IMG/VR virus record: IMGVR_UViG_3300028073_000008
Location: 62,001 to 126,000 of that record
Length of the DNA stretch: 64,000 nt
Reading direction: 5' to 3' (one strand)
Source: a virus
Positions 1 through 64,000 of this stretch are shown in pieces (position 1 is the first letter of the stretch; every line of letters begins with the position of its first letter). The translations under genes and the position numbers were made by a program. The notes beneath the pieces are model-generated. The model did not search any database. It saw only the letters and a program-made list of their open reading frames with translations, and was not told the origin of the DNA.

Positions 1-188
1 AATATCATGACCTTAAAGCCACTATGAGAGAAAATGATTTGTGTAATGACAAGATGCTAAACATTTTGAAAGAAGCTACAGGATTAGCACCTAGCGTGAT
101 AAAGAAGAAACTTCTAGCAGCCAGTGATGTATATCTCACAGTTGAAGAAGCAATTGGATTGAATATCGCAGATCATCTGTTGTCATAA
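1..188 (+). CDS. ClpP-like serine protease, C-terminal fragment (partial)
   Basis: Open frame running in from the left edge (codons from base 3) and ending in TAA at 186-188, overlapping the next ATG by one base. The 61 visible residues end in a stretch of the type [19 protein letters not shown], which matches the C-terminal part of ClpP-family serine proteases (D-x-Y/F-x-(S/T)-x-E-E-A-x-x-x-G-x-x-D). The catalytic Ser and His would lie upstream of the window and cannot be checked. ClpP-like proteases occur in large phages as possible proteolysis or head-maturation enzymes. The translational coupling to infA is seen directly; the family call is from a short segment only. Confidence 0.55.
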
Positions 189-403
189 TGGCTAAGCAAG
201 ATCTTATTACTGCCGAGGGGAAGGTCGTTGACGTTCTTCCGAATACGATGTTTAAGGTTCAGCTAAATGAGGGACCGAATATTATCGCTCATTTGAGCGG
301 TAAGATGAGACAGAATAACATAAAGGTGTTATTGGGCGATGAAGTCAAAATAGAGCTTAGTGTATATGACCTCTCTAAAGGACGCATTATTTACAGAAAG
401 TGA
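188..403 (+). CDS. infA: Translation initiation factor IF-1
   Basis: 71 aa, the normal IF-1 length. The sequence follows the family end to end: [20 protein letters not shown], then a [21 protein letters not shown]-type C terminus with the (S/T)-P/K-Y-D-L-x-(K/R)-G-R-I-x-(Y/F)-R signature, a single OB fold. IF-1 sits in the A site of the 30S subunit during initiation and works with IF-2 and IF-3. Its ATG overlaps the stop of the ClpP-like gene (TAATG) and its 3' end overlaps the next gene. A phage-borne IF-1 beside a phage initiator tRNA (27107-27181) suggests steering of host initiation. Family call is strong; the biological role is inference. Confidence 0.95.
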
Positions 404-1028
404 TATCATTGATCCCTTTTGGGTGATACGATATCTCGAAAATCATGTTCCTCTAGAAAAGATCAGTGCTAAATCTCTGATACAGATCATACGCAGAATG
501 AAGCGCCGCCATATGGTAGGCATCAAAGTAACTTATCGTAGAGTGTCAGGATTAAAGGATTGTTTTACCATACACGGATTCTACGAAAAAACTCATAAGA
601 AATCTATAGAGCTACAGGTCTGCTGTTCTAGCGAAAAGAAAAAATTCAATCTCACAGAAAAACTACACAGGCTGTTGATCAACGAAATAGCCGATGCTCT
701 GTGTCACGAGAGCATACATAGATATCAATTTCAATTTAAAGACTATCAAGAAAGCTGTATACACAACGGCACTGAAGAACAGATCTATTACAGCGATAAA
801 GATGAAATGTTCTGTTTCGCTGTAAACATAGCTCACAATCTTTATAGGCAATACGGAATAGAGTCATTAAGACAGTTACAACATCTTACCGAAGCTGTTA
901 AGTTTGATCCTTATCTAGCAGACTACTATAGCCTGTTTTCACACACTAAGATTTTTAATAAGGTAATTAAAATGGTATACCTTAACATTCTCGCCATAGA
1001 CAGAGGAGAGATATGTCATAGACCATGA
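366..1028 (+). CDS. Putative HExxH zinc-metalloprotease-like protein
   Basis: About 220 aa. I chose the ATG at 366 over an upstream GTG at 360; both lie inside infA, so translation is probably coupled. The clearest feature is HESIH near residues 114-118 (counting from this ATG) with a following Glu in DEMFCFAVN about 30 residues on, the layout of a gluzincin or SprT-like zinc site (HExxH...E). There is no signal peptide, so it would act in the cytoplasm. The N-terminal third is basic. The protein ends in an ATGA overlap with the radical SAM gene that follows. Zinc peptidase is an inference from one motif; it could be an inactive or non-peptidase member. Confidence 0.5.
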
Positions 1029-1996
1029 TTAAAGAAATTCCATTCAACAACATAAAACATTTCGGTCAAATCAATATGTTAGATCGCCCTTTATTCAACA
1101 TCAGTTGGATACTAGGGCGTTTTTGTAACTACAAGTGTTCTTACTGTTGGCCATATGCTAACAGTGATAAGTTAGATTTCCAAAGCATCGATGTTTATAA
1201 AAGAACAGTAGATGAAATCAAAAGACAGGCAAGGCTGAATGGTTTCAATGAATTCCACTGGAGTTTCAGCGGAGGAGAACCTACGACTTTCAAACAGTTG
1301 TTGGAACTGACTAGACACCTCGACGAAATGGAAAGCAGCTATCAAAGCATACACATGACTACTAATCTAAGTCCTAGCATCAACTGGTGGAAGTCTTGGG
1401 CTAACGCTGTGAGCATGTTACAAAGAAAAAGTATTACTGCCAGCTATCATGCTGAGTTTGCCAAAGAATCAGAGTTTGGAGACAAGTGTCTGAAGCTGAT
1501 GGATGAGTTTGTGTACGTGACTGTAAATCAAGTCATGGTGCCAGAACAGTTTTTTGAACTTTATGAACGCTGCGAACGTTTACACAAGAGAGGAATCAAT
1601 GTTACTCTTAAACCACAGAGCAACGAAACTGCTAGTGCCATCGTAGATGGATACACGCCAGAGATGATCAACATAATGAAGCAGGGATTCCCACAGAAAG
1701 CATTTGATGAAAACATTTATCAGATAAGATTAAATGATGGTGGACAAGACTATCTATTTGATCAAGCAGAAAGATTCAATGCGTTTGGATTTAATAGTTT
1801 TAAAGGATGGGACTGTAATAGCGGATATCAAAGTCTAGTAATAAGAGGTAACGAAGTCAGGCGAGGTTATAGCTGTAGAGAAGAACCGATTGGCACCCTA
1901 GACTCATTCCAATTGTTTGCCAAACCTATGCCCTGTGTTACTGAAAGATGCGTAAGTAGTGCTGACAGCAAGATACCAAAGATAAAAAATGTTTAA
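1025..1996 (+). CDS. Radical SAM protein with C-terminal SPASM-like cysteines
   Basis: 323 aa. CNYKCSYC at residues 34-41 is the CxxxCxxC motif that binds the SAM-cleaving 4Fe-4S cluster, followed by SFSGGEPT (the GGE SAM-binding motif). The C terminus has a second cysteine set (GWDC, YSCREE, PCVTERC) that looks like an auxiliary-cluster SPASM or twitch region. It is clearly paralogous to the product of 8529-9431, which shares the GW-C-x-x-G-x-x-SL-x-I and C-R tail. Such enzymes modify peptides, sugars or small molecules. ATG overlaps the upstream stop (ATGA) and the 3' end overlaps the next radical SAM gene, so they are probably co-translated. Substrate unknown. Confidence 0.9.
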   Translation: MIKEIPFNNIKHFGQINMLDRPLFNISWILGRFCNYKCSYCWPYANSDKLDFQSIDVYKRTVDEIKRQARLNGFNEFHWSFSGGEPTTFKQLLELTRHLDEMESSYQSIHMTTNLSPSINWWKSWANAVSMLQRKSITASYHAEFAKESEFGDKCLKLMDEFVYVTVNQVMVPEQFFELYERCERLHKRGINVTLKPQSNETASAIVDGYTPEMINIMKQGFPQKAFDENIYQIRLNDGGQDYLFDQAERFNAFGFNSFKGWDCNSGYQSLVIRGNEVRRGYSCREEPIGTLDSFQLFAKPMPCVTERCVSSADSKIPKIKNV

Positions 1997-3074
1997 GTTC
2001 GATCAACTGTATCAGATACACCTAGAGATATCAAATAACTGTCAAGCACGATGTCCTATGTGTGCTAGGAACAACCACGGAGGCTTGCCCAATCCTTTGC
2101 TGAGCAACAGTGAATGGACTCTCGATGACTACAGGAAAATAATGTCTAGCGAAGTACTCTTCCAAATCAAGCGTATCTATTTCTGTGGTAACTTCGGCGA
2201 TCCTATGCTCAATGATGAATTCATAGATATGGTTCGTTACACTGTCAGTGTCAATCCTAACATAGGTATAAGCGTACACACAAATGGAGGTGCTCGTAAG
2301 ACCAGCTGGTGGCAGGATCTTGCGGTAGCACTACCTGTAGATCATATGGTACACTTTGGCATCGATGGTCTAGAAGATACTCATAGTCTACATCGTGTAG
2401 GAACAACATACGAGAACGTTATTAAAAATGCCACAGCATTTATACAGCGTGGTGGGAATGCCGAATGGACTTTCTTAGAATTTAAACACAACGAACATCA
2501 AGTAGAAGAATGCCAGCTTAGAGCAAAAGAACTGGGCTTTAAAAAGTTTGTTTTAAAATCTAGTTCTAGATTTGTAGGCGAACCCAAGTTTGATGTTTAT
2601 GACAAGAATGGAAATACAACTCATGTCATTCATCCACCTACTAGCAGCAAGTTAACTTATATCAGCAAAGAAGTCATAAACAACTATAAAAGCATGGTTA
2701 AGGAAGCTGAGATTTCCTGTCATGTTCAGAACATAAAAGAAATATACATAGACGCACACAAAAAGATTATGCCCTGCTGCTGGTTAAGTTCTATTCCTGA
2801 AACTTATTATGATAACAAGTTCGTAGACAAAAGCATTGACGACGAAATTAAATCACAATACAACAAGTTAGTTAACGACCTCGGTGGTCCGGATGCTATC
2901 GATGCATTTAATGGAATAAAGAATGTCGTTGAGTCTAATGCTTATCAAACTGTGTGGAACAAATATTGGACTGAGGAAAAACTGATCACTTGTGCTAGGA
3001 TCTGTGGCAAGTTTAAAAATGTAAAACTTTCACAGCCAAACGATCAGTTTTTAGAAAATCATTCTTACGAATAA
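1989..3074 (+). CDS. Radical SAM protein
   Basis: 361 aa. CQARCPMC at residues 18-25 is the cluster motif, right at the N terminus; GNFGDPMLN stands where GGEP is usually found, and THTNG-like and FGIDGLEDTH segments follow the radical SAM barrel pattern. Further cysteines (SCHV, MPCCW, CARICG) suggest an auxiliary Fe-S cluster near the C terminus. It is a close paralogue of the convergent gene 3065-4096, sharing the NEHQVEE-type helix and PCC motif. The last bases overlap that gene tail to tail by 10 bases. Substrate unknown; the G-D-P variant groups it with radical SAM proteins seen in phage and polysaccharide clusters. Confidence 0.88.
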   Translation: MFKFDQLYQIHLEISNNCQARCPMCARNNHGGLPNPLLSNSEWTLDDYRKIMSSEVLFQIKRIYFCGNFGDPMLNDEFIDMVRYTVSVNPNIGISVHTNGGARKTSWWQDLAVALPVDHMVHFGIDGLEDTHSLHRVGTTYENVIKNATAFIQRGGNAEWTFLEFKHNEHQVEECQLRAKELGFKKFVLKSSSRFVGEPKFDVYDKNGNTTHVIHPPTSSKLTYISKEVINNYKSMVKEAEISCHVQNIKEIYIDAHKKIMPCCWLSSIPETYYDNKFVDKSIDDEIKSQYNKLVNDLGGPDAIDAFNGIKNVVESNAYQTVWNKYWTEEKLITCARICGKFKNVKLSQPNDQFLENHSYE

Positions 3075-4096
3075 AATTTTTGTGAAATGCTCGATCCTGT
3101 TTTGCTCTTTCCACAAATCAAAGAGCACATAGGATTCCTACCTGCTTGTATAGTTTTGTTCCAATTTTCTTTTAACATCATATATGTTTTACTAGCAAAT
3201 ATAGAAAAAATATCTGCCTTGTAAAGACTGATATCATCTCTAGAAAAACTTTCTTTAGCTTTCGGAATCCAGTCATATTCATCTGGTAAAAAGTCATCTG
3301 GTAATAACATCAGGCTGGCAAGATGACAGCACGGATATACTAGTCCTTCGGCAGAAATATAACAACTAGAATCGTTGATGGCTGCGCATGAAATATCTAA
3401 CTCATCAAAATGTTTTTCTATCTTTGCTTTATTAGTAAAATCTAATATTGGAAAGTCGTGAGTATATCTAGGATCGTCGGCATATTCTATCTCTGTCTGA
3501 GGAGTCATTACGTTCCTATAAGTTATCTTGGTCTTGAACTCTTTGAATCCCATCTCTTTAGATAAAGCTTCTGCGTATTCTACTTGATGTTGATTATGCT
3601 TAAATGGTATGAACTGCCACGTCGCCGGTGCTCCAGAATCTATATAAAATTTGGCGTTCCTCATTACAGCAGCCCATTTAACATTTCTACGATAGATATG
3701 ATTAGTATCTTCCATACCATCTATAGCGAAAGTCATCTTGCTATTCTGTCCTAATAATTCTCCTAGCTCATACCACCATGTTTCTTTCTGTATTCCGCCG
3801 TTAGAAGAAATTTCTATAAACACGTCTGGGTTGGCATTCCTAAACCATCGTATGACGTTAGGTAGATGAGGATTCATCGCTGGATCACCTGTCACTCCTG
3901 CGATATAGATATGCTCTAGATTTTTAGCAAATTCTTCCCCAAGACAGATTTCTAAAAATATAGTATCTAGATTTTTCTGGGCAAAGAAACTATGATCGCC
4001 ACCTTTCATTTCTCTAACACACAGAGGACATCTAGCATTACAGAAAGAGGATACTTCAAATTCTATTTTTTTAACAGTATCTTTATAAAATGTCAT
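3065..4096 (-). CDS. Radical SAM protein (paralogue of the convergent neighbour)
   Basis: 343 aa on the minus strand. CNARCPLC at residues 19-26 is the 4Fe-4S motif, followed by GVTGDPAMNP and FAIDGMEDTN segments that match the neighbouring plus-strand protein. C-terminal cysteines (SCYIS, YPCCHL, CSLICGKS) are spaced as in its paralogue and probably hold a second cluster. ATG at 4094-4096 overlaps the stop of 4093-4755 (ATGA), so the two minus-strand genes form an operon: oxygenase-like then radical SAM. The two paralogues pointing at each other suggest duplication with inversion. Substrate unknown. Confidence 0.88.
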   Translation of the reverse strand: MTFYKDTVKKIEFEVSSFCNARCPLCVREMKGGDHSFFAQKNLDTIFLEICLGEEFAKNLEHIYIAGVTGDPAMNPHLPNVIRWFRNANPDVFIEISSNGGIQKETWWYELGELLGQNSKMTFAIDGMEDTNHIYRRNVKWAAVMRNAKFYIDSGAPATWQFIPFKHNQHQVEYAEALSKEMGFKEFKTKITYRNVMTPQTEIEYADDPRYTHDFPILDFTNKAKIEKHFDELDISCAAINDSSCYISAEGLVYPCCHLASLMLLPDDFLPDEYDWIPKAKESFSRDDISLYKADIFSIFASKTYMMLKENWNKTIQAGRNPMCSLICGKSKTGSSISQKFYS

Positions 4097-4755
4097 GATA
4101 TAAAAACTCTAAAACCTTTTGCTCTCAATTCTGCTACATAAGGATCTAAAACTTTTAGATCGCAGTTTATTAATGCTTCTCGCTCATTTACTTTCTCAAA
4201 CCCCTGTATGATATTTTCTTTGATGGCTTTATTAAAAAATTTCATCACCACAGTGTATGCTTCTTGCTTCCAATCAAAATCATTAGGTTCTATGCTTAAC
4301 CTATGATAAGGTTCTTTTACAGCTGGCAAGGGGACACGTATGTTTAGATGTATACGATCTCTGCCACCGTAGTTTGCTGCCACATGAGTATGGCTGGTGT
4401 CCATATACCATAACTGACCATCTACAGGTATGTGATACAGTTTCTGTTCGTCAAGGTCTATGAGATAGCAGTGTAGGTTAGTAGTGATAGCTAAATGTAT
4501 CCTGTCGTCTGGATCACAATGAGCTGTGTAACTTTCTGCCGATTTTAATTTGAGTAGACGTGCTTCACCTATGTTGTCTAATGACTCTAATAGATCTCCC
4601 AAAGGTGTGCCTTTATATTCCTGTTTGACGGTATATGGTCCGTTTAAGATATTTCCAGTTGTTTCGTTTAGTTGTAATCTTTTTTCAAAATGAAGATTGT
4701 TGACCTGCTCTACTATAGGTCCAATATCAACGTTTTTTGGATATTTGGTAATCAT
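4093..4755 (-). CDS. Aspartyl/asparaginyl beta-hydroxylase-like 2OG-Fe(II) oxygenase
   Basis: 220 aa. An HxD iron motif is visible at H79-C-D81 (YTAHCDPDDRIHL), and the distal His and 2-oxoglutarate-binding Arg are plausibly in SHTHVAANYGGRDRIHL near residues 121-137. This is the jelly-roll arrangement of Asp/Asn hydroxylase-type oxygenases, which hydroxylate proteins or small molecules using O2, Fe(II) and 2-oxoglutarate. A T4-type late promoter box CATAAATA lies only 4 bases upstream of the ATG. It is divergent from the PLP gene at 4795 and shares an operon with the radical SAM gene downstream. Substrate unknown. Confidence 0.75.
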   Translation of the reverse strand: MITKYPKNVDIGPIVEQVNNLHFEKRLQLNETTGNILNGPYTVKQEYKGTPLGDLLESLDNIGEARLLKLKSAESYTAHCDPDDRIHLAITTNLHCYLIDLDEQKLYHIPVDGQLWYMDTSHTHVAANYGGRDRIHLNIRVPLPAVKEPYHRLSIEPNDFDWKQEAYTVVMKFFNKAIKENIIQGFEKVNEREALINCDLKVLDPYVAELRAKGFRVFIS

Positions 4756-4794
4756 GAAATATTTATGTGCTACTTTAATGATGTAAATAGTTTC
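4756..4794. promoter_or_regulatory. Divergent T4-type late promoters
   Basis: Two late promoter boxes of the TATAAATA type face away from each other. The minus-strand box CATAAATA occupies 4767-4760, 4 bases before the ATG of the oxygenase gene. The plus-strand box TGTAAATA is at 4782-4789, 5 bases before the ATG at 4795. T4 late promoters start RNA roughly 6 bases past the box, so both messages would begin at or next to the start codon. Confidence 0.6.
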
Positions 4795-5658
4795 ATGGAT
4801 CGCTTAAAAGTAGCAGAGCAGTATGACGAAAGGTATCTAGAAATAGATAGGCCACAGCCGTTGTCTGACAATCGTATCGACGCTCTTATTTTAGAAGTGT
4901 TGAGCGGACGTATAGATAGAGATTTTAGTGATTCCATATTTCAAAAGTTCAAAGACGAAACGACTGATTGGTTTTTGAAATCTTCATTAAACCATTTGAC
5001 TGGGTTGGACACGTTTGCCAGAGTAGACATATGCTCTGGCTGTACACAGTTTATCGACGACATCTATATGACTGGTGCGTTACAGGTGTTACGTGGAGAT
5101 TACAAATACCATGAAAGATTGAATATAGCATATATCAAAGATGTAGGAGGTCTGATACCAGGGTTGCCGTTGATCATAGCTATGCCGTTTCCTCAAATAG
5201 GAGCGCCACACTTTGACATGGAGGAAATTTTACATGAGTGTAAAATTAAAAAAATTGAAGTACACATCGATGGCGCTTGGATCGGTTGCTGCCGTGATAT
5301 TAATTTTGATTTTAGCAATAAAGTTATTAGATCCGTTGGCATCAGCCTTAGCAAAGGTCTTGGTCTCGGGTGGAACCGGGTAGCACTTCGTTGGAATAGA
5401 TTTGATAATCAAGATAGCATATCTATCATGAATGACTTTGCTATGGTCAATAAAGCACCTGTGATGATAGGATCACATTTCATAAAAAACTTACAGCCAG
5501 ACTATCTCTGGAACACACACGGAGAGCGTTATCAAAGAGTATGTAACGACTTCGGTTTAGAGCCCACTAAGGCCATACACTTGGCTTTGAAAGATGGACG
5601 ACCAGTGGGTGTAAGCCCACTGATAAGATTTTTGGAAAACAATAATGATAATACATAA
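4795..5658 (+). CDS. PLP-dependent fold-type I enzyme (decarboxylase/aminotransferase-like)
   Basis: 287 aa from the ATG at 4795. An in-frame ATG exists at 4690 but it lies inside the opposite-strand gene; the late promoter box at 4782-4789 and divergent layout favour 4795. HIDGAW (D159) is the Asp that binds the pyridine nitrogen, and SLSKGLGLGWN (K187) is the Schiff-base lysine site, in the usual spacing for aspartate-aminotransferase-fold enzymes. The protein is shorter than most family members (about 400 aa) and lacks an obvious full small domain at the N terminus. It sits in the radical SAM island and overlaps the QueC-like gene by 14 bases. Reaction unknown. Confidence 0.7.
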   Translation: MDRLKVAEQYDERYLEIDRPQPLSDNRIDALILEVLSGRIDRDFSDSIFQKFKDETTDWFLKSSLNHLTGLDTFARVDICSGCTQFIDDIYMTGALQVLRGDYKYHERLNIAYIKDVGGLIPGLPLIIAMPFPQIGAPHFDMEEILHECKIKKIEVHIDGAWIGCCRDINFDFSNKVIRSVGISLSKGLGLGWNRVALRWNRFDNQDSISIMNDFAMVNKAPVMIGSHFIKNLQPDYLWNTHGERYQRVCNDFGLEPTKAIHLALKDGRPVGVSPLIRFLENNNDNT

Positions 5659-6385
5659 TATCGACGGAGTCTTATTACCTTATGATCCAACTTGGAAAAA
5701 TATAGCTGTTAGCATCAGTGGTGGTGCAGACAGCACTCTATTATCCTATCTAGTATGCGATCTTATAGAAAAATACAAAGCACAAACTATAGTACATCAT
5801 ATCAGTCATGTACGTATGTGGAAAACTAGACCGTGGCAAGAAAGCGATGCTAGAGTCATACATGTAGAATTAAACAAGCGTTTTCCTAATGTTGTGTTTT
5901 CTAAAAGACATGTAAATTTTATAGCACCGGATATAGAATATGGAAACATAGGTGCTATTGTAAAAGATGAATATGGAAAATATGTCAGTGGCGACAATGC
6001 TCAGATACGTGCGTTCTCTGAATACATATGCCATAAAGAAAATGTTGATGCCTATTACAACGGAGTTACCCGTAATCCTAGAGGAATAGATCTAGGAGGT
6101 ATGAAGGAAAGAGATATAGAACCCAACGAATCAAATAAACATCTAGAAATGATGGAACACATGGGTCGTTGGGCATTACATCCTTTTAGATTTACAGAAA
6201 AATCTTGGGTAGTAAAACAGTATAGAAAATTAGGTATTATGGATCTGTTCGATCTCACACGTAGCTGCGAAGGCGAGTTCGAAGGAATTGATTATAAAAA
6301 TTATATATCAGGAGATACTGTACCAACGTGCGGTAAGTGTTTCTGGTGTAAAGAACGGGAGTGGGCCATTGAACAATCAAAGTAA
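5645..6385 (+). CDS. QueC-like PP-loop ATPase
   Basis: 246 aa. SGGADST at residues 25-31 is the PP-loop that adenylates substrates. The C terminus has C208 in TRSCEGE and then C229-x-x-C232-x-x-C235 followed by K-E-R-E-W, the zinc-binding arrangement of QueC (7-cyano-7-deazaguanine synthase), which turns 7-carboxy-7-deazaguanine into preQ0. QueC-like proteins are also reused in natural-product and anti-phage systems, so preQ0 synthesis is not assured. A QueD-like gene lies at 49939-50478, but no QueE of the usual short form is evident. It overlaps both neighbours, consistent with one operon. Confidence 0.72.
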   Translation: MIIHNIDGVLLPYDPTWKNIAVSISGGADSTLLSYLVCDLIEKYKAQTIVHHISHVRMWKTRPWQESDARVIHVELNKRFPNVVFSKRHVNFIAPDIEYGNIGAIVKDEYGKYVSGDNAQIRAFSEYICHKENVDAYYNGVTRNPRGIDLGGMKERDIEPNESNKHLEMMEHMGRWALHPFRFTEKSWVVKQYRKLGIMDLFDLTRSCEGEFEGIDYKNYISGDTVPTCGKCFWCKEREWAIEQSK

Positions 6386-7634
6386 AACATTTTGTCTACA
6401 TCCATTTACTGGATTAGCAACTAGTACAGACGGCTCTATATTGGTCTGTTGCCGTAGTCATCCTATAGGAAATATCAAAGATAATTCTCTAGAAGAAATA
6501 TGGAACAACGATAAGATGCGTGAAATACGTAGAAAGGTCTTAAACGGAGAATGGCCTAGCGAATGTGCTTCATGTAAGTTAGACGAAGACAGCGGAGTTG
6601 AAAGCATGAGGCTTAGACATATTTCAGGAAGAATTCCTGAAACAAGATCTTTGTTATATCCTAATGCTCTAGATGAGCTTGACGACGATCACAAGATGCC
6701 TTTTAAGATTCCAAGCATGGAGATTAAGCTGAATAATCTCTGTAATCTAAAATGTCGCATGTGCCATCCTATGGATAGTACAAGTTGGAACGATTGGGAC
6801 CAAGTAGAAGAATTCTATAAAAAAGAAGGCAACTTTATGATCAATTTTATAGAAAAAAATAACCTTAAAAGAAAACCATATCTTAACTTCTACGAAGACA
6901 ATCCTAACTGGTGGAACAGCTTTGAAAAGAATATACCTTACTTTGATCGTGTAGAGTTTGCGGGCGGCGAACCATTGATGGATCCTGAACACTATAAAAT
7001 ACTGTCAATGCTAAAACCCTACGGCAAAAATATCACTTTGAAATACGCTACCAACGGTACTACTCTAGGAATCAAGAGCGGAAACATATATGATTATTGG
7101 CCAAATTTTAAATCAGTGATGGTATCTATAAGCATGGACGGCATCGGAGATGTCTACAATTATATCCGTGGTAATAGCGAGTGGCAACTTGTACTTGATA
7201 ATATTAAACGTATACAGATGATGCCTAATATCAAACGCATCGTATGCTCAGCAGCAGTACAGGTCGGTAACGTGATGAAAATAGATCAGATGATAGAATT
7301 TTTACTCGACGATCTAGGAGTTGTTTATTGGAATAATTTTGTCAACCATCCTAATCTTTTATCAGCACAGGTACTTCCTGAACCGTTGAAAAAAATAGCA
7401 GCAGAAAGATTGATGGATATGAGAGATAAAGTACCAGGTTTTAAAATGGTACAGCAATATCCTATTTTAAAAGATTTAACAATTAACCAGATCAACGGAA
7501 TAATAAGTTATATGTATGCTAAGGATCTAAGTCATATGTGGAAGGACTGTGTGGAGTTTAATCATAGATTAGATACTAGTAGAAATCAAAAGAAATTTGA
7601 AGAAGTTAACGAGGATTTCCTACCCTATGTCTGA
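6369..7634 (+). CDS. Twitch/SPASM plus radical SAM protein
   Basis: Two-module protein: an N-terminal cysteine module (C9, C27-C28, C66, C69 with the IGNIKDNSLEEIW pattern), typical of a twitch or SPASM auxiliary-cluster domain, precedes the radical SAM core, whose CNLKCRMC lies near residues 125-132 and AGGEP near 205. The same reversed order is found in the product of 10165-11556, its paralogue. The frame is open from TTG 6288, but that lies deep in the preceding gene; I prefer TTG 6369 with GGGAG 8-12 bases upstream. No ATG precedes the cysteine module. Such proteins are common in phages of this type; substrate unknown. Confidence 0.85.
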   Translation: MNNQSKTFCLHPFTGLATSTDGSILVCCRSHPIGNIKDNSLEEIWNNDKMREIRRKVLNGEWPSECASCKLDEDSGVESMRLRHISGRIPETRSLLYPNALDELDDDHKMPFKIPSMEIKLNNLCNLKCRMCHPMDSTSWNDWDQVEEFYKKEGNFMINFIEKNNLKRKPYLNFYEDNPNWWNSFEKNIPYFDRVEFAGGEPLMDPEHYKILSMLKPYGKNITLKYATNGTTLGIKSGNIYDYWPNFKSVMVSISMDGIGDVYNYIRGNSEWQLVLDNIKRIQMMPNIKRIVCSAAVQVGNVMKIDQMIEFLLDDLGVVYWNNFVNHPNLLSAQVLPEPLKKIAAERLMDMRDKVPGFKMVQQYPILKDLTINQINGIISYMYAKDLSHMWKDCVEFNHRLDTSRNQKKFEEVNEDFLPYV

Positions 7635-8532
7635 GATAGAAAATTTATTCCGTAATGGGTTTGGTAACAACACTCTGAGAATAACACTAGACAACGGAAT
7701 AGATTTATACTACCATCTGTTTGATAATCCTGTACAACATTGCTGGCAAGATTATTGGCAAAACATTCTAGTCGAAAATCTATCAATAGATTCTGAATTC
7801 GCTAATCAAGAACTAGCAAATTATGTAGATCAATTAAACAACTACCATTTGCGATTGGGGTTTGACAAAATTGATAACAGGCCTAGTAGAGAGTTGCTTA
7901 ACGATTTACACAATCGTTTCGTAGAAAATAAAGATAATCCAGATTGGGATACTGTTAATAAATTAATACATAAGATAGAAAATAATTTAATTATAGATTG
8001 GAATTCGCAGATAAAATTTTATTGCGGTCAGATAAAGCCTTCAGTTCTTATAAAACCCTATCATAAATTATTTTTATCAACAGAATTTAGTAACTGGGGA
8101 ACACTGTATCTAGGATACGAAACTATAGGCAAAGACTGGGCAGACATAGCATTAGATAATGATAACGGAAACGATCTAGCTGTACAAGATAGTATAGGTA
8201 CAGAAACAGTCATGAGTTTTCAAACTCAAGCACCTTATGAAAAATTAATAGAAAATCAATTTTACAAATGGTATATGAAAAACGACAGTTTTATGAATAT
8301 ACCTATAGACAATCTAAATAAATTATCATTAGGAAGATATCTATTAGGAAAGGTAATCGTCACTGAAGCATTTTTAGATTATGAAAAGAATCCATTAGTA
8401 TGGTATATGCCTAATCATAATATAAAACAAAAATGGAACAAAGATATACTTTCAAAAGCCAATAGCATTTCTAAGTTAGAATTTTTTAATTCTACTATGT
8501 TCTATGATACATTAGTTAAACATACAACATGA
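7627..8532 (+). CDS. Hypothetical protein of the radical SAM island
   Basis: About 301 aa from ATG 7627, which overlaps the previous stop by 8 bases (an in-frame TTG at 7597 is the longer option). Aromatic- and Asn-rich, acidic, with no signal peptide or membrane segment. I recognise no catalytic motif; a WNSQIKFYCGQIKPS stretch and several Trp-rich segments give no family. It is translationally linked on both sides: its stop overlaps the ATG of the radical SAM gene at 8529. Its position between two radical SAM genes suggests a partner or substrate-handling protein, but that is inference. Confidence 0.75.
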   Translation: MSEIENLFRNGFGNNTLRITLDNGIDLYYHLFDNPVQHCWQDYWQNILVENLSIDSEFANQELANYVDQLNNYHLRLGFDKIDNRPSRELLNDLHNRFVENKDNPDWDTVNKLIHKIENNLIIDWNSQIKFYCGQIKPSVLIKPYHKLFLSTEFSNWGTLYLGYETIGKDWADIALDNDNGNDLAVQDSIGTETVMSFQTQAPYEKLIENQFYKWYMKNDSFMNIPIDNLNKLSLGRYLLGKVIVTEAFLDYEKNPLVWYMPNHNIKQKWNKDILSKANSISKLEFFNSTMFYDTLVKHTT

Positions 8533-9431
8533 AATCAATAACTAGTCGCTGGCCACACCAGGATCAATTAAAAGTAGAATGGAACATAGGTAAACGCTGT
8601 AACTATGATTGTTCATATTGTCCTGACAGTATACATGACAATTGGAGTCCGCATACATCTATTGATGTACTAGAAAAGACCGTGGATAAATTATCAGAGA
8701 TTGGGCGTCCGCTACGATTAAGTCTTACTGGCGGAGAACCTTGCGTACATCCTGACATAGAAGATCTTTTTGAATATACTAAACGCAAAGGAGTTTTTTG
8801 GCTCAGCGTGACCACTAACGGTACTCGAGCTGCTCAGTGGTATATTGACAATTCGGAATTTTATCAACATCTTGTTATCAGTTTACATTTCGAGCATGAC
8901 TGGCGCCGTGTGTTGAATACCATATATGAAATCAAACATTCAAGTAAATTACAATACTTTGTCAATGTTATGGCCCACCACGACTATATGGACGATGTGA
9001 AGAAAGCTGTAGAATTCTTAGACGATAAAGATATCAAATATGCTATAAGACGCATACGCTGGACTGAAGGTGACCATAATGTGTTTGACGACATGCGCTA
9101 CGATGGAAAAGATCTCCAATGGATATTAAGCAAACAATCAACAGTGTCCCCGAATACAATAATTCGAAATGATGATCAAACAGAAATACTTCACGCCAAT
9201 GATGTCATAAAGCTACACTTAAATAAATTTAAAGGATGGTCATGTCAAGCAGGTATAGAAAGTCTCATGATAAATTGGGACGGCGAAGTACACCGAGCAA
9301 CTTGTAGAGTTGGAGGTAGTCTAGGTAATATATACAAAGATACTTTTACAGTACCTAGAGAACCGATTATATGTACTCGTGATTTCTGTACCTGCGCTGC
9401 CGACATACCTATTAGCAAGAATGAAAATTAA
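8529..9431 (+). CDS. Radical SAM protein with C-terminal SPASM-like cysteines
   Basis: 300 aa. CNYDCSYC at residues 24-31 is the cluster motif and LTGGEP follows near residue 65. The C-terminal cysteine set (GWSC, RATCR, ICTRDFCTC) matches the product of 1025-1996, so the two are paralogues with an auxiliary Fe-S region. TTNGTR after strand 3 fits the SAM-binding barrel. ATG overlaps the preceding stop (ATGA), and the 3' end overlaps the SGNH gene by 11 bases. Substrate unknown. Confidence 0.9.
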   Translation: MKSITSRWPHQDQLKVEWNIGKRCNYDCSYCPDSIHDNWSPHTSIDVLEKTVDKLSEIGRPLRLSLTGGEPCVHPDIEDLFEYTKRKGVFWLSVTTNGTRAAQWYIDNSEFYQHLVISLHFEHDWRRVLNTIYEIKHSSKLQYFVNVMAHHDYMDDVKKAVEFLDDKDIKYAIRRIRWTEGDHNVFDDMRYDGKDLQWILSKQSTVSPNTIIRNDDQTEILHANDVIKLHLNKFKGWSCQAGIESLMINWDGEVHRATCRVGGSLGNIYKDTFTVPREPIICTRDFCTCAADIPISKNEN

Positions 9432-10188
9432 AAATTTAGATCCGACAAAGTACAAAAGATTTTTTGCGTTCGGCTGTAGCTTTACCAGATACAAATGGGC
9501 TACATGGGCAGATATTATAGGACAGAATATTCCTTACTACGAAAACTGGGGTAGACAGGGAGTAGGCAATCATTATATCTTTAATGCGGTATTAGAAGCA
9601 GACGCCAAGCACAACTTTGGTCCAGACGATCTAGTGATAATAATGTGGTCCCAGTTAGGGAGAGAAGATAGATATTTTGATAAGCGTTGGATCAGCCAAA
9701 CTATATCTGAACTCACAGACTCCGAATCGAGAAAATATGCCATAGACACTAGAGCTCACCTAATACGAGACTTAGCTTACATTAAGTCGATACAGACTTT
9801 CTTAGAACATAAAAAATGTGATTACGCACATTTGGCTATGTATCCTTTAGTGTATCTTACAACTGACTTACCATTTGCTTTTTCAGCACCGGATATGATA
9901 AGAACGGAAATGCTGCTGTCAGCTTGGATCGATCTTCGAGTGAATAAACACATTGGTAAGAGTATAGAACACCCAGATGTAGTAGAATCTTATATAGACG
10001 TTTATACAAGTATAGAAAAAACTATATTAGAATGTTTTTCCTCTATGTATGTTCTAAAAAGAGAAAATAATGATCCACATCCCACGCCCGAAGAATTTGT
10101 CAAATACCTAGACAAATTATGGCCGGATAATAAATTAGAAAATAAAACTATCCCAGATAGTTTATCACAGGCTCCACAGAGATTGTAA
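9421..10188 (+). CDS. SGNH/GDSL-like hydrolase
   Basis: 255 aa from ATG 9421 (an in-frame GTG at 9379 is deeper in the previous gene). FAFGCSFTRYKW near residue 15 carries the block I Ser; WGRQGVGNHYIFN carries block II Gly and block III Asn; DPHPTPEEFVKYL near the C terminus supplies the Asp/His pair. Enzymes of this fold act as esterases, acetylhydrolases or lipases. No signal peptide, so the product acts inside the cell unless released on lysis. The last 24 bases overlap the convergent radical SAM gene. In this island it could deacylate a sugar or peptide product; that is speculation. Confidence 0.72.
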   Translation: MKIKNLDPTKYKRFFAFGCSFTRYKWATWADIIGQNIPYYENWGRQGVGNHYIFNAVLEADAKHNFGPDDLVIIMWSQLGREDRYFDKRWISQTISELTDSESRKYAIDTRAHLIRDLAYIKSIQTFLEHKKCDYAHLAMYPLVYLTTDLPFAFSAPDMIRTEMLLSAWIDLRVNKHIGKSIEHPDVVESYIDVYTSIEKTILECFSSMYVLKRENNDPHPTPEEFVKYLDKLWPDNKLENKTIPDSLSQAPQRL

Positions 10189-11556
10189 CTCCGGAAATAT
10201 AGATAAAAATTCAGTTTGTCTTATTCTATCTAGATTTTTTATATATTCTCGAAAGTCAGGTAACAAATGCGTATGGTCTTCTGCTGTAACAAATTTTAAT
10301 ATAGCTTCCCAACGTTTCCACCCATAGGGATTGATATTCCAAAAGTCATCATCCTGCCTATAGTTATCCCATAACCAAGTTTTTAATTCTTCAAAACTAT
10401 TACGCACTTCTTGTTTTTCATTCTCTGGTAATATCCGTGCGCTAAGATATGTAGGTATGTATAACAGATGTAGATTGATTATTCCGCCGCCTGCTTCATA
10501 TTCATCTAATTTAAATTTATTGATCTTTTTAAAATTTTGTGTCAATTTCCATTTGGCAAAATCTGCGATATGCTTGATGTTCAATATCTGTACAGCACAA
10601 GCTATATGTACGTGAATATTGTCTGGTGTATTATCTAGTAGTCTAAGACTACGTTCTACATCAGTCCATGCTGTAGGATATCTAATGTACGAATTCCGTT
10701 CACCTACAGCATCAATACTAAAAGCAAAACGCACCTGCTTGAATTTGGACCAAACATCTATTATATCCTGATCTACTAGTATACCATTAGAGTTGTATCT
10801 TAATGTTATTTTATCAGCATAACCTCTTGCTATGATTTCATCCAAGAACTTACGATGTTCCTTAATCATCAAGGGCTCGCCGCCGGCAAAATATAAGTGT
10901 CGTATGTTGGGTATCTGATCAAATATCTGTTCCCACAACTCAGGTCTTTCGTACCAATAGTTATTAAACTCTTTACGATCCCAGTTGATTTGATGTAACA
11001 CTGTCTTGCTACTAGTCATATTGACCAATTTGTCATAATCCTGTACCCAACGACTACTGTCATGAGGACTACACATTACACATTTCAAATTACAAGTATG
11101 TCCTAATCTTAGATCTAGATATCTGATCACTGGAGGAATTTTACCATCAGGATCTGTATTATCTATAAGGTCATTAAAATCCAATCCTTCTTTATTCCAT
11201 TCGTACAGTTCCCATAATCTTTTGCTAACTACACCATTAGATTCCTCTTCGAAACATTTGGTACAACTTGCTGGAATTTTTCCTTCTAGCATGGTCTTAC
11301 GAACACTACACATATATTCGTTGTTCAGCGCATCTAAAGGAAGCTCTCGACCAAAGTTAGCTGGCTGTCCGTTTTCTTTCTTTACCAACCCTACTGTATG
11401 ATCACCTGTGGCCGCGCCTGATGCGTTAGTGACACAGCAGAGTCTAGCATCACCGTTTGGTCTTGTGGCTATGTGTATCCATGGCAACGCACAAAAAGTA
11501 GGAGTACCTGTGCGCTCTTCAACTAACTTTATATAATTTTGGATTTTATCTTTCAC
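10165..11556 (-). CDS. Twitch/SPASM plus radical SAM protein
   Basis: 463 aa, minus strand, with a GTG start (11556-11554) preceded by AGGA about 10 bases upstream. The N-terminal module has FCALPW, LCC (C40-C41) and SCTKC (C98, C101); the radical SAM motif CNLKCVMC follows at residues 155-162 and AGGEPLM near residue 215. The order of modules is the same as in 6369-7634, making them a paralogous pair. It converges with the SGNH gene and is divergent from the kinase-like gene at 11582. Substrate unknown; the twin cluster design is typical of enzymes that modify peptides or carbohydrates. Confidence 0.88.
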   Translation of the reverse strand: MKDKIQNYIKLVEERTGTPTFCALPWIHIATRPNGDARLCCVTNASGAATGDHTVGLVKKENGQPANFGRELPLDALNNEYMCSVRKTMLEGKIPASCTKCFEEESNGVVSKRLWELYEWNKEGLDFNDLIDNTDPDGKIPPVIRYLDLRLGHTCNLKCVMCSPHDSSRWVQDYDKLVNMTSSKTVLHQINWDRKEFNNYWYERPELWEQIFDQIPNIRHLYFAGGEPLMIKEHRKFLDEIIARGYADKITLRYNSNGILVDQDIIDVWSKFKQVRFAFSIDAVGERNSYIRYPTAWTDVERSLRLLDNTPDNIHVHIACAVQILNIKHIADFAKWKLTQNFKKINKFKLDEYEAGGGIINLHLLYIPTYLSARILPENEKQEVRNSFEELKTWLWDNYRQDDDFWNINPYGWKRWEAILKFVTAEDHTHLLPDFREYIKNLDRIRQTEFLSIFPELQSLWSL

Positions 11557-11569
11557 TCTGTAGTTATCC

Positions 11570-11577
11570 TATAAATA
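11570..11577 (+). promoter_or_regulatory. T4-type late promoter box
   Basis: Perfect TATAAATA, 4 bases before the ATG at 11582. This is the consensus of the sigma-gp55-dependent late promoter of T4-like phages. The expected RNA start would fall at the start codon, giving a message with no leader. Confidence 0.65.
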
Positions 11578-11581
11578 GTTC

Positions 11582-12259
11582 ATGAACACTAATAATTGGA
11601 AACCCTATTACAAACAAGCCGAAAAAGAAGGTGGTTCAATAACCACACAGATGTGCTATACTCCGTTAGTCAGCCCCGATGGAAAGACTTTCTGTATGGA
11701 CTACAACTACCCTAGCCAATACCAGCTATCACAAGACAGGCTATGCTATAGAGAAGAGTTTGTCGAACTTATGTGGCAACGTGAAGTTGAATTCGTCAAC
11801 CACGTGAGATACTATCAGTGGGCACCCGAACTTGTAGATATCGCCGATCATAAGATATTTTTTAAATGGTATGGCGGTACCGTCAACGATGTTATCTATG
11901 GTAGTAGAGATCTAGAAAATAGACATCCTACTTGGAGACGAGATATACTTCGTGTGATCACCCAACAGTATAACGATGCTGGAATCATTAAACCAACAGT
12001 GTATCCACATAGTTATTATTATGATGGAATCGGAAATCTAAGAACTTTTGATTTTTATAGCTGCGTTTATAAAACTGATGTCAAGATACCTTATGAAGAT
12101 ATCAAAGATCTAGTAAGTGATAATTCTAGATTTGACGAAGCATTAGAAGATGATCAAGTTAACGTAGAAACTATTTTTAAATCTGGATTGTTAAAATATT
12201 CTAAATGGCCTGATAATCTACAGGCTGTTTATGATGCTATTTTTAGTGCCAAAGATTAA
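11582..12259 (+). CDS. Kinase-fold-like protein (paralogue of 16079-16762)
   Basis: 225 aa. It is homologous along its length to the product of 16079-16762: both have a WQRE helix, an HPTWRRDI/LPNWREQM helix and then a YPHSYYYDGIGNLRTFDFY segment. That segment resembles the catalytic-loop-to-DFG stretch of aminoglycoside-phosphotransferase/RIO-type kinases (H-x-x-N...g-x-l-x-x-i-D-F). The usual catalytic Asp of HxD is not clear, so this may be a pseudokinase or a very divergent phosphotransferase. It is transcribed from a perfect late promoter box and overlaps the convergent gene by 17 bases. Kinase relation is inference from motif shape. Confidence 0.6.
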   Translation: MNTNNWKPYYKQAEKEGGSITTQMCYTPLVSPDGKTFCMDYNYPSQYQLSQDRLCYREEFVELMWQREVEFVNHVRYYQWAPELVDIADHKIFFKWYGGTVNDVIYGSRDLENRHPTWRRDILRVITQQYNDAGIIKPTVYPHSYYYDGIGNLRTFDFYSCVYKTDVKIPYEDIKDLVSDNSRFDEALEDDQVNVETIFKSGLLKYSKWPDNLQAVYDAIFSAKD

Positions 12260-12794
12260 AAGTATATTTCGGTGTCAGCCCACAGTTGGCACCAGCATGC
12301 CATGATCTTCTTTCAGGCCAGCGAAATACATCTCCTTGCCTTCTGAGATATAGACATTCATCTTCTACTATGAATATATGACCATGAGTAGGAGGTGAAA
12401 TATGGCAATGGAATCTATCCATTCCTCTTCCTTCTTTTATTAATGTTTCCTCGTCATCAGTGATATCCCAATGCCACGGAGCTACATCACCGGGTTTTAC
12501 TCTACTGATCCAACAGTTAGTATAACCGTCAAGGCCTACAAAATCTATAAATTTCTCGACGATGTCTCGACTAAAATTTACTCCCGGAAGATACATATCC
12601 CATCTAGCATTGCCTCCCTCGTGAGCCATCTTGTATCCAGCATTCCTTAGTTGGCCTGCTACTTCTTCTACACCAGGAACAGCGTGTCCTACGTCATGCT
12701 TAGGACCTACATAAGCAGGTTCTTGGTTGGCTAGATCTTCTATGACTTTGTTCCAATCTATTATCTCGGAACAGTTACCTACATATTTTACCAT
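12243..12794 (-). CDS. 2OG-Fe(II) oxygenase / Asp-Asn hydroxylase-like protein
   Basis: 183 aa. APWHWDITDDEE near residues 110-121 carries an HxD iron motif, and RRSWHAGANCG near the C terminus offers the distal His, with basic residues nearby for 2-oxoglutarate. The double-stranded beta-helix pattern HIFIVEDECLYLRRQGDVF fits a cupin or hydroxylase core. It is first in a minus-strand run after 12795-13346 with no gap between them. Likely hydroxylates a protein side chain or a small molecule; substrate unknown. Confidence 0.65.
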   Translation of the reverse strand: MVKYVGNCSEIIDWNKVIEDLANQEPAYVGPKHDVGHAVPGVEEVAGQLRNAGYKMAHEGGNARWDMYLPGVNFSRDIVEKFIDFVGLDGYTNCWISRVKPGDVAPWHWDITDDEETLIKEGRGMDRFHCHISPPTHGHIFIVEDECLYLRRQGDVFRWPERRSWHAGANCGLTPKYTFNLWH

Positions 12795-13346
12795 TTAAAT
12801 CTCTCTAAAATCTAGGCTAGAAATATATGTGTTTGACTTGAGAACAAAATCTACTATCTCAGTCATTTGTTTTTCTGTGCTGTATGGTTCATTAGATCTC
12901 TTGTCGGTTTTCATACCGTAATTAGCAAACCGTATCAATACGCTCTGAGGTTGCGGACCGAAAGGAGTTTCTATTGATAATTCTGCGTGTATTTTTTCTA
13001 GACTTAATTTATGTCCTAGCATGAACATATCGACAGGAATCCTTTTTAATAAACTGAAAGGAGCAGCAGTAGCCAGTGTGCCAAAGCTGATTATCTTTCC
13101 TGGTTTATTATTTTCCTGCCAGAGTCTATATACTCCATAGAGTAGGTCGCATTGAGAATGTCCCACATTGGCCAGATTAATAAAGTGATCGCAATCTAAA
13201 GATAATGCTATAACTTTTTCAATATCGGCAGGATCGGTAAGATCAAAATTACTAGAACGAGATATACCCACTATCTCGTGATCCTTATAAAACTCACAAA
13301 GTGCTCGTCCTACGCTAGAAGTATGTCCAGTCATTAACAGTTTCAT
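12795..13346 (-). CDS. Short-chain dehydrogenase/reductase-like protein
   Basis: 183 aa. The N terminus MKLLMTGHTSSVGRAL holds the TGxxxxxG dinucleotide-binding motif of the Rossmann fold, followed by a DLTDPADIEKV segment and NLANVGHSQ in place of the NNAG motif. It is shorter than classical SDRs (about 250 aa) and the YxxxK catalytic pair is not plain, although FMLGHKLSLEK is in the right zone. ATG overlaps the stop of 13346-14149 (ATGA) and it abuts the oxygenase gene downstream, so the three minus-strand genes form one operon. Probably reduces or epimerises a sugar or ketone made by the island. Confidence 0.7.
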   Translation of the reverse strand: MKLLMTGHTSSVGRALCEFYKDHEIVGISRSSNFDLTDPADIEKVIALSLDCDHFINLANVGHSQCDLLYGVYRLWQENNKPGKIISFGTLATAAPFSLLKRIPVDMFMLGHKLSLEKIHAELSIETPFGPQPQSVLIRFANYGMKTDKRSNEPYSTEKQMTEIVDFVLKSNTYISSLDFREI

Positions 13347-14149
13347 CAGTAGGCCTCTATATGATCTATGCCCAATTTCTTACGGAACTCGTCGGTAAAT
13401 TTTCCATCTATTCTTAGACCATAACTCTGTTCCATTATGCGTTCACCGCCGTGCCAGTCAGTGTCGTTCCACCATGCTGCTCTTGTATTGAGATAGGTTT
13501 TGTTTTTTGTTTCTGGATCCCAAAGATAAAATGCTTTTTTAGTATTAGGACGTATGTGTATAAATTCATTCCTATGCGGCTTGATCACATTGATGCCATT
13601 AGCAGCATCTAGATCTCTATGCTCAAATGGAATGCCATCTGCTTCACAGTGAAAGAAAATAACACGACCTATATCAACAAAAATTTCTCCTACCATATTT
13701 TCTATCCAATTAACTACGTTAGGAAAATATTGTGCTTCGGGTGTTAGCTTTCTAGGTGCTGTTCTGTCATCCCATGAACCTTCTTCCCAAAGGAAATAAT
13801 AGATATATGGATCATATGCCCCCATTGCCATTTTGATATATCTAGTGAATATATTACGTTCTTGAAAATTTTTGAAATCTTTGGGCATCAGTTCTAAGCC
13901 TGCTTGTTTGATAGGATCGCTGTCAGGCAGATCGAGAAAGTCTTTCATGGCTTGATAAATTGGTTTCCAGTTATGGACATAACTCATATTATCAAAAGTA
14001 AATCCAGGAGTCATCCATGTGCCTTCTTTGGCATGATGCCTAGCCAAAGCAAACCCTTTGTATATTTCGGGCTGTAACCGATCAAACTCTACCATATTTA
14101 GGTAAGGTTCTATATCTATATAAGGTTGATTATTAATTCCTCTGAGCAT
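13346..14149 (-). CDS. 2OG-Fe(II) oxygenase-like protein
   Basis: About 267 aa from the ATG at 14149-14147; the frame opens further upstream, but a perfect late promoter box TATAAATA (14162-14155) lies 5 bases before this ATG and decides the start. FEHRDLD near residue 178 carries an HxD-type motif and WHGGERIMEQSYGLRIDG near residue 240 offers the distal His and an Arg for 2-oxoglutarate. N-terminal half is helical and Trp/Tyr-rich. First gene of a three-gene minus-strand operon with an SDR and a second oxygenase. Substrate unknown; assignment rests on motif spacing. Confidence 0.55.
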   Translation of the reverse strand: MLRGINNQPYIDIEPYLNMVEFDRLQPEIYKGFALARHHAKEGTWMTPGFTFDNMSYVHNWKPIYQAMKDFLDLPDSDPIKQAGLELMPKDFKNFQERNIFTRYIKMAMGAYDPYIYYFLWEEGSWDDRTAPRKLTPEAQYFPNVVNWIENMVGEIFVDIGRVIFFHCEADGIPFEHRDLDAANGINVIKPHRNEFIHIRPNTKKAFYLWDPETKNKTYLNTRAAWWNDTDWHGGERIMEQSYGLRIDGKFTDEFRKKLGIDHIEAY

Positions 14150-14154
14150 AAAAT

Positions 14155-14191
14155 TATTTATAGGGTGGTTCCCAGCGGAGTTAAATATCTG
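14155..14191. promoter_or_regulatory. Divergent T4-type late promoters
   Basis: Minus-strand TATAAATA (14162-14155) is 5 bases from the ATG at 14149. Plus-strand GTTAAATA (14180-14187) is 4 bases from the ATG at 14192. The two boxes lie back to back between divergent oxygenase-like genes and both predict RNA starts at the start codon. Confidence 0.55.
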
Positions 14192-14851
14192 ATGATACAC
14201 GATGGTCGATACTATTTGGTAAGCACTGCCAGAAGTCTTAAACTGGACTTAAAAATTCCGCATGAAGAAATGCTAAGTGAAGCCAAAGCACTGCGCGAAC
14301 ACTTCATAGAATACCGGGCCGATGGTGATCAATATAAAGGTTGGCACAGTTTACCTATACACGGGCTAGGCGATGACAAACCCTATAGCTGGGAAGATTA
14401 CGGCTACAAGACAGCTAACGCAGCCAGTGATGATATGAAATGGACTACATGGGCCAATTTATGTCCGGTCACTGTGGCTTGGCTCAAGATGGTCTTTCCT
14501 AGCAAACGTTTTGGTCGGGTGAGGTTTATGTTACTAGAAGCCGGTGGCAGTATAGGTCTACATAAAGACACCGATCATAGCATATTGGAAATGGTAAACA
14601 TAGCACTAAACAATCCGGAAGGGTGTGAATGGCATTGGGGTGATGGCAGTAGTCTAGACTTTTCACCAGGTGATGCTTATGCGGTCAATCTTAGCTACGA
14701 GCATCGAGTGATCAATAACAGTGGAATAGATAGGTATCATCTGATAGTACACCATCATGATTCTACACCAGAATGGGTATCTATGATGAAGAAAGCATTA
14801 AAGGAACATGGCGAAAAAGGTGAGTTTCATCACAGTACGATGCTGTACTGA
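14192..14851 (+). CDS. Aspartyl/asparaginyl beta-hydroxylase family oxygenase
   Basis: About 219 aa from ATG 14192; upstream in-frame codons overlap the divergent gene. GSIGLHKDTDH carries the HxD iron motif (H-K-D), and YEHRVINNSGIDRYHLIVH contains the distal His and the Arg that binds 2-oxoglutarate. This is the best match in the island to the Asp/Asn beta-hydroxylase family, which acts on protein or peptide side chains. The 3' end overlaps the next gene by 44 bases. Substrate unknown; a peptide substrate would fit with the radical SAM neighbours. Confidence 0.78.
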   Translation: MIHDGRYYLVSTARSLKLDLKIPHEEMLSEAKALREHFIEYRADGDQYKGWHSLPIHGLGDDKPYSWEDYGYKTANAASDDMKWTTWANLCPVTVAWLKMVFPSKRFGRVRFMLLEAGGSIGLHKDTDHSILEMVNIALNNPEGCEWHWGDGSSLDFSPGDAYAVNLSYEHRVINNSGIDRYHLIVHHHDSTPEWVSMMKKALKEHGEKGEFHHSTMLY

Positions 14852-16082
14852 TGACGAGTGGTTGAACAACAAGATGCTCCAGATCACTAGATCGGGTCAG
14901 GAGCATCTGGTGAACGGAAGATATCCTACATATATCATTGACAACTATGACCAAATCAACAACTACCTAGATGACGCCGATTGGCTATTTGTACAGACAG
15001 CAGGCGACTACATATTAGATTTTGATCACTTATGGACAAAGATACACTCCATACCTGACTATGTAGGACTTGTAGGACATCTAATCTGGGACCAAGGTGA
15101 ATTTACTCCCTATCTAGAGGAACAGTGTTTTATTATAAACACCAAAGCTGTTAAACATCTAGATTTTAATTCATATATCGAAACAGGTAAAAACTTCATA
15201 AGAAGCGAAGATGACTTACATGAAGGTCATGCTCCTTTATGGTTAGCATTAGGAGATCGTACAGAGATACGACATGGTAAGTTTGGAACCAAGCTGATGT
15301 CAGATATCTTAGAGAACGATTACTCTGTAGTAAATTTTGATCAGTCGTGGAGATATTCTGACACGATCAAATTACCTATTAGACAAAATCCCTTGATAGA
15401 ACAGCTGCCTACTAGAGGATATCTCTATCCGTATATAAAAACAGTGGCTTTTTCAGAAGCTCTAAAGTCTCTCAAGAGCAGCGATTATCTAGATCCAGCA
15501 CAGCAGATAGCACTATCTGTGATCAACGAAACTATGAAGTTTAATTATATCAACGCCCTCTATTGGGATGATATCGTCAAAGACTACGACTGCGACTTAG
15601 TCATAGCACCTGCTAATGGGCTTATGGCTGAAACTTTGGCCTACTACAATCATGCCAAGAAGATTGTGATATACGATATTAATCCAAACAACATAGAATT
15701 CAAAAAATTTCTATATGAAAATTTTGATGGGCATGACTATGAACAATTTTATAAAAAATATGCCAAAGAAAGAAATCTCAAGATAGAACCCAATCATACT
15801 GTAGCGATAACCGATGAAATAAAATACCATAACAGAGAAGTGTTAGCCAATTGGGATAAGATCAAGAAGATAGAAAAGACGTATATCAGTGGTGATCTAT
15901 TTACGACATTGCCTTGGATACTTCCTCTTATAAGCAGCAAGACTATCATACACACTAGCACTATCTTAGGATACTATATCTTTTCCAATATACTACACGA
16001 CCAAGAAGAGATAGATATGCGTGTAAGTGAACTATCAGCAGTTATAGAATCCACTGGAGCCGTTTGGTTAGGAGAAAGATGA
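14808..16082 (+). CDS. Hypothetical protein, possible methyltransferase-like C-terminal domain
   Basis: 424 aa. Two parts are visible: an N-terminal region (VSFITVRCCTDD to about residue 200) with glycosyltransferase-like aromatic and acidic stretches (DADWLFVQTAGDYIL), and a C-terminal region with DLVIAPANGLMAETLAYY followed by KKIVIYDINPNN, which resembles motif I and II of a Rossmann methyltransferase (D-in-beta2). Neither half gives a firm family. It overlaps the oxygenase gene by 44 bases and the kinase-like gene by an ATGA. I kept the ATG at 14808. Role inside the island unknown. Confidence 0.7.
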   Translation: MAKKVSFITVRCCTDDEWLNNKMLQITRSGQEHLVNGRYPTYIIDNYDQINNYLDDADWLFVQTAGDYILDFDHLWTKIHSIPDYVGLVGHLIWDQGEFTPYLEEQCFIINTKAVKHLDFNSYIETGKNFIRSEDDLHEGHAPLWLALGDRTEIRHGKFGTKLMSDILENDYSVVNFDQSWRYSDTIKLPIRQNPLIEQLPTRGYLYPYIKTVAFSEALKSLKSSDYLDPAQQIALSVINETMKFNYINALYWDDIVKDYDCDLVIAPANGLMAETLAYYNHAKKIVIYDINPNNIEFKKFLYENFDGHDYEQFYKKYAKERNLKIEPNHTVAITDEIKYHNREVLANWDKIKKIEKTYISGDLFTTLPWILPLISSKTIIHTSTILGYYIFSNILHDQEEIDMRVSELSAVIESTGAVWLGER

Positions 16083-16762
16083 AGTACGAATACTATTACA
16101 ATCAGATGCCAGGGCAAGAACCTTGGCGCAACAATCTGATCTATACCAGCCTTATGAGCGAAGATGGTACTGTATTCGTACAATGGTACTATAATGATAC
16201 TGCCTATCACCAAGGGCAGAATCAGGTAGTGGATCCCGAATTGATGGAAGAAAAATGGCAACGTGAGCTAAAGTATCTACAGCTGATGCGAGCTTCGCAC
16301 AGTCATCTGGTGCCAGAAATACTAGACATCGATTACAAGTATAGAAAAATCTATCTGCGTGTCAATGGCAACGACTTTTGGCAGCGTAAGCTAGACGTTG
16401 GCAGTTTCGATGCTGTGTTGCCCAATTGGCGTGAACAGATGTTGGAAATCATAGACGCACACAAGAAGCTAAAATTACACAAATACAGCATGCATCCCAG
16501 CAGCTATTTCCTAGTCGACGGACAGTTGAAAAGCATCAACTACTTTTTTACCTATCACGACAGCGAACCTTATATCAGCATAGCCGACGTAGAAAGCCAT
16601 ATCTATTCTACGAGACAGGAACAGATGAAGAAAGTGTTAGCTGAAAGCACGATTAGCTGGAACGATCCGCAACCCTGGACCACTTTCGATTGGCTGTGTT
16701 GGAACAGCTTTAGATCAGAATATCCAGCAGATTTCGTAGAGGAAGCATTAAAACATGTTTAA
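16079..16762 (+). CDS. Kinase-fold-like protein (paralogue of 11582-12259)
   Basis: 227 aa from ATG 16079, preceded by GGAGA and overlapping the previous stop. HPSSYFLVDGQLKSINYFF corresponds to the YPHSYYYDGIGNLRTFDFY segment of its paralogue and to the catalytic loop and DFG region of phosphotransferase kinases, but the DF Asp is replaced by N-Y here. That loss suggests a pseudokinase in this copy. It overlaps the GNAT-like gene by 8 bases. Having one D-F and one N-Y copy flanking the oxygenase block suggests a heteromeric or sub-functionalised pair; inference. Confidence 0.6.
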   Translation: MKYEYYYNQMPGQEPWRNNLIYTSLMSEDGTVFVQWYYNDTAYHQGQNQVVDPELMEEKWQRELKYLQLMRASHSHLVPEILDIDYKYRKIYLRVNGNDFWQRKLDVGSFDAVLPNWREQMLEIIDAHKKLKLHKYSMHPSSYFLVDGQLKSINYFFTYHDSEPYISIADVESHIYSTRQEQMKKVLAESTISWNDPQPWTTFDWLCWNSFRSEYPADFVEEALKHV

Positions 16763-17312
16763 ACTCATACGCTGGAACCCCGATCTAGATCTTTCGGACT
16801 TTTACAGGCGAGCAGCAGCCAAAGGTTTTGAAAATAATTCCAATCAGCAGATCATGATCGATTCTTTGAGCAAAGAAGAACGATGGGCCGCATGGATTTT
16901 ATATTATAATGATCTAGCTGCTGGTGCTGTAGCTGCGCATTCTTTTCCTGAGATGGGAGAAAATGCTTATAGGATCTGCGCCAGGACTTGTGTACTATCT
17001 GATGATCTGCCTTTACATCATTTGAGAACCAAATGGGGAATCATACGGCATCAAAACTACACCGCACAGTTTTTCATACCTGCCTGTATAGAATGGGCCG
17101 GTCGTGACAAAGATCTTTACATCACTAGCAATGAAAGCAAATCAGGTAGCCAAAGACTGGTACATGAAATTTTTTGTCCTTTATTAGCCAAAAGTGGTGT
17201 ACTTTCCAAAACAAAGGATATATACTATAGAGGTCTTACACAAACTGCTTGGCGTCTCGATGTTGAGCTGTTTTTTAAGCAACTAGATCAATTTGGTAGA
17301 TGGGTGTTGTAA
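16755..17312 (+). CDS. GNAT acetyltransferase-like protein
   Basis: 185 aa. AAWILYYNDLAAGAVAAHSFPEMGENAYRICARTCVL resembles the beta2-beta3-beta4 hairpin of GNAT enzymes, and a SNESKSGSQRLVHEIFCPLL stretch stands where the acetyl-CoA pyrophosphate loop and helix 3 would be, though the classic Q/RxxGxG/A is weak. No signal peptide. It is the last gene of the plus-strand run of the island before the mini-gene at 17418. Moderate support for the fold, none for the substrate. Confidence 0.55.
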   Translation: MFKLIRWNPDLDLSDFYRRAAAKGFENNSNQQIMIDSLSKEERWAAWILYYNDLAAGAVAAHSFPEMGENAYRICARTCVLSDDLPLHHLRTKWGIIRHQNYTAQFFIPACIEWAGRDKDLYITSNESKSGSQRLVHEIFCPLLAKSGVLSKTKDIYYRGLTQTAWRLDVELFFKQLDQFGRWVL

Positions 17313-17347
17313 AAATGCAACAATTTTACCAAAAATGAATCTAGGGG

Positions 17348-17376
17348 TTGACAACGAGACTAAATAAACTTATACT
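17348..17376 (+). promoter_or_regulatory. Consensus sigma70 promoter
   Basis: TTGACA (17348-17353), 17-base spacer, TATACT (17371-17376). This is close to perfect and drives the 49-codon mini-gene. It contrasts with the late boxes used in the island just upstream. Confidence 0.8.
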
Positions 17377-17417
17377 TGGACTAACTGTTAGAAATAACAG
17401 AAAGGAAACTGAAGCAA

Positions 17418-17567
17418 ATGAAATCATCGACATTACATAGACAAATGATACAGAAAGCGCAATTGGGCGGCTTTAATGCCACCTATTGGCCCGTATGTTC
17501 AATTAGTCTCGCTAATGATCGTACACCAGAGCTACAGCCGGGGTCCACGAAGGATACGATGATGTAA
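17418..17567 (+). CDS. 49-residue peptide, possible RiPP-like precursor or leader peptide
   Basis: Short frame ATG 17418 to TAA 17565-17567, with AGAAAGGAA upstream as ribosome site. The peptide starts MKSSTLHRQMIQKAQLGGFN, has a Gly-Gly after a helical, charged leader-like stretch, then an aromatic/Cys segment (ATYWPVCSIS) and a polar tail ending DTMM. It has its own consensus promoter and a strong terminator, so it is a single-gene unit directly after the radical SAM island. That layout is what one expects of a precursor peptide, but I do not recognise it. Alternatively the RNA acts as an attenuator: GGGGTCC at 17540-17546 can pair with GGACCCC at 17594-17600, part of the terminator stem. 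Confidence 0.45.
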   Translation: MKSSTLHRQMIQKAQLGGFNATYWPVCSISLANDRTPELQPGSTKDTMM

Positions 17568-17595
17568 CACAAATTACACATCAAGAATTCAAAGG

Positions 17596-17628
17596 ACCCC
17601 AGGATTAAAAACCCTGGGGTTTTTGTTT
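17596..17628 (+). terminator. Rho-independent terminator
   Basis: ACCCCAGG (17596-17603) pairs with CCTGGGGT (17613-17620) around a 9-base loop and is followed by TTTTGTTT. Its left arm is complementary to GGGGTCC inside the upstream mini-gene, so an alternative pairing is possible. Confidence 0.8.
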
Positions 17629-17642
17629 ATAAGGAATGAAGA

Positions 17643-17831
17643 ATGGAATGGAAATACGAAAACATCGATCATAGCAAGCTCAATGATCGTATCGTCGAGC
17701 AAGCATATCATGGAACGCTTCCATCTGTTTTAAACGAGGAAAGTGTTCAGCGTATGATCGCTGACAAGATTGAAAGAGCAAAACAGGAAAGAAACTGCTT
17801 AGTTAAGCTAGGTTACTTTACTGAGAACTAA
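17643..17831 (+). CDS. Small hypothetical protein
   Basis: 62 aa, ATG with AAGGA seven bases upstream. Highly charged (MEWKYENIDHSKL, QRMIADKIERAKQERN), predicted mostly helical, no membrane segment or motif. It lies between the terminator of the mini-gene and the first structured RNA of the tRNA array. Function unknown. Confidence 0.65.
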   Translation: MEWKYENIDHSKLNDRIVEQAYHGTLPSVLNEESVQRMIADKIERAKQERNCLVKLGYFTEN

Positions 17832-17833
17832 AG

Positions 17834-18066
17834 TGTGTATAGGGAACGCGGCCCTGCTGGCACTATAAACATCGGCTATTAACGTGGGCGGCCTGGGGGA
17901 TGAGAAGCCTGTGGCGGAAACGCAGGTGGTAAAAACCCAGTGTAGTTAAACACTCTCTCTTGCCTTTGAAACAGGCATGACAGCATAGCGGAGAGTGCTT
18001 AACTACCCACACCTACCCTTCTCCCCCTGACGGATAAAACGCATAGCGGCTGGAATAGGTGTGGTA
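17834..18066 (+). ncRNA. Structured RNA, class unassigned
   Basis: About 230 bases with no credible frame but dense pairing: GTAGTTAA (17942-17949) with TTAACTAC (17999-18006), continued by CACTCTC (17951-17957) with GAGAGTG (17991-17997), and inside it GCCT/AGGC; a second helix CCACACCTA (18007-18015) with TAGGTGTGG (18056-18064); TATAG/CTATA and AGGG/CCCT near the 5' end; and a GCG-GAAA-CGC tetraloop hairpin. It ends just before tRNA-Tyr. T4 has two stable RNAs (C and D) of unknown role in its tRNA cluster, a precedent. I see no RNase P, tmRNA or 6S hallmark. Confidence 0.6.
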
Positions 18067-18074
18067 CATAATTT

Positions 18075-18160
18075 GGAGGCGTGTGCCGAGCAGCGAAGGC
18101 AGCGGTCTGTAAAACCGTGACATAGAAACAGCGTAGGTGCGAGTCCTACCGCCTCCACCA
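18075..18160 (+). tRNA. tRNA-Tyr(GTA)
   Basis: Acceptor GGAGGCG/CGCCTCC, anticodon GTA at 18109-18111 in loop CTGTAAA, long variable arm as expected for bacterial Tyr, A73 and encoded CCA. Confidence 0.92.
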
Positions 18161-18168
18161 TATTCACG

Positions 18169-18175
18169 CTAAATA
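18169..18175 (+). promoter_or_regulatory. T4-type late promoter box
   Basis: CTAAATA followed by TTAGG, the same 12-base stretch (CTAAATATTAGG) as the box in front of the giant fibre gene at 56036. It would give a short leader containing AAGGAG for the gene at 18195. Confidence 0.45.
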
Positions 18176-18194
18176 TTAGGCAAGGAGAATGCCT

Positions 18195-18626
18195 ATGATA
18201 GCTACTAAATTTACTACGACTAACAATGATTCTAATTTTACAACCATCGACGAGTTCAGTGGGTGGTTAAGGGATCTTGTAGGAATAGAATATTTTAAAG
18301 AACTGACTTATATTAGGTCGGATGCGATCATAGACGGAATTGCTACTCCTGTAGGTAGTTATTATTGGGAAGCAGAAACAAAGAGTGCGATTTATATGGT
18401 CTTTCATCGAGATCTGCTTGACGCTAAATCCTTCCAATTAAATTACCTTTCTAATGATATAGCACGTTCTGTAGAGCAGGCCGTCAAAGAACACGGTTGG
18501 TCTATTAAGATGGAATCACTATCAGCAGATCCTGATCCGGAAGTTAGCAATTTCCAAATCATAGATCATCCTACAAACGTAGAAAACATACGCCCTAGCA
18601 GAAGAACAGAAATTAGCGGCCCTTAA
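18195..18626 (+). CDS. Hypothetical protein
   Basis: 143 aa. There are two nearby ATGs; the first (18189) is only one base from AAGGAG, so I chose 18195 with a 7-base spacer. Mixed alpha/beta composition, with YYWEAETKSAIYMVFH in the middle and a polar, Pro-rich tail. No motif recognised. The stop codon lies inside the 5' acceptor strand of the next tRNA, so message decay and tRNA processing must be linked here. It looks like a typical small phage protein in the array. Confidence 0.65.
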   Translation: MIATKFTTTNNDSNFTTIDEFSGWLRDLVGIEYFKELTYIRSDAIIDGIATPVGSYYWEAETKSAIYMVFHRDLLDAKSFQLNYLSNDIARSVEQAVKEHGWSIKMESLSADPDPEVSNFQIIDHPTNVENIRPSRRTEISGP

Positions 18627-18694
18627 CTCAGCTGGACCAGAGTGCTTGTCTTCGAAACAAGAAGTCGGGAGTTCGAATCTCTCAGGGCCGGCCA
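18617..18694 (+). tRNA. tRNA-Arg(TCG)
   Basis: Acceptor CGGCCCT/AGGGCCG, anticodon TCG at 18652-18654 (loop CTTCGAA), G73, encoded CCA. Its first 10 bases overlap the 3' end of the preceding coding sequence. Confidence 0.88.
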
Positions 18695-18700
18695 ATCATT

Positions 18701-18774
18701 ATCGGACTGATGTAACGGCAGCATGACGGTCTCCAAAACCGTTCGTTGGGGTTCAAATCCCTAGTCCGGTGCCA
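18701..18774 (+). tRNA. tRNA-Trp(CCA)
   Basis: Acceptor ATCGGAC/GTCCGGT with one wobble, anticodon CCA at 18733-18735 in loop CTCCAAA, G73 (Trp identity base), encoded CCA. Confidence 0.9.
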
Positions 18775-18777
18775 TTT

Positions 18778-18855
18778 ACCACTTTAGCTCAACTGGATAA
18801 GAGCACAACCTTGCGAAGGTTGAGGTTAGGGGTTCGAGTCCCTTAAGTGGTGCCA
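18778..18855 (+). tRNA. tRNA-Arg(GCG)
   Basis: Acceptor ACCACTT/AAGTGGT, anticodon stem CAACC/GGTTG with loop TTGCGAA, so the anticodon is GCG. Bacteria usually read CGY with ACG deaminated to ICG; a GCG tRNA-Arg is unusual and would need no deaminase. G73, encoded CCA. Confidence 0.85.
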
Positions 18856-19268
18856 AAGATGTCTGGATGTGAAGGTTTAACTGTAACATTTATGACTTTG
18901 CTGACAAATTTAAAATGTCGGCTCAACGTATCAAATATTTCGATGTTAAGTGCTTGACCTGCTCGGCTATAACTGTTACTGCCTATAGCACCATAGTAAT
19001 CTATGTCAAGACCTTTGCGTCGACCATAGTCAGGAAATACACCACAAAGAAAGAGACATTCGTCTCCTAAGCTCTTAGCATCATGTGAGTTTTTTATCCT
19101 ATGATAAGTTTCTATGAAACTATCTTCGGGCATCCAGTTTGGACGATCGATATGGCTGGCGAGCAACATGACTACATATTGCTCGACGAACAACGGCAGC
19201 TCATACCCGTAACTATCTTTAGTTTGGTTAATGAGCAGCTTGAATGCTGAAACGTATTCATCGCTCAT
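18843..19268 (-). CDS. Hypothetical protein on the opposite strand of the tRNA array
   Basis: 141 aa from ATG 19268-19266. The frame extends upstream across tRNA-His, which is not credible as protein. One of few minus-strand genes in the array, between tRNA-Arg(GCG), whose 3' end it overlaps, and tRNA-His. It contains IDRPNWMPEDSFIETYHR and a GAIGSNSYSRAGQALNIEIF segment; no family recognised. Low-complexity is absent and composition resembles its neighbours, so I take it as real. Confidence 0.6.
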   Translation of the reverse strand: MSDEYVSAFKLLINQTKDSYGYELPLFVEQYVVMLLASHIDRPNWMPEDSFIETYHRIKNSHDAKSLGDECLFLCGVFPDYGRRKGLDIDYYGAIGSNSYSRAGQALNIEIFDTLSRHFKFVSKVINVTVKPSHPDIFGTT

Positions 19269-19286
19269 AATAATATTTATTTCAGA

Positions 19287-19360
19287 GGTGTCTTTAGTGT
19301 AGTGGTAGCAAAGCTGACTGTGAATCAGCAGGCGAGGGTTCGATTCCCCAAGGCACCCCA
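19287..19360 (+). tRNA. tRNA-His(GTG)
   Basis: Acceptor GTGTCTT/AAGGCAC, anticodon GTG in loop CTGTGAA, C73 and a G at the -1 position (19287), the hallmark pair of tRNA-His. CCA encoded. Confidence 0.9.
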
Positions 19361-19519
19361 TTTTAAGGGATAGACGATAGTTTAGAGTCCCTGCCAGTCT
19401 AGGCACAGTGGGGTTGACTGTGTTGACACTATAGTATGACTGAAGCCGGTATGTTAAACTTGACTATTCGAGACAATCTAGCGAGTCCTCCCAGGAGGAT
19501 AGTTAGGCGCCCGACTTTT
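19361..19519 (+). ncRNA. Possible structured RNA between tRNA-His and tRNA-Pro
   Basis: 160 bases with no credible frame. Pairings seen: CACAGT/ACTGTG hairpin, enclosed by CAGTC/GACTG, an outer AGTTTA/TAAACT with GATAG/CTATT, and a separate CTA...CCTCC-CA-GGAGG...TAG hairpin. No terminator. Likely a stable RNA processed from the polycistronic tRNA transcript; class unknown. Confidence 0.4.
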
Positions 19520-19521
19520 AT

Positions 19522-19599
19522 CTGTGTGTAATGTCAGCCCGGGAGACGGCCTGGTTTGGAGCCAGGAGGCCGTAGGTTCAAATCCTACCACACAGACCA
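19522..19599 (+). tRNA. tRNA-Pro(TGG)
   Basis: Acceptor CTGTGTG/CACACAG (C1-G72 as in bacterial Pro), anticodon TGG at 19557-19559 in loop TTTGGAG, A73, encoded CCA. A second Pro(TGG) is at 27186. Confidence 0.88.
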
Positions 19600-19604
19600 A
19601 ATAT

Positions 19605-19680
19605 GCCAGTTTAGCTGATGTGGTCATAGCGGTGGTCTGAAGAACCATTGAACTAGGTTCGATTCCTAGAGCTGGCACCA
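19605..19680 (+). tRNA. tRNA-Phe(GAA)
   Basis: Acceptor GCCAGTT/AGCTGGC, anticodon GAA at 19639-19641 in loop CTGAAGA, A73, encoded CCA. Confidence 0.88.
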
Positions 19681-19690
19681 AATTTTTTAG

Positions 19691-19718
19691 TTGACACGTT
19701 TTTTAGATGTGCTATATT
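19691..19718 (+). promoter_or_regulatory. Sigma70-like promoter inside the tRNA array
   Basis: TTGACA (19691-19696), 16-base spacer, TATATT (19713-19718), 18 bases upstream of the next tRNA. One of five near-consensus host-type promoters spread along the array. Confidence 0.7.
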
Positions 19719-19735
19719 AGTATCATAACTGGCTA

Positions 19736-19810
19736 GGGCGTGTAGCTTAAAGGTGAAGCCGGCCGCTCATAACGGTCTTAGTGTGTGTTCGAGTCACACC
19801 GCGCCCACCA
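19736..19810 (+). tRNA. tRNA with CAT anticodon (elongator Met or Ile2)
   Basis: Acceptor GGGCGTG/CGCGCCC, loop CTCATAA, anticodon CAT at 19768-19770, A73, CCA encoded. Position 1-72 is paired, so not the initiator. Met and lysidine-type Ile2 cannot be told apart here. Confidence 0.85.
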
Positions 19811-19825
19811 GTTATTAAAGTTTTT

Positions 19826-19924
19826 GCCCCTGTAGCTTAATGGTAAAGAAGCGAGCTTATACCTCGCCAAAGCACAGGCCAGATAAGCCTGAGTGTGCAG
19901 GTTCGAGTCCTGCCAGGGGCACCA
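19826..19924 (+). tRNA. tRNA-Ile(TAT) with an unusual long variable arm
   Basis: Acceptor GCCCCTG/CAGGGGC, perfect anticodon stem GCGAG/CTCGC with loop CTTATAC (anticodon TAT), T arm GCAGG/CCTGC. The variable region is about 29 bases and folds (CAGGC/GCCTG), a class II feature normally limited to Leu, Ser and Tyr. Length 99 bases. CCA encoded. Identity as Ile follows from the anticodon only. Confidence 0.7.
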
Positions 19925-19929
19925 TATGC

Positions 19930-20005
19930 GGGCGTATAACTCAGTCGGTAGAGTAGCTGACTCTTAATCAGTTTGTCGTAGGTTCGATCCCTACTGCGCC
20001 TACCA
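19930..20005 (+). tRNA. tRNA-Lys(CTT)
   Basis: Acceptor GGGCGTA/TGCGCCT (G1-U72), anticodon CTT at 19963-19965 in loop CTCTTAA, A73, encoded CCA. Confidence 0.87.
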
Positions 20006-20010
20006 AGTAT

Positions 20011-20086
20011 GCCGTCGTAGTGTTAGTGGCTAGCACGACTGTTTGTGGAGCAGTAGGAGTTGGATCGAAACCAACCGCCGGTACCA
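20011..20086 (+). tRNA. Second, atypical tRNA-His(GTG)-like gene
   Basis: Acceptor GCCGTCG/CGCCGGT carries a mismatch at 5-68, T loop is ATCGAAA instead of TTCGAAT, loop TTGTGGA gives anticodon GTG. It lacks the G-1/C73 pair of true tRNA-His (A73 instead). Possibly a decayed or repurposed copy. Confidence 0.6.
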
Positions 20087-20190
20087 TTTAAGCACTAGCC
20101 GTAAGGCCGGCGATAAGAAGGAAGCACGAGCATAGCTGTGTTTGCTTGGTCGGTGGATTGGAACGACTCACTCTTTTCACTAGTGCCCTT
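20087..20190 (+). ncRNA. Possible structured RNA closed by GCACTAG/CTAGTGC
   Basis: About 100 bases between two tRNAs. GCACTAG (20092-20098) pairs perfectly with CTAGTGC (20180-20186); inside are AAGCA/TGCTT and GTCG/CGAC hairpins. No open frame of note. Same design as the other inter-tRNA elements. Confidence 0.45.
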
Positions 20191-20191
20191 T

Positions 20192-20269
20192 GCCCCTGTG
20201 GACAAATTGGTAAAGTCATCTCTCTCAAAAGGAGAAGTTCTCTCAGTTCGAATCTGAGCAGGGGTACCA
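20192..20269 (+). tRNA. tRNA-Leu(CAA) with a short variable loop
   Basis: Acceptor GCCCCTG/CAGGGGT, anticodon stem TCTCT/GGAGA, loop CTCAAAA (anticodon CAA), T arm CTCAG/CTGAG, A73, encoded CCA. Variable region only 6 bases, where bacterial tRNA-Leu has a long arm. Confidence 0.72.
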
Positions 20270-20271
20270 CT

Positions 20272-20279
20272 TATAAATA
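20272..20279 (+). promoter_or_regulatory. T4-type late promoter box
   Basis: Perfect TATAAATA, 5 bases before the ATG of the B12-radical SAM gene. Expected RNA start coincides with the A of the ATG. Confidence 0.65.
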
Positions 20280-20284
20280 GACTG

Positions 20285-21772
20285 ATGAAAGGTCTTATTT
20301 TTAATATTTTGGGTTCACCGACCCGAACGCTAGGCGCATATCGTATAGCTCATTGTCTCAGAGAAGAAGGTTGGGACATCGAAGTTATCGACTTCTGCGA
20401 AGTTTGGGAGTTAGATGAATTACAAGAGTTAGCAAAATCCCGGATCGACAAAGACACTGTCTTTCTAGGATTTAGTTTTCTTTTCAGCAACATGTCTGAA
20501 AGATTTGAAAACTATATCAAATGGTTGAAAGTTACTTTCCCAGATGTATTGTTGATTTCAGGAGGACAAGTAGCTGCTCAGTTTGATACTAGTTCTTTTG
20601 ATTTACATATAAAAGGTTTCGGTGAACTAGCACTGTTAGAATTCCTTAGATGGTACAAAGGCAACGGACCTAGACCGAGATTTGATTTGTTATCAAAAGG
20701 GTGTAAGCTCATAGATGCTAACAAACAGTATCCGGCATATCCAATGAAGAGTCTCATGGTCAAGTATGAAGATAGAGATTTCATAGACTCAAACGAATGG
20801 TTGACTATAGAGTTTGCTCGAGGTTGTAAATTTAAATGTGACTTCTGTAACTTTCCAATCTTAGGAGTCAAGGGCGACTATAGCAGAGATGCCGAAGACG
20901 CTAGGATACAATTACAAGACAGCTATGATAGATTCGGAGTATCCAACTATCTCGTATCAGATGAAACATTTAATGACCGAACTGAAAAGATCAGCAAGTT
21001 CGCTGATGTTGTAGAACAGCTTTCATTCCGACCTTGGTTCTCAGGATTCGTCAGGGCAGATTTATTGATATCTCGTCCTAGAGATAGAGAAGAACTGCTT
21101 AGGATGAATTTCCTAGGACAGTATTATGGTATAGAAAGTTTCAACAGAGATGCTGCCAGGATAGTTGGCAAAGGAATGGATCCTGAAAAGATCAAACAAG
21201 GGTTGATAGATATAAAAAATTATTATCATTCAAATGGTACAAAATTGTATCGAGGATCTATTAGTTTGATCATAGGGTTAGCAAAAGAAAATAGAGAAAG
21301 CCTAGACAATACTATTAGATGGTTGACAGAGAATTGGAGTGGCGAATCATTCAGTCCGTTTGTATTAGAAGTGCCTATAGGTTCGTTCGATACAAAATCT
21401 TCGATAAGTTCAAACTATCAATCATATGGTTATAGATTGATGAAAGATTCTGATGTAAAACGCAGCGCAAACTTGAATGTCGGGTATGTTAGGAGAGAAA
21501 CAGCTCTTAGTGAAGACTGTCTAAAATGGGAGCATGACGATCTTAACATAGTAGAAGCTACCCAGATACAGGATGAATGGTTAGAAGTTAGAGATAATCC
21601 TAACAATAAATTCACTGTAAACTGTTTTAGTTTAAGCGATGTCGGTAGACACTTACCTATATCTGAAAAATTAAAACTGCCTCAAAAGGCAATCGACATG
21701 AGTACAGATTGGAATCATCCAGATTTCAAAGAACTGATGGCGAATTATAAGTTCAAAAAATTATCTTTGTGA
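20285..21772 (+). CDS. B12-binding-type radical SAM protein
   Basis: 495 aa. The N-terminal 130 residues look like a cobalamin-binding Rossmann domain (MKGLIFNILGSP, then FLGFSFLFSN and LLISGGQVA), followed by the radical SAM core with CKFKCDFC at residues 181-188. The C-terminal third has no match that I recognise. Such enzymes often methylate unactivated carbon or work on hopanoids, antibiotics or chlorophyll-like molecules; no substrate is implied here. It stands alone among tRNAs with its own late promoter box and no Shine-Dalgarno, and a sigma70 promoter for the next tRNAs begins right at its stop. Seventh radical SAM protein of the window. Confidence 0.87.
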   Translation: MKGLIFNILGSPTRTLGAYRIAHCLREEGWDIEVIDFCEVWELDELQELAKSRIDKDTVFLGFSFLFSNMSERFENYIKWLKVTFPDVLLISGGQVAAQFDTSSFDLHIKGFGELALLEFLRWYKGNGPRPRFDLLSKGCKLIDANKQYPAYPMKSLMVKYEDRDFIDSNEWLTIEFARGCKFKCDFCNFPILGVKGDYSRDAEDARIQLQDSYDRFGVSNYLVSDETFNDRTEKISKFADVVEQLSFRPWFSGFVRADLLISRPRDREELLRMNFLGQYYGIESFNRDAARIVGKGMDPEKIKQGLIDIKNYYHSNGTKLYRGSISLIIGLAKENRESLDNTIRWLTENWSGESFSPFVLEVPIGSFDTKSSISSNYQSYGYRLMKDSDVKRSANLNVGYVRRETALSEDCLKWEHDDLNIVEATQIQDEWLEVRDNPNNKFTVNCFSLSDVGRHLPISEKLKLPQKAIDMSTDWNHPDFKELMANYKFKKLSL

Positions 21773-21801
21773 TTGACAGCAGTCAGTTAATGTAGTACAA
21801 T
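21773..21801 (+). promoter_or_regulatory. Consensus sigma70 promoter for downstream tRNAs
   Basis: TTGACA (21773-21778), exact 17-base spacer, TACAAT (21796-21801), 12 bases upstream of tRNA-Cys. Begins immediately after the stop of the radical SAM gene. Confidence 0.82.
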
Positions 21802-21813
21802 AATCAAACTTAG

Positions 21814-21891
21814 GGACAGGTGCCAGAGAGGTCCAATGGAACAGTCTGCAAAACTGTAAAGCCGTGGGTTCAAATCCCACCCTGTCCTCCA
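21814..21891 (+). tRNA. tRNA-Cys(GCA)
   Basis: Acceptor GGACAGG/CCTGTCC, loop CTGCAAA with anticodon GCA, U73 (the Cys identity base), encoded CCA. Confidence 0.92.
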
Positions 21892-21918
21892 CGTTGTTTG
21901 ACAATCAAATCAGTTAAT

Positions 21919-21993
21919 GCTCCGGTCGTCTATCGGTCAGGACGCTGCCCTTTCAAGGCGGAAAGAGGGGTTCGACTCCCCTTCGGAGTACCA
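21919..21993 (+). tRNA. tRNA-Glu(TTC)
   Basis: Acceptor GCTCCGG/TCGGAGT with wobbles, D arm starting TCGTCTA as in bacterial Glu, loop CTTTCAA, anticodon TTC, A73, encoded CCA. Confidence 0.88.
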
Positions 21994-21999
21994 TTTAAT

Positions 22000-22075
22000 G
22001 CGGGCGTAGCTCAGTTGGTAGAGCATTACCTTGCCAAGGTAAATGTCGTCGGTTCGAACCCGATCGCCCGCTCCA
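22000..22075 (+). tRNA. tRNA-Gly(GCC)
   Basis: Acceptor GCGGGCG/CGCCCGC, loop TTGCCAA, anticodon GCC, U73 (Gly type), encoded CCA. Confidence 0.92.
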
Positions 22076-22098
22076 ATTTTTTAAAGGAGGAAACTATC

Positions 22099-22140
22099 AT
22101 GGGAGATGATGGTAAATCTGGTAAACGTTTGGGCCCTTAG
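22099..22140 (+). CDS. 13-residue microprotein MGDDGKSGKRLGP
   Basis: ATG 22099 with AAAGGAGG ending 9 bases before the ATG, the strongest ribosome site in the tRNA array. The 13-codon frame ends in TAG whose bases are part of the acceptor stem of tRNA-Lys(TTT). A consensus site in front of so short a frame between two tRNAs suggests real translation, perhaps a ribosome-occupancy device that guards or times processing of the transcript, or a small binding peptide. Function unknown; it could also be the remnant of a lost gene. Confidence 0.4.
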   Translation: MGDDGKSGKRLGP

Positions 22141-22206
22141 CTCAGTAGGTAGAGCAGCGGACTTTTAATCCGTTGGTCGTGAGTTCGAATCTCACAGGGC
22201 CCACCA
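22131..22206 (+). tRNA. tRNA-Lys(TTT)
   Basis: Acceptor GGGCCCT/AGGGCCC, loop CTTTTAA, anticodon TTT, A73, encoded CCA. 5' end overlaps the stop of the 13-codon frame. Confidence 0.92.
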
Positions 22207-22208
22207 TT

Positions 22209-22299
22209 ACCATATTGAAATATACTGTAGCGGGTTCGCAAGTATGAGTCGCATTCTAAAGAGTGTCCTTGAACTGAATATAGTGTATTTCAATATGTT
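22209..22299 (+). ncRNA. Structured RNA closed by a 16-bp helix
   Basis: Bases 22211-22226 pair with 22282-22297 (12 perfect pairs CATATTGAAATA/TATTTCAATATG, then four more with one G-U). The 55-base interior has CATTC/GAGTG and GCGGGTTCGC-type hairpins. No frame, no anticodon. It sits exactly between tRNA-Lys and a CAT tRNA, so it should be released when the tRNAs are processed. Confidence 0.6.
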
Positions 22300-22302
22300 A
22301 AT

Positions 22303-22378
22303 GGCAGTATAGCATAGCGGCTAATGCGGCACCTTCATACGGTGTATATCGTAGGTTCGAGTCCTACTACTGCTACCA
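22303..22378 (+). tRNA. tRNA with CAT anticodon (elongator Met or Ile2)
   Basis: Acceptor GGCAGTA/TACTGCT (G1-U72), loop TTCATAC, anticodon CAT, A73, encoded CCA. One of the two internal CAT tRNAs probably reads AUG and the other AUA after lysidine modification. Confidence 0.83.
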
Positions 22379-22387
22379 TAAAAATTC

Positions 22388-22463
22388 GGGCCAGTAGCTC
22401 ATCTGGGAGAGCGCCTCGTTTGCACCGAGGAGGTAGCGGGTTCAAGTCCTGTCTGGTCCACCA
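22388..22463 (+). tRNA. tRNA-Ala(TGC)
   Basis: Acceptor GGGCCAG/CTGGTCC with G3-U70, the Ala identity pair; loop TTTGCAC, anticodon TGC, A73, CCA encoded. Confidence 0.93.
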
Positions 22464-22469
22464 TGTTAT

Positions 22470-22544
22470 GGCTCGTTCATATAGTGGCTATTATGCCTGC
22501 CTGTCTAGCAGGACATAGGGGTTCGATTCCCCTACGAGTCGCCA
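22470..22544 (+). tRNA. tRNA-Asp(GTC)
   Basis: Acceptor GGCTCGT/ACGAGTC, loop CTGTCTA, anticodon GTC, G73 (Asp identity), CCA encoded. Confidence 0.92.
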
Positions 22545-22551
22545 ACTCTAT

Positions 22552-22627
22552 TCCGGAGTAGCACAGAGGTAGTTGCAGCGGACTGTTAATCCGCGTGTCG
22601 TTGGTTCGATCCCAACCTCCGGAGCCA
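22552..22627 (+). tRNA. tRNA-Asn(GTT)
   Basis: Acceptor TCCGGAG/CTCCGGA, loop CTGTTAA, anticodon GTT, G73, CCA encoded. Confidence 0.92.
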
Positions 22628-22850
22628 AGTTTTGAGAGTGTCAGCAAGAGAAAGACACGCTGGTTAGGTTTCTTCGAAGGACCGACCCAGTAGAAGGTGG
22701 CGGGTTCGATGCCCGGCGGATCGGAAGATCCGTGTACAAGGTGGCGTACTATCTGGTCCGGTATCCCGAGTGACGTACCGAGTCCCGCTAGCTAATCCGG
22801 AGAAGGGTGAATGGTAGCAATAACGATGGTGCTACAACTCTCAAATTCAT
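22628..22850 (+). ncRNA. Structured RNA of about 215 bases
   Basis: TTTGAGAGT (22631-22639) pairs with ACTCTCAAA (22837-22845), closing the whole spacer. Inside are GTGTC/GACAC, GGATC-GGAA-GATCC and GTAGCA/TGCTAC hairpins and a T-arm-like CGGG-TTCGATG-CCCG. No believable reading frame. The largest of the inter-tRNA elements; no known class recognised. Confidence 0.6.
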
Positions 22851-22853
22851 TAT

Positions 22854-22928
22854 TGGGGAATCGTCTAATCGGTAGGACACCTGACTTTGACTCAGGCAGT
22901 ATTGGTTCGAGTCCAGTTTCCCCAGCCA
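22854..22928 (+). tRNA. tRNA-Gln(TTG)
   Basis: Acceptor TGGGGAA/TTCCCCA (U1-A72 as in bacterial Gln), loop CTTTGAC, anticodon TTG, G73, CCA encoded. Confidence 0.92.
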
Positions 22929-22929
22929 C

Positions 22930-23004
22930 ACCGGAGTAGCTCAGAGGTAGAGCAGCGGCCCGATAAGCCGTTGGTCGTTGGTTCAATTCCAACCTTCGGT
23001 ACCA
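22930..23004 (+). tRNA. tRNA-Ile(GAT)
   Basis: Acceptor ACCGGAG/CTTCGGT, stem GCGGC/GCCGT, loop CCGATAA, anticodon GAT, A73, CCA encoded. Confidence 0.9.
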
Positions 23005-23012
23005 GAATACGG

Positions 23013-23041
23013 TTGACACAGTCAACAAAAGACTACATAAT
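23013..23041 (+). promoter_or_regulatory. Sigma70 promoter before tRNA-Leu(TAG)
   Basis: TTGACA (23013-23018), 17-base spacer, CATAAT (23036-23041), 9 bases before tRNA-Leu. Confidence 0.75.
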
Positions 23042-23050
23042 ATAAACAAT

Positions 23051-23133
23051 GCCCCGATGGTGGAATTGGTAGACACGCTGGTCTTAGAAGCCAGTACTTC
23101 GGTGTGCGAGTTCGAGTCTCGCTTGGGGCACCA
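23051..23133 (+). tRNA. tRNA-Leu(TAG)
   Basis: Acceptor GCCCCGA/TTGGGGC, loop CTTAGAA, anticodon TAG, normal long variable arm, A73, CCA encoded. Its last bases take part in the 21-bp helix of the RNA that follows. Confidence 0.93.
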
Positions 23134-23276
23134 TTAGTTAGTAGCATAGCTCGTCGGCCTACGATCAAGGCTAACCTTGTCCGAAGCGGGAAGCCTATGA
23201 TACTAGTAACTGGTCTGTGTAACAGATCAACAATAGGTAGCAAGAGGATAGTAAACTATGCTACTAACTAATGGTG
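23129..23276 (+). ncRNA. Structured RNA closed by a perfect 21-bp helix
   Basis: Bases 23129-23149 pair without mismatch with 23256-23276 (core CCATTAGTTAGTAGCATAG and its complement). The helix includes the CCA end of tRNA-Leu, so tRNA maturation and this RNA compete for the same bases. Interior hairpins: CAAGG-CTAA-CCTTG and TCTGT/ACAGA. No frame. A long perfect helix of this kind is a natural RNase III substrate. Confidence 0.65.
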
Positions 23277-23284
23277 AAAGTTTA

Positions 23285-23359
23285 GGGTGATTAGCTCAGT
23301 GGTAGAGCGCCTCGTTTACACCGAGGATGTCGGGAGTTCGACCCTCTCATCACCCACCA
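23285..23359 (+). tRNA. tRNA-Val(TAC)
   Basis: Acceptor GGGTGAT/ATCACCC, loop TTTACAC, anticodon TAC, A73, CCA encoded. Confidence 0.93.
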
Positions 23360-23364
23360 ATTAT

Positions 23365-23454
23365 GGAAGTGTGGTCGAGTCTGGTTTATGGCAACGGTCT
23401 TGAAAACCGTCGAACCGAAAGGTTCCGTGAGTTCGAATCTCACCGCTTCCGCCA
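23365..23454 (+). tRNA. tRNA-Ser(TGA)
   Basis: Acceptor GGAAGTG/CGCTTCC, loop CTTGAAA, anticodon TGA, long variable arm, G73, CCA encoded. Confidence 0.93.
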
Positions 23455-23456
23455 TA

Positions 23457-23463
23457 TTAAATA
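23457..23463 (+). promoter_or_regulatory. T4-type late promoter box
   Basis: TTAAATA, 5 bases before the ATG at 23469; same spacing as at 4795, 14149, 20285 and 54213. Confidence 0.5.
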
Positions 23464-23468
23464 GTATC

Positions 23469-24257
23469 ATGAAAGCTATAAAGATACTGATCTGCGGACT
23501 GCCAGGAGCAGGTAAAACAACACTGGCTAAAGCATTACAATCTAGATTAGGTGATACCGAACACCTAGAAGCAGATGCTGTTAGAAAACGGTTTGATGAT
23601 TGGGACTTCAGTGAAGAAGGACGAATCAGGCAAAGCTTCAGGATGAAACTGCTGTCAGATGAAAGCGAAGCACGTTACGTGATCGCCGACTTCATAGCAC
23701 CTCTAGAAGCTACTAGAAAAAACTATTCAGCAGATTGGACCATTTGGGTTGACACTATCCGCGAAGGCAGATATGAAGATACCAACAAGATGTTCCAAGA
23801 ACCAGACATATATGATTTCCGTATCACTGAACAAGATGCTGAAAAATGGGCAGCGTTTATCTCTGATCATATATTGGCCGATCGCAGACGTCCTGTATGG
23901 AATAATCGCAAAGAAACTGTACAGATGTTAGGTCGTTGGCAACCATGGCATGATGGGCATCGTGCTCTATTCGAAAGAGCGTTGGCCAAGACTGGTCAAG
24001 TCTGTATCATGGTGCGTGATTGCCAAGGTTGGAATGATAGTAATCCGTTCAACTTCTACGATGTGGCTAGATTTATCAAGAGAGATCTAGATCCTTTGTA
24101 TCAAGGTCAATTCCAAATCGTGCTTGTGCCTAATATCGTGAACATCACGTATGGTAGGGATGTAGGTTACAAGATCGAACAAGAACATTTTGATCAATCT
24201 ATCACTGATATCTCTGCTACAAAGATAAGAGAATCGTTGAATATCAAGAAGGATTGA
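23469..24257 (+). CDS. Adenylylsulfate-kinase-like / nucleotidyltransferase fusion
   Basis: 262 aa from ATG 23469 (upstream frame runs through tRNA-Ser and is not real). N-terminal half: Walker A GLPGAGKTT at 10-18, LEADAVRK and ADFIAPLEATRKNY resemble APS kinase (CysC), which makes PAPS from APS and ATP. C-terminal half: GRWQPWHDGH (H161, H164) and ISATKIRESL at 248-257 are the HxGH-type and ISxTxxR motifs of nucleotidyltransferases of the NMN/cytidylyl class. The next gene is a sulfotransferase, which would use PAPS. The nucleotidyltransferase partner could adenylate sulfate or another small substrate. The pathway is inference; the domains are fairly clear. Confidence 0.78.
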   Translation: MKAIKILICGLPGAGKTTLAKALQSRLGDTEHLEADAVRKRFDDWDFSEEGRIRQSFRMKLLSDESEARYVIADFIAPLEATRKNYSADWTIWVDTIREGRYEDTNKMFQEPDIYDFRITEQDAEKWAAFISDHILADRRRPVWNNRKETVQMLGRWQPWHDGHRALFERALAKTGQVCIMVRDCQGWNDSNPFNFYDVARFIKRDLDPLYQGQFQIVLVPNIVNITYGRDVGYKIEQEHFDQSITDISATKIRESLNIKKD

Positions 24258-24258
24258 T

Positions 24259-24900
24259 ATGAGTAGCGTTGTTGTTACAGGTGAAAAGAACATAGCGTTC
24301 GTACACAATCCCAAAGTGGCTGGTATGAGTATCAAGAGTTGGTTGATATCTAACAGAAAGAACAGCACGTATCAAGAATTTGATCTCAAAGTAACGTTCA
24401 ATGATCTAAAAAACACAGTAGACAATTTGCCATTTAGCTTTAGCATAGTTAGAAACCCTTGGGACCGCATGGTCAGTGGTTACTATGAACTGCGTAGATG
24501 GTATGATAATCCAGGAAAAGCCAGCCAAGACAATTTAAATTTTGTCCGAGACTATTTTAATAGATCTCCGTTTCCATCTTTCGATCAGTTTATGAACGAA
24601 TTTCCACAAGACGAAATGTGGTCTGTGTTATATCCTATGCTGTCTCCATATCCTCCTACATGGCCTAAAGGTGCCGTGACACAGAAGCAGTATGTTGACG
24701 GTGTAAATTTGATATTGCGATATGAAAATATCGAAGAAGATTTCAAACAGATACAAAAGATCTATGATTGTGATGTGCCATTGCCCATGATCAATACTTC
24801 CGAAAATAATGACTATAGATCATACTACAACGATAGGACTAAAGCCATAGTAGCTGCGTTCTTCCAAGAAGACATAGACACATTCAGATACAGTTTCTAA
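24259..24900 (+). CDS. Sulfotransferase family protein
   Basis: 213 aa. VHNPKVAGMSIKSWL near the N terminus is the 5'-phosphosulfate-binding loop (PKxAGxS), and SIVRNPWDRMVSGYYELR is the 3'-phosphate motif (RNPxDRxxSxY) of PAPS-dependent sulfotransferases. ATG one base after the stop of the APS-kinase-like gene, with AAGGA upstream, so the two are an operon that could make and use PAPS. Possible targets are host surface sugars, a phage-made metabolite or tRNA; none is indicated by the sequence. Confidence 0.85.
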   Translation: MSSVVVTGEKNIAFVHNPKVAGMSIKSWLISNRKNSTYQEFDLKVTFNDLKNTVDNLPFSFSIVRNPWDRMVSGYYELRRWYDNPGKASQDNLNFVRDYFNRSPFPSFDQFMNEFPQDEMWSVLYPMLSPYPPTWPKGAVTQKQYVDGVNLILRYENIEEDFKQIQKIYDCDVPLPMINTSENNDYRSYYNDRTKAIVAAFFQEDIDTFRYSF

Positions 24901-24961
24901 AATCTTATACCACGATAAGTATCATTGTTCCGCAGTGCGGTAAAAAACAAGGAGGACTATC

Positions 24962-25381
24962 ATGAGTATCATGGACTTTATCCATAAGATAGAACAAGTC
25001 AGTGAAACTGCTGCTAGAAGACTGTCTCATCGTGCTTTACACGCGGCCGCAACTGTCTATAGTGATGCTAAAGAATTAGCCGACAAGTCGGCCAAGGACG
25101 TAGACAAAGCCAAGGCCAAACTAGAAGATGCCATGAAGAAGGCATATCAACACGCCGATGCTGCCCATTCAGCCGCAGTCGACGCATATGAAAAAGCCAA
25201 TGCTGAAGCACAAAGATTGGCACAAGAAGTCGAAGACGCTGCTTTCGAAGCAGCAAATAAACTGAATGCTCTTATCAATGCTGGGTTACAACCTATTCCC
25301 GGCAAAGAAGAGAAAAAAGAAGAACCAGAACCTTATTCTAGAGCAAATGCTGTAGACAAAGATTCTGTTTCAGTGTTATAA
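24962..25381 (+). CDS. Alanine-rich coiled-coil protein
   Basis: 139 aa, with consensus AAGGAGG 7 bases upstream, so likely highly expressed. Residues 10-105 are almost all helix, rich in Ala, Lys, Asp and Glu with heptad-like spacing (KAKAKLEDAMKKAYQHAD), then a Gly-Pro-Glu tail ending DKDSVSVL. No Cys, no signal peptide. Resembles LEA- or apolipoprotein-like phage proteins in composition only. It lies between the sulfotransferase and tRNA-Ser(GCT). Function unknown. Confidence 0.75.
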   Translation: MSIMDFIHKIEQVSETAARRLSHRALHAAATVYSDAKELADKSAKDVDKAKAKLEDAMKKAYQHADAAHSAAVDAYEKANAEAQRLAQEVEDAAFEAANKLNALINAGLQPIPGKEEKKEEPEPYSRANAVDKDSVSVL

Positions 25382-25390
25382 TAGAACATT

Positions 25391-25482
25391 GGTGAGGTGG
25401 ATGAGAGGCTTAAATCAGCAGTTTGCTAAACTGTCGTAGGCAGAAATGTCTACCGCGGGTTCGAATCCCGCCCTCACCGCCA
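25391..25482 (+). tRNA. tRNA-Ser(GCT)
   Basis: Acceptor GGTGAGG/CCTCACC, stem GCAGT/ACTGT, loop TTGCTAA, anticodon GCT, long variable arm, G73, CCA encoded. Confidence 0.92.
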
Positions 25483-25505
25483 AGTTCAAATATAAGTAAG
25501 AATAC

Positions 25506-25581
25506 GCTGCTTTAGCTCAGCCGGTAGAGCAACTGCCTTGTAAGCAGTAGGTCGTCAGTTCGAATCCGACAAGCAGCACCA
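25506..25581 (+). tRNA. tRNA-Thr(TGT)
   Basis: Acceptor GCTGCTT/AAGCAGC, loop CTTGTAA, anticodon TGT, A73, CCA encoded; one mismatch in the T stem. Confidence 0.9.
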
Positions 25582-25595
25582 TAATAAGGCAATAG

Positions 25596-26213
25596 ATGAA
25601 ATACGCTTATATCAATCCAACTGTGATAGCTGTAGACGACCTGCCAGCAGATGTCTTTGCCTATCTCAAGAACATGGTAGATACAGCGCATCAAATGACT
25701 CAGTTCAACGATGCTGGAGATCAATCCATTAGCATTAGAGGCGGTCAACAGATACAGCTATTGCCTAACGACTTTGGTCAGGATGTCACTGTATTGAAAA
25801 GTTTCGTGGAACAACGATGCTATGATTACATGGATACACTGACTAGACAATCGGGTAAACCTGATCTAGTCAATCTTGAACCAGAACTTGTGAGTGCCTG
25901 GACTATCAGACAAACAGCTGGTAACTATCAGGCCTTACATACACATAACGCACATATCAGCGGCAACATCTACATAGATGTTCCAGACCTAGATCCAGGA
26001 AGTCAATCTTCAGATGCCAATCTAGAATTTAGATTTCCTGTGGTCAAGGATCCCAGCAAGTTTACTTTTATAGATCAATTGAGATTTTCTCCGCGACCCA
26101 TGATGATGGTCATGTTTCCTAGCTATCTTCCACATACAGTATACCCGTGGAATGGACAAGGACACAGAACTATTTTGGCATGGGACGTGAAATTAAAGCC
26201 AAAAATGGCTTGA
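25596..26213 (+). CDS. Putative 2OG-Fe(II) oxygenase (TIGR02466-like)
   Basis: 205 aa. LHTHNAHISGNIYIDVPDL and, 70 residues later, FPSYLPHTVYPWNGQGHRTILAWDV form the His...His...Arg core of the small phage 2OG oxygenase family typified by the TIGR02466 model; the product of 39212-39787 has the same design. Such enzymes are frequent in T4-like marine phages with unknown targets. ATG with AAGG upstream. The -35 of the next promoter overlaps its stop codon. Confidence 0.75.
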   Translation: MKYAYINPTVIAVDDLPADVFAYLKNMVDTAHQMTQFNDAGDQSISIRGGQQIQLLPNDFGQDVTVLKSFVEQRCYDYMDTLTRQSGKPDLVNLEPELVSAWTIRQTAGNYQALHTHNAHISGNIYIDVPDLDPGSQSSDANLEFRFPVVKDPSKFTFIDQLRFSPRPMMMVMFPSYLPHTVYPWNGQGHRTILAWDVKLKPKMA

Positions 26214-26238
26214 CAGCATACACAAAATATCGTATTAT
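26210..26238 (+). promoter_or_regulatory. Consensus sigma70 promoter
   Basis: TTGACA (26210-26215), 17-base spacer, TATTAT (26233-26238). It overlaps the stop codon of the oxygenase gene and drives a leader of about 280 bases before the next ATG. Confidence 0.82.
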
Positions 26239-26244
26239 AGAGTT

Positions 26245-26520
26245 GTTGCGTAGGAAACTGCGCAGCCGGCGAGGTAAAGGGTAGATGAGGATAGACAATC
26301 GTTCGGCTTCATGCCGAGCTCCAATACTGGCAAACAGTCTTGAAAACTGTCCGTGCTTGTGTGTTCCGATACCAAAATAGAATGTCTGTTGATAGTCGGA
26401 AATAAGCAGGCCTCTGTGCTATGTACATTGAGGTTTGTCAAAGGCGTTATCGTTGATCCGCCCCTGTCAGTTGTCCGGTCTATTACTTGACCTTTTACCA
26501 ACCCGTTATTAATCAAAGGA
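26245..26520 (+). ncRNA. Long structured 5' leader or stable RNA
   Basis: 313 bases separate the oxygenase gene from 26528. Downstream of the promoter I see TCGGC-TTCAT-GCCGA, an anticodon-arm-like ACAGT-CTTGAAA-ACTGT (identical loop to tRNA-Ser(TGA)), and GGTAAAGG near the 5' end that can pair with CCTTTTACC near the 3' end with one bulge. No frame of note. Either a cis-acting leader of the coiled-coil gene or another stable RNA of the array. Confidence 0.5.
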
Positions 26521-26527
26521 AAAAGAA

Positions 26528-27100
26528 ATGAACATCACTCTACGCAAGGCAAACGCACTACAAACAGCAATCAATGATGCTATCCGTAGCATCAAGGTCG
26601 AAACTTCGATCGAACTGAACGAATTCCAAGATGTAGCAGCAGAATTGAAAGCTGCCAATGACCAACTGTTTGCCAGCGATGCTCGTAGACAGAAGTTGCT
26701 GTTGGCTCTTTACAACATCCGCGGTCTAGTAGCCGCAGCCAACGCTACTAATGACATCGATCTCAACCTAACCAAGGCTGCGTTCATCGACAAGCGCATC
26801 GGCCAGTTGGAAGAAATGGCTAACCAAAAGCCAGTGACTGATGTCGCTGTGCTCACAGGCAAGCTGGAAAAGATCAAGAATGACAAGGGCGAACATCGTA
26901 GCCGCATTTACGGCTACAGCGATACTGTCGCTACTTCTGTGCTCAGCCAGGAACAGATCGACAAGGTCAAGGCTGAGATCTTGAATCTCAAGAAGCAGAA
27001 GCAAAAGATCAACGATTCTATCTTGGAAGCTAACATCAAGACAGAAATTCCGTTGAGCGACGATGTCGCAGAAACATTGAAAGTAGAAAATCTACTGTAA
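26528..27100 (+). CDS. Coiled-coil phage protein
   Basis: 190 aa, AAAGGAAAAAG before the ATG. Predicted helical throughout with long heptad regions (residues 1-60 and 140-175, e.g. KAEILNLKKQKQKINDSI) and a central loop HRSRIYGYSDTV. No membrane segment, no catalytic motif. GC content and codon use are slightly higher than in the island genes, hinting at strong expression. It ends just 6 bases before the initiator tRNA. Unknown; perhaps a structural or scaffold-like protein. Confidence 0.75.
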   Translation: MNITLRKANALQTAINDAIRSIKVETSIELNEFQDVAAELKAANDQLFASDARRQKLLLALYNIRGLVAAANATNDIDLNLTKAAFIDKRIGQLEEMANQKPVTDVAVLTGKLEKIKNDKGEHRSRIYGYSDTVATSVLSQEQIDKVKAEILNLKKQKQKINDSILEANIKTEIPLSDDVAETLKVENLL

Positions 27101-27106
27101 GTTTAT

Positions 27107-27181
27107 AGCAGGGTAGAGAAGCAGTAACTCACCAGGTTCATACCCTGGAGATCGGTGGTGCGATTCCACCCCCTGCAACCA
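27107..27181 (+). tRNA. Initiator tRNA-fMet(CAT)
   Basis: A1-A72 mismatch at the top of the acceptor (AGCAGGG/CCCTGCA), anticodon CAT in loop TTCATAC, and a 3' end CAACCA as in E. coli initiator tRNA. The unpaired 1-72 position is the key signal for formylation and initiation. The anticodon stem ends in G-G/C-C with only two of the three usual G-C pairs. The other two CAT tRNAs are paired at 1-72. Confidence 0.88.
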
Positions 27182-27185
27182 GTTT

Positions 27186-27262
27186 CGGAGTGTAGCGCAG
27201 CCTGGTAGCGCAACTGGTTTGGGACCAGTGGGTCGGGAGTTCGAATCTCTCCACTCCGACCA
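27186..27262 (+). tRNA. tRNA-Pro(TGG), second copy
   Basis: Acceptor CGGAGTG/CACTCCG (C1-G72), loop TTTGGGA, anticodon TGG, A73, CCA encoded. Different in sequence from the copy at 19522. Confidence 0.92.
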
Positions 27263-27277
27263 TTTATTGAGGTATAT

Positions 27278-27625
27278 ATGAGTGACGGCGGCAAAGGTAG
27301 TAAACCAAGACCATTTAGTGTTGATCAAAAGACATTCGATAATAACTGGGATAATATCTTTAACAGAAAAAAGAAAACAGACGCAGAACTGTTTGATGAA
27401 GCTGTCATGAAAGATGAATACTACGATTTGGAGAATGAAATGCAGATGCCTGTAGAAGAAAACGCAGATGAAATTGGTAAATGTGGTTGTGGTCGCAGCC
27501 CCACTGGTAAGTGTATCGGTTGGCATGGACTGACCGAAGAAGACTATCGAGTCAAGCTAGCAGAATGGGAAGAAAAGAAACTAAGCGATCGCAAAGTCGC
27601 AGCCAGCTATATCAAAGAAGATTAA
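27278..27625 (+). CDS. Small protein with CDGSH-like iron-sulfur motif
   Basis: 115 aa. The segment CGCGRSPTGKCIGWHGL near residues 69-85 follows the C-x-C-x2-S-x4-C-x-G-x-H spacing close to the CDGSH 2Fe-2S motif (three Cys and one His), with I-G-W-H in place of D-G-S-H and one residue fewer. The remainder is highly charged. If it binds a 2Fe-2S cluster it would fit the Fe-S theme of this phage; it could also bind zinc. ATG has AGG upstream; flanked by tRNAs. Confidence 0.65.
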   Translation: MSDGGKGSKPRPFSVDQKTFDNNWDNIFNRKKKTDAELFDEAVMKDEYYDLENEMQMPVEENADEIGKCGCGRSPTGKCIGWHGLTEEDYRVKLAEWEEKKLSDRKVAASYIKED

Positions 27626-27632
27626 TAAAAAT

Positions 27633-27708
27633 GCGGGTGTAACTCAGTTGGTAGAGTGATAGCCTTCCAAGCTATATGTCGCGAGTTCGAACCTCGTCGC
27701 CCGCTCCA
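27633..27708 (+). tRNA. tRNA-Gly(TCC)
   Basis: Acceptor GCGGGTG/CGCCCGC, loop CTT CCAA with anticodon TCC, U73, CCA encoded. Confidence 0.92.
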
Positions 27709-27719
27709 GGATTTTTTCT

Positions 27720-28289
27720 ATGATACCGGTCATCGATAGTAACGACATCTTTAAGACATATGATTTCAGTTCTGTCATAACACAACAGGATGTCGATCAG
27801 GCTATTTCTAGTATCGAGCGTGTCATAGCAGATGGTAACTATTTTGAAAATAGTCCCAAGTTCCAAACCAAAGAAAACATATTCCAAAGACCAGAATCCT
27901 GTTGGTTGAAGTTTCGTATGAGCTTTATATTCAGTGTGTTCATGTATCTAGGACGTGAAGCAAAGATATCAAATATGATGGCTTGGTCATTTATGACCAA
28001 TCTACACGGTGCCGAGGATCGAGATAAACTTTGGCATCATCATCACCATAAAACAAATACTAACATGCTCAGTGGCATAATGTATCTTCATATACCCGAC
28101 GATGTTACCAATCGGGATACCTGCGGAACAGAAATGGCTCCAAACGGTCTAGAATCAGATGACAGACTGTTTATTAGACCATATAATTATACTTGGTTGA
28201 TATATCCAAGCAGGATATGGCACCGCCCGGGAATAGTACAGAGTAACAACTATAGATTCGTATTAGCAGGAGATATCGAATACAGTTAA
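27720..28289 (+). CDS. Putative 2OG-Fe(II) oxygenase-like protein
   Basis: 189 aa. A His-rich stretch (LWHHHHHKTNTNMLSGIMYLHIP) precedes a beta-rich part, and IWHRPGIVQSNNYRFVLAGD at the C terminus gives the distal His and Arg expected of this oxygenase group. The HxD spacing is not certain because of the run of histidines, which could also bind another metal. AGGA precedes the ATG. Substrate unknown. Confidence 0.6.
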   Translation: MIPVIDSNDIFKTYDFSSVITQQDVDQAISSIERVIADGNYFENSPKFQTKENIFQRPESCWLKFRMSFIFSVFMYLGREAKISNMMAWSFMTNLHGAEDRDKLWHHHHHKTNTNMLSGIMYLHIPDDVTNRDTCGTEMAPNGLESDDRLFIRPYNYTWLIYPSRIWHRPGIVQSNNYRFVLAGDIEYS

Positions 28290-28296
28290 AAACATC

Positions 28297-28373
28297 TGCC
28301 CGTAGCTCAGCCGGATTAGAGCAACAGCCTTCTAAGCTGTGGGTCGGGGGTTCGAATCCCTCCGGGCAGGCCA
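28297..28373 (+). tRNA. tRNA-Arg(TCT)
   Basis: Acceptor CTGCCCG/CGGGCAG, loop CTTCTAA, anticodon TCT, G73, CCA encoded. Confidence 0.92.
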
Positions 28374-28376
28374 CTA

Positions 28377-28452
28377 CTCTCCGTAGTTCAACAGGATAGA
28401 ACAAGACACTCCTAAGGTTTAGATGGCTGTTCGAGTCAGCCCGGGGAGGCCA
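28377..28452 (+). tRNA. tRNA-Arg(CCT)
   Basis: Acceptor CTCTCCG/CGGGGAG, loop CTCCTAA as in E. coli Arg(CCT), G73, CCA encoded. The anticodon stem AGACA/GGTTT is weak, with an A-G mismatch next to the loop. Confidence 0.78.
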
Positions 28453-28455
28453 AAT

Positions 28456-28538
28456 GCGAGCGTGGAGAAATCGGTAAACTCAGGAGACTTAAAATCTCCC
28501 GCTTCGGCTTGTGGGTTCGAGTCCCACCGCTCGCACCA
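28456..28538 (+). tRNA. tRNA-Leu(TAA)
   Basis: Acceptor GCGAGCG/CGCTCGC, loop CTTAAAA, anticodon TAA, long variable arm, A73, CCA encoded. Confidence 0.93.
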
Positions 28539-28541
28539 AAG

Positions 28542-28615
28542 GCTCCTATAGTTAAGTGGTATAACACATCCTTGGTAAGGATGAATTACAAGTTCAATTC
28601 TTGTTGGGAGCACCA
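28542..28615 (+). tRNA. tRNA-Thr(GGT)
   Basis: Acceptor GCTCCTA/TGGGAGC, stem CATCC/GGATG, loop TTGGTAA, anticodon GGT, A73, CCA encoded. Confidence 0.91.
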
Positions 28616-28626
28616 TCTTTATCTGT

Positions 28627-28680
28627 ATGTTTTTAAAGGTATTTGTCCAAAATAAGTAATAAGTTGGCCTTTAAAAACAT
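28627..28680 (+). promoter_or_regulatory. 13-bp hairpin touching the ribosome site of the lysis-type gene
   Basis: ATGTTTTTAAAGG (28627-28639) pairs perfectly with CCTTTAAAAACAT (28668-28680). The GGAGG of the next gene begins at the very next base. It may act as a processing site or control access of ribosomes, comparable in idea to the hairpin that controls T4 lysozyme translation. Confidence 0.6.
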
Positions 28681-28690
28681 GGAGGTTATT

Positions 28691-29194
28691 ATGAGAAACA
28701 TAGCAATAGTCTGTGTTGCCCTGTTATTAGGTGGCTGTCAGACTACAACACAAGCAGCTAGACCCTACATGGAAGAAGCACATCGTATGGAGGGCATGGA
28801 TGCTAAAACTAATCGTAAAGAACTCAAGCATTATATGAATTCGGCCAGAACAGGCACCGTAGATCCTTTACATATTCCTTGGTGTGCTGGTTGGGCAAAT
28901 GCCGTATTACAGAATAATGGAGTACAAGGAACTCATAGTCTAATGGCTCGCAGTTTCTTGAAATGGGGTCATCCTACACATAATCCACAAGAAGGCGACA
29001 TCGTGGTTCTGCGTAGAGGTCGAGCCGAATGGAGTGGTCATGTGGGATTCTTCAAAGGATATGAAGTAGTCGATGGCGTCACTTATGTCAAGGTATTGGG
29101 AGGCAATACTGACAAGAGTGTCGCGATCGGATACTTTCCGACTAATTATGTCCTAGCATTTAGAGCACCAAATTATTCTCCCAAAATGAATTAG
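28691..29194 (+). CDS. Lipoprotein with CHAP/NlpC-like peptidoglycan hydrolase domain
   Basis: 167 aa from ATG 28691 (GGAGG upstream; a longer TTG frame from 28643 has no signal peptide). Residues 1-16 are a lipoprotein signal ending LLLGGC. The mature part has WCAGWANAVL (nucleophile Cys), GHVGFFKGYE (His) and VLGGNTDKS (Asn/Gly), the Cys-His order of CHAP and TIGR02594-type amidases or peptidases. It would be anchored in a membrane and cut peptidoglycan, so a lysis or entry role is likely. A hairpin abuts its ribosome site. Its TAG stop shares one base with tRNA-Leu(GAG). Confidence 0.75.
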   Translation: MRNIAIVCVALLLGGCQTTTQAARPYMEEAHRMEGMDAKTNRKELKHYMNSARTGTVDPLHIPWCAGWANAVLQNNGVQGTHSLMARSFLKWGHPTHNPQEGDIVVLRRGRAEWSGHVGFFKGYEVVDGVTYVKVLGGNTDKSVAIGYFPTNYVLAFRAPNYSPKMN

Positions 29195-29270
29195 CCCTGG
29201 TGGCGGAATCGGTATACGCACTACGTTGAGGTCGTAGGTTTTGCGGGTTCGAATCCCGCCTAGGGCACCA
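29194..29270 (+). tRNA. tRNA-Leu(GAG) with a short variable loop
   Basis: Acceptor GCCCTGG/CTAGGGC, Leu-like D arm (GGCGGAATCGGT), loop TTGAGGT, anticodon GAG, A73, CCA encoded. Variable region 5 bases instead of the long arm typical of Leu. Confidence 0.85.
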
Positions 29271-29271
29271 C

Positions 29272-29300
29272 TTGACTTTTCGATCGTTTTTGTGTATAAT
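29272..29300 (+). promoter_or_regulatory. Consensus sigma70 promoter
   Basis: TTGACT (29272-29277), 17-base spacer, TATAAT (29295-29300). Starts the block of small genes after the tRNA array. Confidence 0.85.
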
Positions 29301-29329
29301 AAACACATGTTCAATTCTTAAGGACTTTT

Positions 29330-29590
29330 ATGAATCGCGATGAGCATTTTGAGTATAACAATGAAGAAGAAGCTGAGATCGCACAGATCAACAGCTTAGT
29401 GATGAATATGAACGCAGAGAGAGCACTGCGTGACAAATTGGAAAAGCAACGTTCGCAACCTTCCGCTGAGTTCTGCGAAGGCTGTGGCGATGAAATTCCA
29501 GAACCGCGTAGATTGGCTATACCTGGTGTCACACACTGCGTATACTGCCAAGATCGAAATGAACGACTGAGCAAACTAACTGCTAAATGA
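29330..29590 (+). CDS. TraR/DksA-type zinc-finger protein
   Basis: 86 aa. CEGCGDEIPEPRRLAIPGVTHCVYCQ is the C4 zinc finger of the DksA/TraR family (CxxC...CxxC with I-P-x-x-R-x-x-A). Short members such as TraR bind the secondary channel of RNA polymerase and alter transcription without ppGpp. The N-terminal helical part carries acidic residues (EEEAE) consistent with that mode. AAGGA precedes the ATG; driven by a consensus promoter, so probably early. Overlaps the next frame by an ATGA. Confidence 0.85.
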   Translation: MNRDEHFEYNNEEEAEIAQINSLVMNMNAERALRDKLEKQRSQPSAEFCEGCGDEIPEPRRLAIPGVTHCVYCQDRNERLSKLTAK

Positions 29591-29601
29591 AAGGGGCCGT
29601 C

Positions 29602-30051
29602 ATGGCTAGAGAACGTGCGAAATTGAGCGAAAAGGAAGAACGAATCCTGATCCAAAGTCAGTTGATGGGTCTTACTACTGCTAACATGATCCGTATCGGT
29701 AATCGCCTGCGAGCCATTGATATCGAACGCGAGCAAAAAGAACTGATCAATCGTCTGATGGAAGGACGTTCTTATAGCAAGCAGACCAATGGTTGGAAAA
29801 TCGTTGATCAAGATGGTGTGAACTATGAGTTCAACAAGATCAAACTCAAGCGCAAGACCAACTATTACGAATCAGCATGGGCTTGGGAAGTCACTATCAC
29901 TAAGCCAGGTACTAGATTCGTGCCCAAGAAATTGGAGAAAGTTTCTCGCTACAACGGCAATTACGATGATCCTCCTCAGCGTCTCTGCCCTGACAACAGC
30001 AAGGAACTATTTGGAGTATTGAAAGTTTTAAACAACGTAAGGATCTCATGA
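29602..30051 (+). CDS. Hypothetical protein
   Basis: 149 aa from ATG 29602, which has AAGGGG 6 bases upstream; an ATG at 29587 overlaps the previous stop. Basic (RERAKLSEKEERIL, KIKLKRKTNYYES), helix-rich in the first half and beta-rich later. No known motif. Possibly binds nucleic acid because of its charge. Overlaps the next gene by 4 bases. Confidence 0.7.
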   Translation: MARERAKLSEKEERILIQSQLMGLTTANMIRIGNRLRAIDIEREQKELINRLMEGRSYSKQTNGWKIVDQDGVNYEFNKIKLKRKTNYYESAWAWEVTITKPGTRFVPKKLEKVSRYNGNYDDPPQRLCPDNSKELFGVLKVLNNVRIS

Positions 30052-30260
30052 TGAAAGTCTTAGACGTTAGGTGGTTTAGTGGTGGTCATGTGGTAGGCAT
30101 CGTTCGAGTCGATGTTCCATATGAAGGTATCAAATATTACATAGGTTCAGGAAACGGTGACGACGAAGCTGTGGATATCGAATACATCTCTGCGTATGGC
30201 GCTACATTTCCTAGCGATGTAGGAGATATTTTATTTGGAATAAAAAATGAACAAGAATAA
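30048..30260 (+). CDS. Small hypothetical protein
   Basis: 70 aa, tandem ATGATG at 30048-30053 with AAGGA upstream. Beta-rich (VRWFSGGHVVGIVRVDV, GIKYYIGSG) and acidic; resembles small phage proteins with an SH3-like look but no family is clear. Confidence 0.65.
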   Translation: MMKVLDVRWFSGGHVVGIVRVDVPYEGIKYYIGSGNGDDEAVDIEYISAYGATFPSDVGDILFGIKNEQE

Positions 30261-30339
30261 ACTGTATTGTGTGACTTGTTTTGGACCCTTCGCTCGTTTC
30301 CGGCAGAACGGTGTGTGGCACGTGAATCATAGGTGCTGA
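30247..30339 (+). CDS. 30-residue Cys-containing microprotein
   Basis: ATG 30247 overlaps the 3' end of the preceding gene by 14 bases; stop TGA 30337-30339 is next to the following ATG at 30341. Sequence YCVTCFGPFARF...HVNHRC contains CxxC plus a later H-x-x-H-x-C-like end, enough for one zinc site. Tight packing on both sides supports it as a real gene; function unknown. Confidence 0.5.
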   Translation: MNKNKLYCVTCFGPFARFRQNGVWHVNHRC

Positions 30340-30340
30340 A

Positions 30341-30556
30341 ATGACTATAGAAGATTTACAACATATTTTTCAGCCTCAGATTGACGAAGGCACAACCAAA
30401 CTCTACTATATGTTAGTAGACGCATTTACGCCTGACTCAGGTATTACTGGTACGGTGTTGCGACACGATGTAAACGATCTCGAATCTCTGTTACCCATGC
30501 TGGACTGTTTTCAATACGCTGGAACTAGAGCAAGAATGCCAAGGTTTAGAAAATGA
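30341..30556 (+). CDS. Small hypothetical protein
   Basis: 71 aa. Acidic start, TKLYYMLVDAFTPDSG core, basic end RARMPRFRK. No motif. The frame remains open after its TGA for three codons and then an ATG-initiated 20-codon frame, ending in an ATGA overlap with the phosphatase gene, so a readthrough product is conceivable. Confidence 0.6.
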   Translation: MTIEDLQHIFQPQIDEGTTKLYYMLVDAFTPDSGITGTVLRHDVNDLESLLPMLDCFQYAGTRARMPRFRK

Positions 30557-30565
30557 CGCCAGAAT

Positions 30566-30628
30566 ATGGCGGCAGGTAGGTCGACAGCGGCACGGCTGAT
30601 TAAAGAACATTTCGGAGTTGAAGAATGA
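30566..30628 (+). CDS. 20-codon frame coupled to the phosphatase gene
   Basis: Encodes MAAGRSTAARLIKEHFGVEE in the same frame as the preceding gene. Its TGA overlaps the ATG of the phosphatase. No good ribosome site. Either a tiny coupled peptide or a C-terminal extension reached by readthrough of the TGA at 30554-30556. Confidence 0.25.
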   Translation: MAAGRSTAARLIKEHFGVEE

Positions 30629-31188
30629 AACCGTGGATACAGAACGTAAGCCTTAGCGATGTCCGTAAGGGATTCCACATCGACGCTGGTATCAATTCTA
30701 TGTTGATCCAGATCGTAGATCCCGGTATGGAGTTTCCTACACCTTCTTATCAATTCCGCGAGGTCCATCAATTTGAATTCTTGGATGTCGAAGAAAAAGA
30801 TGAGGTCTTGGAAGAAGCCATGCGATGCTCGCATGAGCAGGCAGCTGAACTAGTACGACTGCTAGAACATGCGATGGAACAGCATATGAATGTAGTTGTC
30901 CATTGTGTAGCCGGAGTCTGTCGTTCGGGTGCTGTCTGTGAAATCGGTGTCATGATGGGCTTCCGAGACACAGAAGCTTTCCGTAGCCCTAATCTTCTAG
31001 TCAAGCATCGCATGATGAAACAGTTAGGTTGGACCTACGACGAGAATGAACCTCATACCATCAATGGTTATACTACTGATGCGGGGATCGTTCTTCCTAA
31101 GACCATAGACTGGGATACTGATAACGAAAAGGTCTTTACACTAGCGGCAGAACGTCGTGAGCGTAGACAGCGTGAAGGCGATATTTAA
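30625..31188 (+). CDS. Dual-specificity/tyrosine phosphatase-like protein
   Basis: 187 aa. VVVHCVAGVCRSG at residues 90-102 is the PTP loop HCx5R(S/T) with H93, C94 and R100. The preceding helix and following MMGF helix fit a small dual-specificity phosphatase. It would remove phosphate from Tyr/Ser/Thr or from a nucleic acid or lipid. Phage-borne PTP-like enzymes are uncommon. ATGA overlap with a tiny upstream frame. Confidence 0.85.
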   Translation: MKPWIQNVSLSDVRKGFHIDAGINSMLIQIVDPGMEFPTPSYQFREVHQFEFLDVEEKDEVLEEAMRCSHEQAAELVRLLEHAMEQHMNVVVHCVAGVCRSGAVCEIGVMMGFRDTEAFRSPNLLVKHRMMKQLGWTYDENEPHTINGYTTDAGIVLPKTIDWDTDNEKVFTLAAERRERRQREGDI

Positions 31189-31209
31189 ACTGTGGCTTTT
31201 TTACAACAG

Positions 31210-31241
31210 CCCTGTAACCTATTTTGGTTGACAGGGTTTCT
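31210..31241 (+). terminator. Terminator hairpin that contains the next -35 box
   Basis: CCCTGTAACC (31210-31219) pairs with GGTTGACAGGG (31226-31236) with one bulged G, followed by TTTCTTTTT. The same right arm supplies TTGACA for the promoter below, so stop and restart signals share bases. Confidence 0.65.
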
Positions 31242-31256
31242 TTTTGGTGCTACAAT
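31228..31256 (+). promoter_or_regulatory. Consensus sigma70 promoter
   Basis: TTGACA (31228-31233), 17-base spacer, TACAAT (31251-31256). Drives the 31292-32810 operon. Confidence 0.85.
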
Positions 31257-31291
31257 AGACAAAGAATGAAAGTAAAAGAAAGAGGGCGAGT

Positions 31292-31726
31292 ATGTCAGTA
31301 TTCAAAGATTTGATCGGAAAAAGAATCAACGGAGTGTTCGTTGGTAACGAAAACTGGAGCCTTGTGTTCCGTACGACCGATGGTAAGTTCTATCGTTACG
31401 ACACTAGAAATGATTGCTGTAACAGTGTGTGGGTAAATCATATCACTGGTGTCGACTGTGTGGGTAAAGGCGACTCCTTTGACATCATCAAAGGTGCTCT
31501 TGTTATCGACACCGAAGACAAAGGATGGGGTGAGAACCGAAGCGACGACGAAGACGGTTACGAAGTCATCCAAGATGGCTTCTGGACTATCAAGACCGAC
31601 CGAGGTTATATCGATATCGAAGTTCGTAACAGCCACAATGGTTACTACGGCGGCGACATCGAGTTCCAAGAAAACGAAGGTGTTTCAGATATCGACAACT
31701 TCAAACAAGTATTAGAAGATTTTTAA
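31292..31726 (+). CDS. Hypothetical acidic protein
   Basis: 144 aa, ATG with AGAGGG upstream. Beta-rich with repeated Asp/Gly/Asn (WGENRSDDEDGYEV, DRGYIDIEVRNSHNGYYGGDIEF). No family recognised. Beginning of the operon with the metallophosphoesterase and kinase. The GAC-rich codon pattern differs little from neighbours. Confidence 0.7.
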   Translation: MSVFKDLIGKRINGVFVGNENWSLVFRTTDGKFYRYDTRNDCCNSVWVNHITGVDCVGKGDSFDIIKGALVIDTEDKGWGENRSDDEDGYEVIQDGFWTIKTDRGYIDIEVRNSHNGYYGGDIEFQENEGVSDIDNFKQVLEDF

Positions 31727-31740
31727 GAAAGGAGGGCACA

Positions 31741-32346
31741 ATGCCTAGTGTATTTTTAGTTAGCGATACGCACTTTGGTCACGCAGGTGTGTGCCGCTTC
31801 ACACGTAACGACGGTGTTACAAAGTTGCGTCCATGGACTGATCCAGACGAAATGGATGAAGCTATGGTCAAGGCTTGGAACGAACGTGTCAAGCCCACGG
31901 ACAAGGTCTATCATTTAGGCGACGTGGTTATAAACCGCAAGGCAATGAAGACATTGGCTCGGTTGAACGGTGACAAGGTCTTGATCCGTGGTAACCACGA
32001 TATCTTCCGTGACGACGAGTACAGACAGTACTTCCGTGAGTTACGAGCATATCATGTTATGAACGGGATGATCTTAAGCCATATTCCTGTACACAGTGAC
32101 AGCTTGGGACGTTTTGGTGTTAACATTCACGGACACTTACACGCAAACCGCGTTAAGAAAGCTCGTGGCGTTGATGCTCGCACAGGAGAAATCTTGTACA
32201 GCGAGGAAAACGATGTTCGTTATCATTGCGTCTGCGTAGAACAGACTCCGGACTTTGCGCCTATATTGTTTGAAGATGTTATCAAGAACATCGAAGCAGA
32301 AGGTGGAAGTGTTGGATTTCGAAACGGCAACGGTCCGGAGATGTAA
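31741..32346 (+). CDS. Calcineurin-like metallophosphoesterase
   Basis: 201 aa, consensus AAAGGAGG before the ATG. Motifs in order: SDTHFGH (D9, H11), YHLGDVV, RGNHD, SHIPVH and HGHLHANR, i.e. the complete two-metal site of metallophosphoesterases. Closest in style to small phage and bacterial phosphoesterases acting on nucleotides or nucleic-acid ends. Its stop overlaps the ATG of a P-loop kinase gene (TAATG), suggesting the two act as a pair. Confidence 0.88.
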   Translation: MPSVFLVSDTHFGHAGVCRFTRNDGVTKLRPWTDPDEMDEAMVKAWNERVKPTDKVYHLGDVVINRKAMKTLARLNGDKVLIRGNHDIFRDDEYRQYFRELRAYHVMNGMILSHIPVHSDSLGRFGVNIHGHLHANRVKKARGVDARTGEILYSEENDVRYHCVCVEQTPDFAPILFEDVIKNIEAEGGSVGFRNGNGPEM

Positions 32347-32810
32347 TGCCAAAATGTTATCAACTTATCGGAGTCCCAGGTAGTGGAAAATCTACCTGGG
32401 TTTCCAATCAAGAGTGGGCCAAAGATTGTAGTATTGTATCCACCGATGCATGGGTAGAAGATTACGCAAAACGAATGGGAAAAACTTATTCAGAAGTTTT
32501 TACTGAATACATGCCTGTAGCAGTAAAGCTAATGGCTGATCATGTTGTCAAATGCCGTCAAGATGGTATAGATATTATTTGGGATCAGACTAGTACTACT
32601 GTCAAAAGTCGTGCCCGAAAATTCAATATGTTGCCAGAATATGAGCATATTGCTGTAGTATTCCGTACACCCGAGCATACAGAACTCATGCGTCGGCTGA
32701 TGAGTCGACCTGGTAAAGAAATTCCCGAACACGTTATTACTAGCATGATCGACGGATGGGAAGATCCAACTGAGGAAGAAGGATTTAAAGAAATTTGGTA
32801 CGCTCAATAA
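32346..32810 (+). CDS. P-loop kinase, polynucleotide-kinase-like
   Basis: 154 aa. GVPGSGKSTW near residues 9-18 is Walker A; IIWDQTSTTVKSR is the D-x-T-x(n)-K/R motif that follows strand 3 in 5'-kinase domains of T4 Pnkp and related AAA kinases; RRLMSRPGKEIPE is the lid. Coupled to the metallophosphoesterase gene, it recalls kinase/phosphoesterase modules of RNA or DNA end repair. That role is inference; a small-molecule kinase is also possible. A perfect terminator follows. Confidence 0.82.
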   Translation: MPKCYQLIGVPGSGKSTWVSNQEWAKDCSIVSTDAWVEDYAKRMGKTYSEVFTEYMPVAVKLMADHVVKCRQDGIDIIWDQTSTTVKSRARKFNMLPEYEHIAVVFRTPEHTELMRRLMSRPGKEIPEHVITSMIDGWEDPTEEEGFKEIWYAQ

Positions 32811-32835
32811 AAGGACCCTAGGGTCCTTTTTTTTT
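32808..32835 (+). terminator. Rho-independent terminator
   Basis: AAGGACCCTAGGGTCCTT (32811-32828) is a perfect palindrome followed by a run of T. Ends the metallophosphoesterase-kinase operon. Confidence 0.88.
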
Positions 32836-32852
32836 GACTTTTTTTTGGAAAT

Positions 32853-32870
32853 CAATAAATACGCATATAA
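32853..32870 (+). promoter_or_regulatory. Late promoter box with overlapping -10-like TATAAT
   Basis: AATAAATA (32853-32860), T4-late-like, followed by TATAAT at 32865-32870. The leader to the ATG at 32886 contains GGAG. Either or both may be used. Confidence 0.45.
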
Positions 32871-32885
32871 TCCTGGAGAAATAAA

Positions 32886-33437
32886 ATGCTGCTTGGCCTT
32901 GATGACCTCAGGTTTAATCAAGAATGGTTAGACCTTTTGAAAAATGATCCCGTACATCCCGATATACCTATACATGATCGTTTGATCGATGGTCGAACTG
33001 TGTTTGCTTTCGCACCAGAAGGCACTCCGGTAGCTATGGTCTGTGCCAAACTATCAGATCATATTAACAAATCAATGACTGATATCCTTAGCCCTAGCCA
33101 ACAGAAAATGGTAGCTATGTTCTATACCGTATTCCGTTTGCCTGGAGCAGCAGGCAGTGTCGGAGCCGATATCATCAATCAGGCTATCGCATACTGTAAA
33201 TCTCAAGGTGTAGAACAACTTTACACTCTAAGCCCAATCCCTAGCCTCAGGAAAAATTTCGTCGAAATGCCCACAGAAGAAGAAATTAGAGAATACATAC
33301 AAGCTCGTAAAGATCCTGTAGCTCGTTTCCATTTGGGCAATGGTGCTCGTTTAGCTGGTGTTAATTTCGCAGCCGATTCTAGTCCAAAACGTTTGGAAGA
33401 AAGCTGGGGGATTATGGTGAACTACGATTATTCTTAG
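32886..33437 (+). CDS. Malonyl-CoA-decarboxylase-like protein, catalytic part only
   Basis: 183 aa. YTLSPIPSLRKNF (S116) and RFHLGNGARL (H149) followed by NFAADSSPKRLEESWGIMVNYDY match the C-terminal GNAT-fold catalytic domain of malonyl-CoA decarboxylase, where the LSPIP Ser and the HLGNGA His are the proposed catalytic pair. The usual N-terminal helical domain (about 200 aa) is missing. The full enzyme turns malonyl-CoA into acetyl-CoA. In a phage it could tune fatty-acid synthesis or act as an acyltransferase; that is inference. GGAG lies 7 bases before the ATG. Confidence 0.75.
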   Translation: MLLGLDDLRFNQEWLDLLKNDPVHPDIPIHDRLIDGRTVFAFAPEGTPVAMVCAKLSDHINKSMTDILSPSQQKMVAMFYTVFRLPGAAGSVGADIINQAIAYCKSQGVEQLYTLSPIPSLRKNFVEMPTEEEIREYIQARKDPVARFHLGNGARLAGVNFAADSSPKRLEESWGIMVNYDYS

Positions 33438-33480
33438 CTCGTTTTAAATTTTGGCGTGTGCTATACTAAATCATACCTCA

Positions 33481-33510
33481 GATAAATAACTTTGGACGGA
33501 GCGTCCTTGA
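33481..33510 (+). promoter_or_regulatory. Late promoter box and leader hairpin
   Basis: GATAAATA (33481-33488) would start RNA near 33494. The leader begins with GGACG-GAG-CGTCC (33495-33507 region), a stable 5' hairpin, before the ATG at 33522. Confidence 0.4.
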
Positions 33511-33521
33511 TTGGTGGATTT

Positions 33522-34166
33522 ATGCGCAAACGTATAGCTCTTTTTCTCAGCCACCCAAAATGTTCGATTCAATGCGGCAACGGCATGATCAGGGCCCTAA
33601 GCCCACATTACGATTTCAAAATTTTCAGCAAACACAGTCTAGAAGATGACTTCTTCGACGATGTCGATATAATCGCCATGCCCGGAGGCATAGGTGATTC
33701 CGACAGCTTCTTCAAACTTTTCAAAGAAAACGGTGAACGAGTCAAAGAATTTATAGACAACGGCGGATATTATTTGGGCATATGTATGGGCGCCTATTGG
33801 GCTGGCAGCAGATATTTTGATATACTAGAAGATGTAGATGCTGAACAATATATCACACGCCCAAACACAGACACAAGAAGGCCTCACCCAAAAAATATGC
33901 CCGTAGTTTGGAACGGTCAAAAAACCAATATGTATTTCTACGATGGCTGCGCACTAGTAGGCAATAGAAATAAATTCCAAACCATAGCCACATACAGCAA
34001 CGGTGATCCTATGGCTATCATACAAAATCGTATAGGAGTCATCGGGTGTCACCCTGAAAGCGAACCACACTGGTTTGAATTACAGAGCTGGATGAAAGGC
34101 AAATATCATAACGGTGTTCATCACCAATTACTGCTTGATTTTGTTGACAGGCTAACTAACAGATAG
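33522..34166 (+). CDS. Class I glutamine-amidotransferase-like protein (BPL_N-type)
   Basis: 214 aa from ATG 33522 with GGTGG upstream (an earlier TTG at 33492 precedes the hairpin and is unlikely). AMPGGIGDS, YYLGICMGAYWAG (nucleophile Cys in G-I-C-M-G) and IGCHPESEPHW form the Cys and His of the amidotransferase/DJ-1 fold. It resembles the N-terminal domain found in biotin-protein-ligase-like proteins of bacteria and phages. Actual reaction unknown; could hydrolyse amides or act as a sensor. Confidence 0.75.
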   Translation: MRKRIALFLSHPKCSIQCGNGMIRALSPHYDFKIFSKHSLEDDFFDDVDIIAMPGGIGDSDSFFKLFKENGERVKEFIDNGGYYLGICMGAYWAGSRYFDILEDVDAEQYITRPNTDTRRPHPKNMPVVWNGQKTNMYFYDGCALVGNRNKFQTIATYSNGDPMAIIQNRIGVIGCHPESEPHWFELQSWMKGKYHNGVHHQLLLDFVDRLTNR

Positions 34167-34200
34167 TACACTAGTCTAATAAAGTTACAAAGGTTTTATT

Positions 34201-34425
34201 ATGGACATGAATTCACTGGCTGTTTGGTTAGCCGGTTGCGTACTGTTTTCGTTAGGCGTAGTTGTTATCATGGCGGCTGTTATCGTCATTAATAATTTGA
34301 TCCACAGATTTTGGAAACCAGTTACATTTTTCTATACACAACACGGATTATTTCCTACAGTAAGATTTGTTACACAAGAAGAACTGATACAAATAGAACA
34401 GGAAAAGGAAAAGAAAAATGTCTAA
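34201..34425 (+). CDS. Small membrane protein
   Basis: 74 aa. One hydrophobic helix (residues 6-32, AVWLAGCVLFSLGVVVIMAA) followed by a basic/aromatic segment and an acidic-basic tail ending EKEKKNV. AAAGG precedes the ATG. It overlaps the next gene by 8 bases. Could be an inner-membrane accessory of lysis or exclusion; no family recognised. Confidence 0.7.
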   Translation: MDMNSLAVWLAGCVLFSLGVVVIMAAVIVINNLIHRFWKPVTFFYTQHGLFPTVRFVTQEELIQIEQEKEKKNV

Positions 34426-34639
34426 CCTAATATGGAATTCAACACTAGACAGCATATATGATTGTGAAGTTACCAGGATCGACGAACGTACTGGTCTGCT
34501 CAAGGTAACTAATAGTGAGTCCAAGTCTGTACTTTTAGAAAAAACCGTAGGTCTCAGTTACGGTTCAATATTTGGTCCAGATGTAGAAGATGTCGCGATT
34601 TGGCAAGAACTAGCCGTCAAAGCCGTAGACAGCCAATAA
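34418..34639 (+). CDS. Small hypothetical protein
   Basis: 73 aa, ATG overlapping the membrane-protein gene with AGGAAAAG upstream. Beta-rich (CEVTRIDERTGLLKVTN), acidic end. No motif. An inverted repeat GTTATTG/CAATAAC (34645-34663) follows its stop. Confidence 0.65.
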   Translation: MSNLIWNSTLDSIYDCEVTRIDERTGLLKVTNSESKSVLLEKTVGLSYGSIFGPDVEDVAIWQELAVKAVDSQ

Positions 34640-34693
34640 TACGTTATTGATTTTTTCAATAACGCTCATAGAAATATTTTTAGAAAAAACCTA

Positions 34694-34723
34694 TTGATTT
34701 AGGTTTTTAATAGACTATATAAT
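34694..34723 (+). promoter_or_regulatory. Sigma70-like promoter before ahpC
   Basis: TTGATT (34694-34699), 18-base spacer, TATAAT (34718-34723). Leader of about 45 bases ends in AAGGAG before the ATG at 34776. Confidence 0.6.
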
Positions 34724-34775
34724 AACTGTATAGAGCAAAAGTTCTATCAGGTTTTAACACACACAAGGAGAAAAT

Positions 34776-35315
34776 ATGAAAACCGTTGGTAATAAACTAG
34801 ACCCATTTGTGATCACTGGCGTCAAGCCTGGTCAACCCGAAGATGCTTTCTTCGATATCACACACGAATCATTTCCAGGCAAGTGGAAAGTAATCGTGTA
34901 TTACCCAAAGGACTTTACATTCGTATGTCCTACTGAAATCGTAGCCTACGACAAATTGTCTAAAGATTTCGAAGACCGTGATGCTGTATTGCTAACTGGT
35001 TCAACAGACAATGAGTTCTGTAAGGTAGCTTGGCAGAACGCACACGAAGATCTCAAGAAGATTACTCACACACAGTTTGCTGATACACAGCGTGGCGAAA
35101 ACAGTTTGATCGAACAGCTTGGTGTATTTTATGCTCCAGCAGGTGCCGCACTTCGTGCCACTTTCATTGTTGATCCAAACAATGAGATCCAACACGTTAC
35201 TGTTAACAACTTGAACGTTGGTCGTAGCCCAGAGGAAACTCTACGTATCCTCGACGCTCTCCAAACTGGCGAGTTGTGCGCATGTAATCGTAAGGTTGGT
35301 GGCGAAACTCTTTAA
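34776..35315 (+). CDS. ahpC: AhpC-type 2-Cys peroxiredoxin
   Basis: 179 aa. FTFVCPTE at 48-54 holds the peroxidatic Cys (C51); the C terminus GELCACNRK gives C168 and C170, the double Cys of actinobacterial-type AhpC that is reduced by AhpD. Detoxifies hydrogen peroxide and organic peroxides in the cytoplasm. Strong AAGGAG and its own promoter suggest high expression. The gene two places downstream is AhpD-like, so a complete AhpC/AhpD couple is present, separated by an SGNH gene. Confidence 0.93.
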   Translation: MKTVGNKLDPFVITGVKPGQPEDAFFDITHESFPGKWKVIVYYPKDFTFVCPTEIVAYDKLSKDFEDRDAVLLTGSTDNEFCKVAWQNAHEDLKKITHTQFADTQRGENSLIEQLGVFYAPAGAALRATFIVDPNNEIQHVTVNNLNVGRSPEETLRILDALQTGELCACNRKVGGETL

Positions 35316-35325
35316 TAGGTGAACC

Positions 35326-35733
35326 ATGCTTGAGTGTTTGATATTAGGTGACAGCATAGCAGTAGGTACTATCCAGGCTAGACCTGGTTGTGTTGAAATG
35401 GCCAAAGGTGGCATCAACAGTTGGCAATGGAACAAACAATTCAGCGATCGTCCGGCACTGGACGGAATGGAATATAAGTTTGTTGTGATCAGTCTAGGTT
35501 CGAACGATCACAAAGGTGTCAACACAGAAAAGGAAATACTTGCTATCAGAGAAAAGGTAATCGCTAAACACGTTTACTGGATCCTTCCTGCTATCAAACC
35601 AGATGTACAAGCGATCGTACAAAAGGTTGCGGGTAGGTATGGCGATACTGTCCTACCGATCCGCACTCTTTCTAAAGACGGCGTACATCCTACAGGCAAA
35701 GGTTACAAAGAAATAGCAGAGACACTAAAATGA
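35326..35733 (+). CDS. SGNH hydrolase-like protein
   Basis: 135 aa. LILGDSIAVG holds the catalytic Ser in the GDS block, ISLGSNDHKG the block III Asn (GxND), and KDGVHPTGKGY the Asp/His block V, so all key SGNH residues are present in a minimal-length protein. Overlaps the AhpD-like gene by an ATGA. A similar small SGNH protein class is common in T4-like marine phages. Substrate unknown. Confidence 0.82.
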   Translation: MLECLILGDSIAVGTIQARPGCVEMAKGGINSWQWNKQFSDRPALDGMEYKFVVISLGSNDHKGVNTEKEILAIREKVIAKHVYWILPAIKPDVQAIVQKVAGRYGDTVLPIRTLSKDGVHPTGKGYKEIAETLK

Positions 35734-36245
35734 CAACATGGGTAGATCAAATCAAAGAGGCATTGCCAGATTATGCCAAAGACACTAGACTTAATCTGGA
35801 CGCGGTTATTAATCGCAGCACATTGGATCCAATCGAGGCAAACGGTTGCGCACTCGCCGCAGCCATGGCTACCGGCAATGGAAAGCTGGTTACATTCATT
35901 CAGTCTGGGATTGAAGACACTGTTGAGCGCGATGCTGCGTTGACTGCTGCCGCTATCATGGCACAGAATAACGTATGGTATCCATATGTTGAAATGGCTG
36001 ATGATGCAAACCTCAAAGGTTTGCCAGCACAGCTACGCATGAATGCTATTGCCAGCCACGGCGGTACTACCAAGGCTCGTTTTGAATCATATAGCCTTGC
36101 TGCCAGTATCGTAGGCAAATGTCATTTCTGCGTCAAGGCGCACTATGAAACACTCAAGAAGGAAGGCTACACAGTAGAACAACTTCGAGACATAGGACGC
36201 ATTGCCGCAGTAATTACATCAGTGGCAAGAGTATTAAATTCATGA
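35730..36245 (+). CDS. ahpD: AhpD-like alkylhydroperoxidase
   Basis: 171 aa. CHFCVKAH (C131, H132, C134, H138) with E119 upstream reproduces the CxxC...H proton-relay site of AhpD (C130, H132, C133, H137 and E118 in the mycobacterial enzyme). AhpD reduces AhpC through a lipoamide-linked dithiol. Its place in the same operon as AhpC with CxC ending makes the pairing convincing. Without lipoylated partner genes in the window, electrons would come from the host. Confidence 0.88.
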   Translation: MTTWVDQIKEALPDYAKDTRLNLDAVINRSTLDPIEANGCALAAAMATGNGKLVTFIQSGIEDTVERDAALTAAAIMAQNNVWYPYVEMADDANLKGLPAQLRMNAIASHGGTTKARFESYSLAASIVGKCHFCVKAHYETLKKEGYTVEQLRDIGRIAAVITSVARVLNS

Positions 36246-36436
36246 ATGTAAAACGTATCAGAGTCTATAAAAGCACAGGGAGAAGTCCGGACTATATAAG
36301 TGTAGGAAAAAGTTGGCCTACATATGGTCCGGGCCAGACCCCGCCTAAAGAATCTCGCACAGACGAAGACTTTCGCCTGGAGCAAGAACGAATCGCTAGA
36401 GCAATTGAACAGGCTAAGAGCGGTTTGGTAAGATAA
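36242..36436 (+). CDS. Small hypothetical protein
   Basis: 64 aa, ATG overlapping the AhpD stop (ATGA). Basic N terminus (MNVKRIRVYKSTGR), Pro/Gly middle, charged C-terminal helix. No motif; last gene of the peroxide-defence operon. Confidence 0.65.
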   Translation: MNVKRIRVYKSTGRSPDYISVGKSWPTYGPGQTPPKESRTDEDFRLEQERIARAIEQAKSGLVR

Positions 36437-36440
36437 ATAG

Positions 36441-36469
36441 TTGGACTAGATTTACAGTCACACTATAAT
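36441..36469 (+). promoter_or_regulatory. Sigma70 promoter, with overlapping late box
   Basis: TTGGAC (36441-36446), 17-base spacer, TATAAT (36464-36469); a GATAAATA late box sits at 36432-36439. Confidence 0.65.
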
Positions 36470-36478
36470 ACATTACTC

Positions 36479-36527
36479 CATAGCAATACTGCTATGCGTG
36501 TCAATATTCTATAGTCAAGGACTATAG
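36479..36527 (+). promoter_or_regulatory. Two hairpins in the leader of the outer-membrane protein gene
   Basis: CATAGCA/TGCTATG (36479-36485 with 36490-36496) and CTATAG/CTATAG (36509-36514 with 36522-36527), followed by AGAGGAAG. A structured leader of this kind can stabilise porin mRNAs. Confidence 0.45.
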
Positions 36528-36544
36528 CAACTAGAGGAAGTAAA

Positions 36545-37222
36545 ATGAAGAAAACTTTACTACTGTCTGCGGTAGCAGTTATCGCACTGGCGTCTGCCGG
36601 TATCGCTGCTGATCTACCAAAGAAGAAGAAGACTGAGCCTGCTGCGGCTGCTCCAGTCGTATCAGCAGTGCCTACTGAAAAACCAGTACAAGTAGCCAGT
36701 GCTGATACCACTATCGCTCTTGGATTCGGAATGGAATCTAATGACGGTGTTTACGACACCGCTAACAAGTATGCCTATAAGGTAGCTGTTGAGCGTAACA
36801 TCGGCGGTGGTGCGTTTGTTGGTGGTAATTTCCAAACCAGCCAAACACAACCAAACAATGGTGCTATCAAGCAGAACATCGAAGTCATCGGCGGCTACAA
36901 GCTGCCAATGGGTCCTGTATCTGTCAAGGGAAGTTTAGGTGTCGGTGAACGTTATACCGATGGCAATAACTTTTCTTACTATGTTGCTCGTGCTGGCGCA
37001 GACTATAAGCTGACCGACTCGATCACATTGAACGCTGCTCAATATCGTTATCGTAATGCGTTCGACACTACCAACAACTATCAGAGCCACCAAATCGGCA
37101 CTGGTATGACTTTCAACTACACGCAGAATCAGGCCATCTATGCCAATGTCTACCGTAACCTAGACAGCGGTTTCAATGTCACTGACAATGGTGTAGAAAT
37201 GGGACTTAAGGTTTCTTTCTAA
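36545..37222 (+). CDS. Outer-membrane beta-barrel protein
   Basis: 225 aa. Signal peptide MKKTLLLSAVAVIALASAGIAA with cleavage near residue 22, then a Lys/Pro/Ala-rich linker, then about 150 residues of alternating strands (GLGFGMESNDG, AGADYKLTDSITLNAAQYRYRN) ending in a terminal Phe (GLKVSF), the C-terminal signature for barrel insertion. Looks like an 8-stranded OmpA- or Omp31-like barrel of proteobacterial type. In a phage it may change the host surface, e.g. to block other phages or alter uptake. Own promoter, structured leader and terminator. Confidence 0.85.
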   Translation: MKKTLLLSAVAVIALASAGIAADLPKKKKTEPAAAAPVVSAVPTEKPVQVASADTTIALGFGMESNDGVYDTANKYAYKVAVERNIGGGAFVGGNFQTSQTQPNNGAIKQNIEVIGGYKLPMGPVSVKGSLGVGERYTDGNNFSYYVARAGADYKLTDSITLNAAQYRYRNAFDTTNNYQSHQIGTGMTFNYTQNQAIYANVYRNLDSGFNVTDNGVEMGLKVSF

Positions 37223-37228
37223 TTAACT

Positions 37229-37258
37229 GAAATAGCGGCGAGAGTCGCTATTTCCTTT
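37229..37258 (+). terminator. Terminator-like hairpin
   Basis: GAAATAGCG (37229-37237) pairs with CGCTATTTC (37246-37254), then CTTTAT. T-run is poor, so termination may be partial. Confidence 0.55.
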
Positions 37259-37287
37259 ATATCATTTTCATGATTTTCACTATGTTT

Positions 37288-37338
37288 TTGAAGTTGGTTT
37301 TCCTGTAATATTACGATACATACTGTACACAAGTATGT
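37288..37338 (+). promoter_or_regulatory. Probable promoter and leader hairpin of the pqqA-like gene
   Basis: TTGAAG (37288-37293) with TACGAT (37312-37317) at 18 bases, or TTGGTT (37294-37299) with TACATA (37317-37322) at 17 bases. A small inverted repeat ACATAC/GTATGT lies at 37318-37323 and 37333-37338 before the ribosome site. Weaker than other promoters here. Confidence 0.4.
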
Positions 37339-37356
37339 TTCATAAAGGAGAATATT

Positions 37357-37428
37357 ATGTGGACCAAACCAGAAGCAGTTGAAATGCGATATGGTTTCGA
37401 AATCACTATGTACGTGATGAATCGATAA
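37357..37428 (+). CDS. pqqA: PqqA-like PQQ precursor peptide
   Basis: 23 codons (ATG 37357, TAA 37426-37428) with AAAGGAG 8 bases upstream. The peptide MWTKPEAVEMRYGFEITMYV, ending MNR, follows the PqqA family closely: W2-x-K-P start, R11-x-G-F-E15-x-T-x-Y19 core and N-R end. In PqqA a Glu and a Tyr three residues apart (E15 and Y19 in the 23-residue Klebsiella form) are cross-linked by the radical SAM enzyme PqqE to form the cofactor pyrroloquinoline quinone. Here both residues are at the same positions. It stands alone between its own promoter and a strong terminator. PqqB-E are not in the window, so host enzymes would be needed, or distant phage genes. Confidence 0.85.
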   Translation: MWTKPEAVEMRYGFEITMYVMNR

Positions 37429-37429
37429 C

Positions 37430-37463
37430 CAAAAAAGGCCCTAAGCGATTAGGGCTTTTTTTT
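37430..37463 (+). terminator. Rho-independent terminator after pqqA
   Basis: GCCCTAA (37438-37444), GCGA loop, TTAGGGC (37449-37455), then eight T. The flanking A-run extends the stem, so it is bidirectional in form. Confidence 0.88.
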
Positions 37464-37476
37464 GACTAAAATACCG

Positions 37477-37505
37477 TTGTACTTTAAATACTTTCCTGCT
37501 ATACT
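37477..37505 (+). promoter_or_regulatory. Sigma70 promoter of the tRNA-like RNA
   Basis: TTGTAC (37477-37482), 17-base spacer, TATACT (37500-37505). The predicted start (about 37512) is exactly the first base of the acceptor helix. Confidence 0.7.
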
Positions 37506-37511
37506 AAATTT

Positions 37512-37622
37512 GTGGCCGTGAGTGGAATATGGCAGACCTCCAATCCGTTGTGAAACGCATTCGGGAAAGGGACACAGGCATAGCCGCCGTCTTTGTAGGT
37601 TCGAATCCTACCGGCCACACCA
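37512..37622 (+). ncRNA. tRNA-like RNA without a recognisable anticodon loop
   Basis: 111 bases. Acceptor GTGGCCG/CGGCCAC, T arm GTAGG-TTCGAAT-CCTAC, A73 and CCA are textbook tRNA. The middle is not: where the anticodon arm should be there is AATCCGTT-GTGA-AACGCATT, a hairpin with a GNRA-type tetraloop and one C-C mismatch, plus a GGC-ATA-GCC hairpin in an enlarged variable region. It has its own promoter starting at base 1. Could be an aminoacylatable decoy, a tRNA with an insertion, or an RNA that uses the tRNA end for stability. Confidence 0.6.
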
Positions 37623-37663
37623 ATTACTACTATAAGTAGATACACATAACTTAAGGAAAAATT

Positions 37664-37855
37664 ATGTCAACAGTAAATCAAATCACAGAAGCAGTAACAG
37701 CATGGAAAGCAGAAGATGACAAGTTCACCGCAGGCAATGGTGCCGCAGGTACTCGTGCTCGCAAGGCACTAGCAGAACTTAGCAAGTTGATCAAGGCACG
37801 CCGTAACGAAATCACGGCAGAAAAGAACGCCCGCAAAGAAGCTAAGGCAAAGTAA
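37664..37855 (+). CDS. Histone H1-like (Hc1-type) small basic protein
   Basis: 63 aa. The segment GNGAAGTRARKALAELSKLI with a Lys/Arg/Ala-rich tail NARKEAKAK matches the Hc1 family core (G-x-x-x-A-G-T-R-A-R-K-A-x-x-E-L). Chlamydial Hc1 condenses DNA; phage versions are short and of unknown use, perhaps DNA binding or nucleoid disruption. AAGGA precedes the ATG by 9 bases. Confidence 0.7.
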   Translation: MSTVNQITEAVTAWKAEDDKFTAGNGAAGTRARKALAELSKLIKARRNEITAEKNARKEAKAK

Positions 37856-37865
37856 ACAAGACGAC

Positions 37866-38282
37866 ATGAGCACATGTTACCCAAATACTATCACAGTCGG
37901 TAGTGGTGCTACCGGTAGCACTACCTACACTACTGCTGGTGCTACTGTCGGAGGTATTACTACTATACCGATTGGAAATGTTACTATAGGTAGTGGTAAT
38001 AGCCCTTACACGTATAGTAGCGGAACAACATGGACTACTTCTCCTATCTATACCACTGGCAGTAATGGTAGTTCAATAAAGGTAACAGGCGATGCCGAGT
38101 TTGATGGCGATGTAAAAATCAAAGGTCATAGTCTGATGAAACTTTTAGAAAAGATGGAAGACCGTCTAGCTATTTTAATGGATCCTGATCCAGAGAAATT
38201 AGAAAAATTCGCAGCATTAAAAAAGGCTTACGAGAATTACAAATTGCTAGAAAAACTTTGCCAAGAAGAAAAAGATAAGTGA
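37866..38282 (+). CDS. Phage virion-associated protein, Gly/Thr-rich with C-terminal coiled coil
   Basis: 138 aa. N-terminal two-thirds are low-complexity Gly/Ser/Thr (TVGSGATGSTTYTTAGAT), then SIKVTGDAEFDGDVKIKGHSLMKLLEKMEDRLAIL, a segment that I know as common in T4-like cyanophage and pelagiphage structural proteins, then a helical end with KKAYENYKLLEKL. That last motif recurs at the ends of 38835-39215 and 52025-52486. Stop overlaps the next ATG (TGATG). Confidence 0.7.
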   Translation: MSTCYPNTITVGSGATGSTTYTTAGATVGGITTIPIGNVTIGSGNSPYTYSSGTTWTTSPIYTTGSNGSSIKVTGDAEFDGDVKIKGHSLMKLLEKMEDRLAILMDPDPEKLEKFAALKKAYENYKLLEKLCQEEKDK

Positions 38283-38848
38283 TGTTATTAAGAGTCTATG
38301 ATGATCTGATACCTCAACACTTACAGGATTATCTAGAGATGATCTGTTTAGGTAAGTCAGGTGATCAGCTCATACATCCCGCAGTAGATTTTAGATGTAA
38401 GTACGAAACCACAGCAAAGGAAGATGAACGATCTTATGCTCCGCTGAGTTTCGTACACATCCTTAAATCGAGCACAGCGACTTCTACTCACATGGATAAC
38501 TTCGGTCTAGTGCCCATGGCAGTTTGCCAAGAAAATAATCTTATCATAAACAGTATACCTGTAGCAAGAGTTTTTATAACATTGCCATACGATACAGAAT
38601 TAGATCATTATGCTCCGCATGTAGATTATCCTGGTGAGCATACTGTGGTAATTTACTACGTCAACGACGCAGATGGCGATACTGTGTTCTTTGATCAATC
38701 AGGTAAAAACATCATCAAACGTGTCAGCCCAAAGAAAGGAAGAGTCGTGATCTTCGATGGCCGTATACTACACGGAGGTGGTATACCTAAGAAAGGCCCT
38801 CGTTGTATCGTAAACTACGATCTACACACTTCAAATGGAAAAAGATAA
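38282..38848 (+). CDS. 2OG-Fe(II) oxygenase, prolyl-hydroxylase type
   Basis: 188 aa from ATG 38282 (a GTG at 38279 is the alternative). APHVDYPGEHTVVIYYVND carries H-x-D, GRVVIFDGRILHGGG the distal His, and PRCIVNYDLH the Arg, a complete set for the prolyl-4-hydroxylase/AlkB-like double-stranded beta-helix. Common in T4-like phages of open water. Coupled to the virion gene before it and overlapping the next gene by 14 bases. Substrate unknown. Confidence 0.83.
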   Translation: MLLRVYDDLIPQHLQDYLEMICLGKSGDQLIHPAVDFRCKYETTAKEDERSYAPLSFVHILKSSTATSTHMDNFGLVPMAVCQENNLIINSIPVARVFITLPYDTELDHYAPHVDYPGEHTVVIYYVNDADGDTVFFDQSGKNIIKRVSPKKGRVVIFDGRILHGGGIPKKGPRCIVNYDLHTSNGKR

Positions 38849-39215
38849 ACTGAGAAAATTCTGCGAACATTACGAAGTTCAAATCTTGAACGATCAGAAT
38901 CGCACACAGAGATATAGGCGTCCTAATTTTTTCGCATATCCGCTCGATGCCGATGTTATCGATATCGCTTCGGAATTTTATGAAGAAAGATTGTACACAG
39001 TACAGATTCCCGAAAGCCGTTTAAAGACTCTAGTAGAAATGGAAGAAATGTTTTTCCGTGCTAGAGAACACGGACAGGGCAAAGACATGTTCGATATGCT
39101 GATGGAAAAAGAACGTGAAGAAAGAAATTTTAGGAATACAAACGAAGCTGTCAAAAAAGCCTACGAACAGTATTCCATGCTATTGAATCTAGCAGGATAT
39201 CAAAGAAAGATATGA
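38835..39215 (+). CDS. Conserved T4-like phage protein
   Basis: 126 aa, charged, with RRPNFFAYPLDADVIDIASEFYEERLYTVQIPE in the middle and the C-terminal helix NEAVKKAYEQYSMLLNLAG. The end motif (KKAYExYxxLxxL) is shared with two other proteins of the window and suggests a common binding partner, possibly in the virion. Overlaps both neighbours. Confidence 0.65.
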   Translation: MEKDKLRKFCEHYEVQILNDQNRTQRYRRPNFFAYPLDADVIDIASEFYEERLYTVQIPESRLKTLVEMEEMFFRAREHGQGKDMFDMLMEKEREERNFRNTNEAVKKAYEQYSMLLNLAGYQRKI

Positions 39216-39787
39216 CTCCACAGGCTCTTTTCCCAACAGTAGTAGCTACATCTGATTTTAGCAAAGATTTAGATATTCCTGTGCTTTTAAAAATTATAGA
39301 AAGACAAAAAACTAACCCACATAGTCTAGTCGACGAATCACCTAGTAGTTATGGTACATATATCAATGTGTTAGATGACATCAAACTAGAAGGTTTGAAA
39401 AAAAGAATACAGGTAGAAGTCGACAACTATACCGAACTGCTGGGACTTAGAAAAGTAAAGATAACTGGATCGTGGTTTAATATTCTAGGACAGGGAGGTA
39501 GAGTCAATGCTCACAGACATGAGTTGAGTGTGATATCAGGTGCCTTTTATGTCAAGGCAGATCCTGGTAGTGTTGGATTAAGATTACACAGTCCGCTGGC
39601 TCCTATGCGTATGTATGAATTCGCAGAAAAGGTGAATGACATCAACAGCAATTTTTGGGTGATGCCCTGTTACACTGGACAACTGGTTTTATTTCCTAGT
39701 TGGTTAGAACATAGCACACTTCCAAACCAAACTGAATCTAGAATAACGGTCAGTTTTAACACCAAATATATCAAAGAAATAGGTTGA
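39212..39787 (+). CDS. Putative 2OG-Fe(II) oxygenase (TIGR02466-like)
   Basis: 191 aa. SWFNILGQGGRVNAHRHELSVISGAFYV is the family signature with the first His, and FPSWLEHSTLPNQTESRITVSFN gives the second His and the Arg. Same fold family as 25596-26213. Overlaps the previous stop by 4 bases. Its stop overlaps the -35 region of the next promoter. Substrate unknown. Confidence 0.82.
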   Translation: MTPQALFPTVVATSDFSKDLDIPVLLKIIERQKTNPHSLVDESPSSYGTYINVLDDIKLEGLKKRIQVEVDNYTELLGLRKVKITGSWFNILGQGGRVNAHRHELSVISGAFYVKADPGSVGLRLHSPLAPMRMYEFAEKVNDINSNFWVMPCYTGQLVLFPSWLEHSTLPNQTESRITVSFNTKYIKEIG

Positions 39788-39812
39788 CAGTATAAGTAAT
39801 TTGCTCTATAAT
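39784..39812 (+). promoter_or_regulatory. Consensus sigma70 promoter
   Basis: TTGACA (39784-39789), 17-base spacer, TATAAT (39807-39812): a perfect promoter at the end of the oxygenase gene, driving 39837 onward. Confidence 0.9.
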
Positions 39813-39836
39813 CTAAATTAGATAAAGGACTCAAAG

Positions 39837-40652
39837 ATGCGTAACTATTGGACCTGTTCAAAATTTGCTGATTGGCTTCGTGGTACTATGAAGCCATCTG
39901 CCGAAACTTCTAAAGGTTGGGCTACTTGGAAAAAGGAAGCCAAAGCCAAGCATCCTGTCCGCTATTGGATTGCCGAAGAAGGTCTCGATTACATCCAAGA
40001 TGTTTGGATGTTTGTTCCTGATAGGATTAATGATGTCCGCTATTATATCAACAACCGTTGGATTACTCGTACTCATTGCCTCACTGCTCATGGTCGTGAT
40101 ATCAAACCTGGTAGTTGGTGTGATGTGGGTAATCGCTTTTTGCCATGTCTCTTTAATGAACTTGTTGACTTCGTCGAAATCGAACTAGCATGGTCTAATT
40201 GTCTTTGGAGCGATGAAGCACGTAAAAAGTATAGCTATCCTTGGTGGCGTCGATGGTATCGCAACTGGCGCTGTGAAGAAGCTGCCATGGAGTATCTCAA
40301 TTGGGCCAAAACATTAACCAACGCAGAGTTTTTGGACGAAGATAAGAAGCATGAAGCTGTTCCTACAGCACAAGCAGAAGCCGCAAAGGAAATCGAAATC
40401 CTTTATAAATGGTGGAAGTACGAACGTCCACAACGTCCAGATCCATATGATGTCAGCGGTTGGTCAGCTATCTGCGAACGTCGTCGTGTAAAGTATCCCG
40501 ACGAAATTTTTCCAGAAGATGAGAACAAAAAGGAAAAAGCTGAATCTCGCAAAGCACTTGACGTATTACACAAATTAGAACGCAAATACGAACAAGAAGA
40601 TGAAGCGATGATGATCCGTTTAATTAAAATCCGTCAAAGCCTATGGACTTAA
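39837..40652 (+). CDS. Conserved phage protein, Trp-rich
   Basis: 271 aa. Very rich in Trp and charged residues: NYWTCSKFADWLRGT at the start, a central NNRWITRTHC and a long charged C-terminal helix. I recognise the N-terminal pattern from hypothetical proteins of T4-like environmental phages; no biochemical role is known to me. Expressed from a perfect sigma70 promoter, so probably early. Overlaps the next gene by 10 bases. Confidence 0.75.
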   Translation: MRNYWTCSKFADWLRGTMKPSAETSKGWATWKKEAKAKHPVRYWIAEEGLDYIQDVWMFVPDRINDVRYYINNRWITRTHCLTAHGRDIKPGSWCDVGNRFLPCLFNELVDFVEIELAWSNCLWSDEARKKYSYPWWRRWYRNWRCEEAAMEYLNWAKTLTNAEFLDEDKKHEAVPTAQAEAAKEIEILYKWWKYERPQRPDPYDVSGWSAICERRRVKYPDEIFPEDENKKEKAESRKALDVLHKLERKYEQEDEAMMIRLIKIRQSLWT

Positions 40653-40834
40653 CTGAAAAGAAAAAACCTTCATTCTTCAGACTTTGGGTACATCAATTTT
40701 ATATGGCCAATTGCGAAGAACATGACGTGTTCAACGAACCAAAATTAACTATGAGCCAATATTGGCAAATGTATAAATGGTTCGTTAGAAGTAAATTCAG
40801 AGACCAACAACTAAAGGTTAGAAACAATGGATGA
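40643..40834 (+). CDS. Small basic hypothetical protein
   Basis: 63 aa, basic and aromatic (KKKPSFFRLWVHQFYMANCEE). Overlaps the genes on both sides. No motif. Confidence 0.6.
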   Translation: MDLTEKKKPSFFRLWVHQFYMANCEEHDVFNEPKLTMSQYWQMYKWFVRSKFRDQQLKVRNNG

Positions 40835-41045
40835 TAAATTAGAAAATGTCTATGTTGAATATTTGAAATTCACAGACAAAATGGCTGGAGAATATTCTGC
40901 CATGGCTATCGCAGGTGTCATGATGGCACAGGCTTTGAGCATCTATAAGACTGCGTTAAAACCAGACGAGTTTGACAGCATGGTAGAAAACATCGTAAAC
41001 TGTAAAGACAAAGTGAAAACATTCGCAGGACCTATTTTACAATGA
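40827..41045 (+). CDS. Small hypothetical helical protein
   Basis: 72 aa, mostly helix, with a mildly hydrophobic centre (MAIAGVMMAQALSIY) too short and polar for a membrane span. Four-base overlap with the next gene. No family recognised. Confidence 0.62.
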   Translation: MDDKLENVYVEYLKFTDKMAGEYSAMAIAGVMMAQALSIYKTALKPDEFDSMVENIVNCKDKVKTFAGPILQ

Positions 41046-41293
41046 CCGAAGAAAAGAAAATGAAAGTGGAATTTGCTCCCGGTGCTTTTGATGGATTCGA
41101 AGGCACACAAGAAGAACTTGACGAGTTGATCGCAGAAGTCAAAGCCATGTTCGAAGGCAAGACTCGTGAAGAAATCGAATCTATGGGTCGTCCAATGGAT
41201 GATGACCTCTTTGATGACATGAGCGAAGAAGAACAGATTCGCCTTATGAGGTCGTTAGGATTTGATGATCTACCACCGAGGAATCTACAATGA
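41042..41293 (+). CDS. Small acidic conserved phage protein
   Basis: 83 aa. Sequence MKVEFAPGAFDGFEGTQEE and the DDDLFDDMSEEEQIRLMR helix recur in small proteins of T4-like cyanophages. Strongly acidic. Function unknown; overlaps neighbours by four bases each, part of one operon. Confidence 0.68.
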   Translation: MTEEKKMKVEFAPGAFDGFEGTQEELDELIAEVKAMFEGKTREEIESMGRPMDDDLFDDMSEEEQIRLMRSLGFDDLPPRNLQ

Positions 41294-41763
41294 AAGCACA
41301 AAAGCCAGCTGAAGGTATTTTGATCAACAGAGATTACGGTGATGCTAAAAACTACACCGTAACCTGCGAGTGCGGGGACAGCGATCATTCTCATCACATC
41401 TGGGTTGAATCCGAAGATACTGGCGTCACTGTTCATACTCATACAGAACAAACTACCGATTACTGGTCACAAAAATTAGAAACTCGTTATGATATCAATA
41501 ACGAAATCTATCAGAATATACATTGGTTCTTCGTTGGACTGTTTAATGATTGGTATCGTCGATTTAAACTAGTATGGCAAGTATTGACTAAAGGTCATAT
41601 CAAATATCAGGCTACTATCATCATGACTGAACAACAGGCATTGAACTACGCAGAAACACTTAAATCTGCTGTAGCAGATGTAAAAGAATTTAAAAAACAA
41701 AGACAATCTAAAAAGGAAAACGTTGAAGCTGTAAGAGCAGCTAGCGAACAAGATTGCGTCTGA
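41290..41763 (+). CDS. Conserved phage protein
   Basis: 157 aa. N-terminal VTCECGDSDHSHHIWVESED has CxC and His-rich residues that could bind a metal; NIHWFFVGLFNDWYRRFKLVWQVLTKGHIKY is an aromatic, possibly membrane-associated segment; the end is a charged helix. Common-looking but unassigned. Overlaps the previous gene by 4 bases. Confidence 0.68.
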   Translation: MKAQKPAEGILINRDYGDAKNYTVTCECGDSDHSHHIWVESEDTGVTVHTHTEQTTDYWSQKLETRYDINNEIYQNIHWFFVGLFNDWYRRFKLVWQVLTKGHIKYQATIIMTEQQALNYAETLKSAVADVKEFKKQRQSKKENVEAVRAASEQDCV

Positions 41764-41765
41764 TC

Positions 41766-42290
41766 ATGAGTGACCCAAGCAAGAGCCCGCATAGGCATAC
41801 CTTCCAAAAAGATGGTTATATCAAACGTATGGAAGAAAAGGGAGAAAAGCCTAACGAAGCTTATCTAGATTACTTCCAACAAATCTTAGAAGATCATAAG
41901 CACAAGTTTGACGATCCAGAAAGCCGTGTCAACAACATGGAATACGATCTCCTAACCACTGATTGGATTTTAGAAAAAGCTCGTGCTAGCGAAACTTATT
42001 CTCAAAATCTTTATGCTGCCATGTGTAATAATGATTTCCAAAAACTAGATGTACTGCCAATCCTAAAAGAACAGTCTTGGAGTTGCTCATGGAGGTATGC
42101 GGGCGGCATCATCGCAGACATGCGACAGCAAGGAGATTACATTGACTGGTACTGTTCTGGTATCGGTGATGGTCTGGGTAATGGTGACGAAGATGGCACA
42201 AAAGGATATGTGGCAGAAAGCGTAGTAACTGATGAAATCAAGGAGGATCTGAAAAAGCTAGGATGGGTTGTCCTAGATAACGATGACTGA
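41766..42290 (+). CDS. Hypothetical protein
   Basis: 174 aa from ATG 41766 (the frame opens at a TTG inside the previous gene). Polar, with SCSWRYAGGIIADMRQQGDYIDWYCSGIGDG in the centre. No recognised domain. Stop overlaps the next ATG region. Confidence 0.68.
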   Translation: MSDPSKSPHRHTFQKDGYIKRMEEKGEKPNEAYLDYFQQILEDHKHKFDDPESRVNNMEYDLLTTDWILEKARASETYSQNLYAAMCNNDFQKLDVLPILKEQSWSCSWRYAGGIIADMRQQGDYIDWYCSGIGDGLGNGDEDGTKGYVAESVVTDEIKEDLKKLGWVVLDNDD

Positions 42291-42618
42291 TATGATTATC
42301 GACGACGGTTACAGAAAGCATGTGTTGGAAAGATTGCGAGCCAACATTAAAGCTATAAGAAATATCGCAGAAGATTCCCTAGAGGGAGAACTATTGATAG
42401 GCATTTATGCTGTAGGAGATGTCATCCAAGCTGGAAGTTTTGATGAATCTAGCGAAGTAGAATTGCTATTTCATATCGATGGTGATGGTGAAATGGACCC
42501 TTATCTCTCAGATCAACTTCAAATTGATTTGGAATTAAATCCAGTCAGTGATTTGGAAAGCATCAAAGCTATCGTTTGGAGAGGTCCTATCGAAGAAGAT
42601 ACAGTGAGGTTGTATTGA
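42283..42618 (+). CDS. Hypothetical acidic protein
   Basis: 111 aa. LIGIYAVGDVIQAGSFDESSEVELLFHI loosely resembles the GS-x(n)-D-x-D/E core of minimal nucleotidyltransferases, but the Asp pair is replaced by S-E-V-E, so activity is doubtful. Very acidic. Overlaps both neighbours. Confidence 0.62.
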   Translation: MTDMIIDDGYRKHVLERLRANIKAIRNIAEDSLEGELLIGIYAVGDVIQAGSFDESSEVELLFHIDGDGEMDPYLSDQLQIDLELNPVSDLESIKAIVWRGPIEEDTVRLY

Positions 42619-42770
42619 AATTTTGGAGACTTTGGGCTAAAGCATTAGGTGAAAAATCGGGCAAGACAGACAAAGAAGCCGATATAGTAGCCTTGATTAG
42701 GACTTTAATAATATTATGCTATATAATTACCAATGCTTTTATCATAGCAGGGGTCATACGCCATTGGTAG
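42615..42770 (+). CDS. Small single-span membrane protein
   Basis: 51 aa from TTG 42615 with GAGG upstream (the frame runs back to another TTG at 42576 inside the previous gene). Basic N terminus, one hydrophobic helix (LIRTLIILCYIITNAFIIAGV) near the C terminus. Overlaps the previous stop by 4 bases. Function unknown. Confidence 0.5.
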   Translation: MKFWRLWAKALGEKSGKTDKEADIVALIRTLIILCYIITNAFIIAGVIRHW

Positions 42771-42773
42771 TGG

Positions 42774-42802
42774 TTGACAGCACTATCATTTGAGCATATA
42801 AT
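42774..42802 (+). promoter_or_regulatory. Consensus sigma70 promoter
   Basis: TTGACA (42774-42779), 17-base spacer, TATAAT (42797-42802). Perfect match; drives 42837-44045. GGAG precedes the ATG. Confidence 0.9.
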
Positions 42803-42836
42803 AATAGTATTGTTAAACACAGCATAGGAGCAATAG

Positions 42837-44045
42837 ATGGCCGTTACTAAAGCCAAACCCAAAAAAGTTGTCGTATCAGCCGGCACACGTCGAGGTGCCA
42901 ATCCTGATCCAAAGTGGACCGATTGGGAAAAGATGACTGGCGAACAGTATCACCGTTTTCGCCGTAACGCTGTAGCCTATTACTATGCCGAATACAAGAC
43001 CGCAGATCTTCTTCCTGATCTGTATGCGTGGATGAAAGAAAACAAATACTCGTCAGAAGATATCCGTATGGCAAAAGCAGCCAATGGATTCAATCTAACA
43101 CAGGCTGCTATAATCGCTCGTTGTCTGCGTACTGGTATGCCAGACTTCAACGAGAAAGAAGCCAAGCATTGGGAAGAACTTCCAGGCACCATGGGCGAAC
43201 TTAAACCTGTAACTATTTTTCTCCGGGAGCGTATCGCAGATGCTATTGAACGCGGTCGTGACGTCAAAGAACCCGAAGAAGAAAAGAAAGAAGTTTCTAC
43301 TGCGCCTCAGCCTAGCATCCAAGATCGATTGCGTGAAGCTGCGTTTAAGATGACCGAGGAAATCGAAGATGCTCACGAAAGCTTCTTGATGGATCCTGAA
43401 GGGTTTGACCCCAAGGCTATCAAGATCGTTAACCTACTCAAGGGCAAAGAGTGTAAAGGTGCTCATGCTCGTGTGATCAAAGAAATCTATCAACGCCCGT
43501 TCGACGAAGTCGTTGAAGCTATGGCAGGCAAAGACGAGCAGCTGAAAGAAGGATATGCTTGGTTAGGCAAAAAGAATATCAAGAAGCTTCATGATTTTTA
43601 CCAAGAGATCATCAGTGCTTGTGATATGCTACAGCAAGAAGGCAAAGTCAATCGCAAGCCACGTGTCAAGAAGGCTGTGCCTAAGGACAAGTTGGTCGCT
43701 AAGATGAAGTACAAAAAGACTGACGACCAGCTCAAACTAGTGTCTATCAATCCTGCGGATATCATTGGTAGTCAAGAAGTTTGGGTGTTCAACACCAAGA
43801 CTCGCAAGTTGGGCAAATATGTAGCGGCAGCTTACAATGATCTGCGTGTCAAAGGTACGACCATCATCGGGTTCGATGAGAACAAGAGCGTACAAAAAAC
43901 TCTGCGTAAACCCGAAGAACAGTTGAAAGAGTTTAAGGCAGCAGGCAAGGTAGCACTGCGCAAGTTCTTGGAAGATATCAAGGCTGTGGACATCAAGCTC
44001 AACGGACGTATCAACGAAGACACTATCCTGCTTAAGGTAGCTTAA
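42837..44045 (+). CDS. Conserved large phage protein, Lys/Glu-rich
   Basis: 402 aa. Basic N-terminal tail (KAKPKKVVVSAGTRRG), a helical middle with DWEKMTGEQYHRFRRNAVAYYYAEYK, a charged linker near residue 150, and a Lys-rich C-terminal part with an SQEVWVFNTKTRKLGKY beta segment. I know this type from T4-like environmental phages without assigned function; the basic regions suggest DNA or RNA contact. Perfect early-type promoter. Ends 4 bases into the convergent fibre gene. Confidence 0.75.
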   Translation: MAVTKAKPKKVVVSAGTRRGANPDPKWTDWEKMTGEQYHRFRRNAVAYYYAEYKTADLLPDLYAWMKENKYSSEDIRMAKAANGFNLTQAAIIARCLRTGMPDFNEKEAKHWEELPGTMGELKPVTIFLRERIADAIERGRDVKEPEEEKKEVSTAPQPSIQDRLREAAFKMTEEIEDAHESFLMDPEGFDPKAIKIVNLLKGKECKGAHARVIKEIYQRPFDEVVEAMAGKDEQLKEGYAWLGKKNIKKLHDFYQEIISACDMLQQEGKVNRKPRVKKAVPKDKLVAKMKYKKTDDQLKLVSINPADIIGSQEVWVFNTKTRKLGKYVAAAYNDLRVKGTTIIGFDENKSVQKTLRKPEEQLKEFKAAGKVALRKFLEDIKAVDIKLNGRINEDTILLKVA

Positions 44046-47000
44046 ACTGCTGAACCAGCTATGGTGCCGTTGGCATTAAACACGGTAACCATAGCTGTAC
44101 CACTAGTGGCTGCTAGAGTTATTGTACTAGCACTGACTTGACCTACAGCATTGGCTCCTACAAAACTTCCTGCCATCGCTACGTTGGCAAAACCAGAAGC
44201 AGTAGTGCTAGCTGTAATCGTGATAGCCTTAGTAGCTGCGTTAGTATTTCTTAGATAGATCCTGACTTCTCTACCGGCTGTAAGATTACTGATATTGATA
44301 GTTCTTGCTGTACCAGATGCGCTCTGGACATAAGCATAGAAAGTCGTTGTCGAAGCATCAACCGTAGCATCGGCATCAGAAGTCGAACTAGAATTGCCAT
44401 AAGTTGGTGAAACTAATGTTGGGTTTGATCCCAATACAACGTTGCCGGTACCTGTTGTTGACAACACACTGAGGGTGCCATCACCACCTGAAGTAGTTAC
44501 GATACCATTCGAAGTCAAACTACCAAGTTTCTTGTTAGTTAGACTTTCTGATCCTGCTAGTGTGGCCAATGTACCCGTAGTTGGCAGTGTTACACTTGTA
44601 GATGCTGTAGTCGTTAAGGTAAGAGCAAAATTACCAGATGTAGTTAGATTATTGGCAATATCGATATTGCCAGCTAGTTTAACTGTTCGAGCAGCATTTA
44701 CGACATCTAGTGTCAATGTCCTACCTGCGGTTAACGCTGTCGAACTAGTCGCAGCTATCGTTAGATCAAAAGCAGCACTAGTATCGCGTAAGGCAAACGT
44801 TCCTACATTCGTGATGCTAGTTGAAGTGCCGCTGATAGTAGGACTGGTTCCGAGAACAACACTACCGCTACCTGTGGTTGCTGTTACACTTAATGTACCA
44901 TCTCCGCCAGATGTAGTCACAATACCGTTTGAAGTTAGGCTTCCTAGTTTCTTGTTTGTAAGACTTTCAGATCCTGCTAGTGTGGCTAGGGTGCCAGTTG
45001 TAGGCAATGTGACGTTTGTAGTGTTTGTTGTTGTCAGTGTAAGAGCAAAGTTTCCACTAGTTGTAAGAGCGTTAGCAGTTGTTAGGTTTCCGCCTAAATC
45101 AATATTGCCGTTTAATTTAACTGTGCGGTCGGCATTAATAACGTCAACTGTTAGAGAACGTCCTGCCGTTAACGCTGTAGAACTTGTAGGAATAACTGAT
45201 AAGTCAAACGCAGCACTTGTATCTTTTACTTTTAGTGTAGTGAAACGACCTGCTGCCGCGGTCGTTACACCAATGCTCATATTATTGATTGTACCAGCTG
45301 TGGCAGGATTTACTGTCACAGTACCTGTGCCTGTGGGACTAAATGTCACATTTAAATTTGCTGGACTTGCTGTCAATGCGTTATTAACAGTTGTTGTACC
45401 TGTAGCAGCACCGATGCTTACTGTAGTGGCTGCTCCAAAGGCATTAACTGTTGTCGCTGTGGTATTCAACAGATTAAACGAAGTTTGGTCTGTGGTTATA
45501 TCACCACCTTTGACCTGTAGATCAAGGTCTACTACAAGATTGTTATTGATATTTGTCGTACCACTAGAATTTCCAATCTCTATAGTCGTTCCAACTGTAG
45601 CAAGATTAACTGTTGACGCTGCGCCAAAGGCATTGATCGTAGTAGCATCAGTGTTCAACAAATTGAATGTAAGTGCGTTAGTGGTTAGATCGCCACCTTT
45701 GATCTGTAGATCTTGGTTGATCACTACATCACTTCTAAATGTAGTTGTACCGCCAGCTGTTGAGAACGTCAATGTAGTGGCTGCGCCAAATGCCTGGACT
45801 GTTGTTGCTGTGCCATCGATTAAATTAAACGAAGTTTGGTTAGTGGTTATATCGCCACCTTTAACCTGTAGATCACCATTTATAACAACGTTGTCATTTT
45901 TGATCGTTAATGTTCCTGCTCCTCCCGACGCACCAATGTCAATCGTAGTAGCTGCGCCAAACAGGTTTCCAGTCACTGCATTAGTATTAAACACAGACAC
46001 TGTGCCTGTCGATGTTGTCGTGATAGATGGCGATGAACCATTTAGATTCAATGATGTAGCATTCGTTCCGGTAATTGTAGGATTGCCAATAGTCAGCGTT
46101 CCGCTGTTGGCTCCTATGTTAACTGCCGTAGCCGCTCCAAATAGATTACCGGTAAGAGCATTAGTATTGAATACTGAAGCAGTACCTGTGCTAGTAGTAC
46201 TGACACTAGGATTTGCTCCGTTCATATTGAACGTGCTCAGGTTAGGAGTGGTCAGTGTAGGATTGTTGATATTGAAAGTGCCTGTTGCTGCTCCCATCGT
46301 TATGGTAGTAGCAGAACCACCTATATTCAATGTAGTAGCTGTAGTATTGATCAGATTAAACGAAGTCTGATCGGTCTTTAATGTAGTAGCTCTTAGCTCT
46401 AAAGCACCTGTTCCGTTTAGATCTATAACTATATCATCATTGGAATTAGTACCTATGATGTTATTTTCAAAAATCCTTAGACCATTAGTGTCAACACGAC
46501 TGTTAAGATAGATAGTGCCGCCACTGCTGCCCAATGTCAGTGTCTGATTGTCAGTGTCGGTGGTCAACATGGTAACACCAGTTACAGGCGCAGGATTGAA
46601 TGAAACTCTTATCCTATAACTAACATTGCCAGTATTGCCAGTCCAATCAATGATTATCCTATAATTTACTGCTCCATTATAAACTTCTGAATATATGTTA
46701 CTGATTTGATAACTTTGTAAAGCCACCACACCGCTGGCGCTGTCTAGATTTGACCAAATCAATGTGCTAGGATCTTGCCTTTGTAGTACGACAGATCCTG
46801 ATACTATACTATCTAATACTTTATAAACAGCGGTATAATCTAGCATACCGTCACCGGCTGCTGTGAAGTTGATAGTAACAGTCCTAGCAGCCGACGAGCT
46901 TTGTGTTTCATCGGGACTGAGCAATAGTGGATTGCCAATGGTACCAGTACCTGTAACGTTGTCACCAGCACTGATTGTGATACCAGATAGCCCGCCGTCG

Positions 47001-47731
47001 CTGCTTTCGATATCAGCGACTACTAAATTTTTTACATAAATGGTATTGCTGGTTATGTTGCCTCTAGTAGTCACAGACTGTAGATTGTCAGTTTCTGTAA
47101 CACCGAAACTTTCGAATTTTAATTCTTGTGGGCCGCCGCGTGTGATAGAAATACCACGCACAGGAGTTATAGTGATGCTTTGATTAGCACCTGCTGTGCT
47201 GCTAAGGTTGATATCTGTAGTTGCTAAAGGAACAGTCATGCTGTATTCAGCAGAGTTAATGTTCACAGATCCTGTATCTTGATCGATACCGTTGACAAAC
47301 ATACCAGCACCTAAAGTTATGTTTAGGCTGTCTCTGACACTTTTGGCTTCCAGGGTAGATCCAACAACAGGCAGTGTAGGATGGAAAAATCTCACAGTCC
47401 TAAAGGTGTCTATATAGGCTGTATCATAAGGAAAAGTATAATCAGCTACTAGCAAATGATTCGACCCAGATCCAACTGACAGCAGATCTATAGGAACGAT
47501 TTCCCTAGCATTTTGCTCAGTGGTTGCCAGTTTAAATGTGTTGGCTGTGAGATAGATAATGTAATACTTGTGTCCGTCTACTAATCCGCCTATACTGGTT
47601 CCGCCACCGTTATAATATATAACACCTTGATAATTATTGAATCCGTGGCTGTTCTTTGTAATTACGTCTGTACCAATGTTAACCGCTGTAGCAGGGTTAA
47701 ACGTTATCGGGCTAGTTGAAATCGCTGGCAT
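44042..47731 (-). CDS. Large repetitive tail-fibre-like protein
   Basis: 1229 aa, minus strand, Thr/Gly/Asn/Ser-rich, almost no Cys. From about residue 430 to 790 a repeat of the type QTSFNLxNTTATTxNxFGAATTxxxG recurs six to eight times, and from about 860 on two copies of SLTNKKLGSLTSNGIVTTSGGDGT with similar flanks. Such repeats form trimeric beta-helical shafts. The N-terminal part (FKLATTEQNAREIV) may attach to the virion. A late box AATAAATA (47759-47752) and AAAGGA precede the ATG. Likely a tail fibre or other virion surface protein; no chaperone seen. Confidence 0.82.
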   Translation of the reverse strand: MPAISTSPITFNPATAVNIGTDVITKNSHGFNNYQGVIYYNGGGTSIGGLVDGHKYYIIYLTANTFKLATTEQNAREIVPIDLLSVGSGSNHLLVADYTFPYDTAYIDTFRTVRFFHPTLPVVGSTLEAKSVRDSLNITLGAGMFVNGIDQDTGSVNINSAEYSMTVPLATTDINLSSTAGANQSITITPVRGISITRGGPQELKFESFGVTETDNLQSVTTRGNITSNTIYVKNLVVADIESSDGGLSGITISAGDNVTGTGTIGNPLLLSPDETQSSSAARTVTINFTAAGDGMLDYTAVYKVLDSIVSGSVVLQRQDPSTLIWSNLDSASGVVALQSYQISNIYSEVYNGAVNYRIIIDWTGNTGNVSYRIRVSFNPAPVTGVTMLTTDTDNQTLTLGSSGGTIYLNSRVDTNGLRIFENNIIGTNSNDDIVIDLNGTGALELRATTLKTDQTSFNLINTTATTLNIGGSATTITMGAATGTFNINNPTLTTPNLSTFNMNGANPSVSTTSTGTASVFNTNALTGNLFGAATAVNIGANSGTLTIGNPTITGTNATSLNLNGSSPSITTTSTGTVSVFNTNAVTGNLFGAATTIDIGASGGAGTLTIKNDNVVINGDLQVKGGDITTNQTSFNLIDGTATTVQAFGAATTLTFSTAGGTTTFRSDVVINQDLQIKGGDLTTNALTFNLLNTDATTINAFGAASTVNLATVGTTIEIGNSSGTTNINNNLVVDLDLQVKGGDITTDQTSFNLLNTTATTVNAFGAATTVSIGAATGTTTVNNALTASPANLNVTFSPTGTGTVTVNPATAGTINNMSIGVTTAAAGRFTTLKVKDTSAAFDLSVIPTSSTALTAGRSLTVDVINADRTVKLNGNIDLGGNLTTANALTTSGNFALTLTTTNTTNVTLPTTGTLATLAGSESLTNKKLGSLTSNGIVTTSGGDGTLSVTATTGSGSVVLGTSPTISGTSTSITNVGTFALRDTSAAFDLTIAATSSTALTAGRTLTLDVVNAARTVKLAGNIDIANNLTTSGNFALTLTTTASTSVTLPTTGTLATLAGSESLTNKKLGSLTSNGIVTTSGGDGTLSVLSTTGTGNVVLGSNPTLVSPTYGNSSSTSDADATVDASTTTFYAYVQSASGTARTINISNLTAGREVRIYLRNTNAATKAITITASTTASGFANVAMAGSFVGANAVGQVSASTITLAATSGTAMVTVFNANGTIAGSAV
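45350..46370 (-). repeat. Internal repeats of the 1229-aa fibre gene
   Basis: Tandem DNA-level repeats of roughly 130-200 bases coding for the QTSFNL...TATT...GAAT unit, on the minus strand. A second pair of near-identical repeats of about 300 bases lies at 44440-45060. Such repeats allow length change by recombination. Confidence 0.7.
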
Positions 47732-47751
47732 TATCCTGTCCTTTTACCAAG

Positions 47752-47780
47752 TATTTATTGTTTTTGACAAAGGATAAATA
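47752..47780. promoter_or_regulatory. Divergent late promoter boxes
   Basis: Minus strand AATAAATA (47759-47752) serves the 1229-aa fibre gene; plus strand GATAAATA (47773-47780) lies 8 bases before the ATG at 47789. Confidence 0.5.
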
Positions 47781-47788
47781 TTCGTACT

Positions 47789-49231
47789 ATGGAACAAACC
47801 AACATTGATCAAATACTCGGTGGCTTGGCTGATGAGCTAAAAGCCATTTCTGCTGCTAACAAAGTCACTGCGCCCGGAGAAATACTAGCTGTTATTGAAC
47901 AGAATCTAGCTAGTCTTTTCAGGAATGTACCCTACGGTTCATTGAGCGGAGACCACATAGAAGGCGGAAAAATCAAAAATTTCAGCAGCTCTGGTATAAG
48001 AGATTCTGCTACAAAAACTGTTCTGACTATCGACGACACAGGAATCAAAACTAGAAATGCCAGCATCGACAACGTTGATTCCAATCTAAATGTATCTAAA
48101 ACATTGACTGCCAACGAGCTAGTAGTAGTCAACGATCTCACAGTATCAGGCATTTTAAGAGCCAATTTAGAAGTAGACTACAAAAAAATACTCAATCAGA
48201 TTCCGCAAAGAGCCTTTACAGGCGATATGATCGCAGGCGGTACTATAAGAAACTTTGCTAGTACCGGTATACGAGATGTAGCTACTAGTCCAAAGATCGT
48301 AGTCCAAGATGATGCTGTAGCGATAGAAGCACTCAAGACTCCTTTAATCAAAGGCGATGTCGCTGTAGAAAACTCACTCACAGTCAAAGATGCCAGGATT
48401 ACTGGCACACTTACTGCTGAAGTAATTACTGTAAAAGAATTAAGAACTGATATCAGGATTGAAAGATCTACACCATTAGAATTCGTAGAGACAGCAGACA
48501 GTCCTATCATAGGAAAAGGGCTAGTTTGGAAAAGCGGTAAGAGTCCTAAACAACTGATATTAAAAGATCAAGAAACTATTTGGTCTTCACAAAATATAGA
48601 TCTAGCACAAGAACGTTCTTACATGATAGACAGTGTGTCTGTGCTGAGTGTAAAAGAACTTGGGCCCACAGTTTCCAAGAGCAGACTCAAAGAAGTCGGC
48701 AATCTTAATAAACTAACAGTGTTGGGAGATGTAAACTTCAATGATGTATTCGTTTACAATTCTGTCAGCGATAGGATTGGTATAGGCATAGAACAAGGAC
48801 ACAGCAAGCTATCTGTATTCGAGCATAATGTAGAAATCATGGTAGGCACTAAAGATCAAAGCAAGGCTGTGATCGGAACTTTTGCCAGCAATGAATTACA
48901 TCTAGTCACAGATGATACTTCAAGGATCGTGATTGACGGCTCTGGTAATACCACAGTGGGCGATGCCAATAATCCAAAACAGGTCAAGATATTTGGCAAG
49001 GTTAGTATAGGTATCAAGAATCCAGATCCTTCAGTTTCACTACATGTCGACGGACCTATCAGGATCGCAGATCGACTACAGTCATATGGTTCAGCAGCAC
49101 CTATCTATGGTACTTACAAGAAAGGTGATATTGTTTGGAATTCAGAACCTGCTATCAATCAACCCATAGGTTGGGTATGTGTAGCAGACGGTAGCCCTGG
49201 TATCTGGGCCAAGTTTGGTATGATCGGATAA
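47789..49231 (+). CDS. Phage structural (fibre or baseplate-associated) protein
   Basis: 480 aa. Two similar segments near residues 45-75 and 140-170 (RNVPYGSLSGDHIEGGKIKNF and PQRAFTGDMIAGGTIRNF), then a V-x-x-x-x-L-T-V repeat region (NSLTVKDARITGTLTAEVIT), ending with GWVCVADGSPGIWAKFG, a tip motif seen in phage fibre and spike proteins. Composition and repeats point to a trimeric fibre-like protein. Late box upstream. Followed closely by 49234. Confidence 0.78.
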   Translation: MEQTNIDQILGGLADELKAISAANKVTAPGEILAVIEQNLASLFRNVPYGSLSGDHIEGGKIKNFSSSGIRDSATKTVLTIDDTGIKTRNASIDNVDSNLNVSKTLTANELVVVNDLTVSGILRANLEVDYKKILNQIPQRAFTGDMIAGGTIRNFASTGIRDVATSPKIVVQDDAVAIEALKTPLIKGDVAVENSLTVKDARITGTLTAEVITVKELRTDIRIERSTPLEFVETADSPIIGKGLVWKSGKSPKQLILKDQETIWSSQNIDLAQERSYMIDSVSVLSVKELGPTVSKSRLKEVGNLNKLTVLGDVNFNDVFVYNSVSDRIGIGIEQGHSKLSVFEHNVEIMVGTKDQSKAVIGTFASNELHLVTDDTSRIVIDGSGNTTVGDANNPKQVKIFGKVSIGIKNPDPSVSLHVDGPIRIADRLQSYGSAAPIYGTYKKGDIVWNSEPAINQPIGWVCVADGSPGIWAKFGMIG

Positions 49232-49233
49232 AG

Positions 49234-49824
49234 ATGCCAGTCCTAGCGATAGGAAACGGTGAAAGCCGAACAAACATAGATCTAACACCGTATACTAAAA
49301 AATATCTCACAGTAGGTTGTAATGCTCTGATCAGAGACTACGATGTCGATCATCTGGTCTGTGTAGATCGAAGAATGGTCACGGAAGCAGTAGCATTAAA
49401 CAAACAATGTCGCATCTATACTAGACCAGATTGGATCGATCAATTTCAATCATATCCCCAAGTAACTACGGTACCCAAATTGCCTTATAAAGGTGATCAA
49501 AGAGCAGACGAGCCATTCCAATGGGGTAGTGGACCTTATGCTATATTGCTAGCTGCCAATCTATGTACAGACACAGTATACATGATGTCTTTTGATCTAT
49601 ATGGAAAAGTAGACAAGGTCAACAACGTGTACAAAGGTACATCCAATTATGTCAAAGACGATTCTCATGCTATAGATCCTAGTTATTGGATACATCAAAC
49701 CAAAAAAGTATTCGAAAGTTTTCCAGAGTTAACATTTGTGATAGTCAACGATGATGATTGGCCTAATCCATTAGAATGGCGACTGCCCAATGTGGAACTA
49801 ATCAGTTTTAAAGATTTCTCTTGA
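49234..49824 (+). CDS. Conserved phage protein, DUF115/glycosyltransferase-like
   Basis: 196 aa. MPVLAIGNGESRTNIDL, VGCNALIRDYDVDHLVCVDRRMV and FQWGSGPYAILLAANL resemble proteins of T4-like cyanophages related to the DUF115 (6-hydroxymethylpterin/sugar nucleotide-like) Rossmann fold. May bind a nucleotide sugar; no catalytic proof. Starts 3 bases after the fibre gene and is probably co-transcribed with it. Confidence 0.65.
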   Translation: MPVLAIGNGESRTNIDLTPYTKKYLTVGCNALIRDYDVDHLVCVDRRMVTEAVALNKQCRIYTRPDWIDQFQSYPQVTTVPKLPYKGDQRADEPFQWGSGPYAILLAANLCTDTVYMMSFDLYGKVDKVNNVYKGTSNYVKDDSHAIDPSYWIHQTKKVFESFPELTFVIVNDDDWPNPLEWRLPNVELISFKDFS

Positions 49825-49830
49825 CCATGT

Positions 49831-49838
49831 TATAAATA
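49831..49838 (+). promoter_or_regulatory. T4-type late promoter box
   Basis: Perfect TATAAATA. The RNA would begin near 49844 and open with the hairpin GTAACAT-TATTAA-ATGTTAC (49842-49862), giving a leader of about 95 bases before the ATG at 49939. Confidence 0.6.
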
Positions 49839-49938
49839 TCCTGTAACATTATTAAATGTTACGAGGACTAAGACGCTCACCCCTCTTTAAATACTCTGCG
49901 TGTCATCAAACTTGCTCATTTGTTACAGGAGACTAGAG

Positions 49939-50478
49939 ATGGCAAAATATTACTCAACAAAAACTTACGGCAATGACAGAGGGCTGTCATGCTGTTTTAG
50001 ACAATGGCGTTCAACACATAGCCATTGTTCACTATTACACGGTTACTCTATCGGAATCAAACTGATTTTTGAAAGTGAAACCCTAGATGATCGCAATTGG
50101 GTCATGGACTTTGGAGGTCTAAAGGCATTCAAAGAATGGTCAGAATTTATGTTTGATCATACCTTGGTAGTCGCCCATGATGATCCTCATCTTGAAAAAT
50201 TTCAAACGCTAGCAGAATTGGGTTTGAATGATGTAGGAGGGATCTGCGATCTACGTGTAGTCGACGGAGTCGGTTGTGAAAAGTTTGCCGAATTGGCATA
50301 CAAAACAATGGACGATATCTTGAAAACGTTCCAAGCAGGTAAAGTTTGGCGTTACACTGATCATAGAAACAATTACCTAAAAGCGTTCGAACCTCGCTAT
50401 CCTGTAGGCAGCGGTGTGAGGATCAAGAGCGCAGAAGTATTCGAACACGCAGGTAATTCCGCGATCTACGAAGGTTAA
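49939..50478 (+). CDS. queD: QueD/6-pyruvoyl-tetrahydropterin-synthase-like protein
   Basis: 179 aa from ATG 49939 with AGGAG upstream. THSHCSLLHGYSIGIKLIFE has the zinc-site and Cys region of QueD-type enzymes, with HGY instead of the usual HGH; FDFGGLK-type MDFGGLKAFKEW, FDHTLVV and SAEVFEHAGNSAIYE complete the pattern. QueD makes 6-carboxytetrahydropterin, the second step to preQ0. T4-like phages often carry this HGY form. With the QueC-like gene at 5645 it hints at 7-deazaguanine in DNA or RNA, but FolE and QueE are not in the window. Confidence 0.85.
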   Translation: MAKYYSTKTYGNDRGLSCCFRQWRSTHSHCSLLHGYSIGIKLIFESETLDDRNWVMDFGGLKAFKEWSEFMFDHTLVVAHDDPHLEKFQTLAELGLNDVGGICDLRVVDGVGCEKFAELAYKTMDDILKTFQAGKVWRYTDHRNNYLKAFEPRYPVGSGVRIKSAEVFEHAGNSAIYEG

Positions 50479-50480
50479 TC

Positions 50481-51179
50481 ATGCTCAATGTGATCTGTTT
50501 AAAACACGGAACCAAGTACAGTTCCGATTATGTAAACAGATTGTATAACATGATCGAGAGGCATCTAACGGTGCCTCATCGTTTTGTCTGCTTCACAGAC
50601 GATCCTTCAAATCTAAACACAGCTATCGAAATACGTATGCTGCCAGACAATCACCTACAAGGTTGGTGGTGGAAACCATATGTATTCAAAAAAGATCATT
50701 TTCCAGAAGGAGATACTTGCTTCTTTATAGATCTAGATATGGTCATTGTACGAAACATCGATCATTTGATTTCCTATAGGTCAGGAGATTTTGTAGGACT
50801 GAGAGACCCTGGTCGTGTGTTTAGGAGAGATTATCAAAAATTAGGCAGCGCAGTCATGCGTTGGCCAGCAGGAAAATTTTCTAATATATGGGATGATTTT
50901 GTAGTCAAATTTGAAACTATCTGCGCTAGACTACACGGAGATCAAGATTGGATATATGATCTACACAAAAATAACATTTACTTCTATCCAGACGAATGGA
51001 TCAAAAGTTATAAATGGGAAGTACGAACTAGGGATGAAATTTTAGGCTTCGGTAAGAATTCAAAATTTAAATTCGTATCTAATCCCAAAGTTTTAAAAGA
51101 AACTGCTGTGTTGGCCTTCCACGGGTATCCTATGGTACACGAAGTTCAAGATCCTATTATCGTAGACAATTGGAGATAG
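50481..51179 (+). CDS. Glycosyltransferase-like protein
   Basis: 232 aa. FVCFTDDPSNL and CFFIDLDMVIVRNIDHL give the DxD metal/nucleotide-sugar motif of GT-A enzymes, and GWWWKPYVFKKDHFP is typical of small phage glycosyltransferases of this type. Acceptor may be DNA, a virion protein or host glycan. Overlaps the convergent gene by 34 bases. Confidence 0.8.
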   Translation: MLNVICLKHGTKYSSDYVNRLYNMIERHLTVPHRFVCFTDDPSNLNTAIEIRMLPDNHLQGWWWKPYVFKKDHFPEGDTCFFIDLDMVIVRNIDHLISYRSGDFVGLRDPGRVFRRDYQKLGSAVMRWPAGKFSNIWDDFVVKFETICARLHGDQDWIYDLHKNNIYFYPDEWIKSYKWEVRTRDEILGFGKNSKFKFVSNPKVLKETAVLAFHGYPMVHEVQDPIIVDNWR

Positions 51180-51979
51180 GGCGAAAGCAGGCTCTGAGGA
51201 ATGCCTTCTCTCATTTCATCTTCAGTCCATTCACACCAACAAATATCATTAGCCCATTGTTCTCTATCCAATCTTGGTAGATTTTCGATCAAAGAAATAT
51301 CAGTAGCAGAAACAGGTGCTGCCAAACTGCTTCTATCTACTATAGCCGGAACTCCTGCTATAACAGATTCGATACCAGGATTGCTATTATGGTTAATAAC
51401 ACAATAGGCATCCAGAAGTTCTTGTTGGAAAGGTTTAGAATCGTCAACTTCCACTCCACTAACCGCAAACTTAAATCTAGGATGTTGGCGCAACACTATA
51501 TTCCTGTCTGTATACTTTCGAACTTCTTCTATTATATTTTTGGTCCAGGTAATAGGATCAGGCTGACCTGCCCACTGTTGGCTGTGTGCGTGTTGAGAAC
51601 ATATGATTATCTTTCCGTCATTGTTCTTCCAAGGCTGTAGTTCTATTCCTAATTTCTTTCTACGTGTCGAATCTTTTGGACCTTGTACAAAATAGTGTCC
51701 TGCGTTTATGCCGTTGACTCCTATCTTCCAAGTGATATCTCTTTTCAGTCCGCCGATTTCCAAAACTACTACCGGCTTGTTTTGGGCTCTATATGAATCA
51801 AAAACAGCTTTGTTGAATCTCATACGACCATACCAAAGCACACTCCAGATAACGGCTACGTCACCGTCTCCGGAATTATAAACGACTTCGTGTCGAAATT
51901 TTTTCAAACCTCGAGCAAAGGATTCGAATATGGGCGGACTATTCATGGCCCCGAAATTGGTGTAGAGATCAAATTTCAT
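51146..51979 (-). CDS. Glycosyltransferase-like protein (GT-B/capsule type)
   Basis: 277 aa, minus strand. VVVLEIGG, YFVQGPKDSTRRKKLGIELQPW and RQHPRFK...NHNSNPGIESVIAGVPAIV resemble the C-terminal nucleotide-binding part of GT-B polysaccharide enzymes (G-x-E-x-x-x-x-G-x-P). Seen often in T4-like marine phages. Acceptor unknown. No clear promoter; divergent from 52025. Confidence 0.68.
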   Translation of the reverse strand: MKFDLYTNFGAMNSPPIFESFARGLKKFRHEVVYNSGDGDVAVIWSVLWYGRMRFNKAVFDSYRAQNKPVVVLEIGGLKRDITWKIGVNGINAGHYFVQGPKDSTRRKKLGIELQPWKNNDGKIIICSQHAHSQQWAGQPDPITWTKNIIEEVRKYTDRNIVLRQHPRFKFAVSGVEVDDSKPFQQELLDAYCVINHNSNPGIESVIAGVPAIVDRSSLAAPVSATDISLIENLPRLDREQWANDICWCEWTEDEMREGIPQSLLSPYLQLSTIIGS

Positions 51980-51989
51980 ACTGTATATA

Positions 51990-52018
51990 TTGACTTATAG
52001 CTCTGTTGATAGTATAAT
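51990..52018 (+). promoter_or_regulatory. Sigma70 promoter ending 6 bases before an ATG
   Basis: TTGACT (51990-51995), 17-base spacer, TATAAT (52013-52018). The ATG at 52025 is where RNA should start, so this message too may have no leader. Confidence 0.75.
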
Positions 52019-52024
52019 AAGACT

Positions 52025-52486
52025 ATGACTAAGACTATCTTCTATAAAAAAGTAGGACGCCGTTATGTTCCGGTTTCGGAATATGACAGCGAATATTTGG
52101 ATAGCTTTCCAAAAGGAAATCATTTGGTCAGTGTATATCCGGGAGGTTCTAGTCGAAGATTCAATATCAATCCAAACTACGCTGCTATGATCGCAGCAGG
52201 CCGAATTGCCGAAGATGCTATCAGTCGTGCTGTCTATCAAGCGACAGAAGTCCGACCAAAACGCAAAGCTATGACCCAGGCAGAAATAGATGCTTGGAAC
52301 AATCTTATCAAAGTATGGGGAGAAGAAGCTCGTGGCCTTGTTCACCCATCTGCTAGAGAAGTTGCTGAAGTCGGAGTCGCTGCTATGGTAGAAGAAGCTG
52401 AAAAACTTTTACAAAACGAAAGTGTTCGCAAGGCATATGAACATTTTATGCTAATGTGCGAACTTACCAAGGATAAAAATGACTAA
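52025..52486 (+). CDS. Conserved T4-like phage protein
   Basis: 153 aa. YVPVSEYDSEYLDSFPKGNHLVSVYPGGSSRRFNINP in the first third is a pattern known from hypothetical proteins of T4-like cyanophages; C-terminal helix NESVRKAYEHFMLMCELTK carries the AYExY motif also found at 37866 and 38835. Start ATG at the expected RNA start of a sigma70 promoter. Overlaps the next gene by 8 bases. Confidence 0.7.
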   Translation: MTKTIFYKKVGRRYVPVSEYDSEYLDSFPKGNHLVSVYPGGSSRRFNINPNYAAMIAAGRIAEDAISRAVYQATEVRPKRKAMTQAEIDAWNNLIKVWGEEARGLVHPSAREVAEVGVAAMVEEAEKLLQNESVRKAYEHFMLMCELTKDKND

Positions 52487-52889
52487 GATTGGTTTTACTT
52501 GCTCTACGTTTGATCTGTTCCACGCAGGTCATGTGATGATGCTAGAAGAAGCTAAAACAAAATGCGATTATCTAATTGTGGGATTACAGACCGATCCCAC
52601 ACTAGATCGGCCACACAAGAATAAACCTGTACAAGGTGTATTTGAAAGGTGGGTACAGCTTAATGGCTGTAAGCATGTGGATCAGATCGTTCCATATGCT
52701 ACAGAACAAGAGCTCTACGATATCTTGAATTCTTTTCCTATTGATGTTAGAATATTAGGAGAAGAATACATAGACAAAGATTTTACTGGCAGCGGTCTAC
52801 CGATGGAATATCATTTCAATAGACGCAGGCACAGTTTTTCCACAACCGAATTAAGACAGCGTGTAGTTGACGCAGAAAGCAACAAATGA
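52479..52889 (+). CDS. Cytidylyltransferase-like protein (TagD/RfaE type)
   Basis: 136 aa. FTCSTFDLFHAGHVMML is the HxGH motif region, and RHSFSTTELRQR the (I/F)-S-T-T-x-x-R motif near the end; length equals glycerol-3-phosphate cytidylyltransferase. It activates a phosphate-bearing small molecule with CTP or ATP. Neighbouring glycosyltransferases suggest use in glycan synthesis; inference. ATGA overlap with the UV endonuclease gene. Confidence 0.85.
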   Translation: MTKIGFTCSTFDLFHAGHVMMLEEAKTKCDYLIVGLQTDPTLDRPHKNKPVQGVFERWVQLNGCKHVDQIVPYATEQELYDILNSFPIDVRILGEEYIDKDFTGSGLPMEYHFNRRRHSFSTTELRQRVVDAESNK

Positions 52890-53914
52890 CTAAACGTATA
52901 GGGTTTGCCTGTAAATGGATCGACGGTCCTAGCCAAATCGACGGCATCAAACAGAAGGACGACTGTAAGCAGTACAATACAGGTAGCACCACTGTGGCAT
53001 GGTTAAATAGACAGACGAGAGAAGTAGCAGAACAAAAGCTATGGGATCTAGCTAATGCTAATATCGAAGCTACTCGTAAACTTGTCGAACGTGTAGGAGA
53101 ATTACCCGATGAACTCCGTATGGTCCGCCTTAGCAGTGATATTCTTCCTGTCTACACTGAGCCTAGCTGGTCTTACTATTATCGTCAGCCTGATGTCCGC
53201 TTACATCTTGAAAGAGCCTTTTCGAGTGTGGGCGATCTGGGACGCAGTCGGGGGGTACGCCTTAGCTTTCACCCTGGTCAATTTTGTGTGTTGGCTAGTG
53301 ATAATGATGACGTTGTTAGTCGCTCTATAGAGGAGTTCGAATATCATGTGGACATGGCTCGCTGGATGGGATATGGCAAAACGTTTCAAGACTTTAAAAT
53401 CAATGTTCATATCGCAGGCCGACAAGGCCCAATGGGAATACGTGCTGCGTTGGCTAGGATGACTCCCGAGGCCCGTAACACGCTAACTATCGAAAATGAT
53501 GAAATGACTTGGGGCATAGAAGACAGCATCGAGCTAGTCAACGATTGTGCCCTTGTACTAGATATACATCATCATTGGGTAAACTCAGGAGAATATATCG
53601 ATGCTAATGACGACCGTGTTAAAAGGATTATTGATAGCTGGCGGGGTGCTAGCCGCCCTGTGCTTCATTACTCTGTCAGCCGTGAAGATATATTGGTTGG
53701 ACACGACATGTATACCCTTCCTGATATGGCCCAACTGCTGAGCCAAGGATACAAAAAACAAAAACTCAGAGCTCATTCTAACTTTTACTGGAATCAACCA
53801 GCAAACGAATGGGCTCTGAGTTTCCGAGACAACTTCGATATCATGTGCGAGAGCAAAGCTAAAAATCTAGCTAGTTTCGCACTATACGAAGAAGCGCAAC
53901 AGTTAGGCTGCTGA
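52886..53914 (+). CDS. uvsE: UV damage endonuclease UvdE/UvsE
   Basis: 342 aa. RIGFACKW start, RLSSDILPVYTEP, RLSFHPGQFCVLAS, HVDMARWMGY and LVLDIHHHWVNSGE follow the UVDE TIM-barrel with its His/Glu/Asp metal ligands and the ENDEMTWG segment. The enzyme nicks DNA 5' of cyclobutane dimers and 6-4 products, starting repair. Overlaps the cytidylyltransferase gene (ATGA) and the convergent AT-hook gene by 12 bases. Full length. Confidence 0.92.
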   Translation: MTKRIGFACKWIDGPSQIDGIKQKDDCKQYNTGSTTVAWLNRQTREVAEQKLWDLANANIEATRKLVERVGELPDELRMVRLSSDILPVYTEPSWSYYYRQPDVRLHLERAFSSVGDLGRSRGVRLSFHPGQFCVLASDNDDVVSRSIEEFEYHVDMARWMGYGKTFQDFKINVHIAGRQGPMGIRAALARMTPEARNTLTIENDEMTWGIEDSIELVNDCALVLDIHHHWVNSGEYIDANDDRVKRIIDSWRGASRPVLHYSVSREDILVGHDMYTLPDMAQLLSQGYKKQKLRAHSNFYWNQPANEWALSFRDNFDIMCESKAKNLASFALYEEAQQLGC

Positions 53915-54172
53915 TTTTGGTTTACGGCCGCGTTTAGGCGTTCCTTCTTTCTTCTGAGCAGGCTTCTTAGCAGGAGCCTTTTTCTTTGGAGTAGGAATGC
54001 TCTTTACAGCAGCTTCTGTAGCAGCTTCAGCTACGCTAACTGGTGGTTCAACTTTATATGGGGCTACTGGTGTAGAATTAGCTACAGCTACCGCAGAACT
54101 ATCTGTAGTAGGACTGCCTGCCGGTAATACAGTTGTACCAAACCCAAAAAGCTGTTTTAGAAATTTAATCAT
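53903..54172 (-). CDS. Small basic protein with AT-hook-like tail
   Basis: 89 aa, minus strand, GGAG upstream of the ATG. N-terminal amphipathic helix (MIKFLKQLFGFG), Ala/Pro/Val-rich middle, and a tail KKKAPAKKPAQKK...PKRGRKPKSA with a G-R-K-P AT-hook-like core. Probably binds AT-rich DNA, perhaps associating DNA with a membrane or the virion. Family unknown. Confidence 0.65.
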   Translation of the reverse strand: MIKFLKQLFGFGTTVLPAGSPTTDSSAVAVANSTPVAPYKVEPPVSVAEAATEAAVKSIPTPKKKAPAKKPAQKKEGTPKRGRKPKSAA

Positions 54173-54201
54173 GTTAATCTCCTTACAGCCTATTTAGCTG
54201 G

Positions 54202-54207
54202 TAAATA
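54202..54207 (+). promoter_or_regulatory. T4-type late promoter box (TAAATA)
   Basis: GGTAAATA with the core TAAATA at 54202-54207, 5 bases before the ATG of the SOD gene. Confidence 0.45.
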
Positions 54208-54212
54208 TAGTC

Positions 54213-54770
54213 ATGAAGGACATAAAGACCTATATCAATTTAATAGAAGTAGCAGACAAACAGCTCAGGCAAGAGCCACTGCCTTATAAAAGAACCGAGC
54301 TAGATCCTGTTTTGAGTGAAAAAACTCTGGATTATCATTATGGTAAGCTAGCTAAAGCCTACGTAGAACGTTACAATAAAGGTGAAGGTGATTCAGATTT
54401 TAATAAAGGCGGAGCAGTACTACATAACATTTATTTTTCACAGCTAAAGCCGCCCGGTGGTGCTAATCGCCCATTCGGTGCTAGTGAAGAACTTATAGAA
54501 AGAAAATACAAATCGTTCGACAGTTTTAAAGAAGAATTTTTAAAAACTGCTATGACTATACAGGGCAGCGGTTGGGTGTTTATGGACAGACAAGGTGAAA
54601 TAAAGACTATAAAAAATCATAATATCACCGGTGATCCTACTAGGATAGCACTGTTAGTAGATTGGTGGGAACACGCTTGGGCATTAGATTACCAAGCAGA
54701 CAAAGACAAATATATGAATAACTTTTGGCGCATAATAGATTGGGCCATAGTAAATGATAGATTACAATAA
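54213..54770 (+). CDS. Fe/Mn superoxide dismutase
   Basis: 185 aa. Metal ligands are all present: H42 (LDYHYGKL), H71 (AVLHNIYF), D150 and H154 (LLVDWWEHAW), in the order of the Fe/Mn-SOD family, with the usual LDYQADKDKY after them. Converts superoxide to oxygen and hydrogen peroxide in the cytoplasm. The late-type box 5 bases upstream and lack of a Shine-Dalgarno suggest late, leaderless expression. Followed by a small membrane protein, IscU and IscA. H74-type second-shell residues vary, so Fe or Mn preference cannot be given. Confidence 0.9.
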   Translation: MKDIKTYINLIEVADKQLRQEPLPYKRTELDPVLSEKTLDYHYGKLAKAYVERYNKGEGDSDFNKGGAVLHNIYFSQLKPPGGANRPFGASEELIERKYKSFDSFKEEFLKTAMTIQGSGWVFMDRQGEIKTIKNHNITGDPTRIALLVDWWEHAWALDYQADKDKYMNNFWRIIDWAIVNDRLQ

Positions 54771-54786
54771 CTAAAGGAGACCAAAC

Positions 54787-54903
54787 ATGTTAGAAACAGT
54801 ATTTTGGATTTTAGTAGGTGCATTCGTGGGCTGGCATATTCCACAGCCATCTTGGGCTAAGGCTTTGGAAGATAAAGTCAAAGGTTTTTTTATTAAGGAC
54901 TAA
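54787..54903 (+). CDS. 38-residue membrane miniprotein
   Basis: ATG 54787 with AAAGGAG 6 bases upstream, TAA at 54901-54903. Sequence opens with a hydrophobic stretch (TVFWILVGAFVGWHI), then PQPSWAKALEDKVKGFF: one membrane span followed by an amphipathic tail. I recall similar short proteins in T4-like cyanophages. Located between SOD and IscU; the AAGGA in its last codons serves IscU. Confidence 0.7.
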   Translation: MLETVFWILVGAFVGWHIPQPSWAKALEDKVKGFFIKD

Positions 54904-54905
54904 TC

Positions 54906-55325
54906 GTGGCATATAGCAACCAGGTTATTGATCATTATGAAAACCCCCGCAATGTGGGTAGTCTTGATAAGTCTGATCCTACCGTTGGTACTGGTATGGT
55001 TGGGGCACCTGCTTGCGGCGATGTGATGAAACTTCAAATAAAGGTAGATGAAAATGGAATCATCGAAGACGCAAAGTTTAAAACCTACGGGTGCGGTTCG
55101 GCGATTGCGAGTAGCTCGCTCGTTACCGAATGGCTTAAAGGTAAGACGCTCGACCAAGCGGGTACGATTAAAAATTCGGCTATCGCAGCAGAACTCGCTT
55201 TGCCCCCCGTCAAGATCCACTGCTCTATCCTCGCAGAAGATGCTATTAAATCAGCCATTGAAGATTATCGTAGAAAGCAAAGAGAAACTGAATTAAATGA
55301 TAACACTGTCGGAACTAGCAGCTGA
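54906..55325 (+). CDS. iscU: Fe-S cluster scaffold IscU
   Basis: 139 aa with a GTG start at 54906 (AAGGA 8 bases upstream); the product begins [20 protein letters not shown] as IscU does. Cysteines C37 (PACGD), C63 (YGCGSA) and C106 (KIHCS) and D39 are at the same positions as in E. coli IscU, and LPPVK at 99-103 is the binding site for the HscA chaperone. Builds 2Fe-2S and 4Fe-4S clusters with sulfur from host IscS. The fidelity of the sequence suggests recent gain from a proteobacterial host. Overlaps iscA by 29 bases. Confidence 0.95.
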
Positions 55326-55617
55326 AAAAGTAAAGACACAGTTAGAACGCAGAGGCAAAGGATTGGGCATAAGAGTAGGAGTAAAAAACTCCGGATGTTC
55401 AGGTCTTGCTTATGTTTTAGAATATGTCGACACTCCAAACGAGCATGATGACGTTTGGCAAAGCAATGGTGTTAACATTTACACAGATAAGAAATCTCTA
55501 GTGTACCTGCTAGGTTTAGAAATGGATTGGATCAAAAACGGACTTAACGAAGGGTTTGATTTTAAAAACCCCAACGAAACTGCTCGCTGCGGGTGTGGGG
55601 AAAGTTTCAAAGTATAG
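55297..55617 (+). CDS. iscA: A-type Fe-S carrier IscA
   Basis: 106 aa. C34 ([10 protein letters not shown]) and C98/C100 (ARCGCGESF) are the three cluster/iron ligands of A-type carriers. Delivers clusters to apo-enzymes, mostly 4Fe-4S. Translationally coupled to iscU by overlap. In this phage the likely clients are the seven radical SAM proteins. IscS, HscA/B and Fdx are absent from the window and would be supplied by the host. Confidence 0.95.
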
Positions 55618-55714
55618 AACACCTACCTTAGGACGTTATCGTTACATAGGTGTGCCCGGCTGCTGGGCGAGGATGATAGTAGGAGTCGTGCCCGAGGGCA
55701 TCCTTAAGTGAGCA
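55618..55714 (+). ncRNA. Possible structured RNA after iscA
   Basis: ACACCTA/TAGGTGT, GCCC-GGCTGCT-GGGC and TGCCC-GA-GGGCA with AGGA/TCCT outside, all within about 90 bases between two convergent genes. No T-run, so not a simple terminator. Could be a convergent-gene boundary structure or a small stable RNA. Confidence 0.4.
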
Positions 55715-56002
55715 TTAATATTTGCTAACAGGTAACAGACTGCTAGCGGGCATGTCCCATATCTTTTTCCTATCTACTCCTTTTTTCTGTGCGAAACGTT
55801 TAACATCGCACTTTGAGCAGCAATGGAAATAATTGTTACTTAGACGCCTATGGTCTATGTGTTTTAGATCTCTTTCAAATTCTTCATCACAACTGTCGCA
55901 ACGGAATACCGCCACAGTCTTTTCTCTCGTATAGACATGATCCTTACCTAGCTTGCTAGGTCTAGTGTATTCTGTGGTACGTGTCAGTTGTTTCAAGTAC
56001 AT
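55715..56002 (-). CDS. Small zinc-finger protein
   Basis: 95 aa, minus strand. VAVFRCDSCDEEFERD and FHCCSKCDVKRFAQK give two CxxC pairs around a His-rich turn (HIDHRRLS), a zinc-ribbon or HNH-like arrangement without a clear HNH core. Late box TGTAAATA (56014-56007) lies 4 bases before the ATG. Probably DNA-binding; recognised as a type present in T4-like phages, not as a named family. Confidence 0.68.
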   Translation of the reverse strand: MYLKQLTRTTEYTRPSKLGKDHVYTREKTVAVFRCDSCDEEFERDLKHIDHRRLSNNYFHCCSKCDVKRFAQKKGVDRKKIWDMPASSLLPVSKY

Positions 56003-56035
56003 AAGATATTTACATTCGGCTTATAGAATTTTGGG

Positions 56036-56042
56036 CTAAATA
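56036..56042 (+). promoter_or_regulatory. T4-type late promoter box for the giant fibre gene
   Basis: CTAAATA then TTAGG, matching the box at 18169. RNA would start near 56048, giving a short leader with CCGGAG before the ATG at 56075. Confidence 0.5.
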
Positions 56043-56074
56043 TTAGGAGCAAGTAGCTTTTTCCGGAGTTTATA

Positions 56075-59000
56075 ATGGCTAGACAAGAGATTAATATTGG
56101 TATCGAAGGCAATGACGGTACCGGCGACAGTATTCGTGACAGTTTTAAGAAAGTCAACGAAAATTTCACAGAACTATATGCTATTCTAGGACAAGAAGGT
56201 AAACTGTCCTTTACTGGGCTATCTGACACACCTAGCCAGATACGCCTAGCTGATTCAAATAAAATACTGGTCGTTGATGGTGTAACTGAAGAAATTGTTT
56301 TTAAAGAACTAGTAGGTGATGCTACTCTAGTTATCAACCAAGTAGATCCAGGAGTTATCCGTTTTAGTTCTCTAGCTTCTGCGTTGATCAACGATGCCAC
56401 TCCAACACTTGCTGCCAACTTAAACTCTAATTTCAAACGTCTAACAAATCTTAGTCCAGCTCAATTAGATACAGATGCTGCTACAAAAGGATATGTAGAC
56501 GGAAAATTATCTCTAGCTGGCGTAAATGCTAGAGATCCAAACACTAATGCTATTAGGACAGAATGGGGAACTATGACTGGTCCGCTGATCCTAAGCAGAA
56601 ATCCTATACAAAGCGATGATGCCAACTACAATGGGTTAATCGCTGCTACAAAATCTTATGTAGATGGCAAAACATTTACCAGTGCTAATAACATCTTTGT
56701 TGCTAAAAATGGTAGCGACAATAGAACAGATATTCCAGAAAACCAAAGAGGACGTTCTTGGTCAGCTGCCTATGCTACTGTTAGCTATGCTGCTCAAGTA
56801 GCAGAGCAGATCATTAACAGTGCTCCATTTGAACTAGGTCCTTATAGAAAGAAACTTACCTACGATTTTGGTACCAAGAATTCAACACTTTATTCGTTTG
56901 CTGCTTCTCCCTTGTCAGGAGTAGGTGCTACAGCAGTAGCAAGGATGGGCGTCGATTCTTTCACTATCCCTATCGTAGGAACTGGGTACGAACTCGGAGA
57001 TGTGTTAACGCTATCTGGAGGTACTCCTGTTATTCCAGCACAGGTGCGTGTAGAAGCCAAAGATATCACAGGCGGCATTACTCAACTTTCTATCGTAGAA
57101 GCAGGTGTCTATAGCGCATTACCTGATAATATAACCAATATCACTCTCGTAGGAGGAACCGGTAACGGTGCTAGGATATCGGCTACCTGGAAAGTCAGTA
57201 GCATCATAGTTACTAATGGAGGTAGCAATTACGGTTCTGCTTCTGCCATATTCTCAGGAGGATCTCCTACATTAGGAGCAGAAGCCACTCCTATAGAAGT
57301 AGGTGGAGTTATCAAGGATGTGAATATCGTAAGCAATGGTTCTGGATATACATCTATTCCAACTATCGATATCTATCTACCAAGAATAACCATAACTACA
57401 GAAAATCTAGGTTCCGACTTTGACAACGATCTATCAGATGGTCAACTATTACGAGGATTAACTTCAGGTGCTGTAGCTAGAATCGTTAACTTTGCTGCCG
57501 AAATAGATAATCTAGGCAACGAAATATTTGATATACAAACACTTACTGGTAATCTTCTTGTAGGAGAAGAAATAGAATACGGCCAAGCTACCAAGAACGT
57601 ACAAGTTACTATTGAAGTAGAAAGTGGTATCTATTACGAACATTTTCCTATACGTCTAGCAGCTAACGTTTCTATCAAAGGAACAGAATTTAGACGTGTC
57701 CAGATCAGACCAAAACCAGGAATCAGCAGATCCCCTTGGGCTAGATTATATTTCCGTAGAGATCCTATCATCGACGGAATCCGTGTCTCGACCACAGAAT
57801 ACGGTTATCACTATCTAACAGATCCGCTGGACTACTCAAGCACTCCCAAGAATAACGACGAAATGGATGTGTTCTTAGCCAATGACGCTGTTGTTGTACG
57901 TAACATGAGTGTTCAAGGTCACGGCGGATTCATGATGGTACTTGACCCCGAAGGTCAGATATCTGCCAAGTCACCATACATGCAAGTTGGATCAAGTTTT
58001 ACTGGCAGCACTAATGCCAAGAGATTTGCTGGTGGACAATACGTCGATGGATTCGTAGCTAACATGCCCGGTGTGCTACTAGATAAGAGCGATGACGGAT
58101 ATAAGATCACTATCGGTGGTCTTTACAGAGAACCTCAGCTACCAACATCATTTGTGTTCGGCAGTGATTTATATAGGATTACCTTAGCGACTAGAGTAGA
58201 AACACCATATTTTGGCGCTAAGACTCTGCTGGCTGCTAACAAAACATTCATACAAACAGAAACCATAGCATGGATCAATTCACCTAGTGGATTTCCTAAT
58301 CTAAACTATGACGAAGATATTTGTTATAGAGATGTAGGACTGATCGTTGATGCTGTCATGGAAGACCTTCTATATGGCGGTTATAGACATAGCTCACAAG
58401 CAGGTAGACTATATTTTTCTAGTGGTTCTACTATCATTGCCGGTCAAGTAACACAGACTGCCGCAGCTATAAGACATGCTAGAGATATCGCGATAAAATG
58501 TATCAAACAAGAACTGTTTACACCTGTGCTAGGCAGCGCAGGACAAACTACTATTCCGTCGATCACTGATGGTGCCACTGCTCAAACTATCGTTGACAAC
58601 TGTTTTGAAATCATAGCTAATATTGTTCAATACGGAGAAGCTATGTATAAGGCCAAGGCCTTGATACAGGCTAACAAAGAACTCATACAGGTAGAAACTG
58701 TTAAATTTGTCGATCAATATTATCCTTCACTAAATTATCTTAAAGACACTTGTAAGCGAGATGTTGGACTTATAGTTGATGCTATTGCTATAGACATGTT
58801 TGGAGATTTTACAGAATCTCTAAGAGCAGGATATTCTTACTACAGACAAGGAGTATTGGTATATGCGCAGGATCAAATTCCTGCCGAAACAGATGCTGTT
58901 AATTTTATAGGTTCTACTATAACCGATATTATACAGAACATCACCATAAGTCCTTTACGTAGCAAACAGACTTTCAATCCCTCATCTGCTGTTTCTATAT

Positions 59001-62000
59001 CAGCAAATACAATAACACTACCTTCGCACCCATTTACTAATGGATCTAAGGTACAATATAGCAACGGCGGTGGGTCTTCTATTACCACAGATTTTGGTAC
59101 CTTATCAACTGTAGATCCATATTATGTTTATGTGATAGATGCTGACACTATTCAACTGTTCGAATCATTTGATCTGATAGTAGCCGCAGAAAAAGGTCTT
59201 TCTACAGCATTGGCAATCAATATCACAGGATCAGGCAGTGGGTCCAGCCATACTATTCAGTTCTACCAGACTAAAGACCTAACACTATCAGGTGTAGATC
59301 TAACCAACGCTAAAGTACTAACAGGAACTAGCACAGGTACTATAGACACTGCTGTAGGTTATATTAATACTATCGCAGCAGGCGGTGATAGTACCACTGT
59401 GCCTGATATCTATCCACAATATAACTGCGTGTTAGATACTCCATATAATGCCATGGTCGGTGGTAAAGTTATCTTAAGAACACCTGGTAACAAGTCAATG
59501 TTGAACAACGACTTTACACAGGTCAATGACTTGGGCTATGGAATTTTTGCCAACAATAACGGTTTGATCGAATCTGTGTCGCTGTTTACCTATTACTGCT
59601 ACACAGCCTACTACTCACTCAACGGTGGTCAGATACGTTCAGTGGGTGGCTCATGCTGTAACGGTGTGTATGGTTTAAGGGCAGAAGGTGCTGACCCTAA
59701 TGAAGTACCAGATTCAGTCAATCTAAAATTTCCGCTAGCCCAGACAGCTACATCTTATGAAAATGCTCTACTGTCTATTAGCAATGCCAAGGGATCGTTA
59801 ACTCTTTATGTGACCAATTATTCATATCTACCTCGAAATGGCTGTGTCGTCGACATTGATCATACAGGCGATTCTGGAGCAGGAGTTACATTAGGTTGGA
59901 GAACATACAACGTAGTAGGTGTATCCACAACAGGTTTACCAACCGGTGTTGCTGCGCTTTCATTAGCTAATGTGACTAGTGCTTCGGGAGTCACTGGTAT
60001 CGCCAACGATTTGACCAGCAAATCATTGATCATAAGACAAAGCGGTGAATTGGTCATTAGTGGTAAAGATGCCATCGTAAGCACAAGACCAAGCACTGCT
60101 CTAGTATTTTCAGAATCAACTGCCAACGTTATCAGAGTAACTGCGTTTAACCCATATCTAGATGTCGGAGCAGCAGACAAAGATGTGTTAGTGACCACTA
60201 GAGACGGATTCAGTTATGTTTCGTTACCTGTCAAGAAAAATGATACAACATTTACTATACCTCCAGGTTTCGGCAATGCTGGCGATGATTATATAGCTAT
60301 CCAACCTTTAAGCACAGCTAACGCTGCGAGACTGACTTATCAAACTACAGGTTATACTGTATATCCTAGTACAACAGGAACAGGAGGACAGATATTTGGT
60401 TATCAAGACTCTATATACGAAATAACAGGATATACGCTGGTTAATACCGGTCTACCAAATGCTTATGCCAAGGTTACATTTAACAACGTCACTAATCCTA
60501 ATGCTGCTACTGCTCGAGGAACGGTCAGCGCGGTTACCAAGGCCAATCCTGCTGTAGTCACTACTACACAGGCCCACATGATGACAGACGGCAAGAAGGT
60601 CAAATTCACCGGCGTCGGTGGTATGACAGAGTTGAATTTCTCAGGTTCAAACTATTACTATATCAAGAGACAGACTAACACTGTCAATATAACTGCCACT
60701 GCTGCCGGAACTAATTATGTAACTTTAGGATCAGCAGTGTCTACACCTGCGCTGGCTACTGGACAGGCTGTGATAGTTTCTGGATCTATAGGCGGATTGG
60801 TCAGCATACAAGACTATTTCGTCCATCGTGTGATTAATTCTACAACAATCACAGTGAGCACGTACAGGATCAATGCTACGGCAACAATCGTTTCTACAGA
60901 CCCATCAAGACCTAATCAGATAGTAGTCGACGATACCAGCAAGCTATCGCTGAATCAAGCTATCATCTTCTATGGTACAGGGTTTGGCGGTATCGTTAGT
61001 GGTACTACATATTATGTTCTATCTATACCAGATACTACACATATTACGATAACTGCCACTATCAGCGGTACGACCCCAGTGACATTGACTACTGCTTCCG
61101 GATATATTTGGGGTGGTACTACTGCTACACTTAGCAACGCTACTGGTTCTGTTTCTACAGTGATCAGATCATTTGATAGTTTTGAATTGTATTCAGATAG
61201 TGCGTTAACAACCGCAGTCAACAGTACCGGATATACTACATTTACCAGCGGTGGTACTGTCAGTGCCATGGGCGGATTAACTTACAGCATCAATAACAGT
61301 GCCAGCAATGTGTCACTCAACGCAGGTATAAGAGGTGGTGCTACAGGAACTGTCACCGTTAATATTTCTACTATGAGAGCCACTAGCGTGGACTTCTTGG
61401 ATATAGGAACTGGTAGCTACGCAGACACTAACTATCCATCAGATATTTTTGGTCCGCCGGCTAACACCCCTGATGTAGCTAAACAAGTTCTAGAACAAAA
61501 CAAGGGTCGTGTGTTCTATGTAAGCACAGACCAAAACGGTACATTCAAAGTCGGTGACTTCTTCGGTGTTGATCAAGGTACAGGTAATTTGACCCTGAGC
61601 GCCAAAATCAACTTGGCTGGTATCGAAACTCTAAGATTGAAGAGCGGCGTTGAAATTAACGAGTTCTCAAACGATACAACCTTAGGTGGAACAGGACCTG
61701 CTCCATCTACTTCTACACCTACATCTAATGCTGTTAGAACCTATATCGATTCTAGACTAGGTCTATCTAACAGCGGCACCATAGTAACTACAGGTTTGGT
61801 TGGTCCGGGGTATATGGCTCTAGATGGTACATTGGGCATGAAAGGTCCTATGGACCTTAACAACAACAGAATCATAAATGTTGCTAGTCCAACATCAGCG
61901 AATGATGCTGTTCCAAGAAATTACATGAAGCTGTTGAATCTAGAGGATGGTACGACTACTGGAGCAAGCAGCGGTGACCTATTGACATTCACTGGTACTG

Positions 62001-63607
62001 CTGCCGGCTTTACAAAAGCCACTGTTACTGGTGCTATAACTCTAAACAGAAGCGGAACTACATTAACATCTACCCTTGCTTCAAATTATGTTACTGATAA
62101 CAATATAGCTTACACTGCTGCTATCGGTCAATACAAGTTAAATCTTAACACTCTAAAAGCAAAAGCTGCGGATGGTCTACAGATAACTTCTTACACCAAT
62201 CAAACAGTAGGAGCTCCTCGAGTAACACTGACAGCCACATTACACGGATTTGTTAATGGAGAAAGCGTTGTCATTTCAGGTGAGACTTCAATAACTTCTT
62301 TAAACGGTCAATGGACCGTTTACAATGTGACTACTAACACATTCGATATAGCACTAGCTATACCGTCTGGCACACTAAGTTCTACTATACGAGTAAGATC
62401 GTTCGGTCTGTTATCAGCTGCCGATTCGGCTGTGTTCACAGTTAGTGCTAACGGTTTCTTGAGCTTGAATGATTCGACTTCTACTACTAGTGGTGTTAGA
62501 TTTACCAAGCTGGCATACATCGATCCTAGTGTTTATGATGCCACTGACAATCAATCATTGTCTGGAAACAGCACAAAGGTGTTGGCAAGAAGAGCAACAC
62601 CTGCTAGTGGAACCGCTATCGGAGCTCCGGTTCCCGTTGACGCTAGAACTATCGTAGAAGACGGCGACGGTCTAAGCAGAGCAGAAGTTCCATCAGTAGG
62701 TGCTGTGGTTAGAACAGCTACTGGTACTGGCTCTGGCAAATTTAGCACAATCGGTTACAGTTCTACAACTGCTGTAGGTGGTTTGAATCTAGTACAAAGA
62801 GATGCTTCAAACGGATTTTCGGCAGGCGCTGTATCTGTTACAGGATTGACCAGTAGTGGTGAAATTACGCTGGCAGGTGGTGGATCAATTAATGCTGTCG
62901 GTTCACTTGGTATCAAGATGACTGTTAACAGCACAACATCAACTGTACTATCTCGAGTATTAGATAACGCAGGTTCTCAAGCATATTATGTTGCTCTCAG
63001 AGATGGTAACGGTAATACTGCTATAAGATTAAACACCGGTACATCGGCAGCATATCAATACAATGCTTATTATGCTACTATTCACAATTTTTGGGATGCC
63101 ACCGGTAGTAACGCAGGTACAATTAATGTTAATAATGGCGGAACATTATCAACAGGCGCAGCAGCAAATACTGGACAGATTGTCGGTAACTGGTCTATAG
63201 GTTCGGGCAGTAGATTCTCAGCCACATGGGCCGACTTAGCAGAATGGTATACAAGTGATCAAGAATACGAACCAGGTACGATAGTAGAATTTGGAGGCTC
63301 TGCCGAAGTCACTAAGAGCAGCAAAGCAGCTACTACTAGAATAGCCGGTGTGGTTTCTACTAATCCGGCTTATGTGATGAACGGAGAATGCCCAGGCACT
63401 AGAGTATGTGTCGCACTACAAGGCCGTGTGCCATGTAAGGTAGTAGGCAAAATTTCCAAAGGAGATCTCATAGTTTCTAGCCAGATTCCGGGTGTAGCTA
63501 TTTCTTCCGGCGAAGAAGCTAAACCAGGAACAATCATAGGTAAAGCCCTAGAAAATTACGACAGCGATAGAATTGGTACGATCGAAGTTGCCGTAGGCAG
63601 GTTATAA
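56075..63607 (+). CDS. Giant structural protein with phage-fibre N terminus and peptidase-G2-like C terminus
   Basis: 2510 aa. N terminus NIGIEGNDGTGDSIRDSFKK followed by VNENFTELY is the attachment domain shared by many fibre-like proteins of T4-type environmental phages; the next gene starts with a shorter version. The middle contains pectate-lyase-like and Ig-like beta stretches and repeated segments of the type ...TTAxxxITVSxYxxN; a pair of similar helical blocks occurs near residues 730-800 and 870-940 (KTLLAANKTFIQTE and AKALIQANKELIQVE). The C terminus (ATWADLAEWYTSDQEYEPGT, then VALQGRVPCKVVGKISKGD) resembles the peptidase G2 / intramolecular-chaperone-type end domain that can cut itself off. 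Likely a long receptor-binding or whisker protein. Confidence 0.82.
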   Translation: MARQEINIGIEGNDGTGDSIRDSFKKVNENFTELYAILGQEGKLSFTGLSDTPSQIRLADSNKILVVDGVTEEIVFKELVGDATLVINQVDPGVIRFSSLASALINDATPTLAANLNSNFKRLTNLSPAQLDTDAATKGYVDGKLSLAGVNARDPNTNAIRTEWGTMTGPLILSRNPIQSDDANYNGLIAATKSYVDGKTFTSANNIFVAKNGSDNRTDIPENQRGRSWSAAYATVSYAAQVAEQIINSAPFELGPYRKKLTYDFGTKNSTLYSFAASPLSGVGATAVARMGVDSFTIPIVGTGYELGDVLTLSGGTPVIPAQVRVEAKDITGGITQLSIVEAGVYSALPDNITNITLVGGTGNGARISATWKVSSIIVTNGGSNYGSASAIFSGGSPTLGAEATPIEVGGVIKDVNIVSNGSGYTSIPTIDIYLPRITITTENLGSDFDNDLSDGQLLRGLTSGAVARIVNFAAEIDNLGNEIFDIQTLTGNLLVGEEIEYGQATKNVQVTIEVESGIYYEHFPIRLAANVSIKGTEFRRVQIRPKPGISRSPWARLYFRRDPIIDGIRVSTTEYGYHYLTDPLDYSSTPKNNDEMDVFLANDAVVVRNMSVQGHGGFMMVLDPEGQISAKSPYMQVGSSFTGSTNAKRFAGGQYVDGFVANMPGVLLDKSDDGYKITIGGLYREPQLPTSFVFGSDLYRITLATRVETPYFGAKTLLAANKTFIQTETIAWINSPSGFPNLNYDEDICYRDVGLIVDAVMEDLLYGGYRHSSQAGRLYFSSGSTIIAGQVTQTAAAIRHARDIAIKCIKQELFTPVLGSAGQTTIPSITDGATAQTIVDNCFEIIANIVQYGEAMYKAKALIQANKELIQVETVKFVDQYYPSLNYLKDTCKRDVGLIVDAIAIDMFGDFTESLRAGYSYYRQGVLVYAQDQIPAETDAVNFIGSTITDIIQNITISPLRSKQTFNPSSAVSISANTITLPSHPFTNGSKVQYSNGGGSSITTDFGTLSTVDPYYVYVIDADTIQLFESFDLIVAAEKGLSTALAINITGSGSGSSHTIQFYQTKDLTLSGVDLTNAKVLTGTSTGTIDTAVGYINTIAAGGDSTTVPDIYPQYNCVLDTPYNAMVGGKVILRTPGNKSMLNNDFTQVNDLGYGIFANNNGLIESVSLFTYYCYTAYYSLNGGQIRSVGGSCCNGVYGLRAEGADPNEVPDSVNLKFPLAQTATSYENALLSISNAKGSLTLYVTNYSYLPRNGCVVDIDHTGDSGAGVTLGWRTYNVVGVSTTGLPTGVAALSLANVTSASGVTGIANDLTSKSLIIRQSGELVISGKDAIVSTRPSTALVFSESTANVIRVTAFNPYLDVGAADKDVLVTTRDGFSYVSLPVKKNDTTFTIPPGFGNAGDDYIAIQPLSTANAARLTYQTTGYTVYPSTTGTGGQIFGYQDSIYEITGYTLVNTGLPNAYAKVTFNNVTNPNAATARGTVSAVTKANPAVVTTTQAHMMTDGKKVKFTGVGGMTELNFSGSNYYYIKRQTNTVNITATAAGTNYVTLGSAVSTPALATGQAVIVSGSIGGLVSIQDYFVHRVINSTTITVSTYRINATATIVSTDPSRPNQIVVDDTSKLSLNQAIIFYGTGFGGIVSGTTYYVLSIPDTTHITITATISGTTPVTLTTASGYIWGGTTATLSNATGSVSTVIRSFDSFELYSDSALTTAVNSTGYTTFTSGGTVSAMGGLTYSINNSASNVSLNAGIRGGATGTVTVNISTMRATSVDFLDIGTGSYADTNYPSDIFGPPANTPDVAKQVLEQNKGRVFYVSTDQNGTFKVGDFFGVDQGTGNLTLSAKINLAGIETLRLKSGVEINEFSNDTTLGGTGPAPSTSTPTSNAVRTYIDSRLGLSNSGTIVTTGLVGPGYMALDGTLGMKGPMDLNNNRIINVASPTSANDAVPRNYMKLLNLEDGTTTGASSGDLLTFTGTAAGFTKATVTGAITLNRSGTTLTSTLASNYVTDNNIAYTAAIGQYKLNLNTLKAKAADGLQITSYTNQTVGAPRVTLTATLHGFVNGESVVISGETSITSLNGQWTVYNVTTNTFDIALAIPSGTLSSTIRVRSFGLLSAADSAVFTVSANGFLSLNDSTSTTSGVRFTKLAYIDPSVYDATDNQSLSGNSTKVLARRATPASGTAIGAPVPVDARTIVEDGDGLSRAEVPSVGAVVRTATGTGSGKFSTIGYSSTTAVGGLNLVQRDASNGFSAGAVSVTGLTSSGEITLAGGGSINAVGSLGIKMTVNSTTSTVLSRVLDNAGSQAYYVALRDGNGNTAIRLNTGTSAAYQYNAYYATIHNFWDATGSNAGTINVNNGGTLSTGAAANTGQIVGNWSIGSGSRFSATWADLAEWYTSDQEYEPGTIVEFGGSAEVTKSSKAATTRIAGVVSTNPAYVMNGECPGTRVCVALQGRVPCKVVGKISKGDLIVSSQIPGVAISSGEEAKPGTIIGKALENYDSDRIGTIEVAVGRL

Positions 63608-63611
63608 AAAA

Positions 63612-63620
63612 CTAGGATAA
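63612..63620 (+). promoter_or_regulatory. T4-type late promoter box
   Basis: GATAAATA inside AGGATAAATATAGGG; the following leader holds AAAGG before the ATG at 63642. Confidence 0.45.
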
Positions 63621-63641
63621 ATATAGGGTAAAGGTAATAAA

Positions 63642-64000
63642 ATGAGCATAACATCGATCAACATAGGTAATTTTGTCAATGACGGTCTCGGAGACGATCT
63701 TCGTGCGGCTTTCCAAAAAGTCAATGCTAATTTCGCGACTTTAGATAACCAACTGAGTGTTACTGGAAAAAACCTAGGTTCAGGTGCTAGGATCTTCAAG
63801 CAAAAGTCTAATTATAATCTCGAAATGAGATCATTAGTAGCTGGAACTAATATTAATCTTGTAGAAAATACTGATAACATCACTATTAATTCTCCTTTAC
63901 AAAACACATTTAATAGTATAGTAACTAGTAACGGTAATGTGGATGCTATCAGTCCAACTACAGAGGTTACTTTCCAGGGCGGAAACAATATTGTAATCAC
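63642..64000 (+). CDS. Fibre-like structural protein, N-terminal part (runs off the window)
   Basis: 119 codons from ATG 63642 to the window edge with no stop. Begins MSITSINIGNFVNDGLGDDL and continues FQKVNANFATL, the same N-terminal domain as the 2510-aa protein (GNDGTGD...VNENF). The rest visible is Asn/Thr-rich with a V-x-F-Q-G-G-N-N-I-V strand. Likely another fibre or adhesin gene of the same late operon. Length and C terminus unknown. Confidence 0.82.
   Translation, partial: MSITSINIGNFVNDGLGDDLRAAFQKVNANFATLDNQLSVTGKNLGSGARIFKQKSNYNLEMRSLVAGTNINLVENTDNITINSPLQNTFNSIVTSNGNVDAISPTTEVTFQGGNNIVI

Follow-up and report, generated by a model that had tools for sequence, protein, structure and literature searches.

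A phage-encoded pqqA gene lies behind a dyad-type box shared with Methylophilaceae pqqA genes

The cofactor PQQ is derived from a peptide, PqqA: PqqE/PqqD crosslink its Glu15 and Tyr19, and PqqB/PqqC then process it. One PqqA peptide is consumed per PQQ molecule. In marine and fresh waters, Methylophilaceae form a link between algal methanol and CO2. Phage genes of the psbA, pmoC and amoC type are copies of host parts that are consumed or turned over, and they sustain host energy metabolism. The pqqA gene described here would resemble these genes in that respect, but it encodes a 23-residue cofactor precursor and comes with a host regulatory element, rather than encoding an enzyme subunit. With bacterial pqqABCDE operons, such as those of Acinetobacter, the phages have PqqA in common, but they lack pqqB, C, D and E in its vicinity. 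With the stand-alone pqqA genes of Methylophilaceae they share the peptide family, a conserved element that we call the PQQ box, the −10, a leader hairpin and the terminator layout. Among phages, the closest described case is the Lake Baikal methylophage VP_266, in which Coutinho et al. 2020 (PMC7678222) reported PqqA together with a methanol dehydrogenase (MDH) and proposed the same role that we propose below. The first-pass annotation of our sequence knew of no established report of a phage pqqA and was wrong on this point; pqqA is also listed among viral genes in a 2026 AEM paper. VP_266 and the phage studied here are alike in being T4-like phages with PqqA and a predicted Methylophilaceae host. 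In VP_266 a viral MDH stands alongside PqqA, whereas none was found in our record, and the study of Coutinho et al. described neither a promoter or box nor a survey of how widely isolates carry the gene.

We analysed a window of 64,000 nucleotides, bases 62001-126000 of the 169,155-base virus record IMGVR_UViG_3300028073_000008. In this window, a complete ORF of 23 codons (37357-37428, plus strand, as are all features given below with a strand) encodes the PQQ precursor peptide MWTKPEAVEMRYGFEITMYVMNR. Its initial description as a near-canonical PqqA was borne out exactly, with E15 and Y19 in place: the translation reads E15-I-T-M-Y19, so that the crosslink residues keep their ExxxY spacing. 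The strong ribosome binding site claimed for it is AAAGGAG (37344-37350, +). The profile TIGR02107, against which the first-pass annotation had proposed to search the peptide, scored it at 34.6 bits (cut-off 20), and PF08042 did so at 35.6 bits (E-value of 8.8 × 10−9, cut-off 21.1 bits). A generic PqqA DNA pattern matched the window once and none of 100 shuffles. A search of solved structures with the 23-mer gave no match. A hit of the Rfam family BTnc231 over pqqA, at 35 bits and so below the gathering score of 80, was taken to be a chance match driven by the terminator.

The record encodes a phage-type DNA polymerase, a ribonucleotide reductase and tail proteins. Two independent contigs (L413 and L404) are 100% identical to the window over 14,886 and 10,008 bp, respectively, in both cases including pqqA. 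This rules out a chimera, which had been named initially as one of the findings that would overturn the case; host contamination was rejected as well. Based on the phage genes in the record, the identical contigs and the occurrence of pqqA in cultured phages (see below), we conclude that pqqA sits in a true phage genome. Upstream of it is a conserved phage block (34776-36245) consisting of ahpC, a GDSL-like gene and an ahpD-like gene. The peroxiredoxin gene ahpC (34776-35315, +; PF00578, E-value of 1.5 × 10−20) and the ahpD-like gene of the CMD family (35730-36245, +; PF02627, E-value of 4 × 10−11) are conserved neighbours of pqqA, and the order ahpC-ahpD-pqqA is common to five relatives (L378, L418, L382, L373 and L365). 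Since PqqC chemistry releases hydrogen peroxide, a link between this block and peroxide removal is conceivable.

An intrinsic terminator with a 14 bp stem followed by a U-tract (37431-37462, +; fold z-score −4.34) lies 3' of pqqA, and a second terminator (37229-37254, +) ends the preceding gene (36545-37222), which places pqqA in a transcription unit of its own. The gene had been described as standing alone between a promoter and a perfect terminator. The terminator and the separate unit stand, but a plain sigma-70 promoter does not: no −35/−10 pair was found at the promoter position, and no −35 was seen in the window. The −10 hexamer TAATAT (37306-37311, +) begins 38 nt after the first base of the PQQ box, a dyad-type element at 37268-37283 (+). 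It is supported by the fixed spacing across phages and by an alignment with loci L378, L418 and L016. Because a conserved dyad and a −10 occur here with no −35, the pqqA promoter is probably of the activator type and of the kind found in the host PQQ regulon. Counted from the −10, the centre of the box falls near −42; class II activators bind near −42. We infer that the box activates pqqA rather than represses it.

Near the predicted transcript start is a leader hairpin (ACATACT-GTACACA-AGTATGT, 37318-37338, +). Judged against mononucleotide shuffles, a hairpin forms between the −10 and the ribosome binding site in most pqqA leaders (82% in phages, 74% in hosts), compared to 18% of random phage segments. 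Terminators follow 67 of 127 phage pqqA copies and 113 of 125 host copies, as opposed to 40 of 768 random segments. The phage and host promoters differ in geometry. The offset of the −10 from the box start peaks at 37-38 nt in phages and at 60 nt in hosts, so that the phage box mostly lies about 23 bp nearer the −10, although some phage loci have a host-like offset of 59-61. Host promoters often contain an additional half-site at +23, which is rare in phages. The DNA block that is conserved in divergent relatives starts at the box (approximately 37259-37270) and ends at the stop codon (37428), which argues that box and pqqA are inherited as one cassette. Judged from its sequence, the ensemble of box, −10, leader hairpin, terminator and pqqA is an autonomous cassette.

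The PQQ box of the window, TCATGATTTTCACTAT, is located 89 nt 5' of the pqqA ATG. It scored 14.4-15.3 bits with a position weight matrix (PWM) trained on host sequences, the top score in the whole 169-kb record. Unseeded motif searches of host and phage pqqA upstream regions, performed separately, converged on one element (hosts, TCATGAATTTCATTAG; phages, TAATGATTTTCCTTAT) with the dyad form TMATGA-N3-TCATKAG. With the host-trained matrix and a threshold of at least 6 bits, 76 (71%) of the 107 non-redundant upstreams of phage pqqA contained the box, compared to 2.4% of 1,225 upstreams of other ORFs on the same contigs. Among loci that were fetched later and held out of training, 27 of 33 window-type phage pqqA genes had a box, versus 0.9% of control segments. 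No box was present at any of 20 methanotroph-type phage pqqA genes. In Methylophilaceae, the box precedes 98 of 105 host pqqA copies, and it lies directly 5' of host pqqB in all ten loci that have no intervening pqqA and for which upstream sequence was present. Elsewhere in the class, 6 of 34 pqqA genes had one.

In host genomes, most perfect dyads either precede pqqA or pqqB or fall within ORFs. Of the 16 host box sites that we inspected with their flanks, seven precede pqqA or pqqB, one follows a methanol dehydrogenase gene at a distance of about 75 nt on its 3' side, and most others are inside ORFs. Among the partly annotated neighbours of these 16 sites, we recognised no iron gene. The element resembles a Fur box, but the site neighbours, as far as they are annotated, do not support this identification. 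At host MDH loci L305, L307, L308, L313 and L321, the box lies about 75-120 nt 3' of the MDH gene and before the next gene. The position of the box 3' of host MDH genes suggests that the regulon extends beyond the pqq genes. The papers searched for such a motif contained no description of it. The PQQ regulon behind the shared operator is apparently undescribed, and the sharing of this wiring between phages and hosts appears to be new.

Peptides of the window type were found in genomes of Methylophilaceae. Considering these peptide relatives and the Methylophilaceae-type box, we predict that the window phage infects Methylophilaceae. Twenty genomes of this family, picked for carrying pqqA, contained 82 pqqA genes, with 1-12 in each genome, whereas 18 of them contained pqqE, with 19 genes in total. 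Five pqqA copies have been described in a PQQ-producing methylotroph (PMC9851590). Multiplication of the substrate gene and not of the enzyme genes suits a peptide that is consumed. Glucose dehydrogenase, which the first-pass annotation had named beside methanol dehydrogenase as a possible target of the PQQ, is not favoured, as both the relatives and the regulatory element point to Methylophilaceae and thus to methanol.

We consider it likely that pqqA is a phage auxiliary metabolic gene that adds PqqA on the host PQQ signal and so sustains methanol dehydrogenase. The phage would make PqqA, while the host would supply PqqB-E and the regulator. Since one peptide is used per PQQ, PqqA is the pathway component that would gain from extra gene copies. 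Because the phage promoter carries the putative host PQQ-regulon operator, an activator through which the host turns on its own pqqA and pqqBCDE should turn on the phage copy simultaneously. The added PQQ would keep periplasmic methanol dehydrogenase (XoxF/MxaF) charged during infection, and the charged enzyme may in turn keep up the energy and C1 supply of the infected Methylophilaceae cell. Gene and host control element together suggest that these viruses keep methanol oxidation fuelled, and phage pqqA plausibly raises the PQQ supply for methanol dehydrogenase. From the DNA alone, we infer translation of the peptide, the regulator, the higher PQQ level and the benefit to the phage. An extra pqqA copy might not be limiting, because the PQQ output of a methylotroph with several copies can depend chiefly on a single one, as reported by Ge et al. 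2015 (cited in PMC9851590).

The phage record lacks a PqqE and an MDH of its own. No protein in the 169-kb record exceeded the PqqE cut-off (best 25 bits versus 381), and neither a PQQ-repeat dehydrogenase nor an MDH was found there. We therefore rejected a complete phage-encoded PQQ pathway as well as an MDH in the same record. In those IMG/VR pqqA loci that were fetched, no PqqB-E or XoxF was found within the stretch obtained. The window does encode at least six radical SAM proteins, one of which has a SPASM domain, and the peptide might be the substrate of such an enzyme of the phage's own, leading to a different product. Considering that none of these proteins is PqqE, that their genes lie 16-36 kb from pqqA and that a true PqqE query matched nothing in other phage loci, we regard this reading as most improbable. 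The radical SAM genes are located at 1025-11556 and 20285-21772, and one of them has a weak B12-binding match.

Conservation at residues fixed by the PqqA search pattern was excluded from the evidence. At the free codons outside the pattern, pooled dN/dS was 0.24 for phage pqqA and 0.07 for host pqqA, values for which synonymous sites are near saturation. By these values, phage pqqA, a homologue of host pqqA, is under purifying selection, with peptides that are more variable than those of the hosts. This variability, and the lack of a pathway enzyme in the phage, would also fit a decoy that ties up PqqD/PqqE with the phage peptide, or the host regulator with the phage box, so that host PQQ is lowered and metabolism diverted. 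We think this very unlikely, as the crosslink residues are retained and the commonest host peptide recurs unchanged at 18 phage loci, the second commonest at another 16. Moreover, a single operator beside an intact, terminated gene makes a poor titration device.

Using tblastn, we identified pqqA in nine Methylophilales phage isolate records: MEP301, MEP401, MEP402, Venkman, P19250A and four Melnitz records. This number represents matching records and is not a census, with MEP431-434 outside the count. P19250A was said to carry none of the genes reported for VP_266 (PMC7678222); contrary to this, it carries an unannotated pqqA. Five of the nine records have no feature annotated at pqqA, and in Melnitz-1 and an environmental podovirus an opposite-strand hypothetical ORF is annotated under the match. 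pqqA is absent from the main text of the Melnitz, MEP301 and MEP401/402 papers. The expectation that routine gene calling would miss the gene thus held in published genomes, where it was overlooked because it has only 23 codons. The only other matches among 50,697 phage records were the environmental podovirus and two records filed as Acinetobacter phage MD-2021a (CAKLQF020000010.1 and CAKLQH020000055.1). The first of these two, which has an entire pqqABCDE operon alongside ppk and fur, is probably of bacterial origin.

In IMG/VR, pqqA was present in at least about 245 distinct contigs of up to 372 kb (at least 120 by the generic pattern, 81 and 50 by two narrower patterns), of which some short ones could be host DNA. 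Together with the isolates, this breadth of phage pqqA appears to be new. Approximately 50 viral contigs of up to 372 kb (L036, L044, L106 and L440-L486) have a pqqA of the methanotroph type (MKWETP...) and lack the Methylophilaceae box; they probably belong to phages that infect methane oxidisers and have a pqqA of their own. The cassette occurs at varied positions and in varied phage types, and the hosts themselves hold many scattered pqqA copies, as might be expected of a selfish or neutral host-derived passenger with no benefit to infection. Such a passenger is unlikely, considering the retention of pqqA in phages as small as 35-44 kb and as large as 372 kb, the purifying selection on the gene and the conservation of box and spacing across divergent loci.

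As to the origin of the auxiliary gene, we judge the chances to be about even that methylotroph phages of several types and sizes have repeatedly acquired the complete host PQQ-regulon unit, consisting of operator, activator-type promoter, hairpin and pqqA. If true, this would be a cofactor-precursor phage gene timed by the host's own cofactor signal, and PqqA dose would be a general limiting currency of methylotroph infection. The occurrence of pqqA in nine methylophage isolate records, apparently the majority of the isolates sequenced so far for Methylophilaceae, points to PQQ supply as a possible control point of infection. The shared operator offers a testable handle on the PQQ regulon, and pqqA with its box may serve as a sequence marker linking orphan phages to methylotroph hosts.

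The window has several other features. A run of host-like genes (52886-55617) encodes a UvdE endonuclease, an Fe/Mn superoxide dismutase, an IscU-type NifU_N protein and an A-type Fe-S protein. Within 11 kb (18075-29270) there are 33 tRNA genes. Just 3' of pqqA lies a tRNA-like RNA (37512-37619) that was missed by ARAGORN and scored 29.7 bits with the Rfam tRNA model (gathering score 29), with a 43-nt insertion. It is kept in phage loci L408 and L032. In L032, the acceptor stem has paired changes (GTGGCCG/CGGCCAC to GTGACCG/CGGTCAC), and changes in the T stem are likewise paired.
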